Shown: positions 1 to 64,000 of the stretch, piece after piece
Layout of the letters: every line of letters begins with the position of its first letter
Numbering within the stretch: position 1 is the stretch's first letter
Assembly: GCF_022539505.1 (NCBI RefSeq)
Contig: NC_061514.1
Span: 333,233,090-333,297,089, forward strand
Reading direction: 5' to 3'
Length of the DNA: 64,000 nucleotides
Origin: Lolium rigidum
Taxonomy: Eukaryota > Streptophyta > Magnoliopsida > Poales > Poaceae
The notes under the pieces: model-generated
Databases searched by the model: none
What the model saw: the letters and a program-made list of their open reading frames with translations, nothing else
What the model was told of the DNA's origin: nothing
Program-made: the position numbers and the translations under genes

Positions 1-303
1 GGTATGGTTGCTCATCTTCTTAGTCTAATTAGGATTTCTGTGCTAGATTTTTTCTATGTAAATGTTTATCAGGACTTTCTCTATGCTTCGTCAACTTTAC
101 AATATTATTTCTCAAATGTGTCGTTTCTGTTTCTTTTATATATAACTCCGAAAATACTATTGATATATTGCAGCAAGTCTTTCATAGATTTTCTGTCAAA
201 TAATTATATCTATGTTCCTGTTGCTTCGATTTATGTACGTAAACTTGTTGATGCTTCCCTAGAATTTTCTATCAAGCTTACATAATATTTGTTGCCAATA
301 CAG

Positions 304-2355
304 GACATAAAGATACTGTCTGCACTGTGGCTTTCAGTTCAGATGGGAAATTGGTGGCCTGTGGAAGCATGGATGGACAGATAAATGTATGGAATACAGC
401 TACACGAACACTTCAGGGAACACTTGAGGGATCTGATTCAGGCTTTGAGGTGAGATGGTGCTGGTCGCTTTCATCTGTTTAGCTGCCATATTGCTTAACT
501 GTTTCCATTGCTAAATCCTTGTTTCCTGCTCTTTAACTATATGTAGGTACTTTATGATTGATTATGTCTTTGGTTTTGTAGTGGCTTAAATGGCATCCGC
601 GAGGTCACTTGATAATTGCCGGATCAGAAGACTGTAATGTATGGATGTGGAATGCAGACCACAATGCCTTTCTGAATACATTTGCTGGCCACAGTAGCAC
701 AGTGACATGTGGTGACTTTACCCCTGATGGTACTTAGCAATTTCCTTAGTGTTATTTAATTTTATGTATGCTAACGTGATTAAGCTGCCTCTTAATATGG
801 TATAAAATATATCATCCCTGTCTGGACTTTATTTTAGTCCTGTTTTCTGGAACGCCTCGCAAGAATTTTTTCGCCTGTATGTGACAATCTGTTTTTAGTT
901 ATCAACACAGGTGCTTCTTCATATCAGTTCAGATTTTAGAGAAACATATGGGTGTGTATTTAATATTTCTGAACTAAAAGTTGATGATGCTTTAACATCT
1001 TAGATCCTTTTTTCACTTGCTTACTTTGGAAGTTTATATTCCCAATGTAGCATATCCATTGTTTAGCTAATTCACATGTTTCTTTATGAAGGTAAACTTA
1101 TTTGTAGTGGATCAGATGATGCAACATTGAGGATATGGGACCCTAAAAGTGCACAGTGCAGACATGTCGTTCGGGGTAAATTATTGTCTATGTTGTAATT
1201 ACCTTATATTCATATGTTTGTTTTTATGCGTTCTCTGTCAACCCTGAACTTTACTGTCTGATCTTTTTTACTTCAATGTAGGTCATAGCTACCATACTCA
1301 AGGATTGACATGTTTAGCTGTTACATGGGACTCCCAATCTATTGTTAGCGGCTCTCAGGATAGTTCCGTGCACATCGTGAGCATAAACTCAGGCCAGGTG
1401 GGTGTATGGCATGATTTCACACTACTTTTTTTTAGCAAAAAGGTTGATGAAGCACTCCCATCCATGCTGAATGAGCTTTGAGTCCTCATCCAAGTTCACT
1501 TACAATGAAAAGTATCTGATGCAATTTGTGGTTCTAACTATATTTTCCATTGTAGATCATGCAAAAATAATTAATTATTGATCACCTTATTTTGCCTGTA
1601 GTGATTTCTGCAGAGTTTTTTTTTCTGAGATATACTGCAGGGTTATGTTTTCATAGAAAAGTCACATGTAACCTGATGGTAGTTTTTAAAAGTTTTAGAA
1701 ACATGTGCCATGGCTTTGCAGCTAAGGTAAGATTTGATTTGTGTGTAACAAGTGTTGTTGGTTGTTTCTGCAGGTTGTTGGCTCACTAGTTGGCCACACT
1801 AATTCTGTCGAGTGCATTGGCATCTCACCAAGGTACTTGTTCGTGATACGTTCTTGGATCGTTGGACTCTGCATGGTAAAATCTGTTGTCACAATGCACA
1901 TTGCCTTCCCTATTGACCTAGCTAGCTTCGCTCCTGTTCTCTGTGCAGGTATAACTGGGTGGCTACAGGGAGCATTGATCAAACTCTCATTATCTGGGAC
2001 CTCGCTCATCAAGCAATTCGATCCACTTGCGAGCACGATGTGAGTGTAGAAATCAGCCGATCTATTCATTTCTCTTGTATTTTTTATGTTGCTATGAACT
2101 TACTGTTATTGGTGGTTTGATATGCAGGAGGGTGTGACATGCCTTGCGTGGCTGGGTTCGTCGAGGTATGTGGCGTCAGGATGCGTTGATGGCACGGTGC
2201 GCATCTGGGACAGCCTCTCTGGGGAGCTGGCTCGCACGTTCAGCGGGCACATCGATGCCGTGCAGTCGCTGGCTGTCTCCGCAGATGGCAACTCCCTCGT
2301 ATCTGTCTCCTCGGATAAGTCTGCCCGCGTCTTTGACATTTCCATGTTCAAGTAA
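304..2355 (+). CDS. WD40-repeat protein, AAMP-like (3' part of gene)
   Basis: Seven exons can be read: 304-449, 582-729, 1092-1175, 1282-1397, 1774-1832, 1949-2039 and 2128-2355. All introns are GT-AG and the phases join without a break, giving about 289 residues that end ...VFDISMFK. Successive blades carry GH...D and W-D/W-N signatures (INVWNTATR, VWMWNAD, LRIWDPKS, LIIWDLAHQ, VRIWDSLSG), so about seven WD40 repeats are visible. The repeat spacing and phrases such as GHSSTVTCGDFTPDGK resemble plant and animal angio-associated migratory cell protein (AAMP), a cytosolic beta-propeller of about 400 residues. The first 100 or so residues must lie left of the window; bases 1-303 are the preceding intron. 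Nothing is broken in the visible part. The AAMP assignment rests on remembered family features; another WD40 family is the alternative. Confidence 0.85.
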
Positions 2356-3013
2356 AGATACATGTAGCAGCAAGCCAAGATTGGTTCCTCGCCTTGCATG
2401 GTCAGGATATGTACTTGTATTTACCTCTTAACTTGGAACTAGCCTTTGAGATGTAGTCAGGTGTGCAAGCAACTTATGCTTGATATTGATGTTTGAAATG
2501 GCTTGGTATTTTGCTGTATTCCATGGATTCATGCATCCCAGGTTGTGCAGGGATGCTCTGGCTGCTGCTGCTCTCTCTCTCTCACAGGTTGTGCAGAGAG
2601 ATGTAATTCAAGTTCCCCATTGTGGAAATTGAAGTCAATCTAGCTGAAAACAACGCATATCATGTCAGCTAATTTGAACTCTGTCTTCGCATTCAAAGCT
2701 GAAAAGCAGATTTGACCTGAGAGGTACACACACAAGGTCTCCTGAACGCAGCGGAGGAGAACGAGGAGAGCTCGAGTTGGTTTTGTATGGAGAAGAGGGG
2801 AGCAGAGTTGCAGCCGCGTGACGTGCGGAGAGAACGGAGCCGGAATCGATTTGAATGTGTTACTATTGATTTCGATAGCACGGGAAACAGGGGAAGCTAT
2901 GAATCGGAACCGGAATAGGCGGGTGGTAATACACATACGACGCGTGCCGTCAAAATTTCCCCCAAAGATACTAGGTTTCTCAGGTTCCTCTACTGATCCT
3001 CTCCTCTCTTCTG
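2356..3013. other. 3' UTR of WD40 gene and 5' leader/promoter of DUF6598 gene
   Basis: This segment holds the 3' untranslated region of the WD40 gene, with a short CT-rich microsatellite near 2560-2585, followed by the upstream region of the next gene. No further coding exon or clear TATA box was recognised. Confidence 0.4.
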
Positions 3014-3034
3014 ATGCTACGGTGGGAGAGCGAG

Positions 3035-4783
3035 ATGGCGGAGCCGGATCAGACGCACACGACGGACATGGACACGACGGCGACGGAGCCGCACACGGAG
3101 GAGACAGACACGGACACAACGGATACGGAAGAATCTGCGACGGACACGGACGGTGTGCCGGAGCTGACGCCGGAGGAGATGGCGCGGCTGCTGGAGCCAG
3201 ACCCGGAGCCCACGGCCGAGGAGAAGGCGCTGCAGGCTCTCCACCTCGTCCGCTGCCGAGACTTCACAGAGCACGACCCCAAGACGAACGCCTACGTCTG
3301 CACCCGCTTCTGTGACTTCAACATCGCCTTCTTCGACCTCGACCAAGAGTGTAAGCATACACATCCGCAACCATCTCATATGGATCTCGTTTAGCAATTG
3401 ATCATATTTTTATTATTGAGAAAAATCAATTGATCGTATAGACTGAGATGTCCGGCCCGGGGTTTGGAGTGTATCCCTCTGTCTATATCCGAGTAGTGAT
3501 TCATGCTCCTGTTGTTGCTTCTGATTTGTGTTTCTAACCTACTTTTACAGCTGAAGCGATCCATGGGCTGCCACTCCAAGAGCTAAGCAATTCTCAGTGG
3601 AGGTCGATTGTGGCATCATCCGTAAATGTCCTTTCGTTGAAGCTGATCGAATCCGATGTGGGCTACCCAATCAACGTGTTTGGTACCGTGATTGCAAGGG
3701 ATGAGGTCGACTACAAGTGTGTCTACCTGTTCCGGCGTGAAAGGGATGATTCCCAGTGCATCGAGTCGCCGGTATGTTTCTGTCCCTATTGGTTTTTTGC
3801 TCAAAGATTGCCAACATTACCGATCAAATCTAACTAATGTGAAAAAAGATGTCCGGGTTAACATATGTATCATATGTATTGGAAAATTTTCAGAGAAGTT
3901 ATTATGTTTGGTTTGGTTGTCATGTCCAACTATATATATAATTGGATATTTTTTTAGATAAAGGGAATATATTAATATCAAAAGATACCAATTACACCCA
4001 GCCCTGCAAAAAGAGTAAAGCTTGTGTAACTATGTACAAACTGTTTGACGTTGATTATTTTACCTAAACCCTTGTGCAGGAGGACATGCTAACATTGACA
4101 GGCCCAAGTCGAGGATTGGTGGTATCAGACAGAATGTTTTTCGAGATCAATCTAAAGATCAAGGGTGATGCAACCACACACGACCGAGATTTTAGCAAAG
4201 GTGTGATAGAATACTCGCGTCTCCCCTTATCTCTTCCAAGAGACCGGTGACTGAGCTGCTAACTAGCTGGCGGAGCAAGGTGGAATTGGTGTTAGCGCCT
4301 GTTCCATATCCCGTGGCAGCTACACTCAAGGTCAATATTTTGAATGGGTCGCGTGATACCCCTTTCAACGGCAAAATCACCGCTTGGACTACTGGAAATG
4401 TCGATGATCATATCATTCTATATGAATATGATGGTACTAACACCTCTATGGGCACTAGGAAATTAATTGAAGACAGTGGCTCTGTTGTGTTAACTCGAAA
4501 TTTGGTTGCTGTCCCTGTCCCCATCCCCTCATTTGATGAAGATGAAGAAATTGTGATCAATGTCTGTTTTATTACCGGTAACGACAAGGATGAACGCACC
4601 CTGGTCACTATACAATACCCTCAGGAGGAAAAGGTTTGCAACCACGGCCGGTATGAGCTACAAGTTAAGGTTTCTTGGACAGCTATTGTAAGGCGGCCGA
4701 TGAGCAAAGGTATTCATAGAAGATGGTGTTCTGTGCCTAGGAAACCATTAGCCTTCTATGTGCATCAACACAAGTTCTGTTGA
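3035..4783 (+). CDS. DUF6598-domain protein, three exons, one frameshift
   Basis: Exons are 3035-3350, 3551-3771 and 4080-4783, with GT-AG introns in matching phase. The start is the ATG at 3035 (MAEPDQTHT); an in-frame ATG at 3014 is an alternative with a weaker context. The N-terminus is acidic and Thr/Asp-rich, followed by DFTEHDPKTN, the YPINVFGTVIARD block, EDMLTLTGPSRGLVV, FFEINLKIKG, NGKITAWTT and ERTLVTIQYP...ELQVKVSWTAI. This order is typical of the grass-expanded DUF6598 family, whose biochemical function is unknown. Between about 4195 and 4245 the frame changes: the upstream frame ends at a TGA at 4251-4253, while the homologous protein resumes in the frame one base earlier (SSKRPVTELL). 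This is a net one-base loss. The copy is therefore either a recent pseudogene or carries an assembly error; the rest of the domain is well kept. Confidence 0.78.
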
Positions 4784-5591
4784 AGTTTGTGGAGATCAAA
4801 AGTTCAGTTGAAGATCCCATCTGTACAAGAGGTTGTCCAATGTTGTGCACTGAAATAGGCAGCTAGCTTAGGTTGAAACGCTTATTTAATATATTTACAT
4901 CTGAATTACATTTCTCGGATGTTCAGATAACTTCTGTACAATCTAATTCACTGTTAATTCTTATTTTGCTGCATCATGTGCTTGCTTTTGTCTGGAAAAT
5001 CAAGCTCAAAATTTAATTGTAGTACAGTTAAGACTTGTACTCTGTTTGGTACCGGCTGTGCAATGTCGACGAGTGTGGAAAACATTGTTGCAAAAAATCA
5101 TTTCTGTTTTATGGATTATATGCGCTGATGCAAGGTCAATGTGTACTGCGGTAACCACTTAAAAATCTGCTCAACGCATCCTAACGACAGTTAGAAAAAT
5201 GGCAATAGACTTTGTACAAATTCATTCTACTGCTCTGATACATTTTATATTTTAAGCATTTCCTTGATTTTATGGCGCATTTACAGTGCTCAATTTTGCC
5301 CTCTGTATCTTCACTTCCTAGAAAGGGATCCTTTGGGTTATTGATTTGGTCGCAAATTTAAAGCATGTTAAATATTTTATTTCAATGAAATTTATAATGA
5401 CTACTACTTGTCCAGTATGAACTCGGGTAGAGGCTGAAATGCCCTCATTATGTTCCACAAGGATAACATAACAGCAAATACGAAACCAGATTTCCTTTTT
5501 GGAGGCATAGTTAGGCAGCATTGTACACATCACCAGGCGATGACTGTCCCTCACTTTTATTATCCGACTAAGCATCGTTCATTTCCTCAGG
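4784..5591. other. Intergenic region between inverted DUF6598 copies
   Basis: AT-rich sequence with the 3' untranslated region of the first DUF6598 copy on the left and presumably that of the inverted copy on the right. No additional gene or repeat was recognised. Confidence 0.35.
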
Positions 5592-5888
5592 TCAAGAGAA
5601 CAATAAAGGTTTCTGAGGCACGGAGCTCCATCTTTTTTCAACATCTTCTCCCCCTGGCCTTGCTAGAATTGCTGTCCAACAGACCTTCACTTGAAGTTCA
5701 TAGAGACCGTGATTGCAAACCTTCTCTTCTTCAGGATACCGTAGAGTGACCGTGGTGCGTTCATCCTCATCAGTGCTGACGACGAAAAAACCATTCAACG
5801 CAATTTCCTCATATTCATTGCATAAGGCATAAGGGATGGGGACAACCAGGGCTGGAGAGTGCGTGGACTGCGCGCTCTGGTGGATCAT
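5592..5888 (-). pseudogene. Truncated DUF6598 paralogue (C-terminal part only)
   Basis: On the minus strand the reading frame contains VVPIPYALCNEYEEIALN, DEDERTTVTLRYPEEEKV, CNHGLYELQVKVCWTAI and RRW/KRW...SVPQKPL. These align one for one with the C-terminal 90 residues of the intact neighbour (VPVPIPSFDEDEEI, DKDERTLVTIQYPQEEKV, CNHGRYELQVKVSWTAI, SVPRKPL). Everything N-terminal to VVPIPY is missing: the residues before it do not match, and no upstream exon is seen to about 6350. The pair is arranged tail to tail, consistent with a local inverted duplication followed by truncation. Apparent use of an ATG at 5886-5888 is probably fortuitous. Confidence 0.75.
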
Positions 5889-6350
5889 TTTGTTCGTGGT
5901 GAATACCCCTCGTCACATTGATCCTCCTCTTCCTCTGCATATCAATCAAAGATCAAATAGAGTTCAGAATGAGCAAATACTGAAATAGATTAATATATCT
6001 GTCAAATTTTCTAGCAATACTGATGCAGAAGCATGCCCATCTAAAACACCCTGTAATAATCAGCTACACCTAGGAACGCCACGCCATCTACGGGAAGAAG
6101 TATCAAACAGTGACTGTGAGCACTACTAAAAACTTCAAAAGGCCAATGGATAAGCATTAGAAGATTCAGATGTGAAACAGGCCCCGAAATTCTGAACCCA
6201 TTATAGGGAAGAAGTATCAAATAATTGGTGTGGACAAACAAATATACTCTTTGGAGAAATCATTAGAAATCATAGGACTGTGAAATCTGAACCAAGCAGT
6301 AAAGAACAAATCTTCATTGTGGCATTCTGTCACCTACCTGGCGTTTCTCT
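5889..6350. other. Non-coding, unassigned
   Basis: AT-rich sequence without recognisable coding potential. A short motif, GGGAAGAAGTATCAAA, occurs twice (near 6099 and 6208). No transposon ends were found. Confidence 0.3.
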
Positions 6351-6353
6351 TAA

Positions 6354-6976
6354 GAGCATGTCTAACAGACCCCTTAAAAGGGCCAAATCCGTATAATAAC
6401 TGCCGATATACGGGGTAGAGCTCTACCCGGCCGTCTAGCAGACCCCGTAAAATAGGGCCCCGCATCGATTTTTTACAGTTTCGGCTAAGGGGTGGCTTCT
6501 GGCCCCTTGTACGGGGCGGGAGGCTGAATACATGGCCAACCCCTCACTCGTGGCGCGCTGAATTTTCAGCAAATCGCGCGGGCTAGGACCAAGAGACGGG
6601 TGCAGGAGCTCGTAGGCGGCGCGCGTCTGGGCTAGCGAGAGCACGCAGGGGCGGCGGTCGCGGCGGGGCAGCGCGCAGGGGTGGCGGCCGCGGCGGGGCA
6701 GCGCGCAGCGGCGGCGGCCGACCAGGGTGGGGCAGTGCGCAGGGGCGGCGGCGGGGGGCGGCTGCCGGCCGGGGCAGGGCAGGAATTGGGGCAGGGGGCG
6801 GGTGGTTGGAGGAGGAAGAAGGAGAAAAAAAGAAAAAGAAATTGATTTGGCATATTTTAGGATAGGGATACGGGGTCTGCTATCTCGGACGAGTTTTCGG
6901 CCGATCGAAATCGAATACAAGGCTCTCTACTCGCATTTTAAGGGGCGAAAAAATACTGAGCCTGTTAGACATGCTC
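6354..6976. mobile_element. PIF/Harbinger-like non-autonomous element, TSD TAA
   Basis: Both ends carry the perfect terminal inverted repeat GAGCATGTCTAACAG (6354 onward; reverse complement ending at 6976). They are flanked by the 3-bp duplication TAA at 6351-6353 and 6977-6979. A TAA/TTA target duplication and a GAGCAT terminus are diagnostic of PIF/Harbinger (Tourist-type) MITEs in grasses. The interior is GC-rich (6600-6790) and contains no transposase; the open frames there are composition artefacts. Confidence 0.85.
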
Positions 6977-6979
6977 TAA

Positions 6980-7303
6980 CTAGAGTAGTTTTTGTCCAGA
7001 ACAGGGCACACCTCATGAGCCCTCACTGATGGAATCGAATGGCCTCCTGTGCATTCCGTGTTTTTTCAATCCATCCACATCATGTATTTTGCCGGAGGAA
7101 CAGGAGGATCTGCCGCCACCGCTAGGCCTCGAATAGCCGGGCGCCGCCTCTCATCCGCCTTGCTGGCGCAAAATCGATCTAGAGTGTGGACCTAGAGACC
7201 GGAACACACACACATCAATCGACGTCGAGCAATCACACAAGCCATATCCTGCCCCAACCATCACCAGCAGCACACACGTATCAGGCAGGGCATGGTCAAA
7301 GGG
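6980..7303. other. Unassigned spacer between two MITEs
   Basis: No coding exon, repeat or transposon end could be supported here. The sequence resumes at 8124 after the Mutator-like insertion, so the two stretches were once contiguous. Confidence 0.3.
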
Positions 7304-7312
7304 TCGAGGCGA

Positions 7313-8114
7313 GAGGTTTTATCACTTGGCACCACTAGTTGAGGAAATTTTATCGCAAAACCACAACTCTAGAAACTTTTTTCATAGAACACCAACATTT
7401 GAGGTAATTGTATCACAAAACACATAAATCTCTACTGGTCCGGCTTGACAAGTAATTAGTTGGCAGTACTTATCTTGAGTGACACCCTATTATCTGTGCT
7501 CTCTCTCCTGAGCATGTTTGTGTGACAATATGACAATATTTGTTACACAATAACATTTGCTACGCACCTGCTGTTTTCCGAGCCACCTCCTCCTCTTCCC
7601 CTCACCTCGCCGCTGCCAGAGAGAGCCGCCGGGATCGGCCGGCACCGGGGTCCGCCACTGCCGGGGTCCACCGGACCAGCACCGCAGCCGGAGCTAGATT
7701 GGGGACTGCAGCTCCAGATCTCGGACATGGGTGTGCCACCCGTCGGCCAAACGAGCAGCAGATCGGAGAGATCCCCGCCGCCGTCGTCCTTGGGAACCGC
7801 GCAGGCTTTCCCGGTGGCTCTCTCTGGCAGCGATGAGGTGAGGGGGAGAGGAGGGGGGCTCGGACAACAGCAGGTGCGTAGCAAATATTATTGTGTAACA
7901 AATATTGTCATATTGTATCAGGAGAGAGTACATATAATTGGGTGTCACTCAAGATAACTAGTGCCAACTAATTACTTGTCAAGCCGGACCAGTAGAGATT
8001 TATGTGTTTTGTGATACAATTACCCTAAATGTTGGTGTTCTGCGAATTTTTTTTCTAGAGTTGTGGTTTTGCGATAAAATTTCCTCAACTAGTGGTGCTA
8101 AGTGATAAAACCTC
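7313..8114. mobile_element. Mutator-like MITE with ~310-bp TIRs and 9-bp TSD
   Basis: The outer ends are inverted copies beginning GAGGTTTTATCACTT, and the inverted similarity extends about 310 bp inward on each side (to about 7625 and from about 7800), leaving a core of about 170 bp. The element is flanked by the identical 9-bp direct repeat TCGAGGCGA at 7304-7312 and 8115-8123. Long TIRs plus a 9-bp duplication identify a Mutator-superfamily element. It is non-autonomous: the open frames reading outward are mirror images of the TIRs. The arms have a few substitutions and indels, so it is not brand new. Confidence 0.9.
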
Positions 8115-8123
8115 TCGAGGCGA

Positions 8124-8608
8124 AGTGGAGTATAGTAGGCCTTGACGAGGCATGTGGGATTGTGGCAACAGCAAACGCCCTGCACCAGCTTCCTCGTGGG
8201 CGACAGTATCGAGCCAACCGTCACCACCACCGCAACCCTCCCACTGCCTCCGCCGCCGCTCATCCTCGTCGCCGGGAATCGCCTCCGGCTAGCTCGCCAC
8301 TACCAGTCACCAGCGCAACGAAATGGATAGGTGGGAGGAAATCGGAACGATTAGCGAGCTGTGGGGATAAGAGGGCATGCAGCAAGCAACCTGAGCAGCT
8401 GCCGTGCGCCGGACGGAGATGGATGTCAGGCGGCTGGAAAACCAATGCGAGGAACCGCCTGGGACTGGGAGGCCCACTGGCCACCGCCCACGACCTGCGC
8501 GACCGCTAATGGAGAACCGGCCAAATCCGGAACAGCCGCCAACTATCCCTATGCACGCTCACCATGCACCGGCAAAATGCTGAGAGAGCTGCGATTGCAA
8601 CATCACTA
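8124..8608. other. Unassigned GC-rich segment
   Basis: A GC-rich stretch lies between the Mutator-like MITE and the Harbinger element. Open frames exist on both strands but none shows a recognisable domain or a consistent exon structure. It could be decayed genic sequence. Confidence 0.3.
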
Positions 8609-8959
8609 GAGCATCTCCAGCCGTCGCGCCGGATAAAAAAATCGTTCCAGCCGCATCCCTAAAACTCGAATTTTGTCCGGCCCGCCTCGATACGGTGTCT
8701 GGCGCCCCGAGCCCGTCCCCGTCCCACAGGGGACACTCCGGGGACGCCGGACACACCGAAACGCGAGGCGGGGAGTGGCGGAGCCGACCCGTCAGCGGCA
8801 CAATAAATTTTAACCTAATCGTCGCCTACCTCGCGACGGAAGTTATTGGCTTTGCAGCAACGGTGCAGTTCCCGCAGAGGCGCAGCGACGCGTCCCGTCG
8901 CGCCTAGCTCTGCGTGCCGGCGTTAATGAGCGCCACCGCTCCTCCGCCTCCCTCCGGCC

Positions 8960-8967
8960 TATAAAAG
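8960..8967 (+). promoter_or_regulatory. TATA box of the B3 gene
   Basis: TATAAAAG lies 89 bp upstream of the B3 start codon. It is followed by a pyrimidine-rich leader with two AAACCCTAG motifs (telo-box-like) near 8998 and 9020, a normal arrangement for an expressed plant gene. Confidence 0.6.
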
Positions 8968-9055
8968 GGCCGCCTCTCATCGTTCCTCTCACACACAAAC
9001 CCTAGCGCCTCTCTCCCAAACCCTAGCCGCCACCATCTCAATAAGACTCGACGCT

Positions 9056-9529
9056 ATGTCTGGTAGAGGCGGAGGCCGACCTCGCGGCCGTGGTCGTGGT
9101 CGTGGCCGCGGCAGAGCTGAACGCTCGCCGTCGCCTCCCACGCCGTCGGCTTCATCGTCGGAGATGGACGTGGAGCCAGACGTGCTGTTCGAGTTCGTCC
9201 TCGTCCTCAAGGGCGACCCGCGCGGCATCCAAAGGCTGCCGGACTCCTTCGCCGACTACGTCGCTGGCGACGACCGCCCGCGCACGATGCATCTGCGGGA
9301 GGCTGCGGGAGGCTACTACCGGTGGATCGTCGACGTGATCTACGACGCGCGCGGCAAGATGTACCTCAACATCGGCTGGGAGAAGTTCACGCGGCACCAC
9401 AGCCTCGAAGCCGGCTTCATCCTCCTGTTCTCCTACTTCGGCGACAGGGACATGAGTGTCAAGGTCTTCGACGAGACGCGCTGCCGCCGGGACTACCACG
9501 GCGACAACACCGATGAGGAGGACAACTGA
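9056..9529 (+). CDS. Small B3-domain protein with RG-rich N-terminus
   Basis: An uninterrupted 157-residue frame starts at the first ATG after the TATA box. Residues 1-20 are an Arg/Gly tract (GRGGGRPRGRGRGRGRGR), then a Ser/Pro/acid linker, then a B3-type domain at about residues 40-140. In that domain I see the RLPDSFADYV segment (first beta strands), TMHLREAAGGYYRW, VDVIYDARGKMYLNIGWEKF and the ending ILLFSYFGDRDMSVKVFDE, all classic for REM-like B3 proteins. The tail is acidic (DEEDN). B3 domains bind DNA in the nucleus. The RG tract could add RNA or DNA affinity, which is inference. The whole gene lies within a Harbinger-like element. High GC (codon third positions mostly G/C) contrasts with the AT-rich ends of the element. 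Confidence 0.8.
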   Translation: MSGRGGGRPRGRGRGRGRGRAERSPSPPTPSASSSEMDVEPDVLFEFVLVLKGDPRGIQRLPDSFADYVAGDDRPRTMHLREAAGGYYRWIVDVIYDARGKMYLNIGWEKFTRHHSLEAGFILLFSYFGDRDMSVKVFDETRCRRDYHGDNTDEEDN

Positions 9530-10065
9530 TGATGCAGAGTGTTGTTTCTTCGCAGCGAACACGTGCACGGAAGTTTCTGGATGTTCGCCTCATCGGTAGA
9601 ACCAACAAGGGCACCATCCTCCCGCTGGATTTTCCAGTTTGGGTGACTGGGTGTGCCCTCGAGTGTTCTTTCTTAGCAGCGAACACAGGAAACCCCCTTC
9701 GATGCACGGCCTAGTTAGGTTTAGTTTTTTTGCAAAATTTTATATTTGTGTCCACCATGGTTCAAAATATGTATTAATTTGTGGAAAACCATGTTCCAAA
9801 TTATGTCTTCCTGTAAACCACATTCCCAATTATGTATTAGTTTGTGGAAATTGAAATAAAAATGCCAAAAAAAAGTATTTTAAATGTTTGGGGAGACGTT
9901 TGGGGGACGCGGCTGGGGAGCGACGTCCTCCAAACGCGGCACGAACAAAACACGTCCCCAAACGCTCAATCCGGAGTAGTTTGGGGAACGCTTGGGGGAC
10001 ACGGCTGGAGATGCTCTTAAGGTGTTTAGGTAAAGATGATCAAGGTAACTTTCTTGGAGCATCAG

Positions 10066-10361
10066 CCATGATCAAGGTAACAATACGAAACCTCCACTAT
10101 CGGCATCAGAAAAATCAAGAGATGAAAAATGGAGGAGAGGTAAAACTCAGCTCTAACGAGAAAAACTTGAACAACAATACGAAACCTCCACTATCGGCAT
10201 CAGAAAAATCAAGAGATAAAAAGTGGAGGAGAGGTAAAACTCAGTTCTAACGAGAAAAACTTGAACAGGAGAAGGATCACAACAATAAGAAACCTCCACG
10301 GCTCCACTATTGGCATCAGAAAAATCAAGAGATAAAAAATGGAGGAGAGGTAAAACTCAGT
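10066..10361. repeat. Three imperfect direct repeats (~94-108 bp) beside the gap
   Basis: The phrase CCTCCACTATCGGCATCAG and the following GGAGGAGAGGTAAAACTCAG recur at about 10091, 10185 and 10293-10305, giving three units spaced about 94 and 108 bp. The third unit runs straight into the N gap. One further unit in inverse orientation is at about 56263-56375. The identity of the repeat is unknown to me. Collapse of more copies at the gap is likely. Confidence 0.75.
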
Positions 10362-10461
10362 NNNNNNNNNNNNNNNNNNNNNNNNNNNNNNNNNNNNNNN
10401 NNNNNNNNNNNNNNNNNNNNNNNNNNNNNNNNNNNNNNNNNNNNNNNNNNNNNNNNNNNNN
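10362..10461. other. Assembly gap (100 N)
   Basis: Exactly 100 N bases, the conventional placeholder for a gap of unknown size. The left side is a tandem repeat; the right side enters an LTR about 100 bp inside its expected start, so the true LTR start is inside the gap. Confidence 0.99.
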
Positions 10462-11937
10462 TAACGAGATGCCGAAGAGCCGGTTGTTGTTTTCTGTTGT
10501 TTTTGGTTTCAGAAATCCTAGTAAGGAAATATTCTCGGAATTGGACGAAATCAACGCCCAGGGGCCTATTTTGCCACGAAGCTTCCAGAAGACCGAAGAG
10601 AAGACGAAGTGGGGCCACGGGGCACCGCCACACTAGGGCGGCGCGGCCCAAGGGGGGCTCGCGCGGCCCTAGCGTGTGGGGCCCCCGTGACCCCTCCGAG
10701 GCTGCCCTTCCGCCTACATATAGTCTTCGTCGCGAAACCCCCGATGCCGAGAGCCACGATACGGAAAACCTTCCGGAGACGCCGCCGCCGCCAATCCCAT
10801 CTCGGGGGATTCGGGAGATCGCCTCCGGCACCCTGCCGGAGAGGGGAATCATCTCCCGGAGGACTCTTCACCGCCATGGTCGCCTCCGGAGTGATGAGTG
10901 AGTAGTTCACCCCTGGACTATGGGTCCATAGCGGTAGCTAGATGGTCGTCTTCTCCTTATGTGCTTCATTGTCGGATCTTGTGAGCTGCCTAACATGATC
11001 AAGATCATCTATCCGTAATGCTATATGTTGTGTTTGTCGGGATCCGATGGATAGAGAATACTATGTTATGTTGATTATCAATCTATTACCTATGTGTTGT
11101 TTATGATCTTGCATGCTCTCCGTTATTAGTAGAGGCTCGGCCAAGTTTTTACTCTTAACTCCAAGAGGGAGTATTTATGCTCGATAGTGGGTTCATGCCT
11201 CCATTAAATCTGGGACGAGTGACGAAAGTTCTAAGGTTGTGGATGTGCTTGTTGCCACTAGGGATAAAACATTGATGCTATGTCCGAGGATGTAGTTATT
11301 GATTACATTACACACCATACTTAATGCAATTGTCTGTTGTTTGCAACTTAATACTGGAAGGGGTTCGGATGATAACCTCGAAGGTGGACTTTTTAGGCAT
11401 AGATGCATGCTGGATAGCGGTCTATGTACTTTGTCGTAATGCCCAATTAAATCTCACTATATTCATCATATCATGTATGTACATGGTCATGCCCTCTCTA
11501 TTTGTCAATTGCCCGACTGTAATTTGTTCACCCAACATGCTATTTATCTTATGGGAGAGACACCTCTAGTGAACTGTGGACCCTGGTGCATTCTTTTACA
11601 TTGAATACAATCTACTGCAATACTTGTTTTACTGTTTTCTGCAAACAATCATCATCCACACTATACATCTAATCCTTGTTACAGCAAGCCGGTGAGATTG
11701 ACAACCTCACTGTTACGTTGGGGCAAAGTACTTTGGTTGTGTTGTGCGGGTTCTACGTTGGCGCCGGAATCCCGGTGTTGCGCCGCACTACATCCCGCCG
11801 CCATCAACCTTCGAACGTGCTTCTTGGCTCCTCCTGGTTCGATAAACCTTGGTTTCTTTCGAGGGAAAACTTGTCGCTTGTACGCATCACACCTTCCTCT
11901 TGGGGTTCCCAACGGACGTGTGCTTTACACGCCATCA
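10462..11937 (+). repeat. LTR type A (5' end missing in gap)
   Basis: The sequence matches the grass LTR type that continues GATGCCGAAG...CCTAGTAAGGAAATATTC...GGACGAAATCAACGCCCA and ends ...CGCCATCA just before a tRNA-Asp-type primer-binding site. The first part is shared with LTR type B at 17635-17730, but the rest has diverged, so A and B belong to related but separate subfamilies. The several open frames inside are not genes. Confidence 0.75.
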
Positions 11938-11949
11938 AGCATTTTTTAC

Positions 11950-11965
11950 GGCGCCGTTGCCGGGG
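11950..11965 (+). other. Primer-binding site (tRNA-Asp)
   Basis: GGCGCCGTTGCCGGGG is complementary to the 3' end of plant tRNA-Asp and lies 12 bp after the LTR. The canonical leading T is changed (ACGGCGCC), so priming may be impaired. Confidence 0.75.
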
Positions 11966-12190
11966 AGATCAAGACACGCTGCAAGCGGAGTCTCCACAAT
12001 CCAATCTCTTTACTTTGTTTTTGTCTTGCTTTATTTTATGTACTACTTTGTTTGCTGCATTATATCAAAACACACAAAAATTAGTTGCTAGCTTTACTTT
12101 ATTTACTGTCTTGTACTCTATATCAAAAACACAAAAAAATTAGTTACTTGCATTTACTTTATCTAGTTTGCTTTATTTACTACTGCTAAA

Positions 12191-12871
12191 ATGAGTAATC
12201 CTGAAGTTGAAGTTCGTTCGTTTAAGCAACAAGGGGGAGAATGTTTAAAAGATGCTTGGTATAGAATTAGTGATGCCCATAATAGGTGCACTAAGAAACA
12301 CTCCACCACTATCCTACTCAGGAATTTTTATGTTGGTATCTCTAGCTGGAATAGGTATGTTCTTGATTGTCTCGCGGGAGGTAACTTCCTAGGCGCTCCT
12401 GCCTTAGAAGCTAGTTGCATTATTGAGAGTTTATTTGGAACACCACCTATTAATGAAGTTAAAATTGAAACCTCTCTTGAAGATTTCATGAAAAAGTTGG
12501 AAACCATAGAGCAAAACCTTCCAAGTATTGATACTACTTTGGGAGCACTACTTGATAGCACTGATAAACTTGACAAATCTCTAGGTGGAATTAATGAGAG
12601 AATCACCATCTTAGAATCTTGTGCTATTCATGATAATCAAACCCAAAGGATTAGTGAACTTGAAGAGGCTATGGGAACCTTGGGTTCAACTTTTTCTTCT
12701 CTTAAGTTTAAGGAGAAAGCTTATGTGGGTAAGGAGCAAAAGTTTATGTATGTCTCTAAAGTGCCTAAACCAAAAGAATATTATTATAGGCCTAAAATTT
12801 ACAAAGCCCTTAATACCACTACAGATGGGGGAGCTTATGATATCAATGCTCCATCTCTTGATAATACTTGA
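12191..12871 (+). CDS. gag-like ORF of non-autonomous LTR retrotransposon
   Basis: A 226-residue frame starts MSNPEVEVRSFKQQGGE. It contains the segment ESLKDAWYRI-like (here ECLKDAWYRISDAHNR), LLRNFYVGISSWNRYVLD, and a long predicted coiled coil (residues about 95-175, rich in Leu/Ile/Glu heptads). The C-terminus has no zinc knuckle and no protease follows. This short coiled-coil gag-like protein is common in non-autonomous Gypsy families of wheat and relatives, which must borrow pol from partners. The frame is intact although the surrounding element is rearranged. Confidence 0.7.
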   Translation: MSNPEVEVRSFKQQGGECLKDAWYRISDAHNRCTKKHSTTILLRNFYVGISSWNRYVLDCLAGGNFLGAPALEASCIIESLFGTPPINEVKIETSLEDFMKKLETIEQNLPSIDTTLGALLDSTDKLDKSLGGINERITILESCAIHDNQTQRISELEEAMGTLGSTFSSLKFKEKAYVGKEQKFMYVSKVPKPKEYYYRPKIYKALNTTTDGGAYDINAPSLDNT

Positions 12872-12914
12872 TATACACTTTCTACGCCTAGCTGAAAGGC
12901 GTTAAAGAAAAGCG

Positions 12915-14220
12915 CTTATGGGAGACAACCCATGTTTTTACTACAGTACTTTTATTTTATATTTGAGTCTTGGAAGTTGTTTACTACTGTAGCAACCTCT
13001 CCTTATCTTAGTTTTGTGCATTGTTGTGCCAAGTAAAGTCTTTGATAGTAAGGTTCATACTAGATTTGGATTACTGCGCAGAAACAGATTTCTTTGCTGT
13101 CACGAATTTCGACCTGCCTCTCTGTAGGTAGCTCAGAAAAATATGCCAATTTACGTGCGTGATCCTCAGATATGTACGCAACTTTCATTCAATTTTGGAA
13201 TTTTCATTTGAGCAAGTCTGGTGCCTCAATAAAATCCGTCTTTACGGACTGTTCTGTTTTGACAGATTCTGCCTTTTATTTCGCATTGCCTCTTTTGCTA
13301 TGATGGATGAATTTCTTTGTTACATTAATGTCCAGTAGCTTTGTGCAATGTCCAGAAGTGTTAAGAATGATTATGTCACCTCTGAACATGTGAATTTTTA
13401 TTATGCACTAACCCTCTAATGAGTTGTTTCGAGTTTGGTGTGGAGGAAGTTTTCAAGGATCAAGAGAGGAGGATGATACAATATGATCAAGGAGAGTGAA
13501 AGCTCTAAGCTTGGGGATGCCCCGGTGGTTCACCCCTGCATATTTTAAGAAGACTCAAGCGTCTAAGCTTGGGGATGCCCAAGGCATCCCCTTCTTCATC
13601 GACAACATTATCGGGTTCCTCCCCGAAACTATATTTTTATTCCATCACATCTTATGTGCTTTGCTTGGAGCGTCGGTTTGTTTTTGTTTTTGTTTTTGTT
13701 TGAATAAAATGGATCCTAGCATTCATTGTGTGGGAGAGAGACACGCTCCGTTGTTTCATATGGACAAATATGTCCTTAGGCTTTACTCATAGTATTCATG
13801 GCGAAGGTTGAATCTTCTTCGTTAAATTGTTATATGGTTGGAATCGGGAAATGCTACATGTAGTAATTCTAAAATGTCTTGAATAATTTGATACTTGGCA
13901 ATTGTTGTGCTCATGTTTAAGCTCTTGCATCATATACTTTTCACCTATTAATGAAGAAACACGAAGAGCTTGCTAAAATTTGGTTTGCATATTTGGTCTC
14001 TCTAAAGTCTAGATAATTTCTAGTATTGAGTTTGAACAACAAGAAAGACGGTGTAGAGTCTTATAATGTTTACAATATGTCTTTTATGTGAGTTTTGCTG
14101 CACCGGTTCATCCTTGTGTTTGTTTCAAAAAACCTTGCTAGCCTAAATCTTGTATCGAGAGGGAATACTTCTCATGCATCCAAAATCCTTGAGCCAACCA
14201 CTATGCCATTTGTGTCCACC
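12915..14220 (+). repeat. Internal 3' region, copy 1 (repeated at 15110-16425)
   Basis: From GGGAGA(C/T)AACCCATG through CTACAGTACTTTTATTTT, the GCTTGGGGATGCC motifs (near 13507 and 13567), to CCATACCTACCTA, this segment is nearly identical to 15110-16425. The two copies are direct repeats about 2.2 kb apart and belong to the two fused elements. Differences are scattered substitutions and short indels. Confidence 0.8.
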
Positions 14221-14242
14221 ATACCTACCTAAGCAGTTTTCC

Positions 14243-14258
14243 GGCGCCGTTGCCGGGG
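14243..14258 (+). other. Second tRNA-Asp primer-binding site without an LTR
   Basis: GGCGCCGTTGCCGGGG, followed by AGGAAAGGTAAAAGG as in the intact minus-strand element at about 40990-41017. No LTR precedes it: the left flank is the internal region of the first element, which marks the fusion junction at about 14233. Confidence 0.8.
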
Positions 14259-14379
14259 AGGAAAGGTAAAAGGCTCTCATACTCCGGTCCTAGGTAAAGT
14301 ACTTTTTCTGCCTGTGTGCTCAAGCTATTTCCTTAGATCCGTGTAGTGCATCTTTTGCTTTTGTTTACCTAGTTAGGCA

Positions 14380-15095
14380 TAATGACAACAATGAGCTTCT
14401 TATTCCTGATTTAAGACATGGATGGTTTGATGCGAGAATTAAAACCTATGAACATATTAGTGTGAACGCTTTGAACACCATTGTTGCTAATTATATGGAA
14501 CTAACTTGAAGCATGGATGGTTTGATGAAAATGATCTCTTAGCCAGAATCGTATTGAGGAGAAAGTTTATGTTGATTATGATATTGCCTCCATTTATGAT
14601 GATTATAATGATAGTGGTCTTTGGAAGCCTACTATGGTGGATAAGAGTTTATTGATGATAATACTATGTCTCCACACGTATTGAGGAGAATAGTAATTAC
14701 TGTTGATTTAATATGCCTCCCACTTACAACTGATTATAATTGATAGTACTGATGCTTGTTACCTACTATGGTGGAATAAAATGCTTTATGTGATACTTAT
14801 ATTGTTGAGTTTGTTCACTTGATGCCAGAAATTATTATGTATGAGAGAGGAAAACATACTTTGTCAGAAGTTTGTCTCTACTAAAACATATCTATATGTA
14901 AAATTTTTGAGTACATTGTTTTATCCTTCTATGCTTATATGCATGCTTCTTCATGAATTTGTTTATTTACAAGATTCCTATGCATAGGAGTGAGTTGACT
15001 TAAATTTGTTTGAATCGTTCTTGATGCTCTCTTTTGCTTCAAATACTATTTCTTGCGAGTGCATCATTAAAACTGCTGAGCCCATCTTAACGGCT
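14380..15095 (+). pseudogene. Degenerate gag-like ORF of second element
   Basis: The stretch is the decayed counterpart of the intact minus-strand ORF at 40157-40867. The phrase for NNELLIPDLRHGWFDA and the later repeated P-P-x-Y/F-D-D-Y segments can be traced, but frames shift repeatedly. Ends are approximate. Confidence 0.65.
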
Positions 15096-17510
15096 ATAAA
15101 AAAGAACTTCTTGGGAGATAACCCATGTGTTTATTTTGCTACAGTACTTTTATTTTGTATTTGAGTCTTGGAAGTTGTTACTACTGTAGCAACCTCTCCT
15201 TATCTTATTTTATTGCATTGTTGTGCCAAGTAAAGTCTTTGATAGAAAGGTTGATACTAGATTTGGATTGTTGCGCAGTAACAGATTTCTTTGCTGTCCC
15301 GAATTTCGACCTGCCTCTCTGTAGGTAGCTCAGAAAAATATGCCAATTTACGTGCGTGATCCTCAGATATGTACGCAACTTTCATTAAATTTGGGCATTT
15401 TCATTTGAGCAAGTCTGGTGCCTCAATAAAATCCATCTTTACGGACTGTTCTGTTTTGACAGATTCTGCCTTTTATTTTGCATTGCTTCTTTCGTTGTGT
15501 TGGGTGGATTTCTTTGTTCCATTACCTTCCAGTAGCTTTGGGCAATGTCCAGAAGTGTTAAGAATGATTGTGTCACCTCTGAACATGTGAAGTTTTGATT
15601 ATGCACTAACCCTCTAATGAGTTTGTTTCGAGTTTGGTGTGGAGGAAGTTTTCAAGGGTCAAGAGAGGAGGATGATATACTATGATCAAGAAGAGTGAAG
15701 AGTCTAAGCTTGGGGATGCCTTGGTGGTTCACCCCTGCATATTTTAAGAAGACTCAAGCGTCTAAGCTTGGGGATGCCCAAGGCATCCCCTTCTTCATCG
15801 ACAACTTATCAGATTCCTTCTCTTGAAACTATATTTTTATTCGGTCACATCTTATGTACTTTACTTGGAGCGTCTGTGTGCTTTTATTTTCGTTTTGTTA
15901 TTTTCATTCTCTGAATAAATACATGCTTGTGTGGGAGAGAGACACGCTCCGCTGGTTCATATGAACACATGTGTTCTTAGCTTTTAATGTTCATGGCGAT
16001 GGTTGAAACTGCTTCGTTAATTGTTATATGGTTGGAATCGGGAAATGCTACATGTAGTAATTGGTAAAATGTCTTGGATAATGTGATACTTGGCAATTGT
16101 TGTGCTCATGTTTAAGCGCTTGCATCATATACTTTGCACCCATTAATGAAGAAATACATAGAGCTTGCTAAAATTTGGTTTGCATATTTGGTCTCTCTAA
16201 AGTCTAGATAATTTCTAGTATTGAGTTTGAACAACAAGGAAGACGGTGTAGAGTCTTATAATGTTTACAATATGTCTTTTATGTGAGTTTTGTCTGCACC
16301 GTTCATCCTTGTGTTTGTTTCAAATAACCTTGCTAGCCTAAACCTTGTATCGAGAGGGAATACTTCTCATGCATCCAAAATCCTTGAGCCAACCACTATG
16401 CCATTTGTGTCCACCATACCTACCTACTACATGGTATTTCTCCGCCATTCCAAAGTAAATTGCTTGAGTGCTACCTTTAAATAATTCAAAATTTATCACC
16501 TCTGATTTGTGTCAATGTTTTATAGCTCATGAGGAAGTATGTGGTGTTTTATCTTTCGATCTTGTCATTTACTTCGACAGACTTTCACAATGGACTAGTG
16601 GCTTCATCCGCTTATCCAACAATTTTGCAAAAAGAGTCGGCAATGGGGTTCCCGACCCGATTAATTAACTTGCATTAATAATTCTCTTCACATGTTTTGC
16701 TCGATTCATCAAGTAAGCAACTTAATTTTGCAAATAGACACTCCTTCATGGTATGTGATTGTTGGAAGGCACCCGAGGATTCGGTTAGCCATGGCTTGTG
16801 TAAGCAAAAGGTTGGGAGGAGTGTCATCCATAAATAATAAAACTAAAGTACATGTGTAAACAAAAGAGAAGAGGGATGATCTACCTTGCTGGTAGAGATA
16901 ACGTCCTTCATGGGAGCCGCTCTTGAAAGTCTGGTTGATGAGGTAGTTAGAGTGCCCACTACCATTCGTTGACAACAACAAACACCTCTCAAAATTTTAC
17001 TTTTATGCTAGCACAAATATAGCAATCGATGCTTTCCTCTTTGAAGGACCTTTCTTTTACTTTTATGTTGAGTCAGTTCACCTATTTCTCTCCACCTCAA
17101 GAAGCAAACACTTGTGTGAACTGTGCATTGATTCCTACATACTTGCATATTGCACTTGTTATATTACTCTATGTTGACAATTATCCATGAGATATACATG
17201 TTACAAGTTGAAAGCAACCGCTGAAACTTAATCTTCCATTGTGTTGCTTCAATACCTCTACTTTAAATTATTGCTTTATGAGTTAACTCTTATGCAAGAC
17301 TTATTGATGCTTGTCTTGAAGTGCTATTCATGAAAAGTCTTTGCTTTATGATTCAGCTTGTTTACTCATGTCATTACCATTGTTTTGATCGCTGCATTCA
17401 TTACATATGTTTACAATAGTATGATCAAGGTTATGATGGCATGTCACTCCGTAAATTATCTTTGTTATCGTTTACCTGCTCGGCACGAGCAGAACTAAGC
17501 TTGGGGATGC

Positions 17511-18969
17511 CGATACATCTCCGACGTATCGATAATTTCTTATGTTCCATGCCACATTATTGATGATATCTACATGTTTTATACACATTATATGTCTTAT
17601 TTATGCGTTTTCCGGAACTAACCTATTGACGAGATGCCGAAGGGCCGCTTCTCGTTTTCTCGCTGTTTTTGGTTCCAGAAATCCTAGTAAGGAAATATTC
17701 TCGGAATCGGACGAAATCAACGCCCAGCATCTTAGAATCCCCGGAAGCATCCAGAACACCCGAGAGTCGCCAGAGGGGGGACACAAGCCCCCCAGATGAT
17801 AGGCCGGCGCGGCCCAGGGGTGGCCCGCGCCCCCCTATGGTGTCGTCGCCCCTTCGACCTCCTGACGCCGCCTCTTCGCCTATATAAAGCCCCTCGACCT
17901 AAAACCTCGATACGGGAAAAGCCACGGTACGAGAAACCTTCCAGAGCCGCCGCCATCGCGAAGCCAAGATCTGGGGACAGGAGTCTCCGTTCCGCACGCC
18001 GCCGGGACGGGGAAGTGCCCCGGAAGGCTTCTCCATCGACACCACCGCCATCTTCATCAACGCTGCTCGTCTCCCATGAGGAGGGAGTAGTTCTCCATCG
18101 AGGCTCGGGGCTGTACCGGTAGCTATGTGGTTAATCTCTCTCCTATGTACTTCAATACAATGATCTCATGAGCTGCTTTACATGATTGAGATCCATATGA
18201 TGAGCTTTGTATCGCTACTAGTTGTGTGCTACTCATGTGATGTTATTAAAGTAGTCTATTCCTCCTGCATGGTGTAAAGGTGACTAGTGTGTGCACCGTG
18301 TGGTTCTTGTCGTAGGCTATGATCATGATCTCTTGTAGATTGTGAAGTTAATTATCATTATGATAGTATTGATGTGATCTATTCCTTCTTCATAGTGTAA
18401 TGTGGACAGTGTGTGCGCTATGTTAGTTCTTGGTTTATTTTGCAATGATCTATTATGCTCTAAGGTTATTTAAATATGAACATTGAATTGTGGAGCTTGT
18501 TAACTCCGGCATTGAGGGTTCGTGTAATCCTACGCAATGTGTTCATCATCCAACAAAAGAGTGTATGTAGCACATATGAGAAAGAGTTATTTATTATGCG
18601 ATCAATGTTGAGAGTGTCCACTAGTGAAAATGTAATCCCTAGGCCTTGTTCCTAAATACTGCTATCGCTGCTTGTTTACTGTTTTACTGCATTACTACTG
18701 CTGCGTTGCCACTGCTCATACTTATTTATACCACCCGTATTTCACTATCTCTTCGCCGAACTAGTGCACCTATTAGGTGTGTTGGGGACACAAGAGACTT
18801 CTTGCTTTGTGGTTGCAGGGTTGCATGAGAGGGATATCTTTGACCTCTTCCTCCCTGAGTTCGATAAACCTTGGGTGATCCACTTAAGGGAAACTTGCTG
18901 CTGTTCTACAAACCTCTGCTCTTGGAGGCCCAACACTGTCTACAAGAATAGAAGCTCCCGTAGACATCA
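17511..18969 (+). repeat. LTR type B (3' LTR)
   Basis: The LTR starts at CGATACATCTCCGACG (expected TGATACGTCTCC, mutated) straight after the GCTTGGGGATGC tract and ends ...GTAGACATCA at 18969. It matches, in opposite orientation, the LTRs at 35972-37677 and 41028-42736. A TATATAAA box at 17881-17888 lies in the expected promoter position. It is about 250 bp shorter than its minus-strand relatives. Confidence 0.8.
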
Positions 18970-19575
18970 ACCTTCCAGAATGAACAGTGTCCATGCCGAA
19001 TCACATTCTTCTAAACTGTCAGCCAAATTCACAAACCTTAGCCTTTGGAACACCGGCCATAACTCTCCTAGACCTTCAGATTTAACCCAAATCTTTTCGC
19101 TTTTCCAAGTTCAAATGCAAGCAGTTCACTTAACTTGAGCATCTTCTTCGTGTGCCATGAAGCTGCAGCACCGCTCGGAGTTACAGTCTGGAGTAGTGGG
19201 ACATAACCAAAGAGAAAGGATCATGTCGAGGGATCCAATATGAAATGGTCAGCTTTGTGAGGTTTGCTAGCCAATTCAGATCAACCCTTTCCAAATAACA
19301 CATGAGAATCTCAAGCTCACGGAGTTGCTGGTGTTCCACTTCTAGCAAAGACATAATTCCCACATCGAAGTTGACTAAGCGGAGGAACTCCAGCCGCTTG
19401 GATAGACTTAAAATCGTATGGAAATCTGATTCACCTAGTCTCTGAATTCTCTAGCTTGAGTTGTGTGAGGCTGCTGAATATGTTTGGGCAAGCATCAACA
19501 AATGACATGAGCTGCCTCCCGTAAGCGAGCAAGTCGTCCTCGTCACACCATTTGCCTTCATTCTTTGTCAAGATA
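18970..19575 (-). pseudogene. F-box/FBD/LRR-type gene fragment
   Basis: On the minus strand, in pieces with frameshifts and an in-frame stop, I read KWCDEDDLLAYGRQLMSFVD, NIFSSLTQLKLENS, then GESDFHTILSLSKRLEFLRL, SLLEVEHQQLRELEI, ERVDLNWLANLTKLTI, HDPFSL, SEKIWVKSEGLGELWPVF and ECDSAWTLFILEG. This order matches grass F-box/LRR-repeat proteins (C-terminal leucine-rich half). The reading ends exactly at the retrotransposon LTR at 18969, so the gene was cut by, or recombined with, the element. No F-box or N-terminal part is found beyond 19575. I first considered an NLR immune receptor, but the phrases fit F-box/LRR better. Confidence 0.6.
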
Positions 19576-20460
19576 TTGTGCTATGAGATTTGACTCTACT
19601 TTATGCAAGATGTACTGAACAGATGCATATTATGTACCCCGTTCTTAAGTATTATTTATGATTCAACTTGTATGCAAAACGTGTGTGGGGAGATGTGTGT
19701 TAGATGAAGTAGCATGATTTTGGTGATTGAATAGTGACAACAAATCCATGATGTATTATGGCTTTGCCTTTCTTTTGATATATCACTAGGGATAAAGTGA
19801 ATGCATGTGCTATGTTCGTCATGTGACAAAAGTGATGATCTTATTTGGTTAAGGTAGTATATTTGATATTGAAACACCATGTCGAAGTACTTATGGATAT
19901 GCTCTATTAATTCTTAATTCAAGATTGCATGGAGTTTTTCCTGTCTTGTGGAGTATAAGAGATGTATTGCATCATCTCTATGTTAGGAAGTGATGCCCAT
20001 ATGAATGTGTATCTTACACATATTGATGTTATATTCTTATTATCTCATTGATAAATTGCTATTATTTCACTACAACTTTAAAGAGACAAGTGAACTCATG
20101 AACCTCGGCCCAATTTTAATCATAAGAAACACCTTTCTATTGCATTTATCTTATTTTCTATTTGCAACACTATTTTAATCCGAAGATACAAAAAATATTT
20201 AGTTATTTTAATTGCACACAAAACTCAAAAACAAAATCTTTTTACTGCTTTTACTTAGTTTACTCTTGTCTTGTTGTCTTTACATGTGTTACTACTGTTA
20301 TTTATTATTTCTTATACGAAACCTTATGCATGACAACCACACGATGGAGTTGGGGACGCAAGGCTTTATTTTATTTTGTAGAATTGCTAGAAGAAAAGGA
20401 GGAGAGATAACTCTTTACTCAATTCCCCTCGTGGAGAAAATACTCCGCTGACACAACACT
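19576..20460. other. AT-rich, probable LTR fragment
   Basis: AT-rich sequence with no coding exon. The part around 20330-20460 (ACAACCACACGATGGAGTTGG through CGTGGAGAAAATACTCC) has the look of a Gypsy LTR 3' portion, but no TG...CA boundaries or target duplication could be placed. Confidence 0.35.
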
Positions 20461-21002
20461 CTGCACTTGGAGTCCCAACGCCATCACATGCCCCCCGCCG
20501 CCACCATCGGTCAGGCCGCTAGTTGCTGCCACCCGCCGCTGGCACCGCTAACGCGGAGCCTCACCACCCCGCCCTTCTCCACCACAGCCCACTGCTGGTC
20601 TACCGCCGCCCAAGTCGATCCATCTAAAGCCCCCATCTTCGGCCAGCACCCCACACCCCTCCCAAAACCCTGAGATATCATCGCCGGTGAGCTCCCCGAA
20701 CCTGCACCCAACCCCACCCTAAGACCTAAGTTCTCTTCCTCACCTCCGACACGCAACGCCGCGGTCAACCACGTCATCCCCGTCTCTGGTGAGGTCCATT
20801 CGTGGTGGTCGTTGCTGCACCTTCCTCCTCTCCAATGAATATAGTCACCACCGTCGCGAGCTAGGTGGGCTGGTTCGGTGTGCCGGTCGCACTAGCCGAC
20901 ACAAGGGGCATCAAATAGGATTTGCCTTTGGCTGCGGCTCGGGAAGGAGCCCTCTTTTTTTTTCGAGAATTGGCTCGGGAAGGAGCGGCCTTATCAACTA
21001 TA
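20461..21002. other. GC-rich upstream region of coiled-coil gene
   Basis: A Pro/Pro-coding-like GC-rich stretch (20460-20780) is open in several frames but has no recognisable domain or exon logic. It may be old genic or transposon sequence. Confidence 0.3.
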
Positions 21003-21067
21003 TGGGCCGTTACTGCCATGTAACGGGAGCCATTCTTCATATATGGGCCTTTGATTTATCTTGGGCC
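21003..21067 (+). promoter_or_regulatory. Three site-II (TGGGCC) motifs
   Basis: TGGGCC occurs at 21003, 21044 and 21062, about 90-155 bp before the start codon at 21158. Clustered site-II elements are typical of plant housekeeping and growth-related promoters. No TATA box is evident. Confidence 0.5.
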
Positions 21068-21157
21068 ATAAACCCGGAGACTGCTATCTCGGACCGGATT
21101 TCTCGGGTATCTCGACTCTGGCATTCTGCTCCTGCTCCGAGCGCACGGACGGCGAGC

Positions 21158-24100
21158 ATGGCGGCGGGGCGGCAGGAAGCCCTGAAACCCTTCGAGGAGA
21201 GAGCTTCGGATGCCGAGGTTTGCGCCTTCTCTCTCTCTCTCTCTCTCACTCCCGAGCCCCTCACCATCTGTGCTCCGTCGGGGAGTTAGCCCTATTTTAG
21301 AAGCGGTTGGTGTGCTATGATTGTTGACTTTGTTTTAGCAGATTAGAATATAGCGAAGTCGGTTTTCATTGTGTATGCAGAGGTTGATTTGGAGCAGATT
21401 CGAATCAGCGCGGATTAGCGAAACCTCAGTAGGTTTTAGATAATAGCTCTTGCAGTCAAGTAAAAGCCAAAACTTTTGTACTTGCTTGAAAGAACTATGA
21501 GCCATGAGACCACCGGCTGCAGTTTCAGTTTCCCAAACAGATGTTGCACAAGTTATGCTTGTGCTTGATTTGGTGCAAGTTTCAATCCGTGTGGATCAGC
21601 AGGCAACCAACTGTCCAGGGGCGGACCCAGGGCAAAAGTGTCCGGGTGACCCATCTCCAATACTATATCAATCAATACTATGGAGTCTACTGACACAACA
21701 ATTTAATATTAATATAACGAGATGTAACAAGTGAAAATGCTTACATGAAATTGGGTCTGGGATGCCCAGTTGAAATAATAGTTGATCGTAGGAAGAATGA
21801 GTAATAAGTTAACAAAGATTACAAACTATAAAAGATTACGAATGGAAGCGGAAAGATGCACACTAGATCTCAATTGCCTACAAAGCAAAGAGAAAAAAAA
21901 ATACTCAGAAACATATTTAATAAAATTGTGTACTAAAACTAAATTAGTAAGTTAAGATCATTACCTTTTAAGTGGTTTCCTACATTCATCCATGGCCTCA
22001 AAGCGCTCAATTACCACATCATTGGTAACCTTCCTCATTTCTTCCTTCTCCACATAACAAATGAGATTGTATTTCAAGGCATCGTCACTAAGGCGGTTTG
22101 CAAATAAGTTTTCATAATTCTCATTGCTGAAAAACATCTCTCAACTGTAGCAGTGGCAACTGGCAAGACTAGTGCTAGTTTTAATAGTCGATACACCAAA
22201 GGATAGCAAATATGTTTCCTTGTCTCCACCATTTTTTGAGAGAGCTCACATATATTATTTATACCAAAGAATTGGTCATCTGCTCGGACATCATTTATAT
22301 AAAGAAGGTGGTGGTGTCTAAGGTCCCTTAGTTCTGCATCATCAAATTCTTTTGGATATAGTTTATCGAGACTCGTCAAATTCTCTAAATTGAAATCAAG
22401 AAATAATTCTTTTGGGCTCAAAGTGGCCGAGCAGATAATGATCTTGGATTTTTCTGATTTTTCTCATTGAAGCGAGTATCAAGCTCTTGAAGCAACGAAT
22501 CAATCATGTCATTGAAACTCACCTCGCATATTGCTCTCGAATCAACGAATTTTTCTCTTATGATTAAGGACTGCAGCCCATTGAACTCACCTCGCATATT
22601 GCTCGCACCATCGTATCCTTGACTTCTGACTTGCTTGAAAGTTGAAACTTAACTTATATTCCGCAAATAAAGCATCAATTGGCAGACTTAAGGTACTTAG
22701 AAGTTGTCTCCTTCACATGAACAAGGCCAACTAATCTCTCTTTGATTTTTCCACATTTACCAACATACCGTAAGACCACTGCCATTTGTTCTTTACCGGC
22801 CACATCCCTGGACTCATCAACCAGCAAACAAAATACATAATGTCCAATTTCTTCAAGAATAGAATGCAGTATCTCCTTTGAAAAAGATTCAGCTATGGCC
22901 TTCTGAATCTTTGGAGAAGTCAATTGATTATTACCTGGAGCATTAGGGCCGACAACCTTGGCTACTGCTGGATTTTGCTCACCCGTGTAACCATGAAACT
23001 CCTTAAAATTTCCTTTATTGAAAGACTCCTCCGACTGATGTCCGAGTTCAGAAAAAGATCGCTGACATCAAACAACATGCTACTTGGTTTGCACGGTAGA
23101 TAGGTTAACTTACTTGACATTGTATCTGACTGCTTGCGCGTCTGGCCGTAGATGAGCAATTGAAAATCAATGTGTATCTCTCACAAATGGTGCGATCTTT
23201 TCATAGCATGAATAATTATTCCGAAATAGTCCAATTCCCAACTTAGTTTCAAACCCTAGGCCACAATATAAGAAGCGCAATTAGAATTTCAGTAGAGGCT
23301 GCGTATTGAGGGATTGGTGCTACAGCGTACCTTTTTTCTGTCGGCTGAATCGGTGACTTGATGCGATCTGGCAATCGGTGATGGCGGCAAACTGACAGAC
23401 GGAAGTGCGGCGCAGGTTCTCTGCTAGTAGAATAAGAGGTGCGGTCGTAGTAGAATAAGAGGTGCGGTCGTATGTTTTGGGGATGGATGGATTGCTTCGG
23501 TGCTAGTTCGCTCGCTCGCCGCCTGGAAGTATTGATGTTTTTGGGCCGCCACTCATCGTTTCTGGGCTGGGTAACTAGGATGCTGCAGTGTCCCTCTACA
23601 AAATTTGGGAGTGTCACGCTCTATACTGTTATACAGGTACAAAGCAAAGTGAAATTTTACCCGGTGGCTTGTGCTACCAGATGGGACAACATGCGTCCGC
23701 CCCTGCAACTGTCACAACAGATTTTAGATGCCTATTATTTGTTGCTTGTCTCCACCAGACCACCAGAGTCCTAACATGTTGACTATTGTGACATGGTGTA
23801 TAATGTTACAGTACAACATAAACATTTAAGTTTCAATCCGTTCTAGGAGAATCTAGTTCAGAAATTCCACACATTTAAAAACTGTGGTCGCCTAACTTGA
23901 AGTAATTTTGGCATGCTGCTCTGCTACCTATATCATTGGCTATGTTGTATGAATAGCTATTGTTGCTAGCTGTTCTGAAGTTATGCAGCCTGTTTTGTTT
24001 CCTTATTCACAGTGAACCATTCAGAGTGAGTCAGTGCATTGACCAGCTGAATGGAATGCTACGGCACACTTATCATGCTTAGTTAGAGGGGTTGCACAAA

Positions 24101-24575
24101 TACATTAATAGATACAGGCGTCTTCTAAATTTCTGCTGCTGATTTGATGTTGAAATCCTTCATTTTGCAGGCACGGTTAGCAAAGCTGGAAGCCCTGCTG
24201 TTGAGCAAAGGTAATATAAATATGATTTGGGTATTTCGGAGGAGCATGTCTGTGAAAGAGTTGCCTCATCCCTTCCTTATGTGATTCATTAGATGGCCTA
24301 GGCAGTGGATCCGAGACAAGTTCAGCTGCCGCCAAAGATGTTCTGTCAAAGCTTGATGCAGTCAGTGCAGAATGCCTTGCTGAGAAGGAGAAGGTATCTG
24401 GTTTCCCTGACACTGCCACCGCCATAGAACTATTTGATCCCAACCTAACCAAGTCTCCTCTTGTCGAACCTTGCAGAACAGGAAGCTAACCATGGAGAAC
24501 GAGAAGCTCCAGTATCGTATCTCCCATCTTATCCGAGCAGTGAAAGAGGCTGACTCGAAACAGAAGTCTCTATGA
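21158..24575 (+). CDS. Small coiled-coil protein, four exons
   Basis: Exons are 21158-21217, 24171-24210, 24293-24393 and 24477-24575, all GT-AG and in phase, giving a 99-residue protein (MAAGRQEALKPFEERASDAE ... ADSKQKSL). It is acidic/basic and heptad-rich: EARLAKLEALLLSKG in exon 2, KDVLSKLDAVSAECLAEKEK in exon 3, ENEKLQYRISHLIRAVKEA in exon 4. A single long coiled coil is predicted, broken by a Gly/Ser segment. I do not recognise a named family; conserved short coiled-coil proteins of this type exist across plants. Intron 1 is 2953 bp because a hAT transposon sits in it (21616-23705); the splice sites are untouched, so expression may persist. Confidence 0.75.
21616..23705 (-). mobile_element. 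hAT transposon in intron 1, TSD CAACTGTC
   Basis: Ends are CAGGGGCGGACCC on the left and the inverse ...GCGTCCGCCCCTG on the right. The identical 8-bp duplication CAACTGTC lies at 21608-21615 and 23706-23713. An 8-bp duplication and CAGGGGCGG termini define the hAT superfamily. The element is 2090 bp, shorter than autonomous relatives, and encodes only pieces of a transposase on the minus strand. Confidence 0.92.
22030..23159 (-). pseudogene. hAT transposase remnant (TTF-zinc-finger/DUF4371 type)
   Basis: Minus-strand pieces read LIYGQTRKQSDTMSSKL (N-terminal side), then a DUF4371-like block (QKAIAESFSKEILHSILEEI, VFCLLVDESRDVAGKEQMAV, VLRYV), then the C-terminal hAT dimerisation domain (PLVYRLLKLALVLPVATATV followed by ERCFSAM). 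They are separated by frameshifts and stops and the central catalytic region is largely missing. This resembles plant transposases annotated as TTF-type zinc-finger or zinc-finger MYM-like proteins. It cannot be functional. Confidence 0.8.
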
Positions 24576-25148
24576 TAAGCCAGATTCAAAGCTAATTCTG
24601 TTTATTTTGCGAGAGCCAGTGATCTTGCTGTCCTTCCATATGTGCTCGATTATGACATTTGACTTAAGCTTAAACTGTTGTTCTGAGCTTGATGAAAAAG
24701 GCTCCGATACTTTCGTTGTAAGATGGTAATGCATTTGATCAGGCCAATTAGAAACAGTGACAATACGCTTTGATGGTCATGCCAAGAATGGTCCGCTATG
24801 ACAATGTGGAGTGAAGCTGCTGCTGAGCTCTGTTCCTGTTGATGAACGCCGTGTTGTCTCGCTGAACTTCAGCAGAGTTTATCAGAGTCATATATCTGCA
24901 CGAGGGTTGATGTAGGTTTGCAGGACTGCAGGCGGGACTACCCGTGAACCATGGCTCTCCCTGCACTGTTATGGCTGAAAGTGCAACAGGGTCTAGCTGG
25001 ACGGAAGGAGTTAGGAAGTTGGTCAGGAAAGTTCAGTGTCTTTTGTTTTTTTGACGTGACGAAAGGTCAGTGTCTGCTGAGGATGCTCACCATTGTTGCA
25101 AATAAGAGGGCTAGAAAATGTTACGAACCTTATATAGAGAGGAGATTT
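24576..25148. other. 3' UTR and downstream spacer of coiled-coil gene
   Basis: Directly after the stop codon there is a normal AT-rich 3' region. No other coding or repeat feature was recognised before the MITE at 25149. Confidence 0.35.
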
Positions 25149-25444
25149 GGTGACTAGGTGTATACGTGAGCACCCTCTAGATGCCACACGATCTGCGTTG
25201 AGATCCGGTTGTCATCAATTTGATCTGTTGCCTTGGCGTTGTCTTATCCATCGCTAATCGTACTTGGCGTGGGTCCTACGTGATTTGAAAGTGCATTTGT
25301 CCCACTATTTGAATTCAAAAAGGTGGGTCCTACGTGATTTGGAAGTGTTGTTAGTGCTGATGTGGTTTGCTAACCCAACAATGATGGTAACAGTGTGACA
25401 CGTGTCAACCAATGGATGCATGCTCACATATACACCCGGTCACC
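25149..25444. mobile_element. 296-bp MITE with ~24-bp imperfect TIRs
   Basis: The left end GGTGACTAGGTGTATACG and the inverse right end (read as GGTGACCGGGTGTATATG on the minus strand) pair over about 24 bp, with a TGAGCA continuation on both sides. The interior is non-coding and contains the direct repeat GTGGGTCCTACGTGATTT twice. The superfamily is not certain because no clear target duplication is visible. Confidence 0.7.
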
Positions 25445-25785
25445 GGGCTTTATCCGACCTTATATATAATGCATTTTAACTAAGCATTTTAACCTCTTGT
25501 GTTACCTCTCGTAAAACGTTTTCTTTATGGTCATATAGCTAGGCTTACTTGATTCAAGTGTCATGGAAATTGTGTGGTAGCATGAATGCTACCTCCTTCC
25601 TCGGAAAGTGCTCCATACACTTCTTGTATGGGAATTGGAACTTGAATTCCTTGTTTAGAATCAATGATAGGTTGTTCTCAGAAAAGGTCTTCCAAGGATT
25701 ATAAAACTAGAGTTATTTCTCCCCATGTCCATAACAATGAAATAAATATGCAACTATTTCATATACAATTCAAACTGTACATCAT

Positions 25786-26148
25786 TTATTTTTCCAAAAA
25801 ACTTTTTGGTTGAATCATCAGCAAGTAATAAATTAATAGAACATTTTTAATATTTTTGAGATTAAGTAATTCATATAGCTCTTTTGATATGACAGAAACA
25901 CTAGATCTCAAATCTAGAATGGAATGTTGTGTTTCTTTGTCAATAGATATTAAGATCTTGGGGATCCACGCATCCCCGAGCTTAGGTGGTATCATAGCCT
26001 CATTATTGTATCTTTGAATCTTTTCTTTAATGACATAGCTAGCAATATAGGAACCAAAATCAGCTTGATTAACATTAATAGTGGGTTTTTTAGCAAATTT
26101 CTCAAATATAGCACTCAATTCATGCAAGCTACATTTATCAAGATCCAA
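25786..26148 (-). pseudogene. Gypsy gag-pol fragment (aspartic protease region)
   Basis: The minus-strand frame includes PKLGDAWIPKILISIDKETQ, HSILDLRSSVSVISKELYEL and LNLKNI. This is the usual sequence around the retroviral-type protease of grass Gypsy elements, where ILDLGSSVSV contains the catalytic Asp. Here the Gly after DL is Arg. Nothing of reverse transcriptase follows in frame, and surrounding sequence to about 26450 is decayed. Likely a small relic. Confidence 0.7.
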
Positions 26149-26149
26149 G

Positions 26150-26779
26150 AGCGGTTCCCTAATTTCACTAAGAATTTTAACTTCTTCAATTTTCTTTTCC
26201 CTATTATATGCTTAGTTAAACACTCAATTCATACGTCTTGTATTTTGAGTAAATTAGTAGCATTTTAACTAAGCATTTTAACTTCTTCATTTTAACTAAG
26301 CATAAAATTTCACACTAAAAGGCCAATGAGTCCTTCTCTCCATGATTTTCAGAATATAGTTGCTACTAATTTTTATGTGTTTTTCATTTTTTAAGAAAAA
26401 GAACTAACAAGCAAAACTAAAAACAAGAAAACAATTAAAGACTATCTTAATCACACGACATTTACGGTGGAGAGCACTACCAGGAAAGGCGAACGACTGT
26501 CGAGACGTTTTCCTTTTGAGCGAATAAATGGAACCTGCCTCTTCGAGTGCTTAGTCTAGCCCTTGTAAGAACGGCAGAACGCCCAGACAAATACTAAAAA
26601 CGGAAGCCCAGCCCATGTGAAGAAAATCCTAGAGTGGGAGCAGGCGATCAGAGAAATAACGCACCGAGTCTGCTCTCGAGAAAATGCTTGCGCGGATCTT
26701 TAAGGGATGATGTGGAGCTAGAGATGGCAGGAAAATCAGCTGATGGGATACTCCTATTAAGAGAAGAAAGATTTGTCAA
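26150..26779. other. Decayed, unassigned sequence
   Basis: AT-rich sequence with the repeated phrase TTTTAACTAAGCATTTTAAC (also near 25470) and no coding feature. It probably continues the Gypsy relic on its left side. Confidence 0.3.
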
Positions 26780-27451
26780 GCTAATCAATGGTATGGTTTA
26801 CTAATGACATGGCTGAAGGAGAAATGATGTGGACCAATTAGAAGGCTGCTGAGGTGTATAGCTTGCATGTTAAGAGAAATGGGATCAACTATTAAGAATA
26901 GAAAGATTTCCTACAAGTATCCTGATACATGTGATGTTGAGTTGAATGCACTTATTTCTGAGTTAAGTGTTATGAAGTTCACTTTGCCAGATACTGATAC
27001 ACCAACTGCTATGGAGATTTTTTAGTTTGTCAGAGAAGCGAATTGTTATCCTAATATTTCTATCGATTATCGGCTCTTATTTACTATGTCCGTGACTGTT
27101 GCATCAGCTGAGAGAAGCTTTTCAAAGTTGGAATTATTTAAGAAATACTTGAGATATGTAATGTCTCAGCAGAGGTTAAATGGTTTGGCAACTCTATGCA
27201 TCGAGAAGAAGTTAGTGGACGAGATTGATATTGATTTCATCGTCACTGACTTTTGCTTCTAGGAATTGGCGGAGAAAATTTTAAGGTATCATGTAAACAT
27301 TATTATTTTTATATGAATATTGCAGTTGGGTATACTTAAAGTAGGAGTATTTATTTTTCACCATCTCATGCATGCGGGAAAAAAATTATAGTAAGAGGGG
27401 ACCAAAATTTTAGTTCGCCCCGGGCCTTCGAAATCTCAGGACCGGCCCTGC
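26780..27451 (+). pseudogene. hAT transposase C-terminal relic and right terminus
   Basis: The plus strand encodes ELNALISELSVMKF, then after a stop REANCYPNISIDYRLLFTMS and VTVASAERSFSKLELFKKYL, the hallmark hAT C-terminal dimerisation motif (A-S-A-E-R-S-F-S-x-L). It is followed by QQRLNGLATLCIEKKLVDEI and another stop. The segment closes with AGGACCGGCCCTG at 27439-27451, a typical hAT right end. No matching left end (CAGGGCCGGTCCT) was seen, so the element is 5' truncated. It is a different hAT lineage from the one at 21616. Confidence 0.75.
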
Positions 27452-27749
27452 TGATTCGTGTATGTCAGCCTAATATATTGGCAGCGGGCGGATAAAGGCA
27501 CACCCGACCGGTTTGAAGATAGCAGTCGTGTGCCTCCATGGGCGCGCGTTGCGGGTACTCTCTGGACCCGAGTACATCCAGGTTCCACATAGTAGTGTCG
27601 TGTGCTACCCTCCGCTACGCTGCCATTACACGTGTACCAGTTGCGTGCGTATTTTTTGGCACGCGACTACTAATATCGGTCACGTGCGTTTATACGGGTG
27701 CGCTGCCAAAGAGCGTTTATCGTGTTTCTAGTATTTTCTATGTGACAGT
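27452..27749. other. Unassigned spacer
   Basis: No gene, terminal repeat or known transposon phrase was recognised. Confidence 0.3.
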
Positions 27750-29645
27750 CCTCAACTATACAAAAAAAGAGGGGGCCACAAAGAAAGAAATAATACACCA
27801 TAGTACACTAGAGAATATCCCTAAACATATTCCTCAACCCCCCCCCCCCCCCCGCAGTCGAAGCGTCGCCAGAACCAACGCAAAGACTGGATCGAAACTC
27901 CTCAAAAGCCGCCGTGGGGAGACCCTTGGTCATGATGTCCGCGAACTGCTGAGATGTAGGAACGTGGAGAACACGTATACATCCAAGAGCAACCTGTTCA
28001 CGAACAAAGTGAATGTCGAGCTCGATGTGCTTGGTCCGGCGATGATGTACGGGGTTGGCGGAGAGATACACAACTGAGACGTTATCACAAAAAGACAACA
28101 ATGGCCTTATCCACAGGACATGAGAGCTCAAGAAGCAACTGACGTAGCCATGTGCACTTCGCGACAGCGTTCGCCACAGCCCGATACTCAGCCTCAGCAC
28201 TGGAGCGAGATACGGTGGGCTGTCTCTTGGATGACCAAGAGATGAGGGACGGCCCAAGGTAAACACAATACCCAGAAGTCGAGCGGCGGGTGTGAGGGCA
28301 GCCAGCCCAATCAGCATCAGAGTAGGCGATGATGTCCGTGGTAGATGAGGCATGAAGAGTCAAGCCAAGGTCGAGAGTGCCGCGGATATAGCGTAGAATC
28401 CGCTTCACCGCGGTCCAGTGAGAATCTCGAGGAGCATGCATATGTAAGCACACTGCTGAACAGCATACTACAACTCCGGCCGGGTGAGAGTGAGATACTG
28501 CAGAGCGCCAACAATAGACCGATAGAACGAAGCATCCGGAGCTGGTGAACCATCAGTGGCAGAGAGCTTGGCCTTCGTGTCGACAGGCGTAGTCACGGGG
28601 TGGCAATTAAGCATCCCAGCGTGATCTAGAAGCTCATGAGCATACTTCCGCTGATGAAGAAAGAAGCCATCCGGACGTCGAACCACCTCAATGCCAAGGA
28701 AGTAGTGGAGAGGGCCAAAGTCCTTGAGTGTGAGATTAGCGGCAGCGTTACCAAGATCCTCGCTTAGACCAGCGGTGAGCGTGGAGAGAAGGATCTCGTC
28801 CCCCATCGTGAAACCGAGGTCCTGAAGCTCGTGGGCGGTGGCCTTGAGGCGCAGGCAGTAGGCGTCCAGGGAGAGGGCGCCCTGGGGAGTACCGAAGAAC
28901 TCCTGCTGCAAGAAGACGACGCGCTGGAGCTTGTTGTCGGTGAAGAGCCCGTGTATCTTCGTCCAAACCGTGCGAGCATCATCGCCGTCGCGGACGACGG
29001 TTTTGAAGATGTCTAGCGCGATGGTGAGGAAGAGCCAGCGGGTGATGGTGGCGTCGATCGCCATCCAGTCGTTGTCGCGCTGCATGGAGAGGAGGTCGGT
29101 GGTGCCGTCGATGTGGTCGCGAAGATTGAACTCGCAGAAGAGGAGGTATAAGTATGTCTTACATGGATGAAAGTTGTTGTCGGCGCGGGAAAGCTTGATG
29201 GGTACGTGGGCGGTGATAGGGACGTCGCGGATGAGGGCCGGGGTGGGGGCAACGGAGGTGGAGGATGGTGAAGAGGCGAAGGGATTGGTGGCGTCCGAGA
29301 GGGAGGACATGGTGGTGGTGGTGGGGTGGTCGATAGGGTGGAGGAGGAGGGGGAGGGACGGCGGCGGCGCTAGAGGAGAGGCGGCGCGCGGCTAGGTTAG
29401 GGAGGGGCGGCGGCCAAGAGGGGGAAGAGGTCGGCCGGCTAGGTTAGGTTAGGATCGTGGGGGTGTCTGATACCATGTAGAAAGTCTGTGTTGCACGATA
29501 TATTACTCTGGTGCATATGCACACATATATATAGGTACAATGTGGGCCACCACATCCTCAACTATACAAAGAAAGAGGGGGCCACAAGGAAAGAAATAAT
29601 ACACCATAATACACGAGAGAATATTTCTAAACATATTCCTCAACA
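27750..29645 (-). mobile_element. Short-LTR Copia element with internal deletion
   Basis: The 5' LTR (minus strand) is 29476-29645, 170 bp, TGT...ACA. It is followed by the primer-binding site TGGTATCAGAC (reverse complement at 29465-29475), a variant of the initiator-tRNA-Met site. The left LTR (27750-27838) matches only the first half of the right one (AATATGTTTAG...TATAGTTGAGG in element orientation) and is truncated. A run of 14 or so G (minus strand) adjoins it where a polypurine tract is expected. The coding part is reduced to fused gag and C-terminal pol (see next entry). Confidence 0.8.
28085..29310 (-). pseudogene. Copia gag fused to end of reverse transcriptase, then RNase H
   Basis: The frame opens MSSLSDATNPFASS and contains a gag (UBN2-like) domain with LYLLFCEFNLRDHIDGTT, ARTVWTKIHGLFTDNKLQR and LSLDAYCLRLKATAHELQDL. 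At about residue 195 it switches without a stop into LKDFGPLHYFLGIEVVRRPD, the last quarter of Copia reverse transcriptase, then PDASFYRSIVGALQYLTLTR. After a frameshift at about 28460 it continues with RNase H: HWTAVKRILRYIRGTLDLGL, AYSDADWAGCPHTRRSTSGY and SRSSAEAEYRAVANAVAK. Protease, integrase and the catalytic core of RT are deleted. A precise in-frame deletion created a continuous 280-residue fusion. Confidence 0.85.
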
Positions 29646-29679
29646 AAGAAAATTGCAAGTGTTTGAAAAAAAGAAAGGA

Positions 29680-30093
29680 ATGTAAGAGCAGGTGACCGTG
29701 GTGCTTGTGCTGGTCGTGGTGGTGTACAAGTAAGCAACGCGAGGCGATCTAGCAGTTGGTTTAGCTACCTAGCACTTGGTAGCTGGCCGCTCGATGTTTC
29801 GCACGTTTTTGTTTCGTCCGGAGTTTTCGGTCGGGCCTCGGGAACCCGGGATGGTCTGGGCTCTTCGGATGGATGAAAGACCTAATCCGAACGAAAACGA
29901 GAAGTCGGTAGCACGGTTGAACCGTTTTCGTCCATTCGAATGAAAAAATGGCGTTCTGAGGGTCTCGTTAGGGAGATGGCTGGAGATGCTCTAAGAGCAG
30001 CTGACCGTGGTGCTTGTGCTGGTCGTGGTGTGCAAGTGAGCAACGCGAGCCGATCCAGCAGTTGGTTAAGCTAGCTAGCACTTGGTAGCTGGC
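29680..30093. repeat. ~105-bp direct repeat flanking a half Harbinger end
   Basis: The stretch beginning AGAGCAGGTGACCGTGGTGC (29683) recurs at 29995 as AGAGCAGCTGACCGTGGTGC, and similarity continues through GCACTTGGTAGCTGGCCG. Immediately before the second copy lies GGCTGGAGATGCTCTAA, a PIF/Harbinger right terminus, but no left terminus is present. The arrangement suggests a truncated MITE inside a small duplication. Confidence 0.55.
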
Positions 30094-30395
30094 CGTGATG
30101 CATGTGCAAGAACGCAAGCGCTAGCTAGCTTGGGCTGGTCGTGCATGTTGTACATGCCGACACTACCGACTCCTCGTCGGCACTACCGGCTCCTCCGTGT
30201 GCGGTATCATCTTGCCTCGCGCTCCTGGCCGCCCGCCCAAGCGCCGCCAGGTCGCTCCGCACGCGCCCTGCTTCACGCGTTCCCTCGATCGCCTCGATCG
30301 CCCCACACGCGCGCGTGCACCCGGCTGTGTCCGCCCACTCGCCTTCCGTGTTTTCACACTGCTGCTAGTCGACGTATACGGGCGGTAGTACCGGC
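30094..30395. other. GC-rich unassigned sequence
   Basis: No supported gene. Open frames on both strands reflect GC content. Confidence 0.3.
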
Positions 30396-31474
30396 CTGTT
30401 AAGGCCGGTACTAACAGGCCGGTACTACCGGTCCAAACCCGGTCAGCCCCAACGGGCAGAATCTGGGTGCCCCTTTTAAGACTTTTTCTCTTTTTCCCTT
30501 TCACACCTCTTCTTCCTCTTTCTCTCAAACTCCTCCACCGTTGTTGTTGATATTTTGAGCTTTATATTTCTCTCCCATTCAATGATTCTTGCATCTTTTC
30601 GAGAGAAAGTTTGAGGAGATCTAGATTCACATTTTGACCAAACCAAATCATCTCTTTGTAAGTAAATCTTTGGGATCTAGTTCTTGGAGAATTTTGTGTT
30701 CTCCTATTTGTTGTTCCTCTCCTATTTCCTCAATAGCTTTTGTAGCTTTGTTGAAAGTTGAGGTAAAAGGACTTGAACATCATTGTGGTGTTTTTGCTAT
30801 TGCATTTATTGCATCGGTTTGACTTCTCCGCAGTGATACGTGGAGGTAAAAGTTCGTGAGATATTCAGTTCGAGAGCTTATTCCTCTTGGGTCTTTGGAC
30901 CCTAGATGACTTAATGGTCTTTGTGTTGAGGGCTCCAATTAAGTTGTGGAGATTTTTTAAGTGCAAGGCTTTTGTGACGATTTATTGGAAGCCTCCAATT
31001 AAGTTGTGGAGATAGCCCCAAACTTTTGTGCCGGTTCGGTGACCACCCTCAAGGTTCCATAGTGGATCGAGGACATACCTTTCGGTGGGAATTCTCGAGG
31101 AGAATATAGTGAGACCTTCGTGGTGTTTGGAGTACCTTGTCCTCCACACCACTCCAATGGATAGTAGCACTCGCAAGAGTGTAAACTTCGGGATACATCT
31201 TTTTCTTAGTGTCACCTCTGTTATTCCTATACCCGAGCTCTTTACTTATGCACTTTACTTTGTGATAGCTTTCGGGCTTGAAGTTATATATCTTGCTATC
31301 ACATAGTTACTTATATTTCTTACCATGGGTTGTTGGTGCACATAGGTGAACCCTAATTATATAGGAGTTTGCTTGGCAAATTAAATGCTAGTTTTATTCC
31401 GCATTTGTTAAGCCATAATCGTAAAAGTTTTAAACCGCCTATTCACCCCCCTAGGTGGCTTCCGTGTCATTTCA
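30396..31474 (+). repeat. Maximus/SIRE-like Copia LTR, solo or truncated
   Basis: The segment follows the layout of grass SIRE-type LTRs: a CCGG-palindrome zone (30388-30445), GGGTGCCCC...TTTTAAG leader, CT-rich stretch (CTCTTTTTCCCTTTCACACC), CCAAACCAAATCATCTCTTTG, CATCGGTTTGACTTCTCC, GTGATACGTGGAGGTAAAAG, and the end CCGCCTATTCACCCCCCTAG ... TTTCA at 31474. No ATTGGTATCAGAG primer site follows and no coding region is attached, so this is a solo or truncated LTR. The left limit is approximate because no TG start was found. Confidence 0.6.
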
Positions 31475-32115
31475 CCGTCAGCAAAGTTGTTGCTGCAGTG
31501 GTGCCTTGATCGGGGATCATCCCACAGGGTGTCCATGCAATCGAGCGAGAATGCCCAACCCTTGAAAGCCCTACCTTGGTCATGGATCTTCGTTTGGAAG
31601 GCTGGGAAAGTTCATATTTAAAGGCTCTGAATGATAATTTCTATTTCAATTGCCATGAAAAACACTCATGTAAGGCAATATGCCATCGTCAATCACAAAA
31701 AAATTAGCGAGACTCGAGGGGTGATGGATTCACCCTTGGTGCGACATGACACGACAACTGCCACACTAACCACAAAGACCAGATTTGTGGTGCCACTAGA
31801 ACAATGGAATAAGACTCCAGCGAATTCCTCCAGTTTGCCTTGTTTTATGCGAACCATTGGGTGATCTCACGGTTCACGCTTCGTGAAATGTGAAGTTTTT
31901 TGAGGATGCAAATTAGAGATTATGTAATGCTGGACATTTTATGTAGCTTCTTATGCATTCACGAGCACATATATAATTACCCGGAAATCTAGAGAGGTTA
32001 CCTTTGTAATCGCCGGCAATCATTAATTTATGAAAAACATATACATGTGAAATAGAAATATAAAAACCATCATCTCCATTAGGGCTTCTATTTATTAACT
32101 CGAGCTTTGTGGCCT
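31475..32115. other. Unassigned pre-insertion sequence
   Basis: No coding or repeat feature recognised. It is the older sequence into which the LINE inserted; it resumes at 33465. Confidence 0.3.
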
Positions 32116-32130
32116 ACTTAAACTCGAGCT

Positions 32131-33449
32131 TTGCCGCCCAAAAGATCAAGGGGGTCTTGGGGTTGAGGTCCTTGAGTTAAAGAATAAGTGCTTGCTTAGT
32201 AAATGGTTGTTCAAATTGTTAAATGAGGAAGGGGTTTGGCAAGAACTCATTCAAAATAAATACCTACATTCTAAAACGTTGTCCCAGGTTAAAGCCAAAC
32301 CTAATGACTCACCTTTTTGGAAGGGGTTATTGAAAGTGAAAGATGACTTCTTTTCAAAAGGTTCTTTTGATTTAGGTAATGGGTTGGATACTCGGTTTTG
32401 GGAGGATTGTTGGTTAGGTGACAGACCACTTGCTGAACAATATCCCTCTCCAATATCCCTCTCTATATCGCATTGTGCAACATAAAGATGTGCTAGTTGC
32501 TAATGTGCTGCAAGGTTCTCACCTGAATATAGCATTTAGGAGAAATCTTGATGAGTATAAATGGACAAGATGGATGCATTTAGTGGGTCGGTTAATTGAA
32601 GTAAATTTAACGGACACTAAAGATAATTTTGTTTGGAACTTAACGGCATCAAAGGAGTTTACTGCTAAGTCCATGTATCTTGATTATATGAATGGCCACA
32701 CGAGGTACCTTCGCAAATATATTTGGAAAATTAAAGTGCCACTGAAAATTAGGATTTTTATGTGGTTTCTTCATAGAAAAGTCATTCTAACAAAGGATAA
32801 CCTCGCTAGAAGGAATTGGCAGGGCCCTAAGACGTGTTGTTTTTGTGATCAAGATGAAATAATTCAGCATCTTTTCTTCCAATGTCCTTTTGCAAAAGTT
32901 ATTTGGCGTATTGTGCATATGGCCTTTGGTGTTTCGGCCCCTAAAAATATCACCAATCTTTTTGGGAATTGGTTGAAAGGTGTTGACAAGAGAGTGAAGA
33001 GTCAGCTGAGAGTTGGCATATCTGCTCTTTTATGGGCCATGTGGCATGTGAGAAATGATCTTACTTTTAACAAAACAAAGAATGTTTCATTTTTGCAGGT
33101 TATTCCTCTTGCTACCCACTGGACCCGTTCGTGGTTATGTCTCCAGCCGGTGGCGCAGCGCCAGGACATGGATTTTGGGTGCAACCGTTTGGAGACGGTC
33201 GCTCGGGATTTATTCAGCCGGTGCGGCTGGCAGCTTGATCGCCGACTCACTTGCTGATATCTCCAATAAGCTTAGCCATGTCATCTCTCTTTAGTTGGCT
33301 GATCCACATTGAGACTTTGTGTGATCCATGATTTGTAATAAGCACTCTTGGTTGTAGGGTCCGTGGTATATTTTTCAATAATGAAATAAAGGCCGTATGC
33401 ATCACTTTGATGCAGAGGCTGGGACTTGTTCCCCCTTTCGAAAAAAAAA
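32131..33449 (+). mobile_element. 5'-truncated LINE with poly-A tail and 15-bp TSD
   Basis: The identical 15-mer ACTTAAACTCGAGCT lies at 32116-32130 and 33450-33464. The right copy follows a run of A (33441-33449), the signature of target-primed reverse transcription. The insert begins within the end of the LINE pol ORF and includes its 3' untranslated region with an AATAAA-like ATGAAATAAAGG signal near 33384. Only the last 1.3 kb of the element was copied. Confidence 0.93.
32138..33257 (+). pseudogene. LINE pol C-terminus with zf-RVT domain
   Basis: The translation begins RPKDQGGLGVEVLELKNKCL, continues with ELIQNKYLHSKTLSQVKAKP, and after a frameshift gives KWTRWMHLVGRLIEV, FVWNLTASKEFTAKSMYLDY and WKIKVPLKIRIFMWFLHRKV. 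It then gives the zinc-binding motif CCFCDQDEIIQHLFFQCPFA (C-x2-C...H...C) of the reverse-transcriptase zinc-binding domain, ending DRRLTC. The frameshift at about 32440-32466 is explained by a 13-bp duplication: CAATATCCCTCTC occurs twice in tandem. Confidence 0.9.
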
Positions 33450-33600
33450 ACTTAAACTCGAGCTAGCAATTCTCGTCTAGCCTAGCCAGTAGCCACAGTG
33501 AGACTGGACAACTGCGAAGAAAACAATGGGCTTCTCACTTGAGCCCGCGAAAAGAACATGTTGTCGGGGCGCTTGTCACTCCCCAGTCAGAGGACCGAGG

Positions 33601-34130
33601 ATGTCGGCGACCGTGGCGGTGCTCCAGCTCGCGAAGTGGGCATGGCGTAAGATCTTCCCGGCGGTGGTGCCGAAGCTGGAGCAGGTGGTGTCGGAGCTGG
33701 AGCAGGTGGCAGCGTCTCCGCCGCACTAGCATCAGGAACGGAGCCAGGATTAATACTTGAAAGGGGCGAAATAAGCATGCAATTACATGGAGGGGGCCAT
33801 ATAGCCAATTCTTAGCAAATTTGGGGGCCAAAAGACATAGTTTACAGGTCTTTTTCACACACAAAAAAACTAGCATGGGGGGGGGCATGGCCCCAGCCCC
33901 CCCCCCCCTCCCCCCACTAGCTCTGTCCCTGACCAGCACTACATCGGCGGCCTAGATGCAAGCAGCGTCTCGGCGGCGGCGGCCGTGGAAGGTTCCTCCA
34001 TCGACGGTGAAGAAAGCAGAGATTCGACGAGTTCATGGTTTCGTGCTCGTTCACCTGCGGGAGATCTGCGACCGGCGACGGTGCTGTTGGAATCGCGTTT
34101 AAATGACTTGAACTACGGGTCAATTCAGTG
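33601..34130 (+). pseudogene. Unknown short gene split by a hAT MITE
   Basis: From the ATG at 33601 a frame reads MSATVAVLQLAKWAWRKIFP, then a Leu/Glu heptad stretch (VPKLEQVVSELEQVA), and stops at TAG 33727-33729. That TAG lies inside the left copy of the MITE's target duplication (ACTAGCAT; the right copy reads ACCAGCAC). Beyond the MITE the same frame continues with HYIGGLDASSVSAAAAVEGS and further to about 34130. So the MITE plus one C-to-T change in its left duplication ended a longer frame. The family is not recognised and the 3' limit is uncertain. Confidence 0.45.
33733..33931. mobile_element. hAT MITE (199 bp)
   Basis: Ends are CAGGAACGGAGCCAGG and inverse CTCTGTCCCTG. The flanking octamers ACTAGCAT and ACCAGCAC agree at six of eight positions, consistent with an aged 8-bp hAT duplication. 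The interior has G and C runs typical of this MITE family, also present at 50035 and 54255. Confidence 0.75.
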
Positions 34131-35069
34131 AGGCTTGTTTGCCTTGCGGGTGCCAGGGGAAATAAAAATAGGTACCAGTATCGATATGTGGATTTTTAAG
34201 TGTAGCATATTAAAGAAAGATGTAGTAAAATATGCTCTTTAGTTCAATCAACACTCATGTGCAAACAGAATTGATATTTAGAGGCGCTAGGTTGCCTACT
34301 AATGGTGATAGCGTGCCGGCCGGGTCACTAAATCTACTGGTGTGCCGCTAGGTTGCCAGATGCTCGATTATAACAGCTCTAGGTTCGCTCTGTCTGCTTA
34401 TATTTAGAGGCGGGGGAAAGCAGACACGCGCGCCAGGAATCTTGTCCAGAATGGTGTGCTGCAGTGCAGGATTATTTTTCGAACCACAATTGCTCGATCA
34501 TAACAGCTCTTGGTTCGCTCTGTCTGCTTAAAAGGGTATGATTATTTGTAGAACCACAATTTCTCGATCATAACAGCTCTAGTAACTAACCTGGAAAAAA
34601 ACATCTCCCCTACACTGAACAGTTCAGAACTGTAGTAAGAAGAGTCTGAATTGAATTGTATAACTACACTTCCGCAATAGTGTGGTGCCTGTTTTTTTCT
34701 CTGTTCGTGTGCAACTTATTTTTGTCTGGGAACAGTTTCATGGGGAGAGTTTTATGGTTTGGTCGAACAGGATGTTACTGTCGGAGAGGTATACAGGCAA
34801 TGTATGTCACATCTTTCCACCGTGTAATGCTGTCAAGATTGGAGGTGAAGTGCTGCGCACATTTTCTCAGAGAGAATCGGAGCCTGACAGAGAAAAGCAG
34901 CCTTTTTCCAATCTCTTTTCCTCCCTCTTGGCCCTGTCATTCTCACCGAAAAAGGGCAGTTGGAAGGAACACTAAAAACTTCCAAGAATGCAGTTAGCAG
35001 GGTAGACCAATTAACTGTCCTCTAGAGTCTTGATTACTGTAAAGCTGGAGAAACATTTTCCATCTCCCA
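33940..35069. repeat. Spacer with dispersed short direct repeats
   Basis: A motif of about 40 bp, CTCGATCATAACAGCTCT followed by GGTTCGCTCTGTCTGCTTA, occurs three times in full or part (about 34361, 34493, 34563), interleaved with GATTATTTTTCGAACCACAA-like blocks. Otherwise no gene is seen. The open frame at 34656-34997 has no recognisable domain and poor context. Confidence 0.45.
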
Positions 35070-35971
35070 GCTGTTATTGAGTGAATAGCATAAAACCACC
35101 ACATTGGTGGCCAAATTTACGAAAGACCACCATTTTTGGTTTGCGGGACATAAAACCACCACATTTCAGTTGGTTTTTTTGCCGAACACGCAAATGACGA
35201 GTTTGCAGCGAATTGAAACTGAATCTGACCATCTGACCCCACCCACTCTGTTGACGTGTCCAATTCTGGACGGAAGAAGAAAACGGCCGTTAACGGCCGG
35301 TCGGACGTGGGCCCCTCCGCGCGCCCAGATAGGATTAGGGTTCGGACGGTTGGGACGGTGAGTCACTCGTTCCTCTCTCTCTCCTTTCGTACACGGATGG
35401 CGGCGTTCACTGCTGACTCGGAGGATGGTGGCGGCGGTGGCGGCGCAGGCGGCTGTGGCGTCACACGCGAGGACGAGGCGGGTGGCGAGTGTGCGGACGG
35501 GAGGCTCAGGATCTCCACCACGGCGGCGGTGGGGCAGCCATCGCTGGAGTAGAGAGCAGCCACCGCTTTTGCGAGAGCCGTGGTCGCTTCACCCTGCAAG
35601 ACCAGCCACCGGTGGGCGTCAAGTTTCGGCGGCGACGTCGAGTAAGCTCACTCCTCTCTCCCCTCCCCTGCCACCGGTGTTGTAGCGTACTGTGTGCTAT
35701 AGATGATTTGCAGTAGGCATGATAGGCATCGAGTAAGCTCAGTTCTCATCTCTGTCTTGATAATGTGAACAATTATTTGCAGTTTGGATGATGATATCTG
35801 GGAGATTAGATTTCATTTTAGTGGTGAAGATAATTTGGAGAAGACTATTAGCAGTTCAGACATCACTGTATTGAATTTGCTAGCTCTGGTAGAACAACGT
35901 GGCTATGGCATCAGAGACTACATGTACTATGTTAAAGAAAGAGGCAAAGGGAAGGAATTAATGGAGGTAGT

Positions 35972-37677
35972 TGATGTCTACGGGTGCTTCTATTCTTGTA
36001 GACAGTGTTGGGCCTCCAAGAGCAGAGGTTTGTAGAACAGCAGCAAGTTTTCCCTTAAGTGGATCACCCAAGGTTTATCGAACTCAGGGAGGAAGAGGTC
36101 AAAGATATCCCTCTCATGCAACCCTGCAACCACAAAGCAAGAAGTCTCCTGTGTCCCCAACACACCTAATAGGTGCACTAGTTCGGCGAAGAGATAGTGA
36201 AATACAGGTGGTATGAATGAATATGAGCAAGTAGTAACGGCGCCGTAAAATAGCTTGCTGGCGTGTAGTTGATGGTGGTAATATGGTAGCAGTAGTAACG
36301 CAAGAAAACAAGTAAACAAGCAGCGATAGCGATATTTAGGAACAAGGCCTAGGGATTACACTTTCACTAGTGGACACTCTCAACATTGATCACATAACAG
36401 AATAGATAAATGCATACTCTACACTCTCTTGTTGGATGATGAACACATTGTGTAGGATTACACGAACCCTCAATGCCGGAGTTAACAAGCTCCACAATTC
36501 AATGTTCATATTTAAATAACCTTAGAGTGCATGAAAGATCAACACGACTAAACCAAGTACTAACACAGCATGCACACTGTCACCTTCACACTATGTAGGA
36601 GGAATAGATCACATCAATACCATCATAGCAATAGTTAACTTCATAATCTACAAGAGATCACAATCATAGCCTACGCCAAGTACTAACACGGATGCACACA
36701 CTCGTCACCATTACACCGTGCGGGAGGAATAAAACTACTTTAATAACATCACTAGAGTAGCACATAGATAAATTGTGATACAAAACACATTGCAATCATA
36801 AAGAGATATAAATAAGCACTTCACTACGCCATTCATAACGGTGAATAAGTATTCTGTGAAATATAGCCTAAGAGACCCACACGGTGCACACACTCGTCAC
36901 CTTTACACACGTGGGACAAGGAGTCTCCGGAGATCACATAAGTAAAACTCACTTGACTAGCATAATGACATCTAGATTACAAGCATCATCATATGAATCT
37001 CAATCATGTAAGGCAGCTCATGAGATTATTGTATTGAAGCACATAGGAGAGAGATTAACCACATAGCTACCGGTACAGCCCCGAGCCTCGATGGAGAACT
37101 ACTCCCTCCTCATGGGAGACAGCAGCGTTGATGAAGATGGCGGTGGTGTCGATGGAGGAGCCTTCCGGGGGCACTTTCCCGCCTCGGCAGCGTGCCGGAA
37201 CAGAGACTCCTGTCCCCCAGATCTTGGCTTCGCGATGGCGGCGGCTCTGGAAGGTTTCTCGTACCGTGGCTTTTTTCGTATCGAGGTTTTAGGTCCAGGG
37301 GCTTCTTATAGGCGAAGAGGCGGCGTCAGAGGGTCGAAGAGGCGGCGACACCATAGGGTGGCGCGGGCCACCCCAGGCCGCGCCGGCCTATGGTCCCGTG
37401 GGCTTGTGCCCCCTCTCTGGCGGTTCTCGGGTGTTCTGGATGCTTCCGGGCAAAATAGGATGCTGGGTCTTGATTTCGTCCGATTCCGAGAATATTTCCT
37501 TACTAGGGTTTCGGAACCAAAAACAACAGAAAACAGGAACCGGCCCTTCGGCATCTCGTCAATAGGTTAGTTCCGGAAAACGCATAAATATGACATATAA
37601 TGTGCATAAAACATGTAGATATCATCAATAATGTGGCATGGAACATAAGAAATTATCGATACGTCGGAGACGTATCA
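35972..37677 (-). repeat. 3' LTR of nested retrotransposon
   Basis: On the minus strand it runs TGATACGTCTCCGACG ... GTAGACATCA. It is nearly identical to 41028-42736. The differences are discussed under findings because they cluster at CAG/CTG sites. Confidence 0.92.
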
Positions 37678-40156
37678 GCATCCCCAAGCTTAGTTCCTCG
37701 CTCGTCCCGAGCAGGTAAACGATAAACAAAGATAATTTCTGGAGTGACATGCCATCATAAACTTGATCATATTGTAAACATATGTAATGAATGCAGCGAT
37801 CAAAACAATGGTAATGACATGAGTAAACAACTGAATCATAAAGCAATGACTTTTCATGAATAGCACTTTCAAGACAGGCATCAATAAGTCTTGCATAAGA
37901 GTTAATTCATAAAGCAATAATTTAAAGTAAAGACATTGAAGCAACACAATGGAAGATTAAGTTTCAGCGGTTGCTTTCAACTTGTAACATGTATATCTCA
38001 TGGATAATTGTCAATGCAAAGCAATATAACAAGTGCAATAAGCAAGTATGTAAGAATCAATGCACAGTTCACACAAGTGTTTGCTTCTTGAGGTGGAGAG
38101 AGATAGGCGAACTGACTCAACATAAAAGGTAAAAGAATGGTCCTTCAAAGAGGAAAGCATTGATTGCTATATTTGTGTTAGAGCTTTGGTTTTGAAAACA
38201 TAAGGAGAGCATAAAAGTAAAATTTTGAGAGGTGTTTGTTGTTGTCAACGAATGGTAGTGGGCACTCTAACTACCTTATCAACCAGACTTTCAAGAGCGG
38301 CTCCCATGAAGGACGTTATCTCTACCAAGCAAGGTAGATCATCCCTCTTCTCTTTTGTTTACACATGTACTTTAGTTTAGTTTTTATTTATTTATGGATG
38401 ACACTCCTCCCAACCTTTTGCTTACACAAGCCATGGCTAACCGAATCCTCGGGTGCCTTCCAACATTCACATACCATGAAGGAGTGTCTATTTGCAAAAT
38501 TAAGTTGCTTACTGATGAATCAGAGCAAAACATGTGAAGAGAACTATTAATGAAAGTTAATTAATCGGGGCTGGGAACCCCATTGCCAGCTCTTTTTGCA
38601 AAATTATTGGATAAGCGGATAAAGCCACTAGTCCATTGTGAAAGTCTGTCAGAAGTAAATGACAAGATCGAAAGATAAAACACCACATACTTCCTCATGA
38701 GCTATAAAACATTGACACAAATCAGAGGTGATAAATTTTGAATTATTTAAAGGTAGCACTCAAGCAATTTACTTTGGAATGGCGGAGAAATACCATGTAG
38801 TAGGTAGGTATGGTGGACACAAATGGCATAGTGGTTGGCTCAAGGATTTTGGATGCATGAGAAGTATTCCCTCTCGATACAAGGCTTAGGCTAGCAAGGT
38901 TATTTGAAACAAACACAAGGATGAACCGGTGCAGCAAAACTCACATAAAAGACATATTGTAAACATTATAAGACTCTACACCGTCTTCCTTGTTGTTCAA
39001 AACTCAATACTAGAAATTATCTAGACTTTAGAGAGACCAATTATGCAAACCAAATTTTAGCAAGCTCTATGTATTTCTTCATTAATAGGTGCAAAGTATA
39101 TGATGCAAGAGCTTAAACATGAGCACAACAATTGCCAAGTATCAAATTATTCAAGACATTCTACCAATTACTACATGTAGCATTTTCCGTTTCCAACCAT
39201 ATAAAAATGAACGAAGCAGTTTCAACCTTTGCCATGAACATTAAAAGCTAAGAACACATGTGTTCATATGAACCAGCGGAGCGTGTCTCTCTCCCACACA
39301 AGCATGTATTTATTCAGAGAATGAAAATAACAAAACAAAAATAAAAGCACACAGACGCTCCAAGTAAAGTACATAAGATGTGACCGAATAAAAATATAGT
39401 TTCAGGGGAGGAACCTGATAATGTTGTCGATGAAGAAGGGGATGCCTTGGGCATCCCCAAGCTTATATGCTTGAGACTTCTTGAAATATGCAGGGGTGAA
39501 CCACCGGGGCATCCCCAAGCTTAGACTTTTCACTCTTCTTGATCATAGTATATCATCCTCCTCTCTTGACCCTTGAAAACTTCCTCCACACCAAACTCGA
39601 AACAAACTCATTAGAGGGTTAGTGCACAATAAAAATTAACATGTTCAGAGGTGACACAATCATTCTTAACACTTCTGGACATTGCATAAAGCTACTGGAC
39701 ATTAATGGATCAAAGAAATTCATCCAACATAGCAAAAGAGGCAATGCGAAATAAAAGGCAGAATCTGTCAAAACAGAACAGTCCGTAAAGATGGATTTTA
39801 TTAAGGCACCAGACTTCCTCAAATGAAAATGCCCAAATTGAATGAAAGTTGCGTACATATCTGAGGATCACTCACGTAAATTGGCATAATTTTCTGAGTT
39901 ACCTACAGAGAATTAGACCCAGATTCGTGACAGAAAAGAAATCTGTTTCTGCGCAGTAATCCAAATCTAGTATTCACTTTACTATCAAAGACTTTACTTG
40001 ACACAACAAAACACAAAACTAAGATAAGGAGAGGTTGCTACAGTTGTAAACAACTTCCAAGACACAAATATAAAACAAATTACTGTAGCAAAATAACACA
40101 TGGGTTATCTCCCAAGAAGTTCTTTCTTTATAGCCATTAAGATGGGCTCAGCAGTT

Positions 40157-40867
40157 TTAATGATGCACTCGCAAGAAATAGTAGTTGAGGCAAAAGAGAG
40201 CATCAAGAGGCAAATTCAAAACACATTTAAGTCTAACATGCTTCCTATGCATAGGAATCTTGTGAATAAACAAGTTCATGAAGAGCAAAGTGACAAGCAT
40301 AGGAAGATAAAACAAGTGTAGCTTCAAAAATTTCAGCACATAGAGAGGCATTTTAGTAACATGAAAATTTCTACAACCATATTTTCCTCTCTCATAATAA
40401 CTTTCAGTAGCATCATGAGCAAACTCAACAATATAACTATCACATAAAGCATTCTTATCATGAGTCTCATGCATAAAATTATTACTCTCCACATAGGCAT
40501 AATCAATTTTATTAGTAATAGTGGGAGCAAATTCAACAAAGTAGCTATCATCAAATATAGGAGGCATATTGTAATCATAATCAAATTTATCCTCCATAAC
40601 AGGCGGTACTAAAAGACCAATATCATTATAATCATCATAAATAGGAGGAAAAGTATCATCAAAGTAAATTTTCTCCTCAATGCTTGGGGGACTAAAAATA
40701 TCATGCTCATCAAAGCCAGCTTCCCCAAGCTTAGAATTTTCCATATCATTAGCAACAATGGTGTTCAAAGCGTTCATACTAATATGTTCCATAGGTTTTT
40801 TAATTTTCGCATCAAACCATCCATGTCTTAAATCAGGAAATAGAATAAGAAGCTCATTGTTGTCCAT
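40157..40867 (-). CDS. gag-like ORF of nested retrotransposon
   Basis: An intact 236-residue frame starts MDNNELLILFPDLRHGWFDA. It is acidic and has repeated P-P-(I/V)-(Y/F)-D-D units (FPPIYDDYNDIG, MPPIFDDSYFVEFAP). The C-terminal 70 residues turn hydrophobic and Leu-rich (KMPLYVLKFLKLHLFYLPML), which may mean that part is not translated in life. No zinc knuckle or protease is present. It is homologous to the decayed stretch at 14380-15095. Its function is unknown; I call it gag-like only from its position after the primer site. Confidence 0.65.
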   Translation of the reverse strand: MDNNELLILFPDLRHGWFDAKIKKPMEHISMNALNTIVANDMENSKLGEAGFDEHDIFSPPSIEEKIYFDDTFPPIYDDYNDIGLLVPPVMEDKFDYDYNMPPIFDDSYFVEFAPTITNKIDYAYVESNNFMHETHDKNALCDSYIVEFAHDATESYYERGKYGCRNFHVTKMPLYVLKFLKLHLFYLPMLVTLLFMNLFIHKIPMHRKHVRLKCVLNLPLDALFCLNYYFLRVHH

Positions 40868-41000
40868 TATGCCAAACTAGTGTAAACAAGAAACAAAAAG
40901 ATGCAATTGCAGGATCTAAAGGAAATAGCTTCGAGTACTTACAACGGCGAAAATAGCTTAGTAGCCGAGATCCGTAGTGTGAGTACCTTTTACCTTTCCT

Positions 41001-41017
41001 CCCCGGCAACGGCGCCA
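41001..41017 (-). other. Primer-binding site (tRNA-Asp), intact
   Basis: On the minus strand TGGCGCCGTTGCCGGGG, perfectly complementary to the 3' end of plant tRNA-Asp, 10 bp inside the 5' LTR. Confidence 0.9.
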
Positions 41018-41027
41018 GAAAATAGCT

Positions 41028-42736
41028 TGATGTCTACGGGTGCTTCTATTCTTGTAGACAGTGTTGGGCCTCCAAGAGCAGAGGTTTGTAGAACAGCAGC
41101 AAGTTTTCCCTTAAGTGGATCACCCAAGGTTTATCGAACTCGGGGAGGAAGAGGTCAAAGATATCCCTCTCATGCAACCCTGCAACCACAAAGCAAGAAG
41201 TCTCTTGTGTCCCCAACACACCTAATAGGTGCACTAGTTCGGCGAAGAGATAGTGAAATACAGGTGGTATGAATGAATATGAGCAGTAGTAACGGCGCCG
41301 TGAAAATAGCTTGCTGGCGTGTAGTTGATGGTGGTAATATGGTAGCGATAGTAACGCAATGAAAACAGTAAACAAGCAGCGATAGCGATATTTAGGAACA
41401 AGGCCTAGGGATTACACTTTCACTAGTGGACACTCTCAACATTGATCACATAACGGAATAGATAAATGCATACTCTACACTCTCTTGTTGGATGATGAAC
41501 ACATTGTGTAGGATTACACGAACCCTCAATGCCGGAGTTAACAAGCTCCACAATTCAATGTTCATATTTAAATAACCTTAGAGTGCATGAAAGATCAACA
41601 CGACTAAACCAAGTACTAACACAAGCATGCACACTCGTCACCTTCACACTATGTAGGAGGAATAGATCACATCAATACCATCATAGCAATAGTTAACTTC
41701 ATAATCTACAAGAGATCACAATCATAGCCTACGCCAAGTACTAACACGGATGCACACACTGTCACCATTACACCGTGCAGGAGGAATAAAACTACTTTAA
41801 TAACATCACTAGAGTAGCACATAGATAAATTGTGATACAAAACACATTGCAATCATAAAGAGATATAAATAAGCACTTCACTACGCCATTCATAATAGTG
41901 AATAAGTATTCTGTGAAATATAGCCTAAGAGACCCACACGGTGCACACACTGTCACCTTTACACACGTGGGACAAGGAGTCTCCGGAGATCACATAAGTA
42001 AAACTCACTTGACTAGCATAATGACATCTAGATTACAAGCATCATCATATGAATCTCAATCATGTAAGGCAGCTCATGAGATTATTGTATTGAAGCACAT
42101 AGGAGAGAGATTAACCACATAGCTACCGGTACAGCCCCGAGCCTCGATGGAGAACTACTCCCTCCTCATGGGAGACAAGCAGCGTTGATGAAGATGGCGG
42201 TGGTGTCGATGGAGGAGCCTTCCGGGGGCACTTCCCCGCCCCGGCAGCGTGCCGGAACAGAGACTCCTGTCCCCCAGATCTTGGCTTCGCGATGGCGGCG
42301 GCTCTGGAAGGTTTCTCGTACCGTGGCTTTTTTCGTATCGAGGTTTTAGGTCCAGGGGCTTCTTATAGGCGAAGAGGCGGCGTCAGAGGGTCGAAGAGGC
42401 GGCGACACCATAGGGTGGCGCGGGCCACCCCCAGGCCGCGCCGGCCTATGGTCCCGTGGGCCTGTGCCCCCTCTCTGGCGGTTCTCGGGTGTTCTGGATG
42501 CTTCCGGGCAAAATAGGATGCTGGGTCTTGATTTCATCCGATTCCGAGAATATTTCCTTACTAGGGTTTCTGGAACCAAAAACAGCAGAAAACAGGAACT
42601 GGCCCTTCGGCATCTCGTCAATAGGTTAGTTCCGGAAAACGCATAAATATGACATATAATGTGCATAAAACATGTAGATATCATCAATAATGTGGCATGG
42701 AACATAAGAAATTATCGATACGTCGGAGACGTATCA
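41028..42736 (-). repeat. 5' LTR of nested retrotransposon
   Basis: In element orientation it starts at 42736 (TGATACGTCTCC) and ends at 41028 (...GACATCA). The pair with 35972-37677 is full length. Confidence 0.92.
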
Positions 42737-45700
42737 GTAGTTGATAGCATGGCAAAGGTACATGAAATGCTTGAGCTTTATGACAGTGAGAAGGTACTCA
42801 ATATAACAGTGGTGAAGCACAAAGTAGAATGGCCAATTGGTTTGAACAGAGAAGATGTTGAAGCTACATATGTAGTTGATGTACCTGTTGTGCTGTCAGA
42901 TAACATGTCAGGGGTCAATTTCATGGCAGATGAAGTGGAGGAGGTGTATCCAGTGGCAATTGACTACAATGATGTTCTGTACATTGGCACACAACACATC
43001 AGCACCATGAATAAAGGAAAGGGAAAAGAGGTTGCTGAATCAGATCAAGATGAAGACTTGGAAGATGGATATGATAGTGATAAGGAGGTAAATGATAATG
43101 AGGTTGGTGAATATGAGGGTGAGTACATGTACTATGATGGTGAGTACATACCTGAACTAGCAGCAGCTGAGAGGGAGGCAGCTACTGAAGCAGAATTGGA
43201 GCTAATGAGGGAGCTTAGGAAGAAGAGGCATGCAACACAGAATGCAGAGAATTAAGAAATAATGGAGAAGTTGCAAAAAATGAAGGAACCGAAGGCTGAC
43301 CCATTTCTTCATTTTGAAGGTGACACTGATGTTGAAGAGATTTTTGAACCAGAGGAAGATTCAGAGGTTGAGGAAATTACAGAGAAAATCATCCCACTGA
43401 AGAACAAGGCATCAAAGTGTGGTCCTACTAGTAGCTCACATCATGAGGAGGTAAAATTTGAAGAAGACAATTATTTCATGCCTACATCTGATGAAGACAG
43501 TAGCCTGATGATCTTGTAGACAGTGATGATGATGGGTTTGTGTCCAAATTTGTACCTGTCAGTGGAAGGAAGAGGAGGGTGAAGAAAATGAAGAAAAGAG
43601 TTTGGTATGATGAAACCAGGGCAAACCCACATGAATAGATAGCTATGAAGCTTTGTTTCACTGATGTATACCAGTTCAGGAGGGCTCTAAGGACATACCA
43701 CATAGCTCAGCTTAGGAACTTTCAGTACTGGAGGAATGACAGTGATAGAATCATAGTTCTTTGTCCTAGAGCAGATAAGGGTTGTCCCTTCTACATTAGT
43801 GCCTCAAAGATTGCACATGAGAAGACTTTTTGCATAAGGAAAATTCTAGGGGTTCACACTTGTATTGCCTCTGGACATCACACAAAGGTAACTATTGATT
43901 GGCTTGCCAAACAGTCTGAGCAGGCTGTTAGAATTGATCCAAACACTACTGTTGACACACTCATTGACAATGCAAAGCAGAAGTGGGGTGTACCAGTCCC
44001 CAAGAGCAAAGCTTACAGAGCAAGGAAGAAGGCATTTGTTGTTGTTATGGGTGACCAGAAGGCACAATACACAAGGTTGAGGGACTATCTTCAGGCTGTC
44101 CTTGACACTAATCTTGACAGTAGGTGTATTGTGACAACAAAGCATTTAGTGGAGCATCCTAGTACAAACCCAAGGTTTCATGGGTTATTTTACTGTCTGA
44201 ATGCATCAAAGGAAGGCTTTCTTAATGGCTGCAGGCCCTTCATAGGTAATTATTCTTGTAAATGCATTACTTTTTTCCTAGCAGAAACTTTTCTTTGTTA
44301 GCTTACCCACACAATGACACAGGGGTAGATGGATGCTTCATTAAATTGAGCACTGGCCAAAAAATACTTGCTCCAATAGGTAGAGATGGGAACAATAACA
44401 TTTTCCCTATTGCATTTGGTGTGGTGTACAAGGAAGACACTGCCAGTTGGTTATGGTTTCTGACTCAGCTTAGGTACTATATTGGGGAGTCTGGAAAATT
44501 TGGAATGTACACAATTATTTTTTATAGGCAAAAGGTTAGTGCAGTAACATATAATTTGTCTATTACAGTTCATTTCTCTTTGCTTTAAAAGGAAACAAAC
44601 AGTAACAATTGTTTTGTTCATGTTTGCAGGGACTTCTCAAAGCTGTATCACAAGTTTTCCCACATTCTCCTCATAGGTTCTGTATGAGGCATATTTATGC
44701 CAACTTCCAATCTGCTGGATTCAGAGAGCCAAAGCTGAAGAAGCACATGGATGCAGCTAGTTATTGTTACACAAAACCAGAATTTGACAGAGCAATGGAT
44801 GCTATGAAGGCAGATTGTGAGGAGGCTTATAATTAGCTCATGCAGATTCCTGTAGAGACATGGGCCAGGCATGCTTTTGATACAAACTTCAAAACAGATC
44901 TTGTTGTGAATAATATTTCATAAGTGTTCAACAAAATGATCCTGGATGTGAGGAATAAGCCTATCAGAACAATGCTAGAAGGGCTAAGGAATAAAGTCAT
45001 GGTAAAGAACAGTGGGACAAGAGAGAAGACAGAGAGAACCAGATGGAAGATCACTCCACACTATATTGAGAAGTTGGAAGAAGCAAAGAGGTGGTCAAGG
45101 GAATGCACTGCAAAGAATAGTGATGTTGACCTGTGGCAAGTTAGCAACAACAAAAGAAATTGTGCAGTCAACCTAAAGAACCACACTTGCACCTGTAGGA
45201 AATGGGATATCACTGGAGTACCTTGTAGTCATGCAGTTGCTGCAATTATGAAAGTGAGACAAGCATCCGAGAGGACTATGTACATGAGTTCTTCAAGAAG
45301 CCACTGTACAAAGAAGCCTACAAACATGTTGTGTACCCTGTGCCTGGTCCAGATGATTGGAAAAAGACAGAGACTGATGACATAGACCCACCTGTTTTCA
45401 GAGAGAAGCCATGAAGGAAACAAGTTAAAAGAAGAAAGGGACAATTTGAAGTTCCAGCACCAAGAGACACTTCTAGGATGGCCAGTATTACTTGCAGCAA
45501 CTGCAAGGTTGTTGACCATAGGTACACTAGTTGCCAGGCACCTCTGAAGCCACAGTTGCAAGTTAGGAAGAATAACCACCAGGTAATTTTTTTGTATGTT
45601 TAAGCCATGTACACTACTTGCTTTTGAACAATATTCACTTTATTTCATATTCATATAGTACAAGGCAAAGTGATGAGGGCAACACTTCAGCATCTGCAAG

Positions 45701-45956
45701 CACAGCAGCAGCTCCTCCATCAGCACCTGCATCTCCAAGAGCAAGAGCAGCACCAGCAGCTCCAAGAGCTTCAGCACCTGCAAGAGCACCAGCTGCAAGA
45801 TTCTCTGCACCAAGAACAAGCACTGCTACTGCTCCTGATGTCCCAAGGAGGGTTAGTGGAAGGAAGAGACTTCTGACAGGTAGGATGAAGGGCTATCTGA
45901 CTGCTGGAAAGTTTACATATCGCCAGGATCCACCTATCCTGTGCCCCTGCTCCTGA

Positions 45957-46296
45957 TGCATAACCTGATGAATTTGGCATGTTTAAGCATGTTTAAGACT
46001 ATGTTGATCCAAACTATGTTGTCATTTCAAATTTGAGACTATGTTGTACTGTATGGGTGAAACTCTATATGTGTGAACCTGTTAAGACTATGTTCTAAAA
46101 TGATGTTTCAGACTATCTTGGTACTTGCTGTTGGTAGTTGTTGTTTCAAAATGTTGCAACTGATGCTCTTAAGATTAAGTTTGAGACTATGTTGGTAGTT
46201 GTTGTTGGTATTTGCTGTTTCAAAATGTTCCAACTTATGCTCTTAAAATAGTGTACATGTTGTAGATGGGCAAATTGGTGTACATGTTGTAGATGA
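45957..46296. other. Non-coding spacer inside Mutator-like element
   Basis: AT-rich, with several GACTATGTT/GAGACTATGTTG repeats in the 3' region of the transposase gene. No coding exon. Confidence 0.4.
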
Positions 46297-47045
46297 CCAA
46301 AATGGTCGACACCCCTCGGAAAACCCTCGAGGCTTTTAAAAAGCCAAAGAGCCTCTGGATGATCTAAAATTGTCGACACCTCTCGGAAAACCCTCGAGGG
46401 TTTTAAATAACCATAGAGCCTCTCGGTGATCTAAAATGGTCGACACCTCTCGGAAAACCCTCGAGGGTTTTAAATAACCATAGAGCCTCTCGATGATCTA
46501 AAATGGTCGACACCTCTCGGAAAACCCTCGAGGGTTTTAAATAACCATAGAGCCTCTCGATGATCTAAAATGGTCGACGCCTCTCGCAAAACCCTCGAGG
46601 GTTTTAAATAACCATAGAGCCTCTCGATGATCTAAAATGATCGATACCCCTCGGAAAACCCTCGAGGCTTCTTAAAACCACATACATGATCTATCTGAGC
46701 TAAAATAGTCGATACCCCTCGGAAAACCATCGAGGCTTCTTAAAACATCATACATGATCTATATTAGCTAAAATAGTCGATACCCCTCGGAAAACCCTCG
46801 AGGCTTCTTGAAATCACATACATGATCTATATGAGCTAAAATAGTCGATACCCCTCGGAAAACCATCGAGGCTTCTTAAAACATCATACATGATCTATAT
46901 TAGCTAAAATAGTCGATACCCCTCGGAAAACCCTCGAGGCTTCTTAAAACCACATACATGATATATATGAGCTAAAATAGTCGATACACCTCGGAAAACC
47001 ATCGAGGCTTCTTAAACCATCATATATGACCTAAAATTTACAGCA
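46297..47045. repeat. Minisatellite, 11 units of 67-68 bp
   Basis: Units can be phased on the GTCGA core at 46305, 46372, 46439, 46506, 46573, 46640, 46708, 46776, 46844, 46912 and 46980. The first five intervals are 67 bp and the next five 68 bp. Each unit contains CCTCGGAAAACC and TCGAGG followed by a TTTTAAA/TTCTTAAA stretch. The first six share CCATAGAGCCTCTCGATGAT; the last five alternate between two variants (ACCATCGAGG with ATCATACAT, and ACCCTCGAGG with CACATACAT), a 136-bp higher-order period. It lies between the two genes of the Mutator-like element. Confidence 0.95.
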
Positions 47046-47272
47046 ATCACAGTTATGAACAACACACAGTTAAACAGCAACACGGAGTTCTAAACCAACA
47101 CAAGATTCAACATAACAACAGGGGTACATAGAGTTCAATGGAACAACACTAACTGTTCATAATAGGGGTACATAGAGTTCAATGCTACAACACTAACAGT
47201 TCGTAGGGCTACAAATTACCAATACACAAATACTTATGGGTAGACAATACTACATCACTGTCACATCTTACT

Positions 47273-48303
47273 GCTCACATATCTGCTTGATCTTGACGAA
47301 TTTGTCATTCCTAGCACTGCTCAACTTAAACAGATCAAATAGCTGATACTCTAGCTTATTCTTGTCTTCTTCAGCAACAAAGTTTCTTCCTCCATCAGCT
47401 TCATCTTTCTGTCATCATCAATCTTGCCCTCCTTCACCTTAGCCACTTCATCATTGGCTTTCATCAGCTCATTTTCAAGTTTAGTCTTATTCTCCCTCAA
47501 CTTTTCCTCCTCACTGCCATTCATTATCTTGTCATAGTTTGCCTGCATAACCTGCCTCTGAGTATCATTCATAAACTTGGAAACATCAGCCATCAGGCTG
47601 GAATACTTCTTCTCCACCTTTATCCTCTCTTCATTCAAATCTTTCACAATCTTGCCATTCTCAATCTTCTCATCCAAAAGTGCATTATGCATGTCATGGT
47701 ACATTCCCCACAGCTTCACCAATGTGTTCTTCATTGGCTGTGGCCACTCATCATCAAGCCAAGAGTGGAAGCCACAATTCTCAATGTACTGCATCTTAAA
47801 ATTATTTATTTCATCAATACTACATAGCATACATGGAATTATTCACACAAATGGACTTATTCAGAGGTAATGCTTGTTATTTCAATTATTCAGAGGCACT
47901 GCATTTATTCACACAAATACAACTATTTATTTCTTTACTACTACATAGCATACATGCAATTATTCACACAAATGGACAATTAGTACTACATAGCTACATC
48001 TAATTAACATGGCTTGCCATTCTTCTGTGAGCAACATTGCTTCTGTGATTTTGGGTCATTGTATCGATCAACTCATTGCCAAATTACAAACAGAGCTACT
48101 GCTACAGAGCTACTGCTACAGAGTTTGAACTGTGAGAAACATACCCCTTGCACAGAACACATGTAGAAGCGACGACCGATGTTCGTTCCTTCAAAAGCGA
48201 CACGCTTCACCGGCTCCTTCTGGTGGAGGCAGCACACCTCCGGGCAACCTGCCGGCAACCCCGTGAATGTTGGTTCATCCCAGCTATCTGGGCAGTAGTC
48301 CAT
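47273..48303 (-). CDS. GRF-zinc-finger coiled-coil protein of the Mutator element
   Basis: Exon 1 (48145-48303) starts MDYCPDSWDEPTFTGLPAGC and encodes the first half of a GRF-type zinc finger (CCLHQKEPVKRVAFEGTNIG followed by RRFYMCSVQG). Exon 2 (from 47788 downward) completes it (YIENCGFHSWLDDEWPQP) and continues into a long coiled coil (KIENGKIVKDLNEERIKVEK and following) of about 130 residues. Splice sites are GT-AG. Near 47390 a one-base shift ends the frame at 47351; in the alternative frame the protein would continue (AEEDKNKLEYQLFDLF) to 47273. GRF fingers bind single-stranded DNA in topoisomerase and APE2-type proteins. That role here is inference. The 5' leader ends only about 350 bp from the right TIR, which probably supplies the promoter. 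Confidence 0.75.
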
Positions 48304-49918
48304 AGGTGCGAAGTCCTAATTACAAACAAAACCTTCAATTCCACCAAATCGACCAGAAAAGGAGAGGAAATCGACAAGAAATCAAAATTCCCAAATTTGC
48401 CAAAACCCTAACCCTAGATGCACAGGTTGAATCAACCTACTTACCCCTGGCCAGGAAAGAGTCGTGCTCGACGACTCGCCGTCGTTCCAACTGGGCATTG
48501 ATGGCCGGCTGGCAGAATAGCAGCGGCGGCAAGCGGGAGCAGAGCGACAGATTGACGGGAGAGGAGAGACTGAGCGAGAGTGACGGGAGAGGAGAGACTG
48601 AGCGACAGAGTAACGTCTCTTTGCACACGTCCACACACTGGTGGGCCCTAAACCAACCGGCTGTTAACGGCCGTTACCACGTCAGCAGAGTGGGTGGGGT
48701 CAGATGGTCAGATTCAGTGTCAATTTGCTGCAAACTCGTCATTTGCGTGTTCGGCAAAAAACCAACTGAAATGTGGTGGTTTTATGTCCCGCAAACCAAA
48801 AGTGGTGGTCTTTCTTAAATTTGACCACCAATGTGGTGGTTTTATGCTATTCACTCGCTGTTATTTGGCCAACAAAATCACCTCGTCTCCTTAAAGTTAT
48901 CTCTTAGTACTAAAGAAATGTTTTACAAGTTGATGGGTTCTGTAGTACCACTATTACAAGATTGCATGAAATCTCCTAGCCTTCCTAGGTACTAAGTCTG
49001 ATATGGATGATTATAACAAGATAAATTATGCGAGAGACGACATGTCCAGAGAAGTTCCCGTCATGTCTTGCCGAAAAAGCCTAAAAACCGTGCCAACCTT
49101 TGGTTTTGTTTGAGGGGCCACAGGTGAAAAGCGAGAGCATGCATAAACAGGGGCAACCTAACACGATGTACAAAGACCAACCCTTCAAATCCACAACCTA
49201 ATTACAGCCTAAATTAGGTCTTGGGCGGCCATTACCGCCAGCCGAGGTTAGCACAAACCTACACCTAAAAGTGAGCGTTTAATAGGGAAAAGAACCAAAC
49301 AAACAACTTATACCACTAGCCAGTGTAGCCTGTTTCATGCAAGCATGAGTGACCCACAATTTTTTTTCTCGAAATTAACCGAGCAACTCTATTTATTCTG
49401 TGGTGAGTTACAGTACTCTATTCCTTTCGAGGTTTCTAGAAAGAGAAGTGTGAGCCACTCAGTCCTCAAAACCGGGGGACATGCCATGTAAATTTTGTCG
49501 TCGAGTCTCCAATGGTGAGGAGAAATGGGAGCGAATAATTGTATTTGTGGGGAAGCTTGTAGAGATGGTCAATGTGGGGTTCATGTGGCATTGCCATTGA
49601 GAGTGAGAGGTATGCATCTAGGTTCGTTCGTCTCGCTTATTTTATGCATATACCGATTTATTTTATTGGACTATCACTTATGTCCCTAGTCTATAAAAGA
49701 AATGATTCCGAGAACCATGGCCGGTCTCACTCTCACTCTCAAGTCTCACTCTCACTCTCAGATCTGACGGTGCTCAACCTTCATTCTCACTAGCTCTCTC
49801 AAGTCCTAGAAACCATGGCCGGTCTCACTCTCACTCTCAAGTCTCACTCTCACTCTCAGATCTGACGGTGCTCAACCTTCATTCTCACTAGCTCTCAAGC
49901 CCTAGTCTCATAGAAACC

Positions 49919-50760
49919 ATAGCCGTGCTGTGCTTCCTCTGTGCTCTGCCGGTGGTGACATCGAGCCTGGCGCCGCCTTGCAGGGCTGACCTCATCAGCC
50001 TCGCGGCCCTGTCTTGCCAGGAGTCTCCTTCCTCCAGGGACGGAGCCAGGATCGAAACATGAGGGGGGCGAACTGTGTTGTGAACTTCATGAGGGGGGCA
50101 GACATGGATAAATCACCATGAAAAATCAGTTTAAGTGCCTACTATTCTTCACAAAATCTCAACCTTGGGGGGGGGCCTAGCCCCCCCCCCCTCGTCCCCC
50201 CTTGTCTCCGTCCCCGCCTTCCTCCCCCACGGCGTCGTGCTCGCGACGCGCTCGTCTCCACTATAGACGAGCGGGGTATTTGCTGCCTGTGTGAGTACGT
50301 GGCGTCAACCTCAACGCAGCTATGCTGAACTTCGACTTATCCGCCGTGTACCGTAGCTGTGGCGGATCCGCGCGAGCACCCGTTCACTGCAAGGGTAATG
50401 ATCGATGCTAACTTCGTCTCTTGTTTGCAATGCTCCGCTAGCTGATCGACCGTGATTCATATGTTTTCACATGCTTGCTCCCCAACTCCACCTGCTCGTG
50501 CTCCTACCGGCACTGGAAGAAACGGTGGTAAAGGAGAAGGAGAGGGGGGAAAGGGCAACCACATCGTCGCGATCGTCATCGTTATCGGCGTCCTCATTGT
50601 TTTGGCCGCCGGCGGGGCTTGCATCTACTACATTCGTCGACGACCGAGTCAAGGCGCACCGCGTCTCCGGCGACAAGTGACGACGGCGACGCTTCCCCAC
50701 CTTCCGAGACGGAGATGGCGCGACGATTCCCGGCGCACCGAATCGTTTCATCTAACTAGA
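49919..50760 (+). pseudogene. Lipid-transfer-protein-like gene, copy 1
   Basis: Same gene as copy 2 at 54139, but more damaged: the start codon is ATA instead of ATG, the hAT MITE (50035-50216) splits exon 1, the CC-D motif region is shifted (GTGCTCGCGACG against GTGCTGCGACG), and the last exon is shifted by one and more bases at 50645-50680 (CCGAGTC, CCGCGTC, CCGGCG against CCAGTC, CCAGTC, CCAGCG). The membrane segment IVAIVIVIGVLIVLAAGG is unchanged. See copy 2 for the domain description. Confidence 0.7.
50035..50216. mobile_element. hAT MITE in copy 1, TSD CCTTCCTC
   Basis: Ends CAGGGACGGAG and inverse CTCCGTCCCCG, with the identical 8-bp duplication CCTTCCTC at 50027-50034 and 50217-50224. 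A long G run followed by a C run lies near 50167-50191. It is the same insertion as the one in copy 2. Confidence 0.9.
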
Positions 50761-51106
50761 GAATGTTACTAGTGTACGGTTCCGTACGAGACTGGAGGGT
50801 TTTGTTCCCTATCGGGTTCAACGTCAGACATCGCAATCTCTTGGTGGCGGCCGTCGGCCGAGCTATGGTGGTTGCTCATTGGACTACAGCCTTACGTGGC
50901 ACCATGGGAGGATCCACCATCCCTCCAGCCCGGGCGGTCGCCCGGGCTTGGCGGCGGCGGCACGCCTAGTATCATGTGATGTTCTATAACATTTTGTCTC
51001 AAAAAATGGCATGGTAGGCATGTTTGCCCAGGCTTCTAGAAACTTCTAGGTCCGCCCACGGTGGCACTCGAAAGCATCATCGTTGAAGTGCCCTTTCACA
51101 GCCTTA

Positions 51107-51367
51107 TGGCATGTACAATGGTGATATCTTAGCAATGTCACGTAGGATAAATGCTGATGTGGAGGAAAGAGAAAGTCAAAAAAAGACTTTGCATTCTCTT
51201 AGCTAAGAGTGATCTCTTAGCACAATCTCTCTCACCACATATTTAGGATGTCTGGTTATTAAAGATAAAACTAAAAAATAACCCATTATATATTATGTTT
51301 TACTGTTATATCTAAATTACATGGCAGAGTTAAGATAAGACAGTCTTATTAACCATTGCACATGCCC
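51107..51367. mobile_element. Tourist-like MITE in copy 1, TSD TTA
   Basis: Ends TGGCATGTACAATGG and inverse CCATTGCACATGCCC, flanked by TTA at 51104-51106 and 51368-51370. This is typical of PIF/Harbinger (Tourist) MITEs of grasses. 261 bp, non-coding. Confidence 0.85.
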
Positions 51368-51638
51368 TTACATTTTTCTTGTTAATGTAGTGGGTGTTGT
51401 TTTTCTTTTTTGTCTTATAATAAGGCGAGACAGTGTGGTGATTCGATGTTAACTTTGATCACGAGGGTTGGCTCGTGTGGGGGTGTAGCCTCATGACTGG
51501 CGTGTTGCTCGTGTGGGGGTGTAGTATCATTGTTGGAAAAAGATACAGAGAGGCGATTTACACAAAAATAACCCAAAAGTGAAAGAAAAGCACAGACTAA
51601 CCCTCCAGCGAAACTATTTCACCAATCTAACCCTTTTG

Positions 51639-52076
51639 TGTGGCGCCCCTCCCACGGGCGCCACACATGACCATGTGGCTCCCCTCCGCCGGCGCCACCG
51701 TCCCAGCCCGACGTGGCCCCCTCGCCGCCGAGCTGGTGCGCCCATCCGACGTGGCAGCATGTGTGGCGCCCCTCCCAACGGCGCCACACATGCACTTGTA
51801 ATCCTCCAAAACATACTGTGAGATAAATCCTCTGGGACTTAGCCGTTTTGCGAGGCTCGATGTGTGGCGCCGATGCCACGGGCGCCGCACTAGCCTGTGT
51901 GGCGCCGATGCCACGGGCGCCACACATAGAGGCTCGCGAAAACGGCTAAGGACTTATCGTCCGGAGCCCCTGGATGTTTTCGACCCAATGGTTCATATAA
52001 GTTGGCATGTGTGGCGCCGATGCCACGGGCGCCACACTAGCACTTGTGGCGCCAGAGTGGAGGGCGCCACACATGG
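51639..52076. repeat. Array of seven GGCGCC hairpins
   Basis: Inverted repeats of the form TGTGGCGCC-(9 to 12 bp)-GGCGCCACA occur at about 51640, 51675, 51762, 51860, 51898, 52010 and 52046. Loops alternate between CCTCCCAC-type and GATGCCAC-type. Such arrays commonly mark subterminal regions of DNA transposons. They lie next to the 3' end of the minus-strand gene at 52305-53044 and probably belong to the same element, whose ends I could not define. Confidence 0.75.
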
Positions 52077-52304
52077 ACTTGTGTGGAAAACATGAAAAAT
52101 CCTACCAAACTCCAACAGTTACGAGTACAACATTGGACACAACAAGTAGCAATTTCATGACATACACATATAACACTTCATAGGTCACATTGTAGCACGT
52201 AGATTCAAACAACAAGTAGCATTACAGCACCATGGTTCGAAATGACATAGGGTTCACAAATCGATACTTATGAATATAGAGTTCACAACAACACGTAGCA
52301 CATC

Positions 52305-53044
52305 CTAGTAGCGTCCTCGACGTGCCGTCCTCGCGGGCTGCTTCCGGACGGCCATCCTCTTCGTCCGCTGCCGTGGCTGTTGTTGCTGCTGCTCCTGCTC
52401 CTCGTCCTGCTCCTCGTCCTGCTCCTCCTGCTCCTCCTCCTCCTCCTCCTCCTCCTCCTCATCTGAAGAGAACGGCTCGTTGTTCCTCATCCTCGACAAA
52501 GCTGATCTCCGCGGCGGCCCGTCATCCTCCTCAGTGACAACCTTCTTTCCTCGGTTGACATAATCTTCCGGAGTGTACCGGTTTGGAGCCTTGCCCCTTG
52601 GCTTCAACTGGTAAGCTGACCGTGGGGCTTGCTTGGAGGTATGCTTTCGAAGTATGCCTTGACTCAGAATTAGGTCGTCCTCAGGAGGAATCTTCAGAAA
52701 CATGAACACATGAGATTACAAAAGTTGAAATGAGTAAGAACATGTTTGACAGCAACAAAATAGTCCATACCTGCGGTTCTTCGAAGAGGAGGACGTAGGG
52801 ATTTCGCCTTCGCGGCAACCTAGCAAGTTCGCTAACCGCCGCATCTTTCGTGCGGTGTTCTCGCGTCAAGGAACTCATGGTTACAAAGCCACCGTAACAT
52901 AATAGTGTACATTCAAAGTTGGTGATCATACCTTAATGAAATGCCGCAACGGTCCGACAGGTTTTTCTTCTCTACTGCTCTGCTCCCATATAATCTCGCA
53001 CTCCTGAGCTGTTTTTTGGATCTCCTCCCGCTCTGCTCCCATAT
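52305..53044 (-). pseudogene. 3' exons of an unidentified transposon-associated gene
   Basis: On the minus strand three coding pieces follow each other: 53044 down to about 52932 (REEIQKTAQECEIIWEQSSR ... PLRHFIK, then a GT), about 52771-52875 (LTREHRTKDAAVSELARLPR and NPYVLLFEEPQ, then a GT), and 52305-52691 (IPPEDDLILSQGILRKHTSK, PRSAYQLKPRGKAPNRYTPE, then about 13 Glu, QEEQDEEQ repeats, poly-Gln and a basic tail ending RRGRY). The acidic/Gln tract is encoded by a CTC/CTG-rich microsatellite at 52378-52460. The 5' part is missing because the duplicated block begins at 53045. The organisation recalls grass plant-mobile-domain transposon genes, but I cannot confirm this. Confidence 0.5.
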
Positions 53045-54138
53045 ACCAATGTGGTGGTTTTATGCTATTCACTCGCTGTTATTTGGCCAACAAAATCACC
53101 TCGTCTCCTTAAAGTTATCTCTTAGTACTAAAGAAATGTTTTACAAGTTGATGGGTTATGTAGTACCACTATTACAAGATTGCATGAAATCTCCTAGCCT
53201 TCCTAGGTACTAAGTCTGATATGGATGATTATAACAAGATAAATTATGCAGGAGACGACATGTCCAGAGAAGTTCCTGTCATGTCTTGCCGAAAAAGCCT
53301 AAAAACCGTGCCAACCTTTGGTTTTGTTTGAGGGGCCACAGGTGAAAAGCGAGAGCATGCATAAACAGGGGCAACCTAACACGATGTACAAAGACCAACC
53401 CTTCAAATCCACAACCTAATTACAGCCTAAATTAGGTCTTGGGCGGCCATTACCGCCAGCTGAGGTTAGCACAAACCTACACCTAAAAGTGAGCGTTTAA
53501 TAGGGAAAAGAACCAAACAAACAACTTATACCACTAGCCAGTGTAGCCTGTTTCATGCAAGCATGAGTGACCCACAACTATTTTTTCTCGAAATTAACCG
53601 AGCAACTCTATTTATTCTGTGGTGAGTTACAGTACTCTATTCCTTTCGAGGTTTCTAGAAAGAGAAGTGTGAGCCACTCAGTCCCCAAAACCGGGGAGAC
53701 ATGCCATGTAAATTTTGCTGTCAGGTCTCCAATGGTGAGGAGAAATGGGAGCGAATAATTGTATTTGTGGGGAAGCTTGTAGAGATGGTCAATGTGGGGT
53801 TCATGTGGCATTGCCATTGAGAGTGAGAGGTATGCATCTAGGTTCGTTCTGTCTGCTTATTTTATGCATATACTGATTTATTTTATTGGACTATCACTTA
53901 TGTCCCTAGTCTATAAAAGAAATGATTCCAGGAACCATGGCCGGTCTCACTCTCACTCTCAAGTCTCACTCTCACTCTCAGATCTGACGGTGCTCAACCT
54001 TCATTCTCACTAGCTCTCTCAAGTCCTAGAAACCATGGCCGGTCTCACTCTCACTCTCAAGTCTCACTCTCACTCTCAGATCTGACGGTGCTCAACCTTC
54101 ATTCTCACTAGCTCTCAAGCCCTAGTCTCATAGAAACC

Positions 54139-54973
54139 ATGGCCGTGCTGTGTTTCCTCTGTGCTCTGCCGGTGGTGACATCGAGCCTAGCGCCGCCTTG
54201 CAGGGCTGACCTCATCAGCCTCGCGGCCCTGTCTTGCCAGGAGTCTCCTTCCTCCAGGGACGGAGCCAGGATCGAAACATGAGGGGGGCGAACTGTGTTG
54301 TGAACTTCATGAGGGGGGCAGACATGGATAAATCACCATGAAAAATCAGTTTAAGTGCCTACTATTCTTCACAAAATCTCAACCTTGGGGGGGGGGGCTA
54401 GCCCCCCCTCGTCCCCCCTTGTCTCCGTCCCTGCCTTCCTCCCCCACAGCGTCGTGCTGCGACGCGCTCGTCTCCACTATAGACGAGCAGGGTATTTGCT
54501 GCCTGTGTGAGTACGTGGCGTCAACCTCAACGCAGCTATGCTGAACTTCGACTTATCCGCTGTGTACCAGAGCTGTGGCGGATCCGCGCAGGCACCCGTT
54601 CACTGCAAGGGTAATGATCGATGCTAACTTCGTCTCTTGTTTGCAATGCTCCGCTAGCTGATCGACCGTGATTCATATGTTTTCACATGCTTGCTCCCCA
54701 ACTCCACCTGCTCGTGCTCCTACCGGCACTGGAAGAAACGGTGGTAAAGGAGAAGGAGAGGGGGGAAAGGGCAACCACATCGTCGCGATCGTCATCGTTA
54801 TCGGCGTCCTCATTGTTTTGGCCGCCGGCGGGGCTTGCATCTACTACATTCGTCGACGACCAGTCAAGGCGCACCAGTCTCCAGCGACAAGTGACGACGG
54901 CGACGCTTCCCCACCTTCCGAGACGGAGATGGCGCGACGATTCCTGGCGCACCGAATCGTTTCATCTAACTAG
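54139..54973 (+). pseudogene. Lipid-transfer-protein-like gene, copy 2
   Basis: The start ATG is kept and a signal peptide is visible (AVLCFLCALPVVTSSLA), followed by cysteine spacing of plant LTP/protease-inhibitor proteins: C..LISLAALSC, then after the hAT MITE ASCCDALVSTIDEQG, CCLC, SCGG and HC. Skipping the MITE and one copy of its duplication, exon 1 reads through in frame to TQLC, where TGA follows; the next part (NFDLSAVYQSCGG) is in another frame, a one-base loss shared by both copies. The last exon (to 54973) has a Pro/Gly linker, one membrane segment (IVAIVIVIGVLIVLAAGG) and a short basic tail. A membrane-anchored LTP-like protein is the likely ancestor. Confidence 0.65.
54255..54433. 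mobile_element. hAT MITE in copy 2, TSD CCTTCCTC
   Basis: Ends CAGGGACGGAG and CTCCGTCCCTG are perfect inverse repeats. CCTTCCTC flanks at 54247-54254 and 54434-54441. 179 bp. Confidence 0.92.
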
Positions 54974-55321
54974 AGAATGTTACTAGTGTACGGTTCTGTA
55001 CAGAGACTGGAGGGTTTTGTTCCCTATCGGGTTCAACGTCAGACATCGCAATCTCTTGGTGGCGGCCGTCGGCCGAGCTATGGTGGTTGCTCATTGGACT
55101 ACAGCCTTACGTGGCACCATGGGAGGATCCACCATCCCTCCATCCCGGGCGGTCGCCCGGGCTTGGCGGCGGCGGCACGCCTAGTATCATGTGATGTTCT
55201 ATAACATTTTGTCTCAAAAAATGGCATGGTAGGCATGTTTGCCCAGGCTTCTAGAAACTTCTAGGTCCGCCCACGGTGGCACTCGAAAGCATCATCGTTG
55301 AAGTGCCCTTTCACAACCTTA

Positions 55322-55592
55322 TGGCATGTACAATGGTGATATCTTAGCAATGTCACGTAGGATAAATGCTGATAAATGCTGATGTGGAGGAAAGAGAAAT
55401 TCAAAAAAAGACTTTGCATTCTCTTAGCTAAGAGTGATTTCTTAGCACAATCTCTCTCACCACATATTTAGGATGTCTGATTATTAAAGATAAAACTAAA
55501 AAATAACCCATTATATATTATGTTTTACTGTTATATCTAAATTACATGGCAGAGTTAAGATAAGACAGTCTTATTAACCATTGCACATGCCC
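55322..55592. mobile_element. Tourist-like MITE in copy 2, TSD TTA
   Basis: Same insertion as 51107-51367, with TTA at 55319-55321 and 55593-55595. It is 10 bp longer through a local duplication of GATAAATGCT. Confidence 0.85.
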
Positions 55593-55776
55593 TTACGTTT
55601 TTCTTGTTAATGTAGTGGGTGTTGTTTTTCTTTTTTGTCTTATAATAAGGCGAGACAGTGTGGTGATTCGATGTTAACTTTGATCACGAGGGTTGGCTCG
55701 TGTGGGGGTGTAGCCTCATGACCGGCGTGTTGCGCGTGTGGGGGTGTAGTATCATTGTTGGAAAAAGATACAGAGA

Positions 55777-56262
55777 AGCGCTCGTGCGTGCGGCGGTCCG
55801 TCAGGATTAACGAAACATCTTATTCCCCCATGGCACGGGTTCCTCCTGCCACTCATTCTCAGAGAGAAAGCAATGTACGTTTGTCACCGACGAGTGACGA
55901 CCACGGCGCGACGCAGGGAAGGCTCTGCCGGACTGCCACCGACGAGCGCCGCGCGAAGCACGGAGGTCTCCACCGGGCCGTCGTCCAGCTCGGCGCGATG
56001 CGTGGAGGGCTTCGCCGGGTCGCGCCGCGGGGCCGCCGCGGACCAGCTCGCATCGGGGAGACCGCCACAGGGCGCGAATTGGGGGAGGCCACCGCCTTCG
56101 AGCACACATCCAGGAAGGCCGTCGCGCGCCATCCAGGAAGGCCGTCGCGCGCCGCTGAACACGCAGCAGGGAGGCTGCCGCCGCCAGTGACGAGCACGAG
56201 CAGAAGGCGGCCGCCGACGAGCAGATGGAGCCGCGCACGCGAGGACGAGACCGATGCCTGGA
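55777..56262. other. GC-rich segment of unknown nature
   Basis: Very GC-rich (CGCG, GCCG) sequence open in most frames on both strands. It has no recognisable domain but contains a local direct repeat (GCCATCCAGGAAGGCCGTCGCGCGCC-type unit twice near 56105-56155). It is followed by a unit of the repeat also found beside the N gap. It could be the 5' region of a retroelement. Confidence 0.35.
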
Positions 56263-56375
56263 GTAAATTGACTGAGATTTACCTCTCCTCCACTTTTTAT
56301 CTCTTGATTTTTCTGATGCCGATAGTGGAGGTTTCGTATTGTTGTGATCCTTCTCCTGTTCAAGTTTTTCTCGTT
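56263..56375 (-). repeat. Inverse copy of the 10.1-kb tandem repeat unit
   Basis: ACCTCTCCTCCACTTTTTAT, CTGATGCCGATAGTGGAGG and TTCAAGTTTTTCTCGTTAGA correspond in reverse to the units at 10066-10361. Here it is a single copy, 46 kb away. Confidence 0.75.
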
Positions 56376-56591
56376 AGAAATCAAGTTGATTTTGCTAGTG
56401 TGATGTGGTACAGTACATGCTGTGCTTGATCTGCAGGGACACAAAAAGTGCAGTCACGGCCTGCAAATTTCTTTTGTTTATTTGGCAGTTGTTAAGTGAT
56501 AAACAAAAGTACAGAATACTAAGTGATAATCTGGAAATCAGTAGCAAGATAACTAAGCAGGATATCAAACCTGGACGTGTCCATGTCTAGA

Positions 56592-56682
56592 TTGGCAGTT
56601 GTTATTAAATCCATGAAAACTAACACGGCTCCTGGCCCCGATGGGTTCTCTGTCCAATTTTACAAGAAACTAGCAAGATAGG
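56592..56682 (+). pseudogene. LINE reverse-transcriptase scrap
   Basis: The translation LAVVIKSMKTNTAPGPDGFS followed by VQFYKKLAR contains the APGPDGF motif at the start of the LINE reverse-transcriptase domain. Only about 30 residues are present. Confidence 0.75.
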
Positions 56683-56890
56683 CCCTGTATGGTGGCTGAC
56701 TGATGGAAAAATACATGAAAATAACATGAATACACCATTTAAATTGTGATATGTATAATAAACTGGATGAACTAAAATAGCTAGGCTGGTCCATATCAGT
56801 GTGTCCCTTGGCCCGGTAGAAATAGTATGGTTTTCATGGGAACGTTATCTGCACATGCGTGCAGTTATCAAGAGAACAGAATACCATATA

Positions 56891-57063
56891 TATGCTTAAA
56901 CGCCTAATTTATTTGACTGAATGAATTGTTATCACTGATCTTTGTGAAAGACCTAGCCCTGGCGGAGTGGAGGCACAACAGGTATGTATATATATGCTTG
57001 AACACCTAATTTATTTGCCTGAATGAATTGTTAGCATTCATCTTTGCGAAAGACCTAGCGCGG
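56891..57063 (+). repeat. Two ~70-bp direct repeats, 102 bp apart
   Basis: TATGCTTAAACGCCTAATTT ... GAAAGACCTAGC at 56891-56955 recurs at 56993-57058 with a few changes (TATGCTTGAACACCTAATTT). Non-coding. Confidence 0.7.
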
Positions 57064-58436
57064 GGGCAGCGCGCCCAAGAGACAGCATGAGCTGAACAAT
57101 AAAAGATATTTCTATCTGAAATTACGACAGCGAAGTAGAAATGTTCGAAAAAATAGGGGAGAGTTAACGTGTGAATAGATTCAGAAGTGAACACACCATT
57201 ATCAGTGGAATAGGAAACATCGTTGCTCATATTGCTTTAGATTCCATTATATACCTCGTTAAGCAATGGACACTAACAGGATGCAGAACACTGACCACAT
57301 AGCTGACGATAGACCAAAATACACATGCACAAAATTGAATTTAAAGAGCAATGTAGACCACCATGCCGAGGCACATGCTCTGATTATTCCTTCCCCTTGC
57401 AAGGTGAACTCTCGCCGGTGTTGTCTTTGTCAGAGAAGAGAATGATGATGTCGTCGGCTGTACCTGTAGGACTGACAGATAGTGTGGCTAAATGGTCTTC
57501 TATATCCAGGGATCACTTGTCAAGGGCCCTGGTTCCCCAACGGTGGTGTCAGCCGGATTTGGCCAACCAAGCTGCTCCTGCTTGGGTGGCATAGATGGCG
57601 GCATGTATGATCTCATTCTCTAACTCGATGAAATCTTCAATGGCACGTCTTTTTTATGTCGCACCTCCATAATCTCATTCCCTGACTCAACTGAATCCTT
57701 GAGAACAGTTTTAGAAACGAAGTTAGTCAAGTTGTGAGTCCCAATACTAAGCTTCTTACATGCTAAAAATAGCTACAATAAATCAGGTATTGTATATTGT
57801 GAAACAGCATAATTCAACTATGAAGTGGAGATGGGATAAAATAACATAAGATTTGACGCGTTAAAAACATATGATGGTCATGTTCTAGCTAATTTTAGAT
57901 GGGATGGACTTGGAAAATACCATTCCGTTATTGTCTAAAAATCATAGAACTGCAGTACGTAAGTTACTTACTCTCACTTCCCCTTTGTAAGTGTCCTAGA
58001 ATCTGGCAGATGAATGCAGTGCATAAAAACTTTTGTATTCTCAATATTCAAGTTTTTTTCTATAACTTAGGTGGTTTCTCTGCAATGGCTCGATGCAGCT
58101 TGATACCTGACAGCAACACTGTCCTAAGTAATATACAAGGAGCACCTATAATGACATCTTACAAAACCCAACACCAAACCTTTCTGAAACAAGGTGTATA
58201 GACTATCATTCACTCCAGGTGGGCTAAGCAACTACAAAAAAGGTTTAATTTGTGTTTATGCATAATTCTATAAGATTACACTATTAACAGATCACTGGAA
58301 CCACACAATCAATTATTCGCTTCTCTCTAACACATTTTACTTTTAACAATATATTATCTCATTCACATACCAGAGTACTTCAAGAGATTGTACATGACAG
58401 TGAAATTATTTACATGTATTTATGTTTCAAAACACA
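57064..58436. other. Intergenic, no feature recognised
   Basis: AT-rich. The open frames (for example near 57325-57594 and 57899-58201) have no recognisable domain, no codon bias and no splice logic. Confidence 0.35.
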
Positions 58437-59158
58437 TTCTTCTTTTTACATCTGATATATATGACTCTTCTAGAACAAATAGTACTTAACAAACTCAGTA
58501 TTGAGAAATCTTGAGCACATGATAGCTTATAATTATGTAAGCTTGAAACATACGGGTCGAGGGCAAAAGAAGTAATAGATCTCCACAGATAACAACACAC
58601 AACTGATTTTAAACTGATCATGAACTATACAATTTGCACTGGCTGCCTAATTTTACCAGCATTTGCATTTATTGCAAAATCCCCTTCATTGGGAAAACTA
58701 TCATTAACCTCTAAACATGATGAGTTATCAGTGTCAAGAAAATATGGCAAAGGTGGGGATATACCTTGAAATAATTCTCATCAGATTTCTGTCATTTTCA
58801 TGATTTTCCAGGGTCTCATTTTACTGTCAAGGTAGTAGAACTTCAATAGCAGCCAGTCTAGTGACAAAGGTGAATTCCAAACATGAAAGGTGAAAAGGCT
58901 AATTCATCTTGTGGTGATCTGTCATTGTGATCCACTTATCTTCTAGCAAGGATCAGAAAAGTAGCTTGCATGCCTGCGAGGCTAAGGTGACATGTGTTTT
59001 GGATCTTCCTTTCTTTGCTTGCCTATTCTCAATGTACTGGGAATTCCACTCCACTTACAAAATTATAAGCTATCATGTGCTCAAGATTTCTCAATACTGA
59101 GTTTGTTAAGTACTATTTGTTCTAGAAGAATCATATATATCAGATGTAAAAAGAAGAA
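58437..59158. repeat. Inverted repeat, ~105-bp arms, ~510-bp spacer
   Basis: The left arm 58437-58541 (TTCTTCTTTTTACATCTG onward) and the right arm 59054-59158 are inverse copies with only about three differences (ACTCTT/ATTCTT, ATTATG/ATTTTG). The spacer is unrelated on its two sides. Because of the inverse identity both strands can be read as the same short peptide, which is not evidence of coding. Confidence 0.9.
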
Positions 59159-59731
59159 CCAAAGGGAGCCTACCTTTCTTTACGAACCGCCGTCTTTCAA
59201 ATAGGAACCTGCAAGACATCCCCCCTGAAAGGATAGAAGAAATAGCAAATAAGAAATTGTTTCGAGCACAAGGATAATTATAACCATTGCCCTGCTGCGA
59301 GTTGGTAAATGAAGTGCACCATATATCAAACTATTCAATTTGGATAGCAAAAAAAAATCTGCCCAATTTAAGGATAACTGCAAAAACATGATCCAATGTT
59401 TATTTTTTCTACCAGGCACAACAAGAACAATATGTCTAATTATACGATAACTTAACCTGAAACATGACCTAATGTTAATGTTCCGAAACATGCAGCAGGT
59501 AACGGGATACTCAACTTGGACAGTAAAAATAATATGTCTAATTATAGGATATCATAGGCTAAAATATGAGTTAGTGTAAACATGGTCTGGTGTTTATTTT
59601 CCTAACCTAGAAAGTAAGTACAATATGTGCAATTAACCCAAAGCATGGTTTTCATGTTTATTTTGAAATACTCAACCTGGACAGTAAAACAATATGTCTA
59701 ATTATAGGATAACCTAGCCTGAAATATTAAT
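59159..59731. repeat. AT-rich imperfect direct repeats
   Basis: CAATATGTCTAATTATA(C/G)GAT and the following (A/T)CCTGAAA occur near 59433, 59531 and 59691, with shared ACTCAACCTGGACAGTAAAA-like blocks between them. Irregular spacing (about 98 and 160 bp) suggests decayed tandem duplication. No gene. Confidence 0.5.
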
Positions 59732-60035
59732 TAGCTTAGAAGCCGAATATGTTGCCGCCGCAAGTGGATGCACTCAATTGTTATGGATGAGGCAAACTTT
59801 GAAGGAATACGGTGTCACTTGTGACAAACTGCCTCTATTATGTGACAATGAAAGTGCTATCAAGATTGCCTATAATCCGGTGCAACATTCAAGAACGAAG
59901 CATATTGAGATCCGGAATCATTTTATTAGGGATCATGTTGCCCGTGGTGATATTGAGCTAATCTATGTTCCTACCAAAGATCAACTTGCCGATATATTCA
60001 CGAAGCCTCTTGATGAAGTAAGGTTTTGCTATTAG
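59732..60035 (+). pseudogene. Copia pol C-terminus (RNase H end)
   Basis: The frame enters at EAEYVAAASGCTQLLWMRQT and continues through LCDNESAIKIAYNPVQHSRT, KHIEIRNHFIRDHVARGDIE and DQLADIFTKPLDEVRF, the standard end of Copia RNase H. It stops at TAG 60033-60035 (shared frames beyond include RNELNIIDL). Gag, protease, integrase and RT are missing on the left, where unrelated AT-rich sequence begins abruptly at about 59731. Confidence 0.9.
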
Positions 60036-60660
60036 AGGAATGAGCTAAATATCATTGATTTAAGGAGTATAGCTTGAACATCTTGCAAACACACCTTTGT
60101 CTCAAAACTTTATTTGGTTTAGATGTGGGCATGGAAATAGGGGGAGTGCAATTTAAACTATTGAGCTATCCCTCCCCCCCCCAAAATGCCAACATTAAGA
60201 AATCATTCTCTTTATATCATATGTTGTTATGTGAGCTTCAATGATGAGTAGTGGTTTGGGCCCAAGATATATCTTCGCGGTGCCATGCCATAACACTCAT
60301 ATATGGTGGCCTAGGCCACCACACTCTTCTTTGTGAAGAGTTGGAGTTATTTGGATCTCAATTGGATTTTATTTGATATCTCCTTGTTCTTATGGGAAAT
60401 CACTCTAGTTTGGCCTTATTTGCTCGTATCTTGCAAACTTGAGTGATCATGTACCATTAACAGTTTGAGCGTTCTAAACCCAAACCTACACTCATCTATA
60501 AGCCATTTCCATTTTGTTCTTATTCATGTTTTGGTAAAAACTTGGAGTTTGAGGAGTTTCGGTCGGATGATCTAGGTTGCCCCATCTTATTGGTCAATAT
60601 GCATCTTATATGTGACGTGATACTTCATTGCATCACATATGGGCATATGCAAATAACTAA
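60036..60660 (+). other. Non-coding 3' region of the Copia element
   Basis: Contains AATAGGGGGAGTGCAAT (60138), a polypurine-like tract just after pol, and then AT-rich sequence without coding features, as in SIRE/Maximus elements that carry extra sequence between pol and the 3' LTR. Confidence 0.5.
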
Positions 60661-61260
60661 CAAAAGATAGGCAGGATTTCCGGTGTTCTGGAATTCTCCA
60701 GAAAACCGGATAATCCGGCCTTTGGGCACCCCGGAAAATCCGGCCCGGCCGGATTATCCGCCCCAACTTAGGGCCGGATTATCCGGCCTGGGCAGGTTTC
60801 GATGGGATTTGAGGAGAGGCCGCGGGGTGAACGGTTCCAGAACCAGTTCCCCCACGCACCTCTCTCTCTTCCCTCAACTCGCCGGAGCTCCTCCTCCTCG
60901 CCGGAGCCGCCCCGTCCGCTCCCTCTCGGAGTTTTTGGGTGGATCGGGTGCTCCTCCTCCCTAGCTTTCATCCCCTCCAAGCGGCTCCTCCAATGGAAGA
61001 GGGTATGGCTCACAATCCCTAACCCTAGGTGTTGTGATTTATATGTGCTATTTTCTTGATGGGGATGTTGTCTAGTTGTTCCAAATCATGTGTAGTATAC
61101 TCCATTTGCATGCTATGAGGCCGATCTGGTTCTAGACAAGTTTTTGCTTGAGATTTCTGCAGATTCGCAGGGCCGGATTATCCGGCCCCCGCGCTAGCCG
61201 GATTATCCGGCCAGGCCGGATTATCCGCCCCTCGGGGACCCCGGATTATCCGGTCTGGAG
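60661..61260 (+). repeat. Clusters of CCGGATTATCCGG motifs
   Basis: Near-palindromic 13-mers CCGGATTATCCGG or the inverse CCGGATAATCCGG, plus one-base variants, occur at about 60706, 60730, 60748, 60773, 61167, 61197, 61214 and 61241. More occur in the LTR at about 63467-63525. Between the clusters lies a leader-like region with ATGGAAGAGGGTATGGC (60992), possibly the first exon of the extra ORF. Confidence 0.8.
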
Positions 61261-61390
61261 CTTTGTTGCTGCTGCAGTTTTGATTCAATCTATCATGTCT
61301 AAACTTTTACCGACTCATAATATGTTTCTAGAGTACACTACTGTATCAATACATGACTTATGAGCATTATCTTCTCTTTGCTATCCGTCT

Positions 61391-62760
61391 TTGTCTATCA
61401 CAGGTAGTGGTACTCGGAGGCGCTCTAGGAATACACGGTCGAGTGATGAGTTTGCTCAGGATGCTCCTCGTAAGTCCGCCACTCTGAGGCGGAAAGGCAA
61501 GTCAACTAGGGAGAACTACAAGTCCATGGATAGTATCTCTTATGCTGCTATCCGACAGAAGAACTGGTATGAAGACATTGAGAGGGATGATGAGATTGAG
61601 GACAAGCGCTTCTGGTGCATGGAGCAGGAGTACATCTTCAAGGATATATATGAACCTATGAAGAAAGTGAGACCTATGCAAGCAATTAATGTGGATCTTC
61701 TGGCTGTGAACAATCACTTTGAGGATGCCATCTGGGTCACTGGAAGGATGGGTTTGCAGGATCTTATGAAGATACAGTGTGACTACAGTCCTGATTTGGT
61801 TAAGCAATTCTTTGCTACACTTGCCTTCAAGAAGGATGAAGAGCGAACTATGTAGTGGATGACTGGCTCCACCCATTGTGAGGCAACTTTGCGCCGGTTT
61901 GCTTCTATTCTTGGCGTTCCCGAGGAAGGTGGTCACCGCCTTCATGGCCCACAGAAGACTGACAAGAATGTGCTCTATAATATGTATGACGGGTCTGGAG
62001 TTATTGGGTCTACCAGGGGACTTCTACCCATCTATAGTCAGCTGCTCCGCTTCTTTACGGCCACCATTGCTCCTAGTGGCGGAAACAATGATGCTCTCCG
62101 TGGACCTCTTGTGGATCTTATGCATCTTGCCTATGAATGTGCTCAGGATAGTGAGGAGGAGTCTGATTTCACTCTTGATATCATGGACTACATCTTTCAT
62201 GAGATTCATGATACCATGGTTTCCCGGACCACTATGCCCTATGCTCCATATATTCAGCTTCTCATCAACAACTCTGCTGCTCTTACTGAAGACTTGGGTC
62301 GATTCCCTAAAGAGAGTCACACTGTCAAGAAGGCCTACAAGAAGAAGCCAGTTCCCCCTGCTGCACCTGCTTCTGGCTCCTTTACGGGAGATGCCCGCTC
62401 TAGTGGCTATGCACCCGGTCGCCCTGTTGCTACCCCAGTGATTCAGAAGCATGTGAGGAAGCTCAGTTGGTTTCATCGCAATGTTCTATGCATGAACATT
62501 GAGATTCACAAGGAAAACTTTGAGGCCAACCGTCAGCGCTCAGAGATTCAGCATACTCAGGCGGTCATTCTTCACAGGCTCAGTGGTGAGCAAGGACCTC
62601 CGCCTCAGCCTCCAGTTCACCCAGCTTACAGTGGGTGGCACTCTTCCCAGGTTCCATGGACTGATATTGAGAAGAGTATTCAGAGGCCAACATCGCTCGC
62701 GACTCTCCTCCAGCCGCTGACAGTGATGATGAGTATGTCACCGAAGAGGACTCCGAGTGA
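61391..62760 (+). pseudogene. Extra ORF of SIRE/Maximus-type Copia (plant transposon protein domain)
   Basis: After an AG acceptor-like site the frame reads GSGTRRRSRNTRSSDEFAQD, then SYAAIRQKNWYEDIERDDEI, FWCMEQEYIFKDIYEPMKKV, DLVKQFFATLAFKKDEERTM, a TAG at 61853-61855, and in the same frame WMTGSTHCEATLRRFASILG. The FFATL...WMTG block is that of the 'putative plant transposon protein' domain found in additional ORFs of large grass LTR elements. A Lys/Pro linker and a coiled coil follow. Near 62675 a one-base shift leads to the acidic end DSDDEYVTEEDSE and TGA at 62758-62760. Function in the element is unknown. One stop and one frameshift make this copy non-functional as written. Confidence 0.75.
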
Positions 62761-63330
62761 TCTCCATGGGGCGCATAGCATCGCGCTTTTCCCTTTTTTG
62801 GCGTCTCGATGCCAAAGGGGGAGAAGTGTTCTATTAGGTCTTCTCTACGGGGATTTGCATGGTTAGGGCACAAGCATATGCGTTTACCATTCTTTTATCG
62901 CTTTGTCCTCTCTTATGTCATTTGAACTATTTGGCTTGGTTTGTTTGTTTGTTCGTTCAAAACTATGTGTTATGTGTGGATGTGAGACATTATGTTAAGG
63001 TTTTCGGAATTCTATATGTTGAGACCAAGGTTTATGATATGGTGTGGTATTTATATATAACCGGTATTATATATCTCCATATGGGTATGATCTCTTTCAC
63101 TTTGTCTCATCTATATACATATGCCTATGTCTCTTGTTTGAGCTCATGTTGGATATCTCTTGTGTTGAGGCACCTCGCACCTATGTGTTGTGCATTTGTA
63201 TTCAAATGCAAATTACTTGTATGCACACATGTAAGGGGAGTGCCTCTACGTTTTGCCAACATGCTTGCTCTCTATAGTGGTTTTTATTGCAAATTCGTAT
63301 ATTGTCACCAAACACCAAAAAGGGGGAGAT
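62761..63330 (+). other. Non-coding tail and polypurine tract
   Basis: AT-rich region after the extra ORF ending in CCAAAAAGGGGGAGATTG (63316-63332). This is the characteristic polypurine tract of SIRE/Maximus elements and lies directly before the 3' LTR. Confidence 0.75.
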
Positions 63331-63795
63331 TGAAAGAACATCTCTCACATTATGTTTTGGATTGTTTGATGTCAATATATGTGATACACTAATGCTCTCT
63401 ATAGTGGTTTTCTGGCGATGATACCCTGGATAGGGGGCCGGACTTTTGCCCGGATTTTCCCCAAAGCCGGATTTTCCGGGGGGGGGGGGGGATTATCCGG
63501 CCCTCACTTACACCGGATAATCCGGCCCTCGAAGACTCCCAACGGCTGGATTTTGAGAGGGGGCATTTATACCCCCCTTCTTCCTCCTTCCAACCTGCTC
63601 AATCATTTCAGAAGTTCATCCCCATTAGAGCCAACTTACTCCACCTCAAGAAACACAAGAATTACAAGATCTCCTCCTCCATCCAACCAAAGCTCTTGAT
63701 CTTTGGAGATTCGAAGGAGAAGACCCCGATCTACATTTTCACCGAAGCGATTTGCATTTCCCCCTCATATGCTTGAGGGCCCTTTGCTAGTGTTC
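63331..63795 (+). repeat. 3' LTR of the Copia element, cut by Angela-like LTR
   Basis: Starts TGAAAGAACATCTCTCAC. It contains the CCGGAT motifs at 63467-63525 and a run of 13 G, GGGGGCATTTATACCCCCC, then AAGAAACACAAGAATTACAAG leader-like sequence. It ends near GAGGGCCCTTTGCTAGTG, where unrelated sequence begins. The layout parallels the LTR at 30396-31474. Confidence 0.7.
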
Positions 63796-64000
63796 CCGAT
63801 GGGATTCGTAGCATAGAAAACAAAAAAAATTCCTACCGCAGGAACGAAAAACCAAGCCAAGATGCAATCTTGAAGATGGTAGCAACGAGGGGATCACGAG
63901 ACTAACCCTTGAAGATTTCCAAAGCCTACAAGATTAGATCTCGTTGTTGCAGAAGATGATCACTTACCGCTTTCAAAAGCGCGTAGAAGATCTTGACGGT
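63796..64000 (-). repeat. Angela-like Copia LTR (3' end, continues past window)
   Basis: On the minus strand the sequence ACCGTCAAGATCTTCTACGC ... GATCCCCTCGTTGCTACC ... GTTTTCTATGCTACGAATCC is the familiar end of Angela/BARE-type LTRs of Triticeae and relatives. It is inserted into the previous LTR. The rest lies outside the window, and the exact junction (63791-63800) is uncertain. Confidence 0.75.

What the first reader, a model, noticed from the sequence alone, without database searches (positions are those of the whole stretch)
8609..10016. Intact B3-domain gene riding inside a Harbinger-like element
Seen: perfect GAGCATCTCCAGCCG inverted termini enclose a TATA box, leader and an uninterrupted 157-residue frame with a clear B3 domain and RG-rich start, and no transposase. 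Known: PIF/Harbinger MITEs are common in grasses, and B3/REM genes are expanded in grass genomes. Inference: the element may disperse a ready-made DNA-binding gene, which could explain small B3 gene families and might even link the B3 protein to its own element's termini. The frame has no stop or shift, unlike almost every other transposon gene in this window, which hints at selection or recent spread.
Basis: partly seen in the sequence, partly recalled or inferred. Interest (0 to 1): 0.75.

Follow-up and report, generated by a model that had tools for sequence, protein, structure and literature searches.

The report
Ryegrass jumping element carrying B3 gene
A small jumping DNA element in a ryegrass-like plant genome carries a complete gene for a B3 DNA-binding protein, and relatives of that gene are scattered over the chromosomes of ryegrass, so a transposon appears to have multiplied a regulator-like gene.

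Summary
8609-10016 is a 1,408-bp element with exact 15-bp inverted ends, a TATA box, one uninterrupted 157-codon RG-B3 frame (9056-9529) and a poly(A) signal. The B3 domain is supported by Pfam and by a structure model. Its flanks are CTA/TTA, not an exact TWA duplication. The frame belongs to a large family: 89 protein clusters, 67 of them Lolium multiflorum, on seven contigs of 245-433 Mb. A search with translations of the two ends gave 11 proteins. In 10 of them unrelated residues give way to family sequence at the TIR (nine clear, one decayed), and all 10 junctions fit TTA/TAA. Two L. perenne members continue into what looks like a Harbinger transposase. Best reading: a non-autonomous, Pack-type PIF/Harbinger element that amplified a complete B3 gene in Poeae grasses. 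Substitutions among diverged copies show purifying selection on B3; among close copies the signal is weak and mixed. Not shown: another copy with both ends plus B3 in one DNA piece, expression, binding to the ends, or a host progenitor. Host DNA could not be searched.

The parts
8606..8608 (.). left flanking triplet CTA (TTA expected)
8609..8623 (+). left terminal inverted repeat GAGCATCTCCAGCCG
8624..8847 (+). 5' leader shared with other family members: P0132-P0140 match from about 8626 to 8772-8847; a 24-33 bp stretch present after the TIR in most of them is missing here
8960..8966 (+). TATAAAA box, 96 bp before the ATG
9056..9529 (+). RG-B3 frame, 157 aa, single exon
9179..9475 (+). B3 domain (residues about 42-140 of the protein)
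   Evidence: Pfam 59-140; confident part of the model 41-140
9530..9683 (+). 3' untranslated part that follows the B3 frame in other gene models too
9855..9860 (+). AATAAA poly(A) signal
9869..10001 (+). 3' subterminal region; 9869-9958 shared with P0141 and P0142
10002..10016 (-). right terminal inverted repeat
10017..10019 (.). right flanking triplet TTA

Best explanation
It is a non-autonomous, gene-carrying (Pack-type) PIF/Harbinger element of a Lolium/Poeae family. It most likely moves when a transposase made by related, transposase-bearing members of the same family acts on the shared GAGCATCTCC ends and inserts the element at TTA/TAA. Its cargo is a complete single-exon gene for an RG-B3 DNA-binding protein. 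The ATG lies 447 bp inside the element, about where other members of the family begin their own ORFs, so the transposon's 5' end probably supplies part of the promoter. Repeated amplification built a large dispersed gene family. Shown: ends, frame, B3 fold, dispersal of the gene, shared family ends with TWA-compatible junctions. Partly shown: the family link to a transposase. Inferred: mobilisation in trans, promoter use, capture from a host gene, and that most other B3 copies have both ends.
For: Anatomy. Dispersal: 89 clusters with 181 member sequences, 67 clusters L. multiflorum, on seven contigs of 245-433 Mb plus two small ones (sum); 42 further clusters. Non-coding parts travel with the gene: of the 89 proteins, 12 gene models read on into the 3' untranslated part and one, P0028, has the 5' leader (8701-8802) before B3. 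Boundary: of the 11 proteins, 10 contain a junction where unrelated residues (no BLAST similarity among those compared at E 0.01) give way to family sequence at the TIR; 10 of 10 are codon-compatible with TTA or TAA, each with only 4-8 of 64 triplets. Family transposase: P0139 and P0140 run from the same 5' end into a protein whose P0140 version shares 17 of 25 residues (E 4e-8) with P0086, which has PF04827 Plant_tran (E 3.6e-20). ORF starts lie 395 (P0136), 461 (P0135) and 464 nt (P0139, P0140) from the TIR if unspliced, 447 nt here.
Against: This copy has CTA/TTA flanks, not an exact duplication. No second copy was seen with TIR, leader, B3 and second TIR in one piece; the chain is assembled from overlapping pieces of different copies, and about 9684-9868 is not bridged. 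The 10 junction proteins do not contain the B3 domain, and each shows one side of one insertion only. The P0138 junction is weak: its end has decayed to GAGCAT plus a shift. P0139 and P0140 match no Pfam or NCBIfam model here and no informative solved structure (P0139); their transposase identity rests on one 25-residue match, a domain label listed (PF28509) and recalled resemblance. No host progenitor was found.
Confidence: 0.85

Rival explanations
1. The RG-B3 gene is a bona fide component of the element family, kept by selection because its protein helps the element (ORF1-like binding of the ends, or interference with silencing), rather than a passive captured passenger.
For: Diverged copies show conservative substitutions in the B3 domain beyond neutral expectation (P <= 0.0003 for 58 proteins; 43 proteins, mean BLOSUM -0.14 against -0.66 +- 0.10, 0 of 60 simulations reach it), while the non-coding leader used as control does not. 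The tree is ladder-like, as a succession of source copies would give. The ORF starts about where other family ORFs start. In gene model P0086 a B3 piece is joined to a PF04827 transposase piece.
Against: P0086 may be an annotation join: P0077 and P0114 join B3 to pieces of a repeat also found in this window at about 17.9-18.1, 37 and 42 kb. Constraint on a host-useful gene family would look the same. No binding or expression data.
Confidence: 0.2
2. An ordinary dispersed host B3 gene family into or beside which Harbinger-type ends inserted by chance at this locus; the element is not the vehicle.
For: No second complete TIR-B3-TIR copy could be read; the junction proteins lack B3; this copy lacks an exact duplication.
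Against: The 5' leader shared by the TIR-bearing family also precedes B3 at another locus (P0028); the 3' untranslated part follows B3 in 12 gene models; the gene, its TATA box and poly(A) signal fit between exact inverted ends; 67 L. multiflorum clusters on seven chromosome-sized contigs are hard to get without a mobile vehicle.
Confidence: 0.08
3. A decaying passenger: a once-functional captured gene, now only relics and neutral copies, with no role for host or element.
For: Close copies differ nearly neutrally (P 0.18-0.55 on BLOSUM mean); CDS and 3' untranslated identities are similar in the 12 models; several gene models are frame-shifted or partial (30 of 131 classed partial or odd).
Against: Family-wide constraint; 46 of 131 proteins keep the full RG-B3 layout and 55 more the full B3 part, though gene annotation favours intact frames; close copies also hit fewer sites than expected (P 0.0003-0.0043).
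Confidence: 0.35

Closest known systems
Pack-TYPE TIR transposons of rice and maize, Harbinger-PIF included (PMC8903248; passages seen)
   Same: Non-autonomous TIR elements carrying coding sequence; the paper annotates Harbinger-PIF elements, most with TTA/TAA duplications, and looks for Pack-TYPE elements in this superfamily.
   Different: Here the cargo is a complete gene with TATA box, full frame and poly(A) signal, in a family of more than 100 member sequences; the exact duplication is lost in this copy.
Ping/Pong and the MITE mPing, PIF/Harbinger (PMC2836001; passages seen)
   Same: Short ends, 3-bp TAA target, small members mobilised by proteins of related elements.
   Different: Their coding elements encode transposase and a Myb-like ORF1; this element encodes neither but a B3 protein.
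Plant B3 domain proteins At1g16640 and VRN1 (solved structures 1yel, 4i1k)
   Same: Same fold and detectable sequence similarity.
   Different: RG-rich head, single B3 domain of a Lolium/Poeae family, carried by a transposon.
REM B3 proteins VDD, VAL, REM12, REM13 that recruit Pol IV with GDE1 (PMC12270911; abstract and outline seen)
   Same: B3-type plant DNA-binding proteins; relevant because they direct silencing to chosen sites.
   Different: Host genes of Arabidopsis; whether the present protein is a REM or binds anything was not tested.

Membership tests
PIF/Harbinger superfamily | short terminal inverted repeats | tested here: met
   15 bp exact, 17 bp with the neighbouring bases
PIF/Harbinger superfamily | 3-bp TWA duplication at this copy | tested here: not met
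   CTA left, TTA right: one base off an exact TTA duplication
PIF/Harbinger superfamily | TWA target site in the family | tested here: met
   10 of 10 junctions codon-compatible with TTA or TAA; one side of each insertion only, so the duplication itself is not seen
PIF/Harbinger superfamily | elements with the same ends encode a Harbinger transposase | tested here: inconclusive
   P0139/P0140 share the 5' end and run into a transposase-like part; link by 17 of 25 residues to a PF04827 protein; no profile match of their own
PIF/Harbinger superfamily | Myb-like ORF1 in coding members | not tested
   no complete coding member could be read; P0136 shows an unidentified ORF behind the same end
Pack-TYPE element | no transposase, gene or gene piece between the ends | tested here: met
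Pack-TYPE element | several copies with the same ends and cargo at unrelated sites | tested here: inconclusive
   cargo with adjoining non-coding parts is shared and ends are shared, but never seen in one and the same other copy
Pack-TYPE element | cargo derived from a host gene | tested here: inconclusive
   no progenitor among the hits
B3 domain proteins | profile above cut-off and B3 fold | tested here: met
REM subfamily of B3 proteins | placement in a tree of B3 subfamilies | not tested
   only nearest structures are known

The most novel reading that the evidence does not exclude
A grass Harbinger lineage has adopted a plant B3 regulator as its own accessory gene: the RG-B3 protein, kept under selection through successive source copies, binds the family's ends or subterminal repeats and either does the DNA-binding work of a Myb-like ORF1 or steers Pol IV-dependent silencing away from the element. 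The evidence does not exclude this.
Probability: 0.15. Interest if true: 0.85.

Novelty: new variant of a known kind. Interest (0 to 1): 0.5.

Why it matters
Gene capture by TIR transposons usually yields gene fragments (recalled; passages on Pack-TYPE elements seen). Here a complete DNA-binding gene with its own signals has apparently been multiplied into a family of more than 100 member sequences in ryegrass. If confirmed, these annotated 'B3 domain-containing' proteins of Lolium are largely transposon cargo, which affects gene counts and transcription-factor surveys, and it gives a testable case of a transposon carrying a regulator that could act on its own copies or on silencing.

Tried and rejected
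Host-genome search (genome search, where 'own') was asked 13 times and never answered, so copy number, duplications and dN/dS at DNA level could not be measured. B3 relatives in viral contigs and genome contigs: none confirmed; a 3'-end DNA pattern in viral contigs: none.

Rejected: reading P0086 (B3 piece plus PF04827) as proof of an autonomous B3 element, because other gene models join B3 to pieces of unrelated repeats (P0077, P0114). Rejected: the open frame as sufficient evidence of present selection. Rejected: P0136 as Harbinger ORF1; it matches no Pfam model even at E 10. The end-sequence paper search gave 45 papers; the 20 listed are not about plant transposons.

Papers on a B3 gene inside a Harbinger element: none seen in the listings (open-licence PubMed Central library only).

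Full report
What is there. The segment 8609-10016 begins and ends with exact 15-bp inverted repeats (17 bp with the neighbouring bases) and otherwise the two ends differ. Inside lie TATAAAA (8960), an ATG-to-stop frame of 157 codons (9056-9529) and AATAAA (9855). The frame has an RG-rich head and a B3 domain (PF02362, E 5.3e-10). By sequence the best solved relative is At1g16640 (E 8.5e-5). The AlphaFold2 model on a 47-row alignment is confident for residues 41-140, and its 20 matches with E <= 0.001 are plant B3 domains. The flanks are CTA and TTA, one base off a TTA duplication.

Host and family. A protein search (only the 7,991 candidates sharing most words were scored) gave 89 clusters, 67 named L. 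multiflorum, 4 L. perenne and 18 without organism. The best is 95% identical, so the window is most likely from Lolium or a near relative. The L. multiflorum hits lie on seven contigs of 245-433 Mb and two small ones. Cluster members add up to 181. A second search with P0078 gave 48 proteins, 42 of them new, with L. multiflorum, L. perenne, one Puccinellia chinampoensis protein (P0090) and unnamed sources; no other genus was named. Of the 131 proteins, 46 have the full RG-B3 layout, 55 the full B3 part without the RG head in the model, and 30 are partial or odd. A tree of 47 rows is ladder-like; the window groups with five L. multiflorum proteins (support 100/98).

Does the gene travel with its surroundings? 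Of the 89 proteins, 12 gene models read on into what is the 3' untranslated part here, up to 9683, and P0028 carries the leader 8701-8802 in front of B3. So non-coding parts on both sides are shared between loci.

Where does the shared unit stop? Five frames of the element's two ends, joined into one query, gave 11 proteins among 2,722 candidates. Nine (P0132-P0140) match the leader from about 8626 to at least 8772, two (P0141, P0142) the 3' end. In ten of the eleven, unrelated residues precede the TIR in the protein; the upstream parts compared show no similarity to each other. Read as codons, all ten junctions fit TTA or TAA, each of them fitting only 4-8 of the 64 possible triplets. The P0138 end is decayed and counts for less. 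This is evidence for the boundary and the TWA target of the family, but these proteins do not include B3.

The family's own coding members. P0139 and P0140 (L. perenne) and P0135 continue from the same 5' end into an ORF beginning MDSDDEM, 461-464 nt from the TIR if unspliced; P0136 continues into a different, unidentified ORF at 395 nt; the B3 ATG lies at 447 nt. P0140 shares 17 of 25 residues (E 4e-8) with P0086, which has the plant transposase domain PF04827. P0139, P0140, P0135 and P0136 match no Pfam model, nor do P0139, P0140 and P0136 match NCBIfam. Reading P0139/P0140 as Harbinger transposase therefore rests on that match, on the label PF28509 listed, and on recalled resemblance.

Selection. 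With only proteins for the other copies, I compared the kinds of amino-acid change with what neutral mutation of the window's codons would give. For 58 proteins at 60-85% identity the changes in the B3 part are more conservative than neutral (-0.18 against -0.49 to -0.58, P <= 0.0003). A simulation allowing multiple hits agrees (43 proteins, -0.14 against -0.66 +- 0.10 and -0.63 +- 0.10, 0 of 60 runs reach it in either setting). Sites hit were not fewer than expected in that set. For the closest copies the first test shows no excess (27 proteins, P 0.18-0.55) but fewer sites hit than expected (P 0.0003-0.0043), and the second a mild excess (37 proteins, -0.25 against -0.62 +- 0.15 or -0.53 +- 0.16), so the signal is weak and mixed. 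The RG head gives P 0.003-0.07 on few changes for close copies and all copies. The leader, as non-coding control, shows none (29 changes, -0.86 against -0.71 to -0.75, P 0.71-0.75). In the 12 read-through models, frame and 3' part are similarly conserved, with scatter both ways. Annotation favours intact, conserved proteins, which could inflate constraint.

Mechanism. PIF/Harbinger transposition needs transposase and a Myb-like ORF1, and small members are moved by the proteins of related elements (PMC2836001, passages). The present element encodes neither, so movement in trans by family members is the simplest account; this is inference. Pack-TYPE elements of the Harbinger-PIF superfamily have been looked for in rice and maize (PMC8903248, passages), so the kind is known. 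What is unusual is a complete DNA-binding gene as cargo, amplified this far and partly conserved. The L. perenne assembly paper lists 1,942 PIF-Harbinger entries of 315,265 (PMC9281035, one passage) and the term 'B3 domain' does not occur in it.

What it could mean. REM-type B3 proteins recruit Pol IV to chosen sites in Arabidopsis (PMC12270911, abstract and outline). A B3 protein encoded by a transposon could therefore matter for the element's own silencing, or could stand in for ORF1's DNA-binding role. Nothing here tests that; I give it 0.15.

Noticed in passing
window 7310-8117: Long foldback just left of the element: arms of about 196 nt at 92% with exact stretches up to 63 bp.
   Followed up: no
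window 29978-29994: A lone end GGCTGGAGATGCTC followed by TAA, like this element's right end, between two direct repeats of about 110 bp; no partner end found within one mismatch.
   Followed up: partly
window 46232-47088: Tandem array with period 67-68 bp.
   Followed up: no
window 35971-37678 and 41027-42737: Direct repeats about 5,056 bp apart, mostly 96-100% identical, probably the two LTRs of a young retrotransposon; related inverted copies at 12951-18893.
   Followed up: no
window 48827-51445 and 53045-55670: Direct repeats about 4.2 kb apart, 95-100% identical in the blocks listed.
   Followed up: no
window 10079-10461: Head-to-tail 94-bp copies running into a 100-base gap of N.
   Followed up: no
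P0136 (metagenome contig): The same 5' end leads into a lysine- and acid-rich ORF that matches no Pfam model: possibly another cargo or accessory gene of the family.
   Followed up: partly
P0077, P0114, P0117, P0086 (L. multiflorum gene models): Annotated genes that join B3 pieces to repeat, reverse-transcriptase-like or transposase pieces; P0077 and P0114 share theirs with this window at about 17.9-18.1, 37 and 42 kb.
   Followed up: partly
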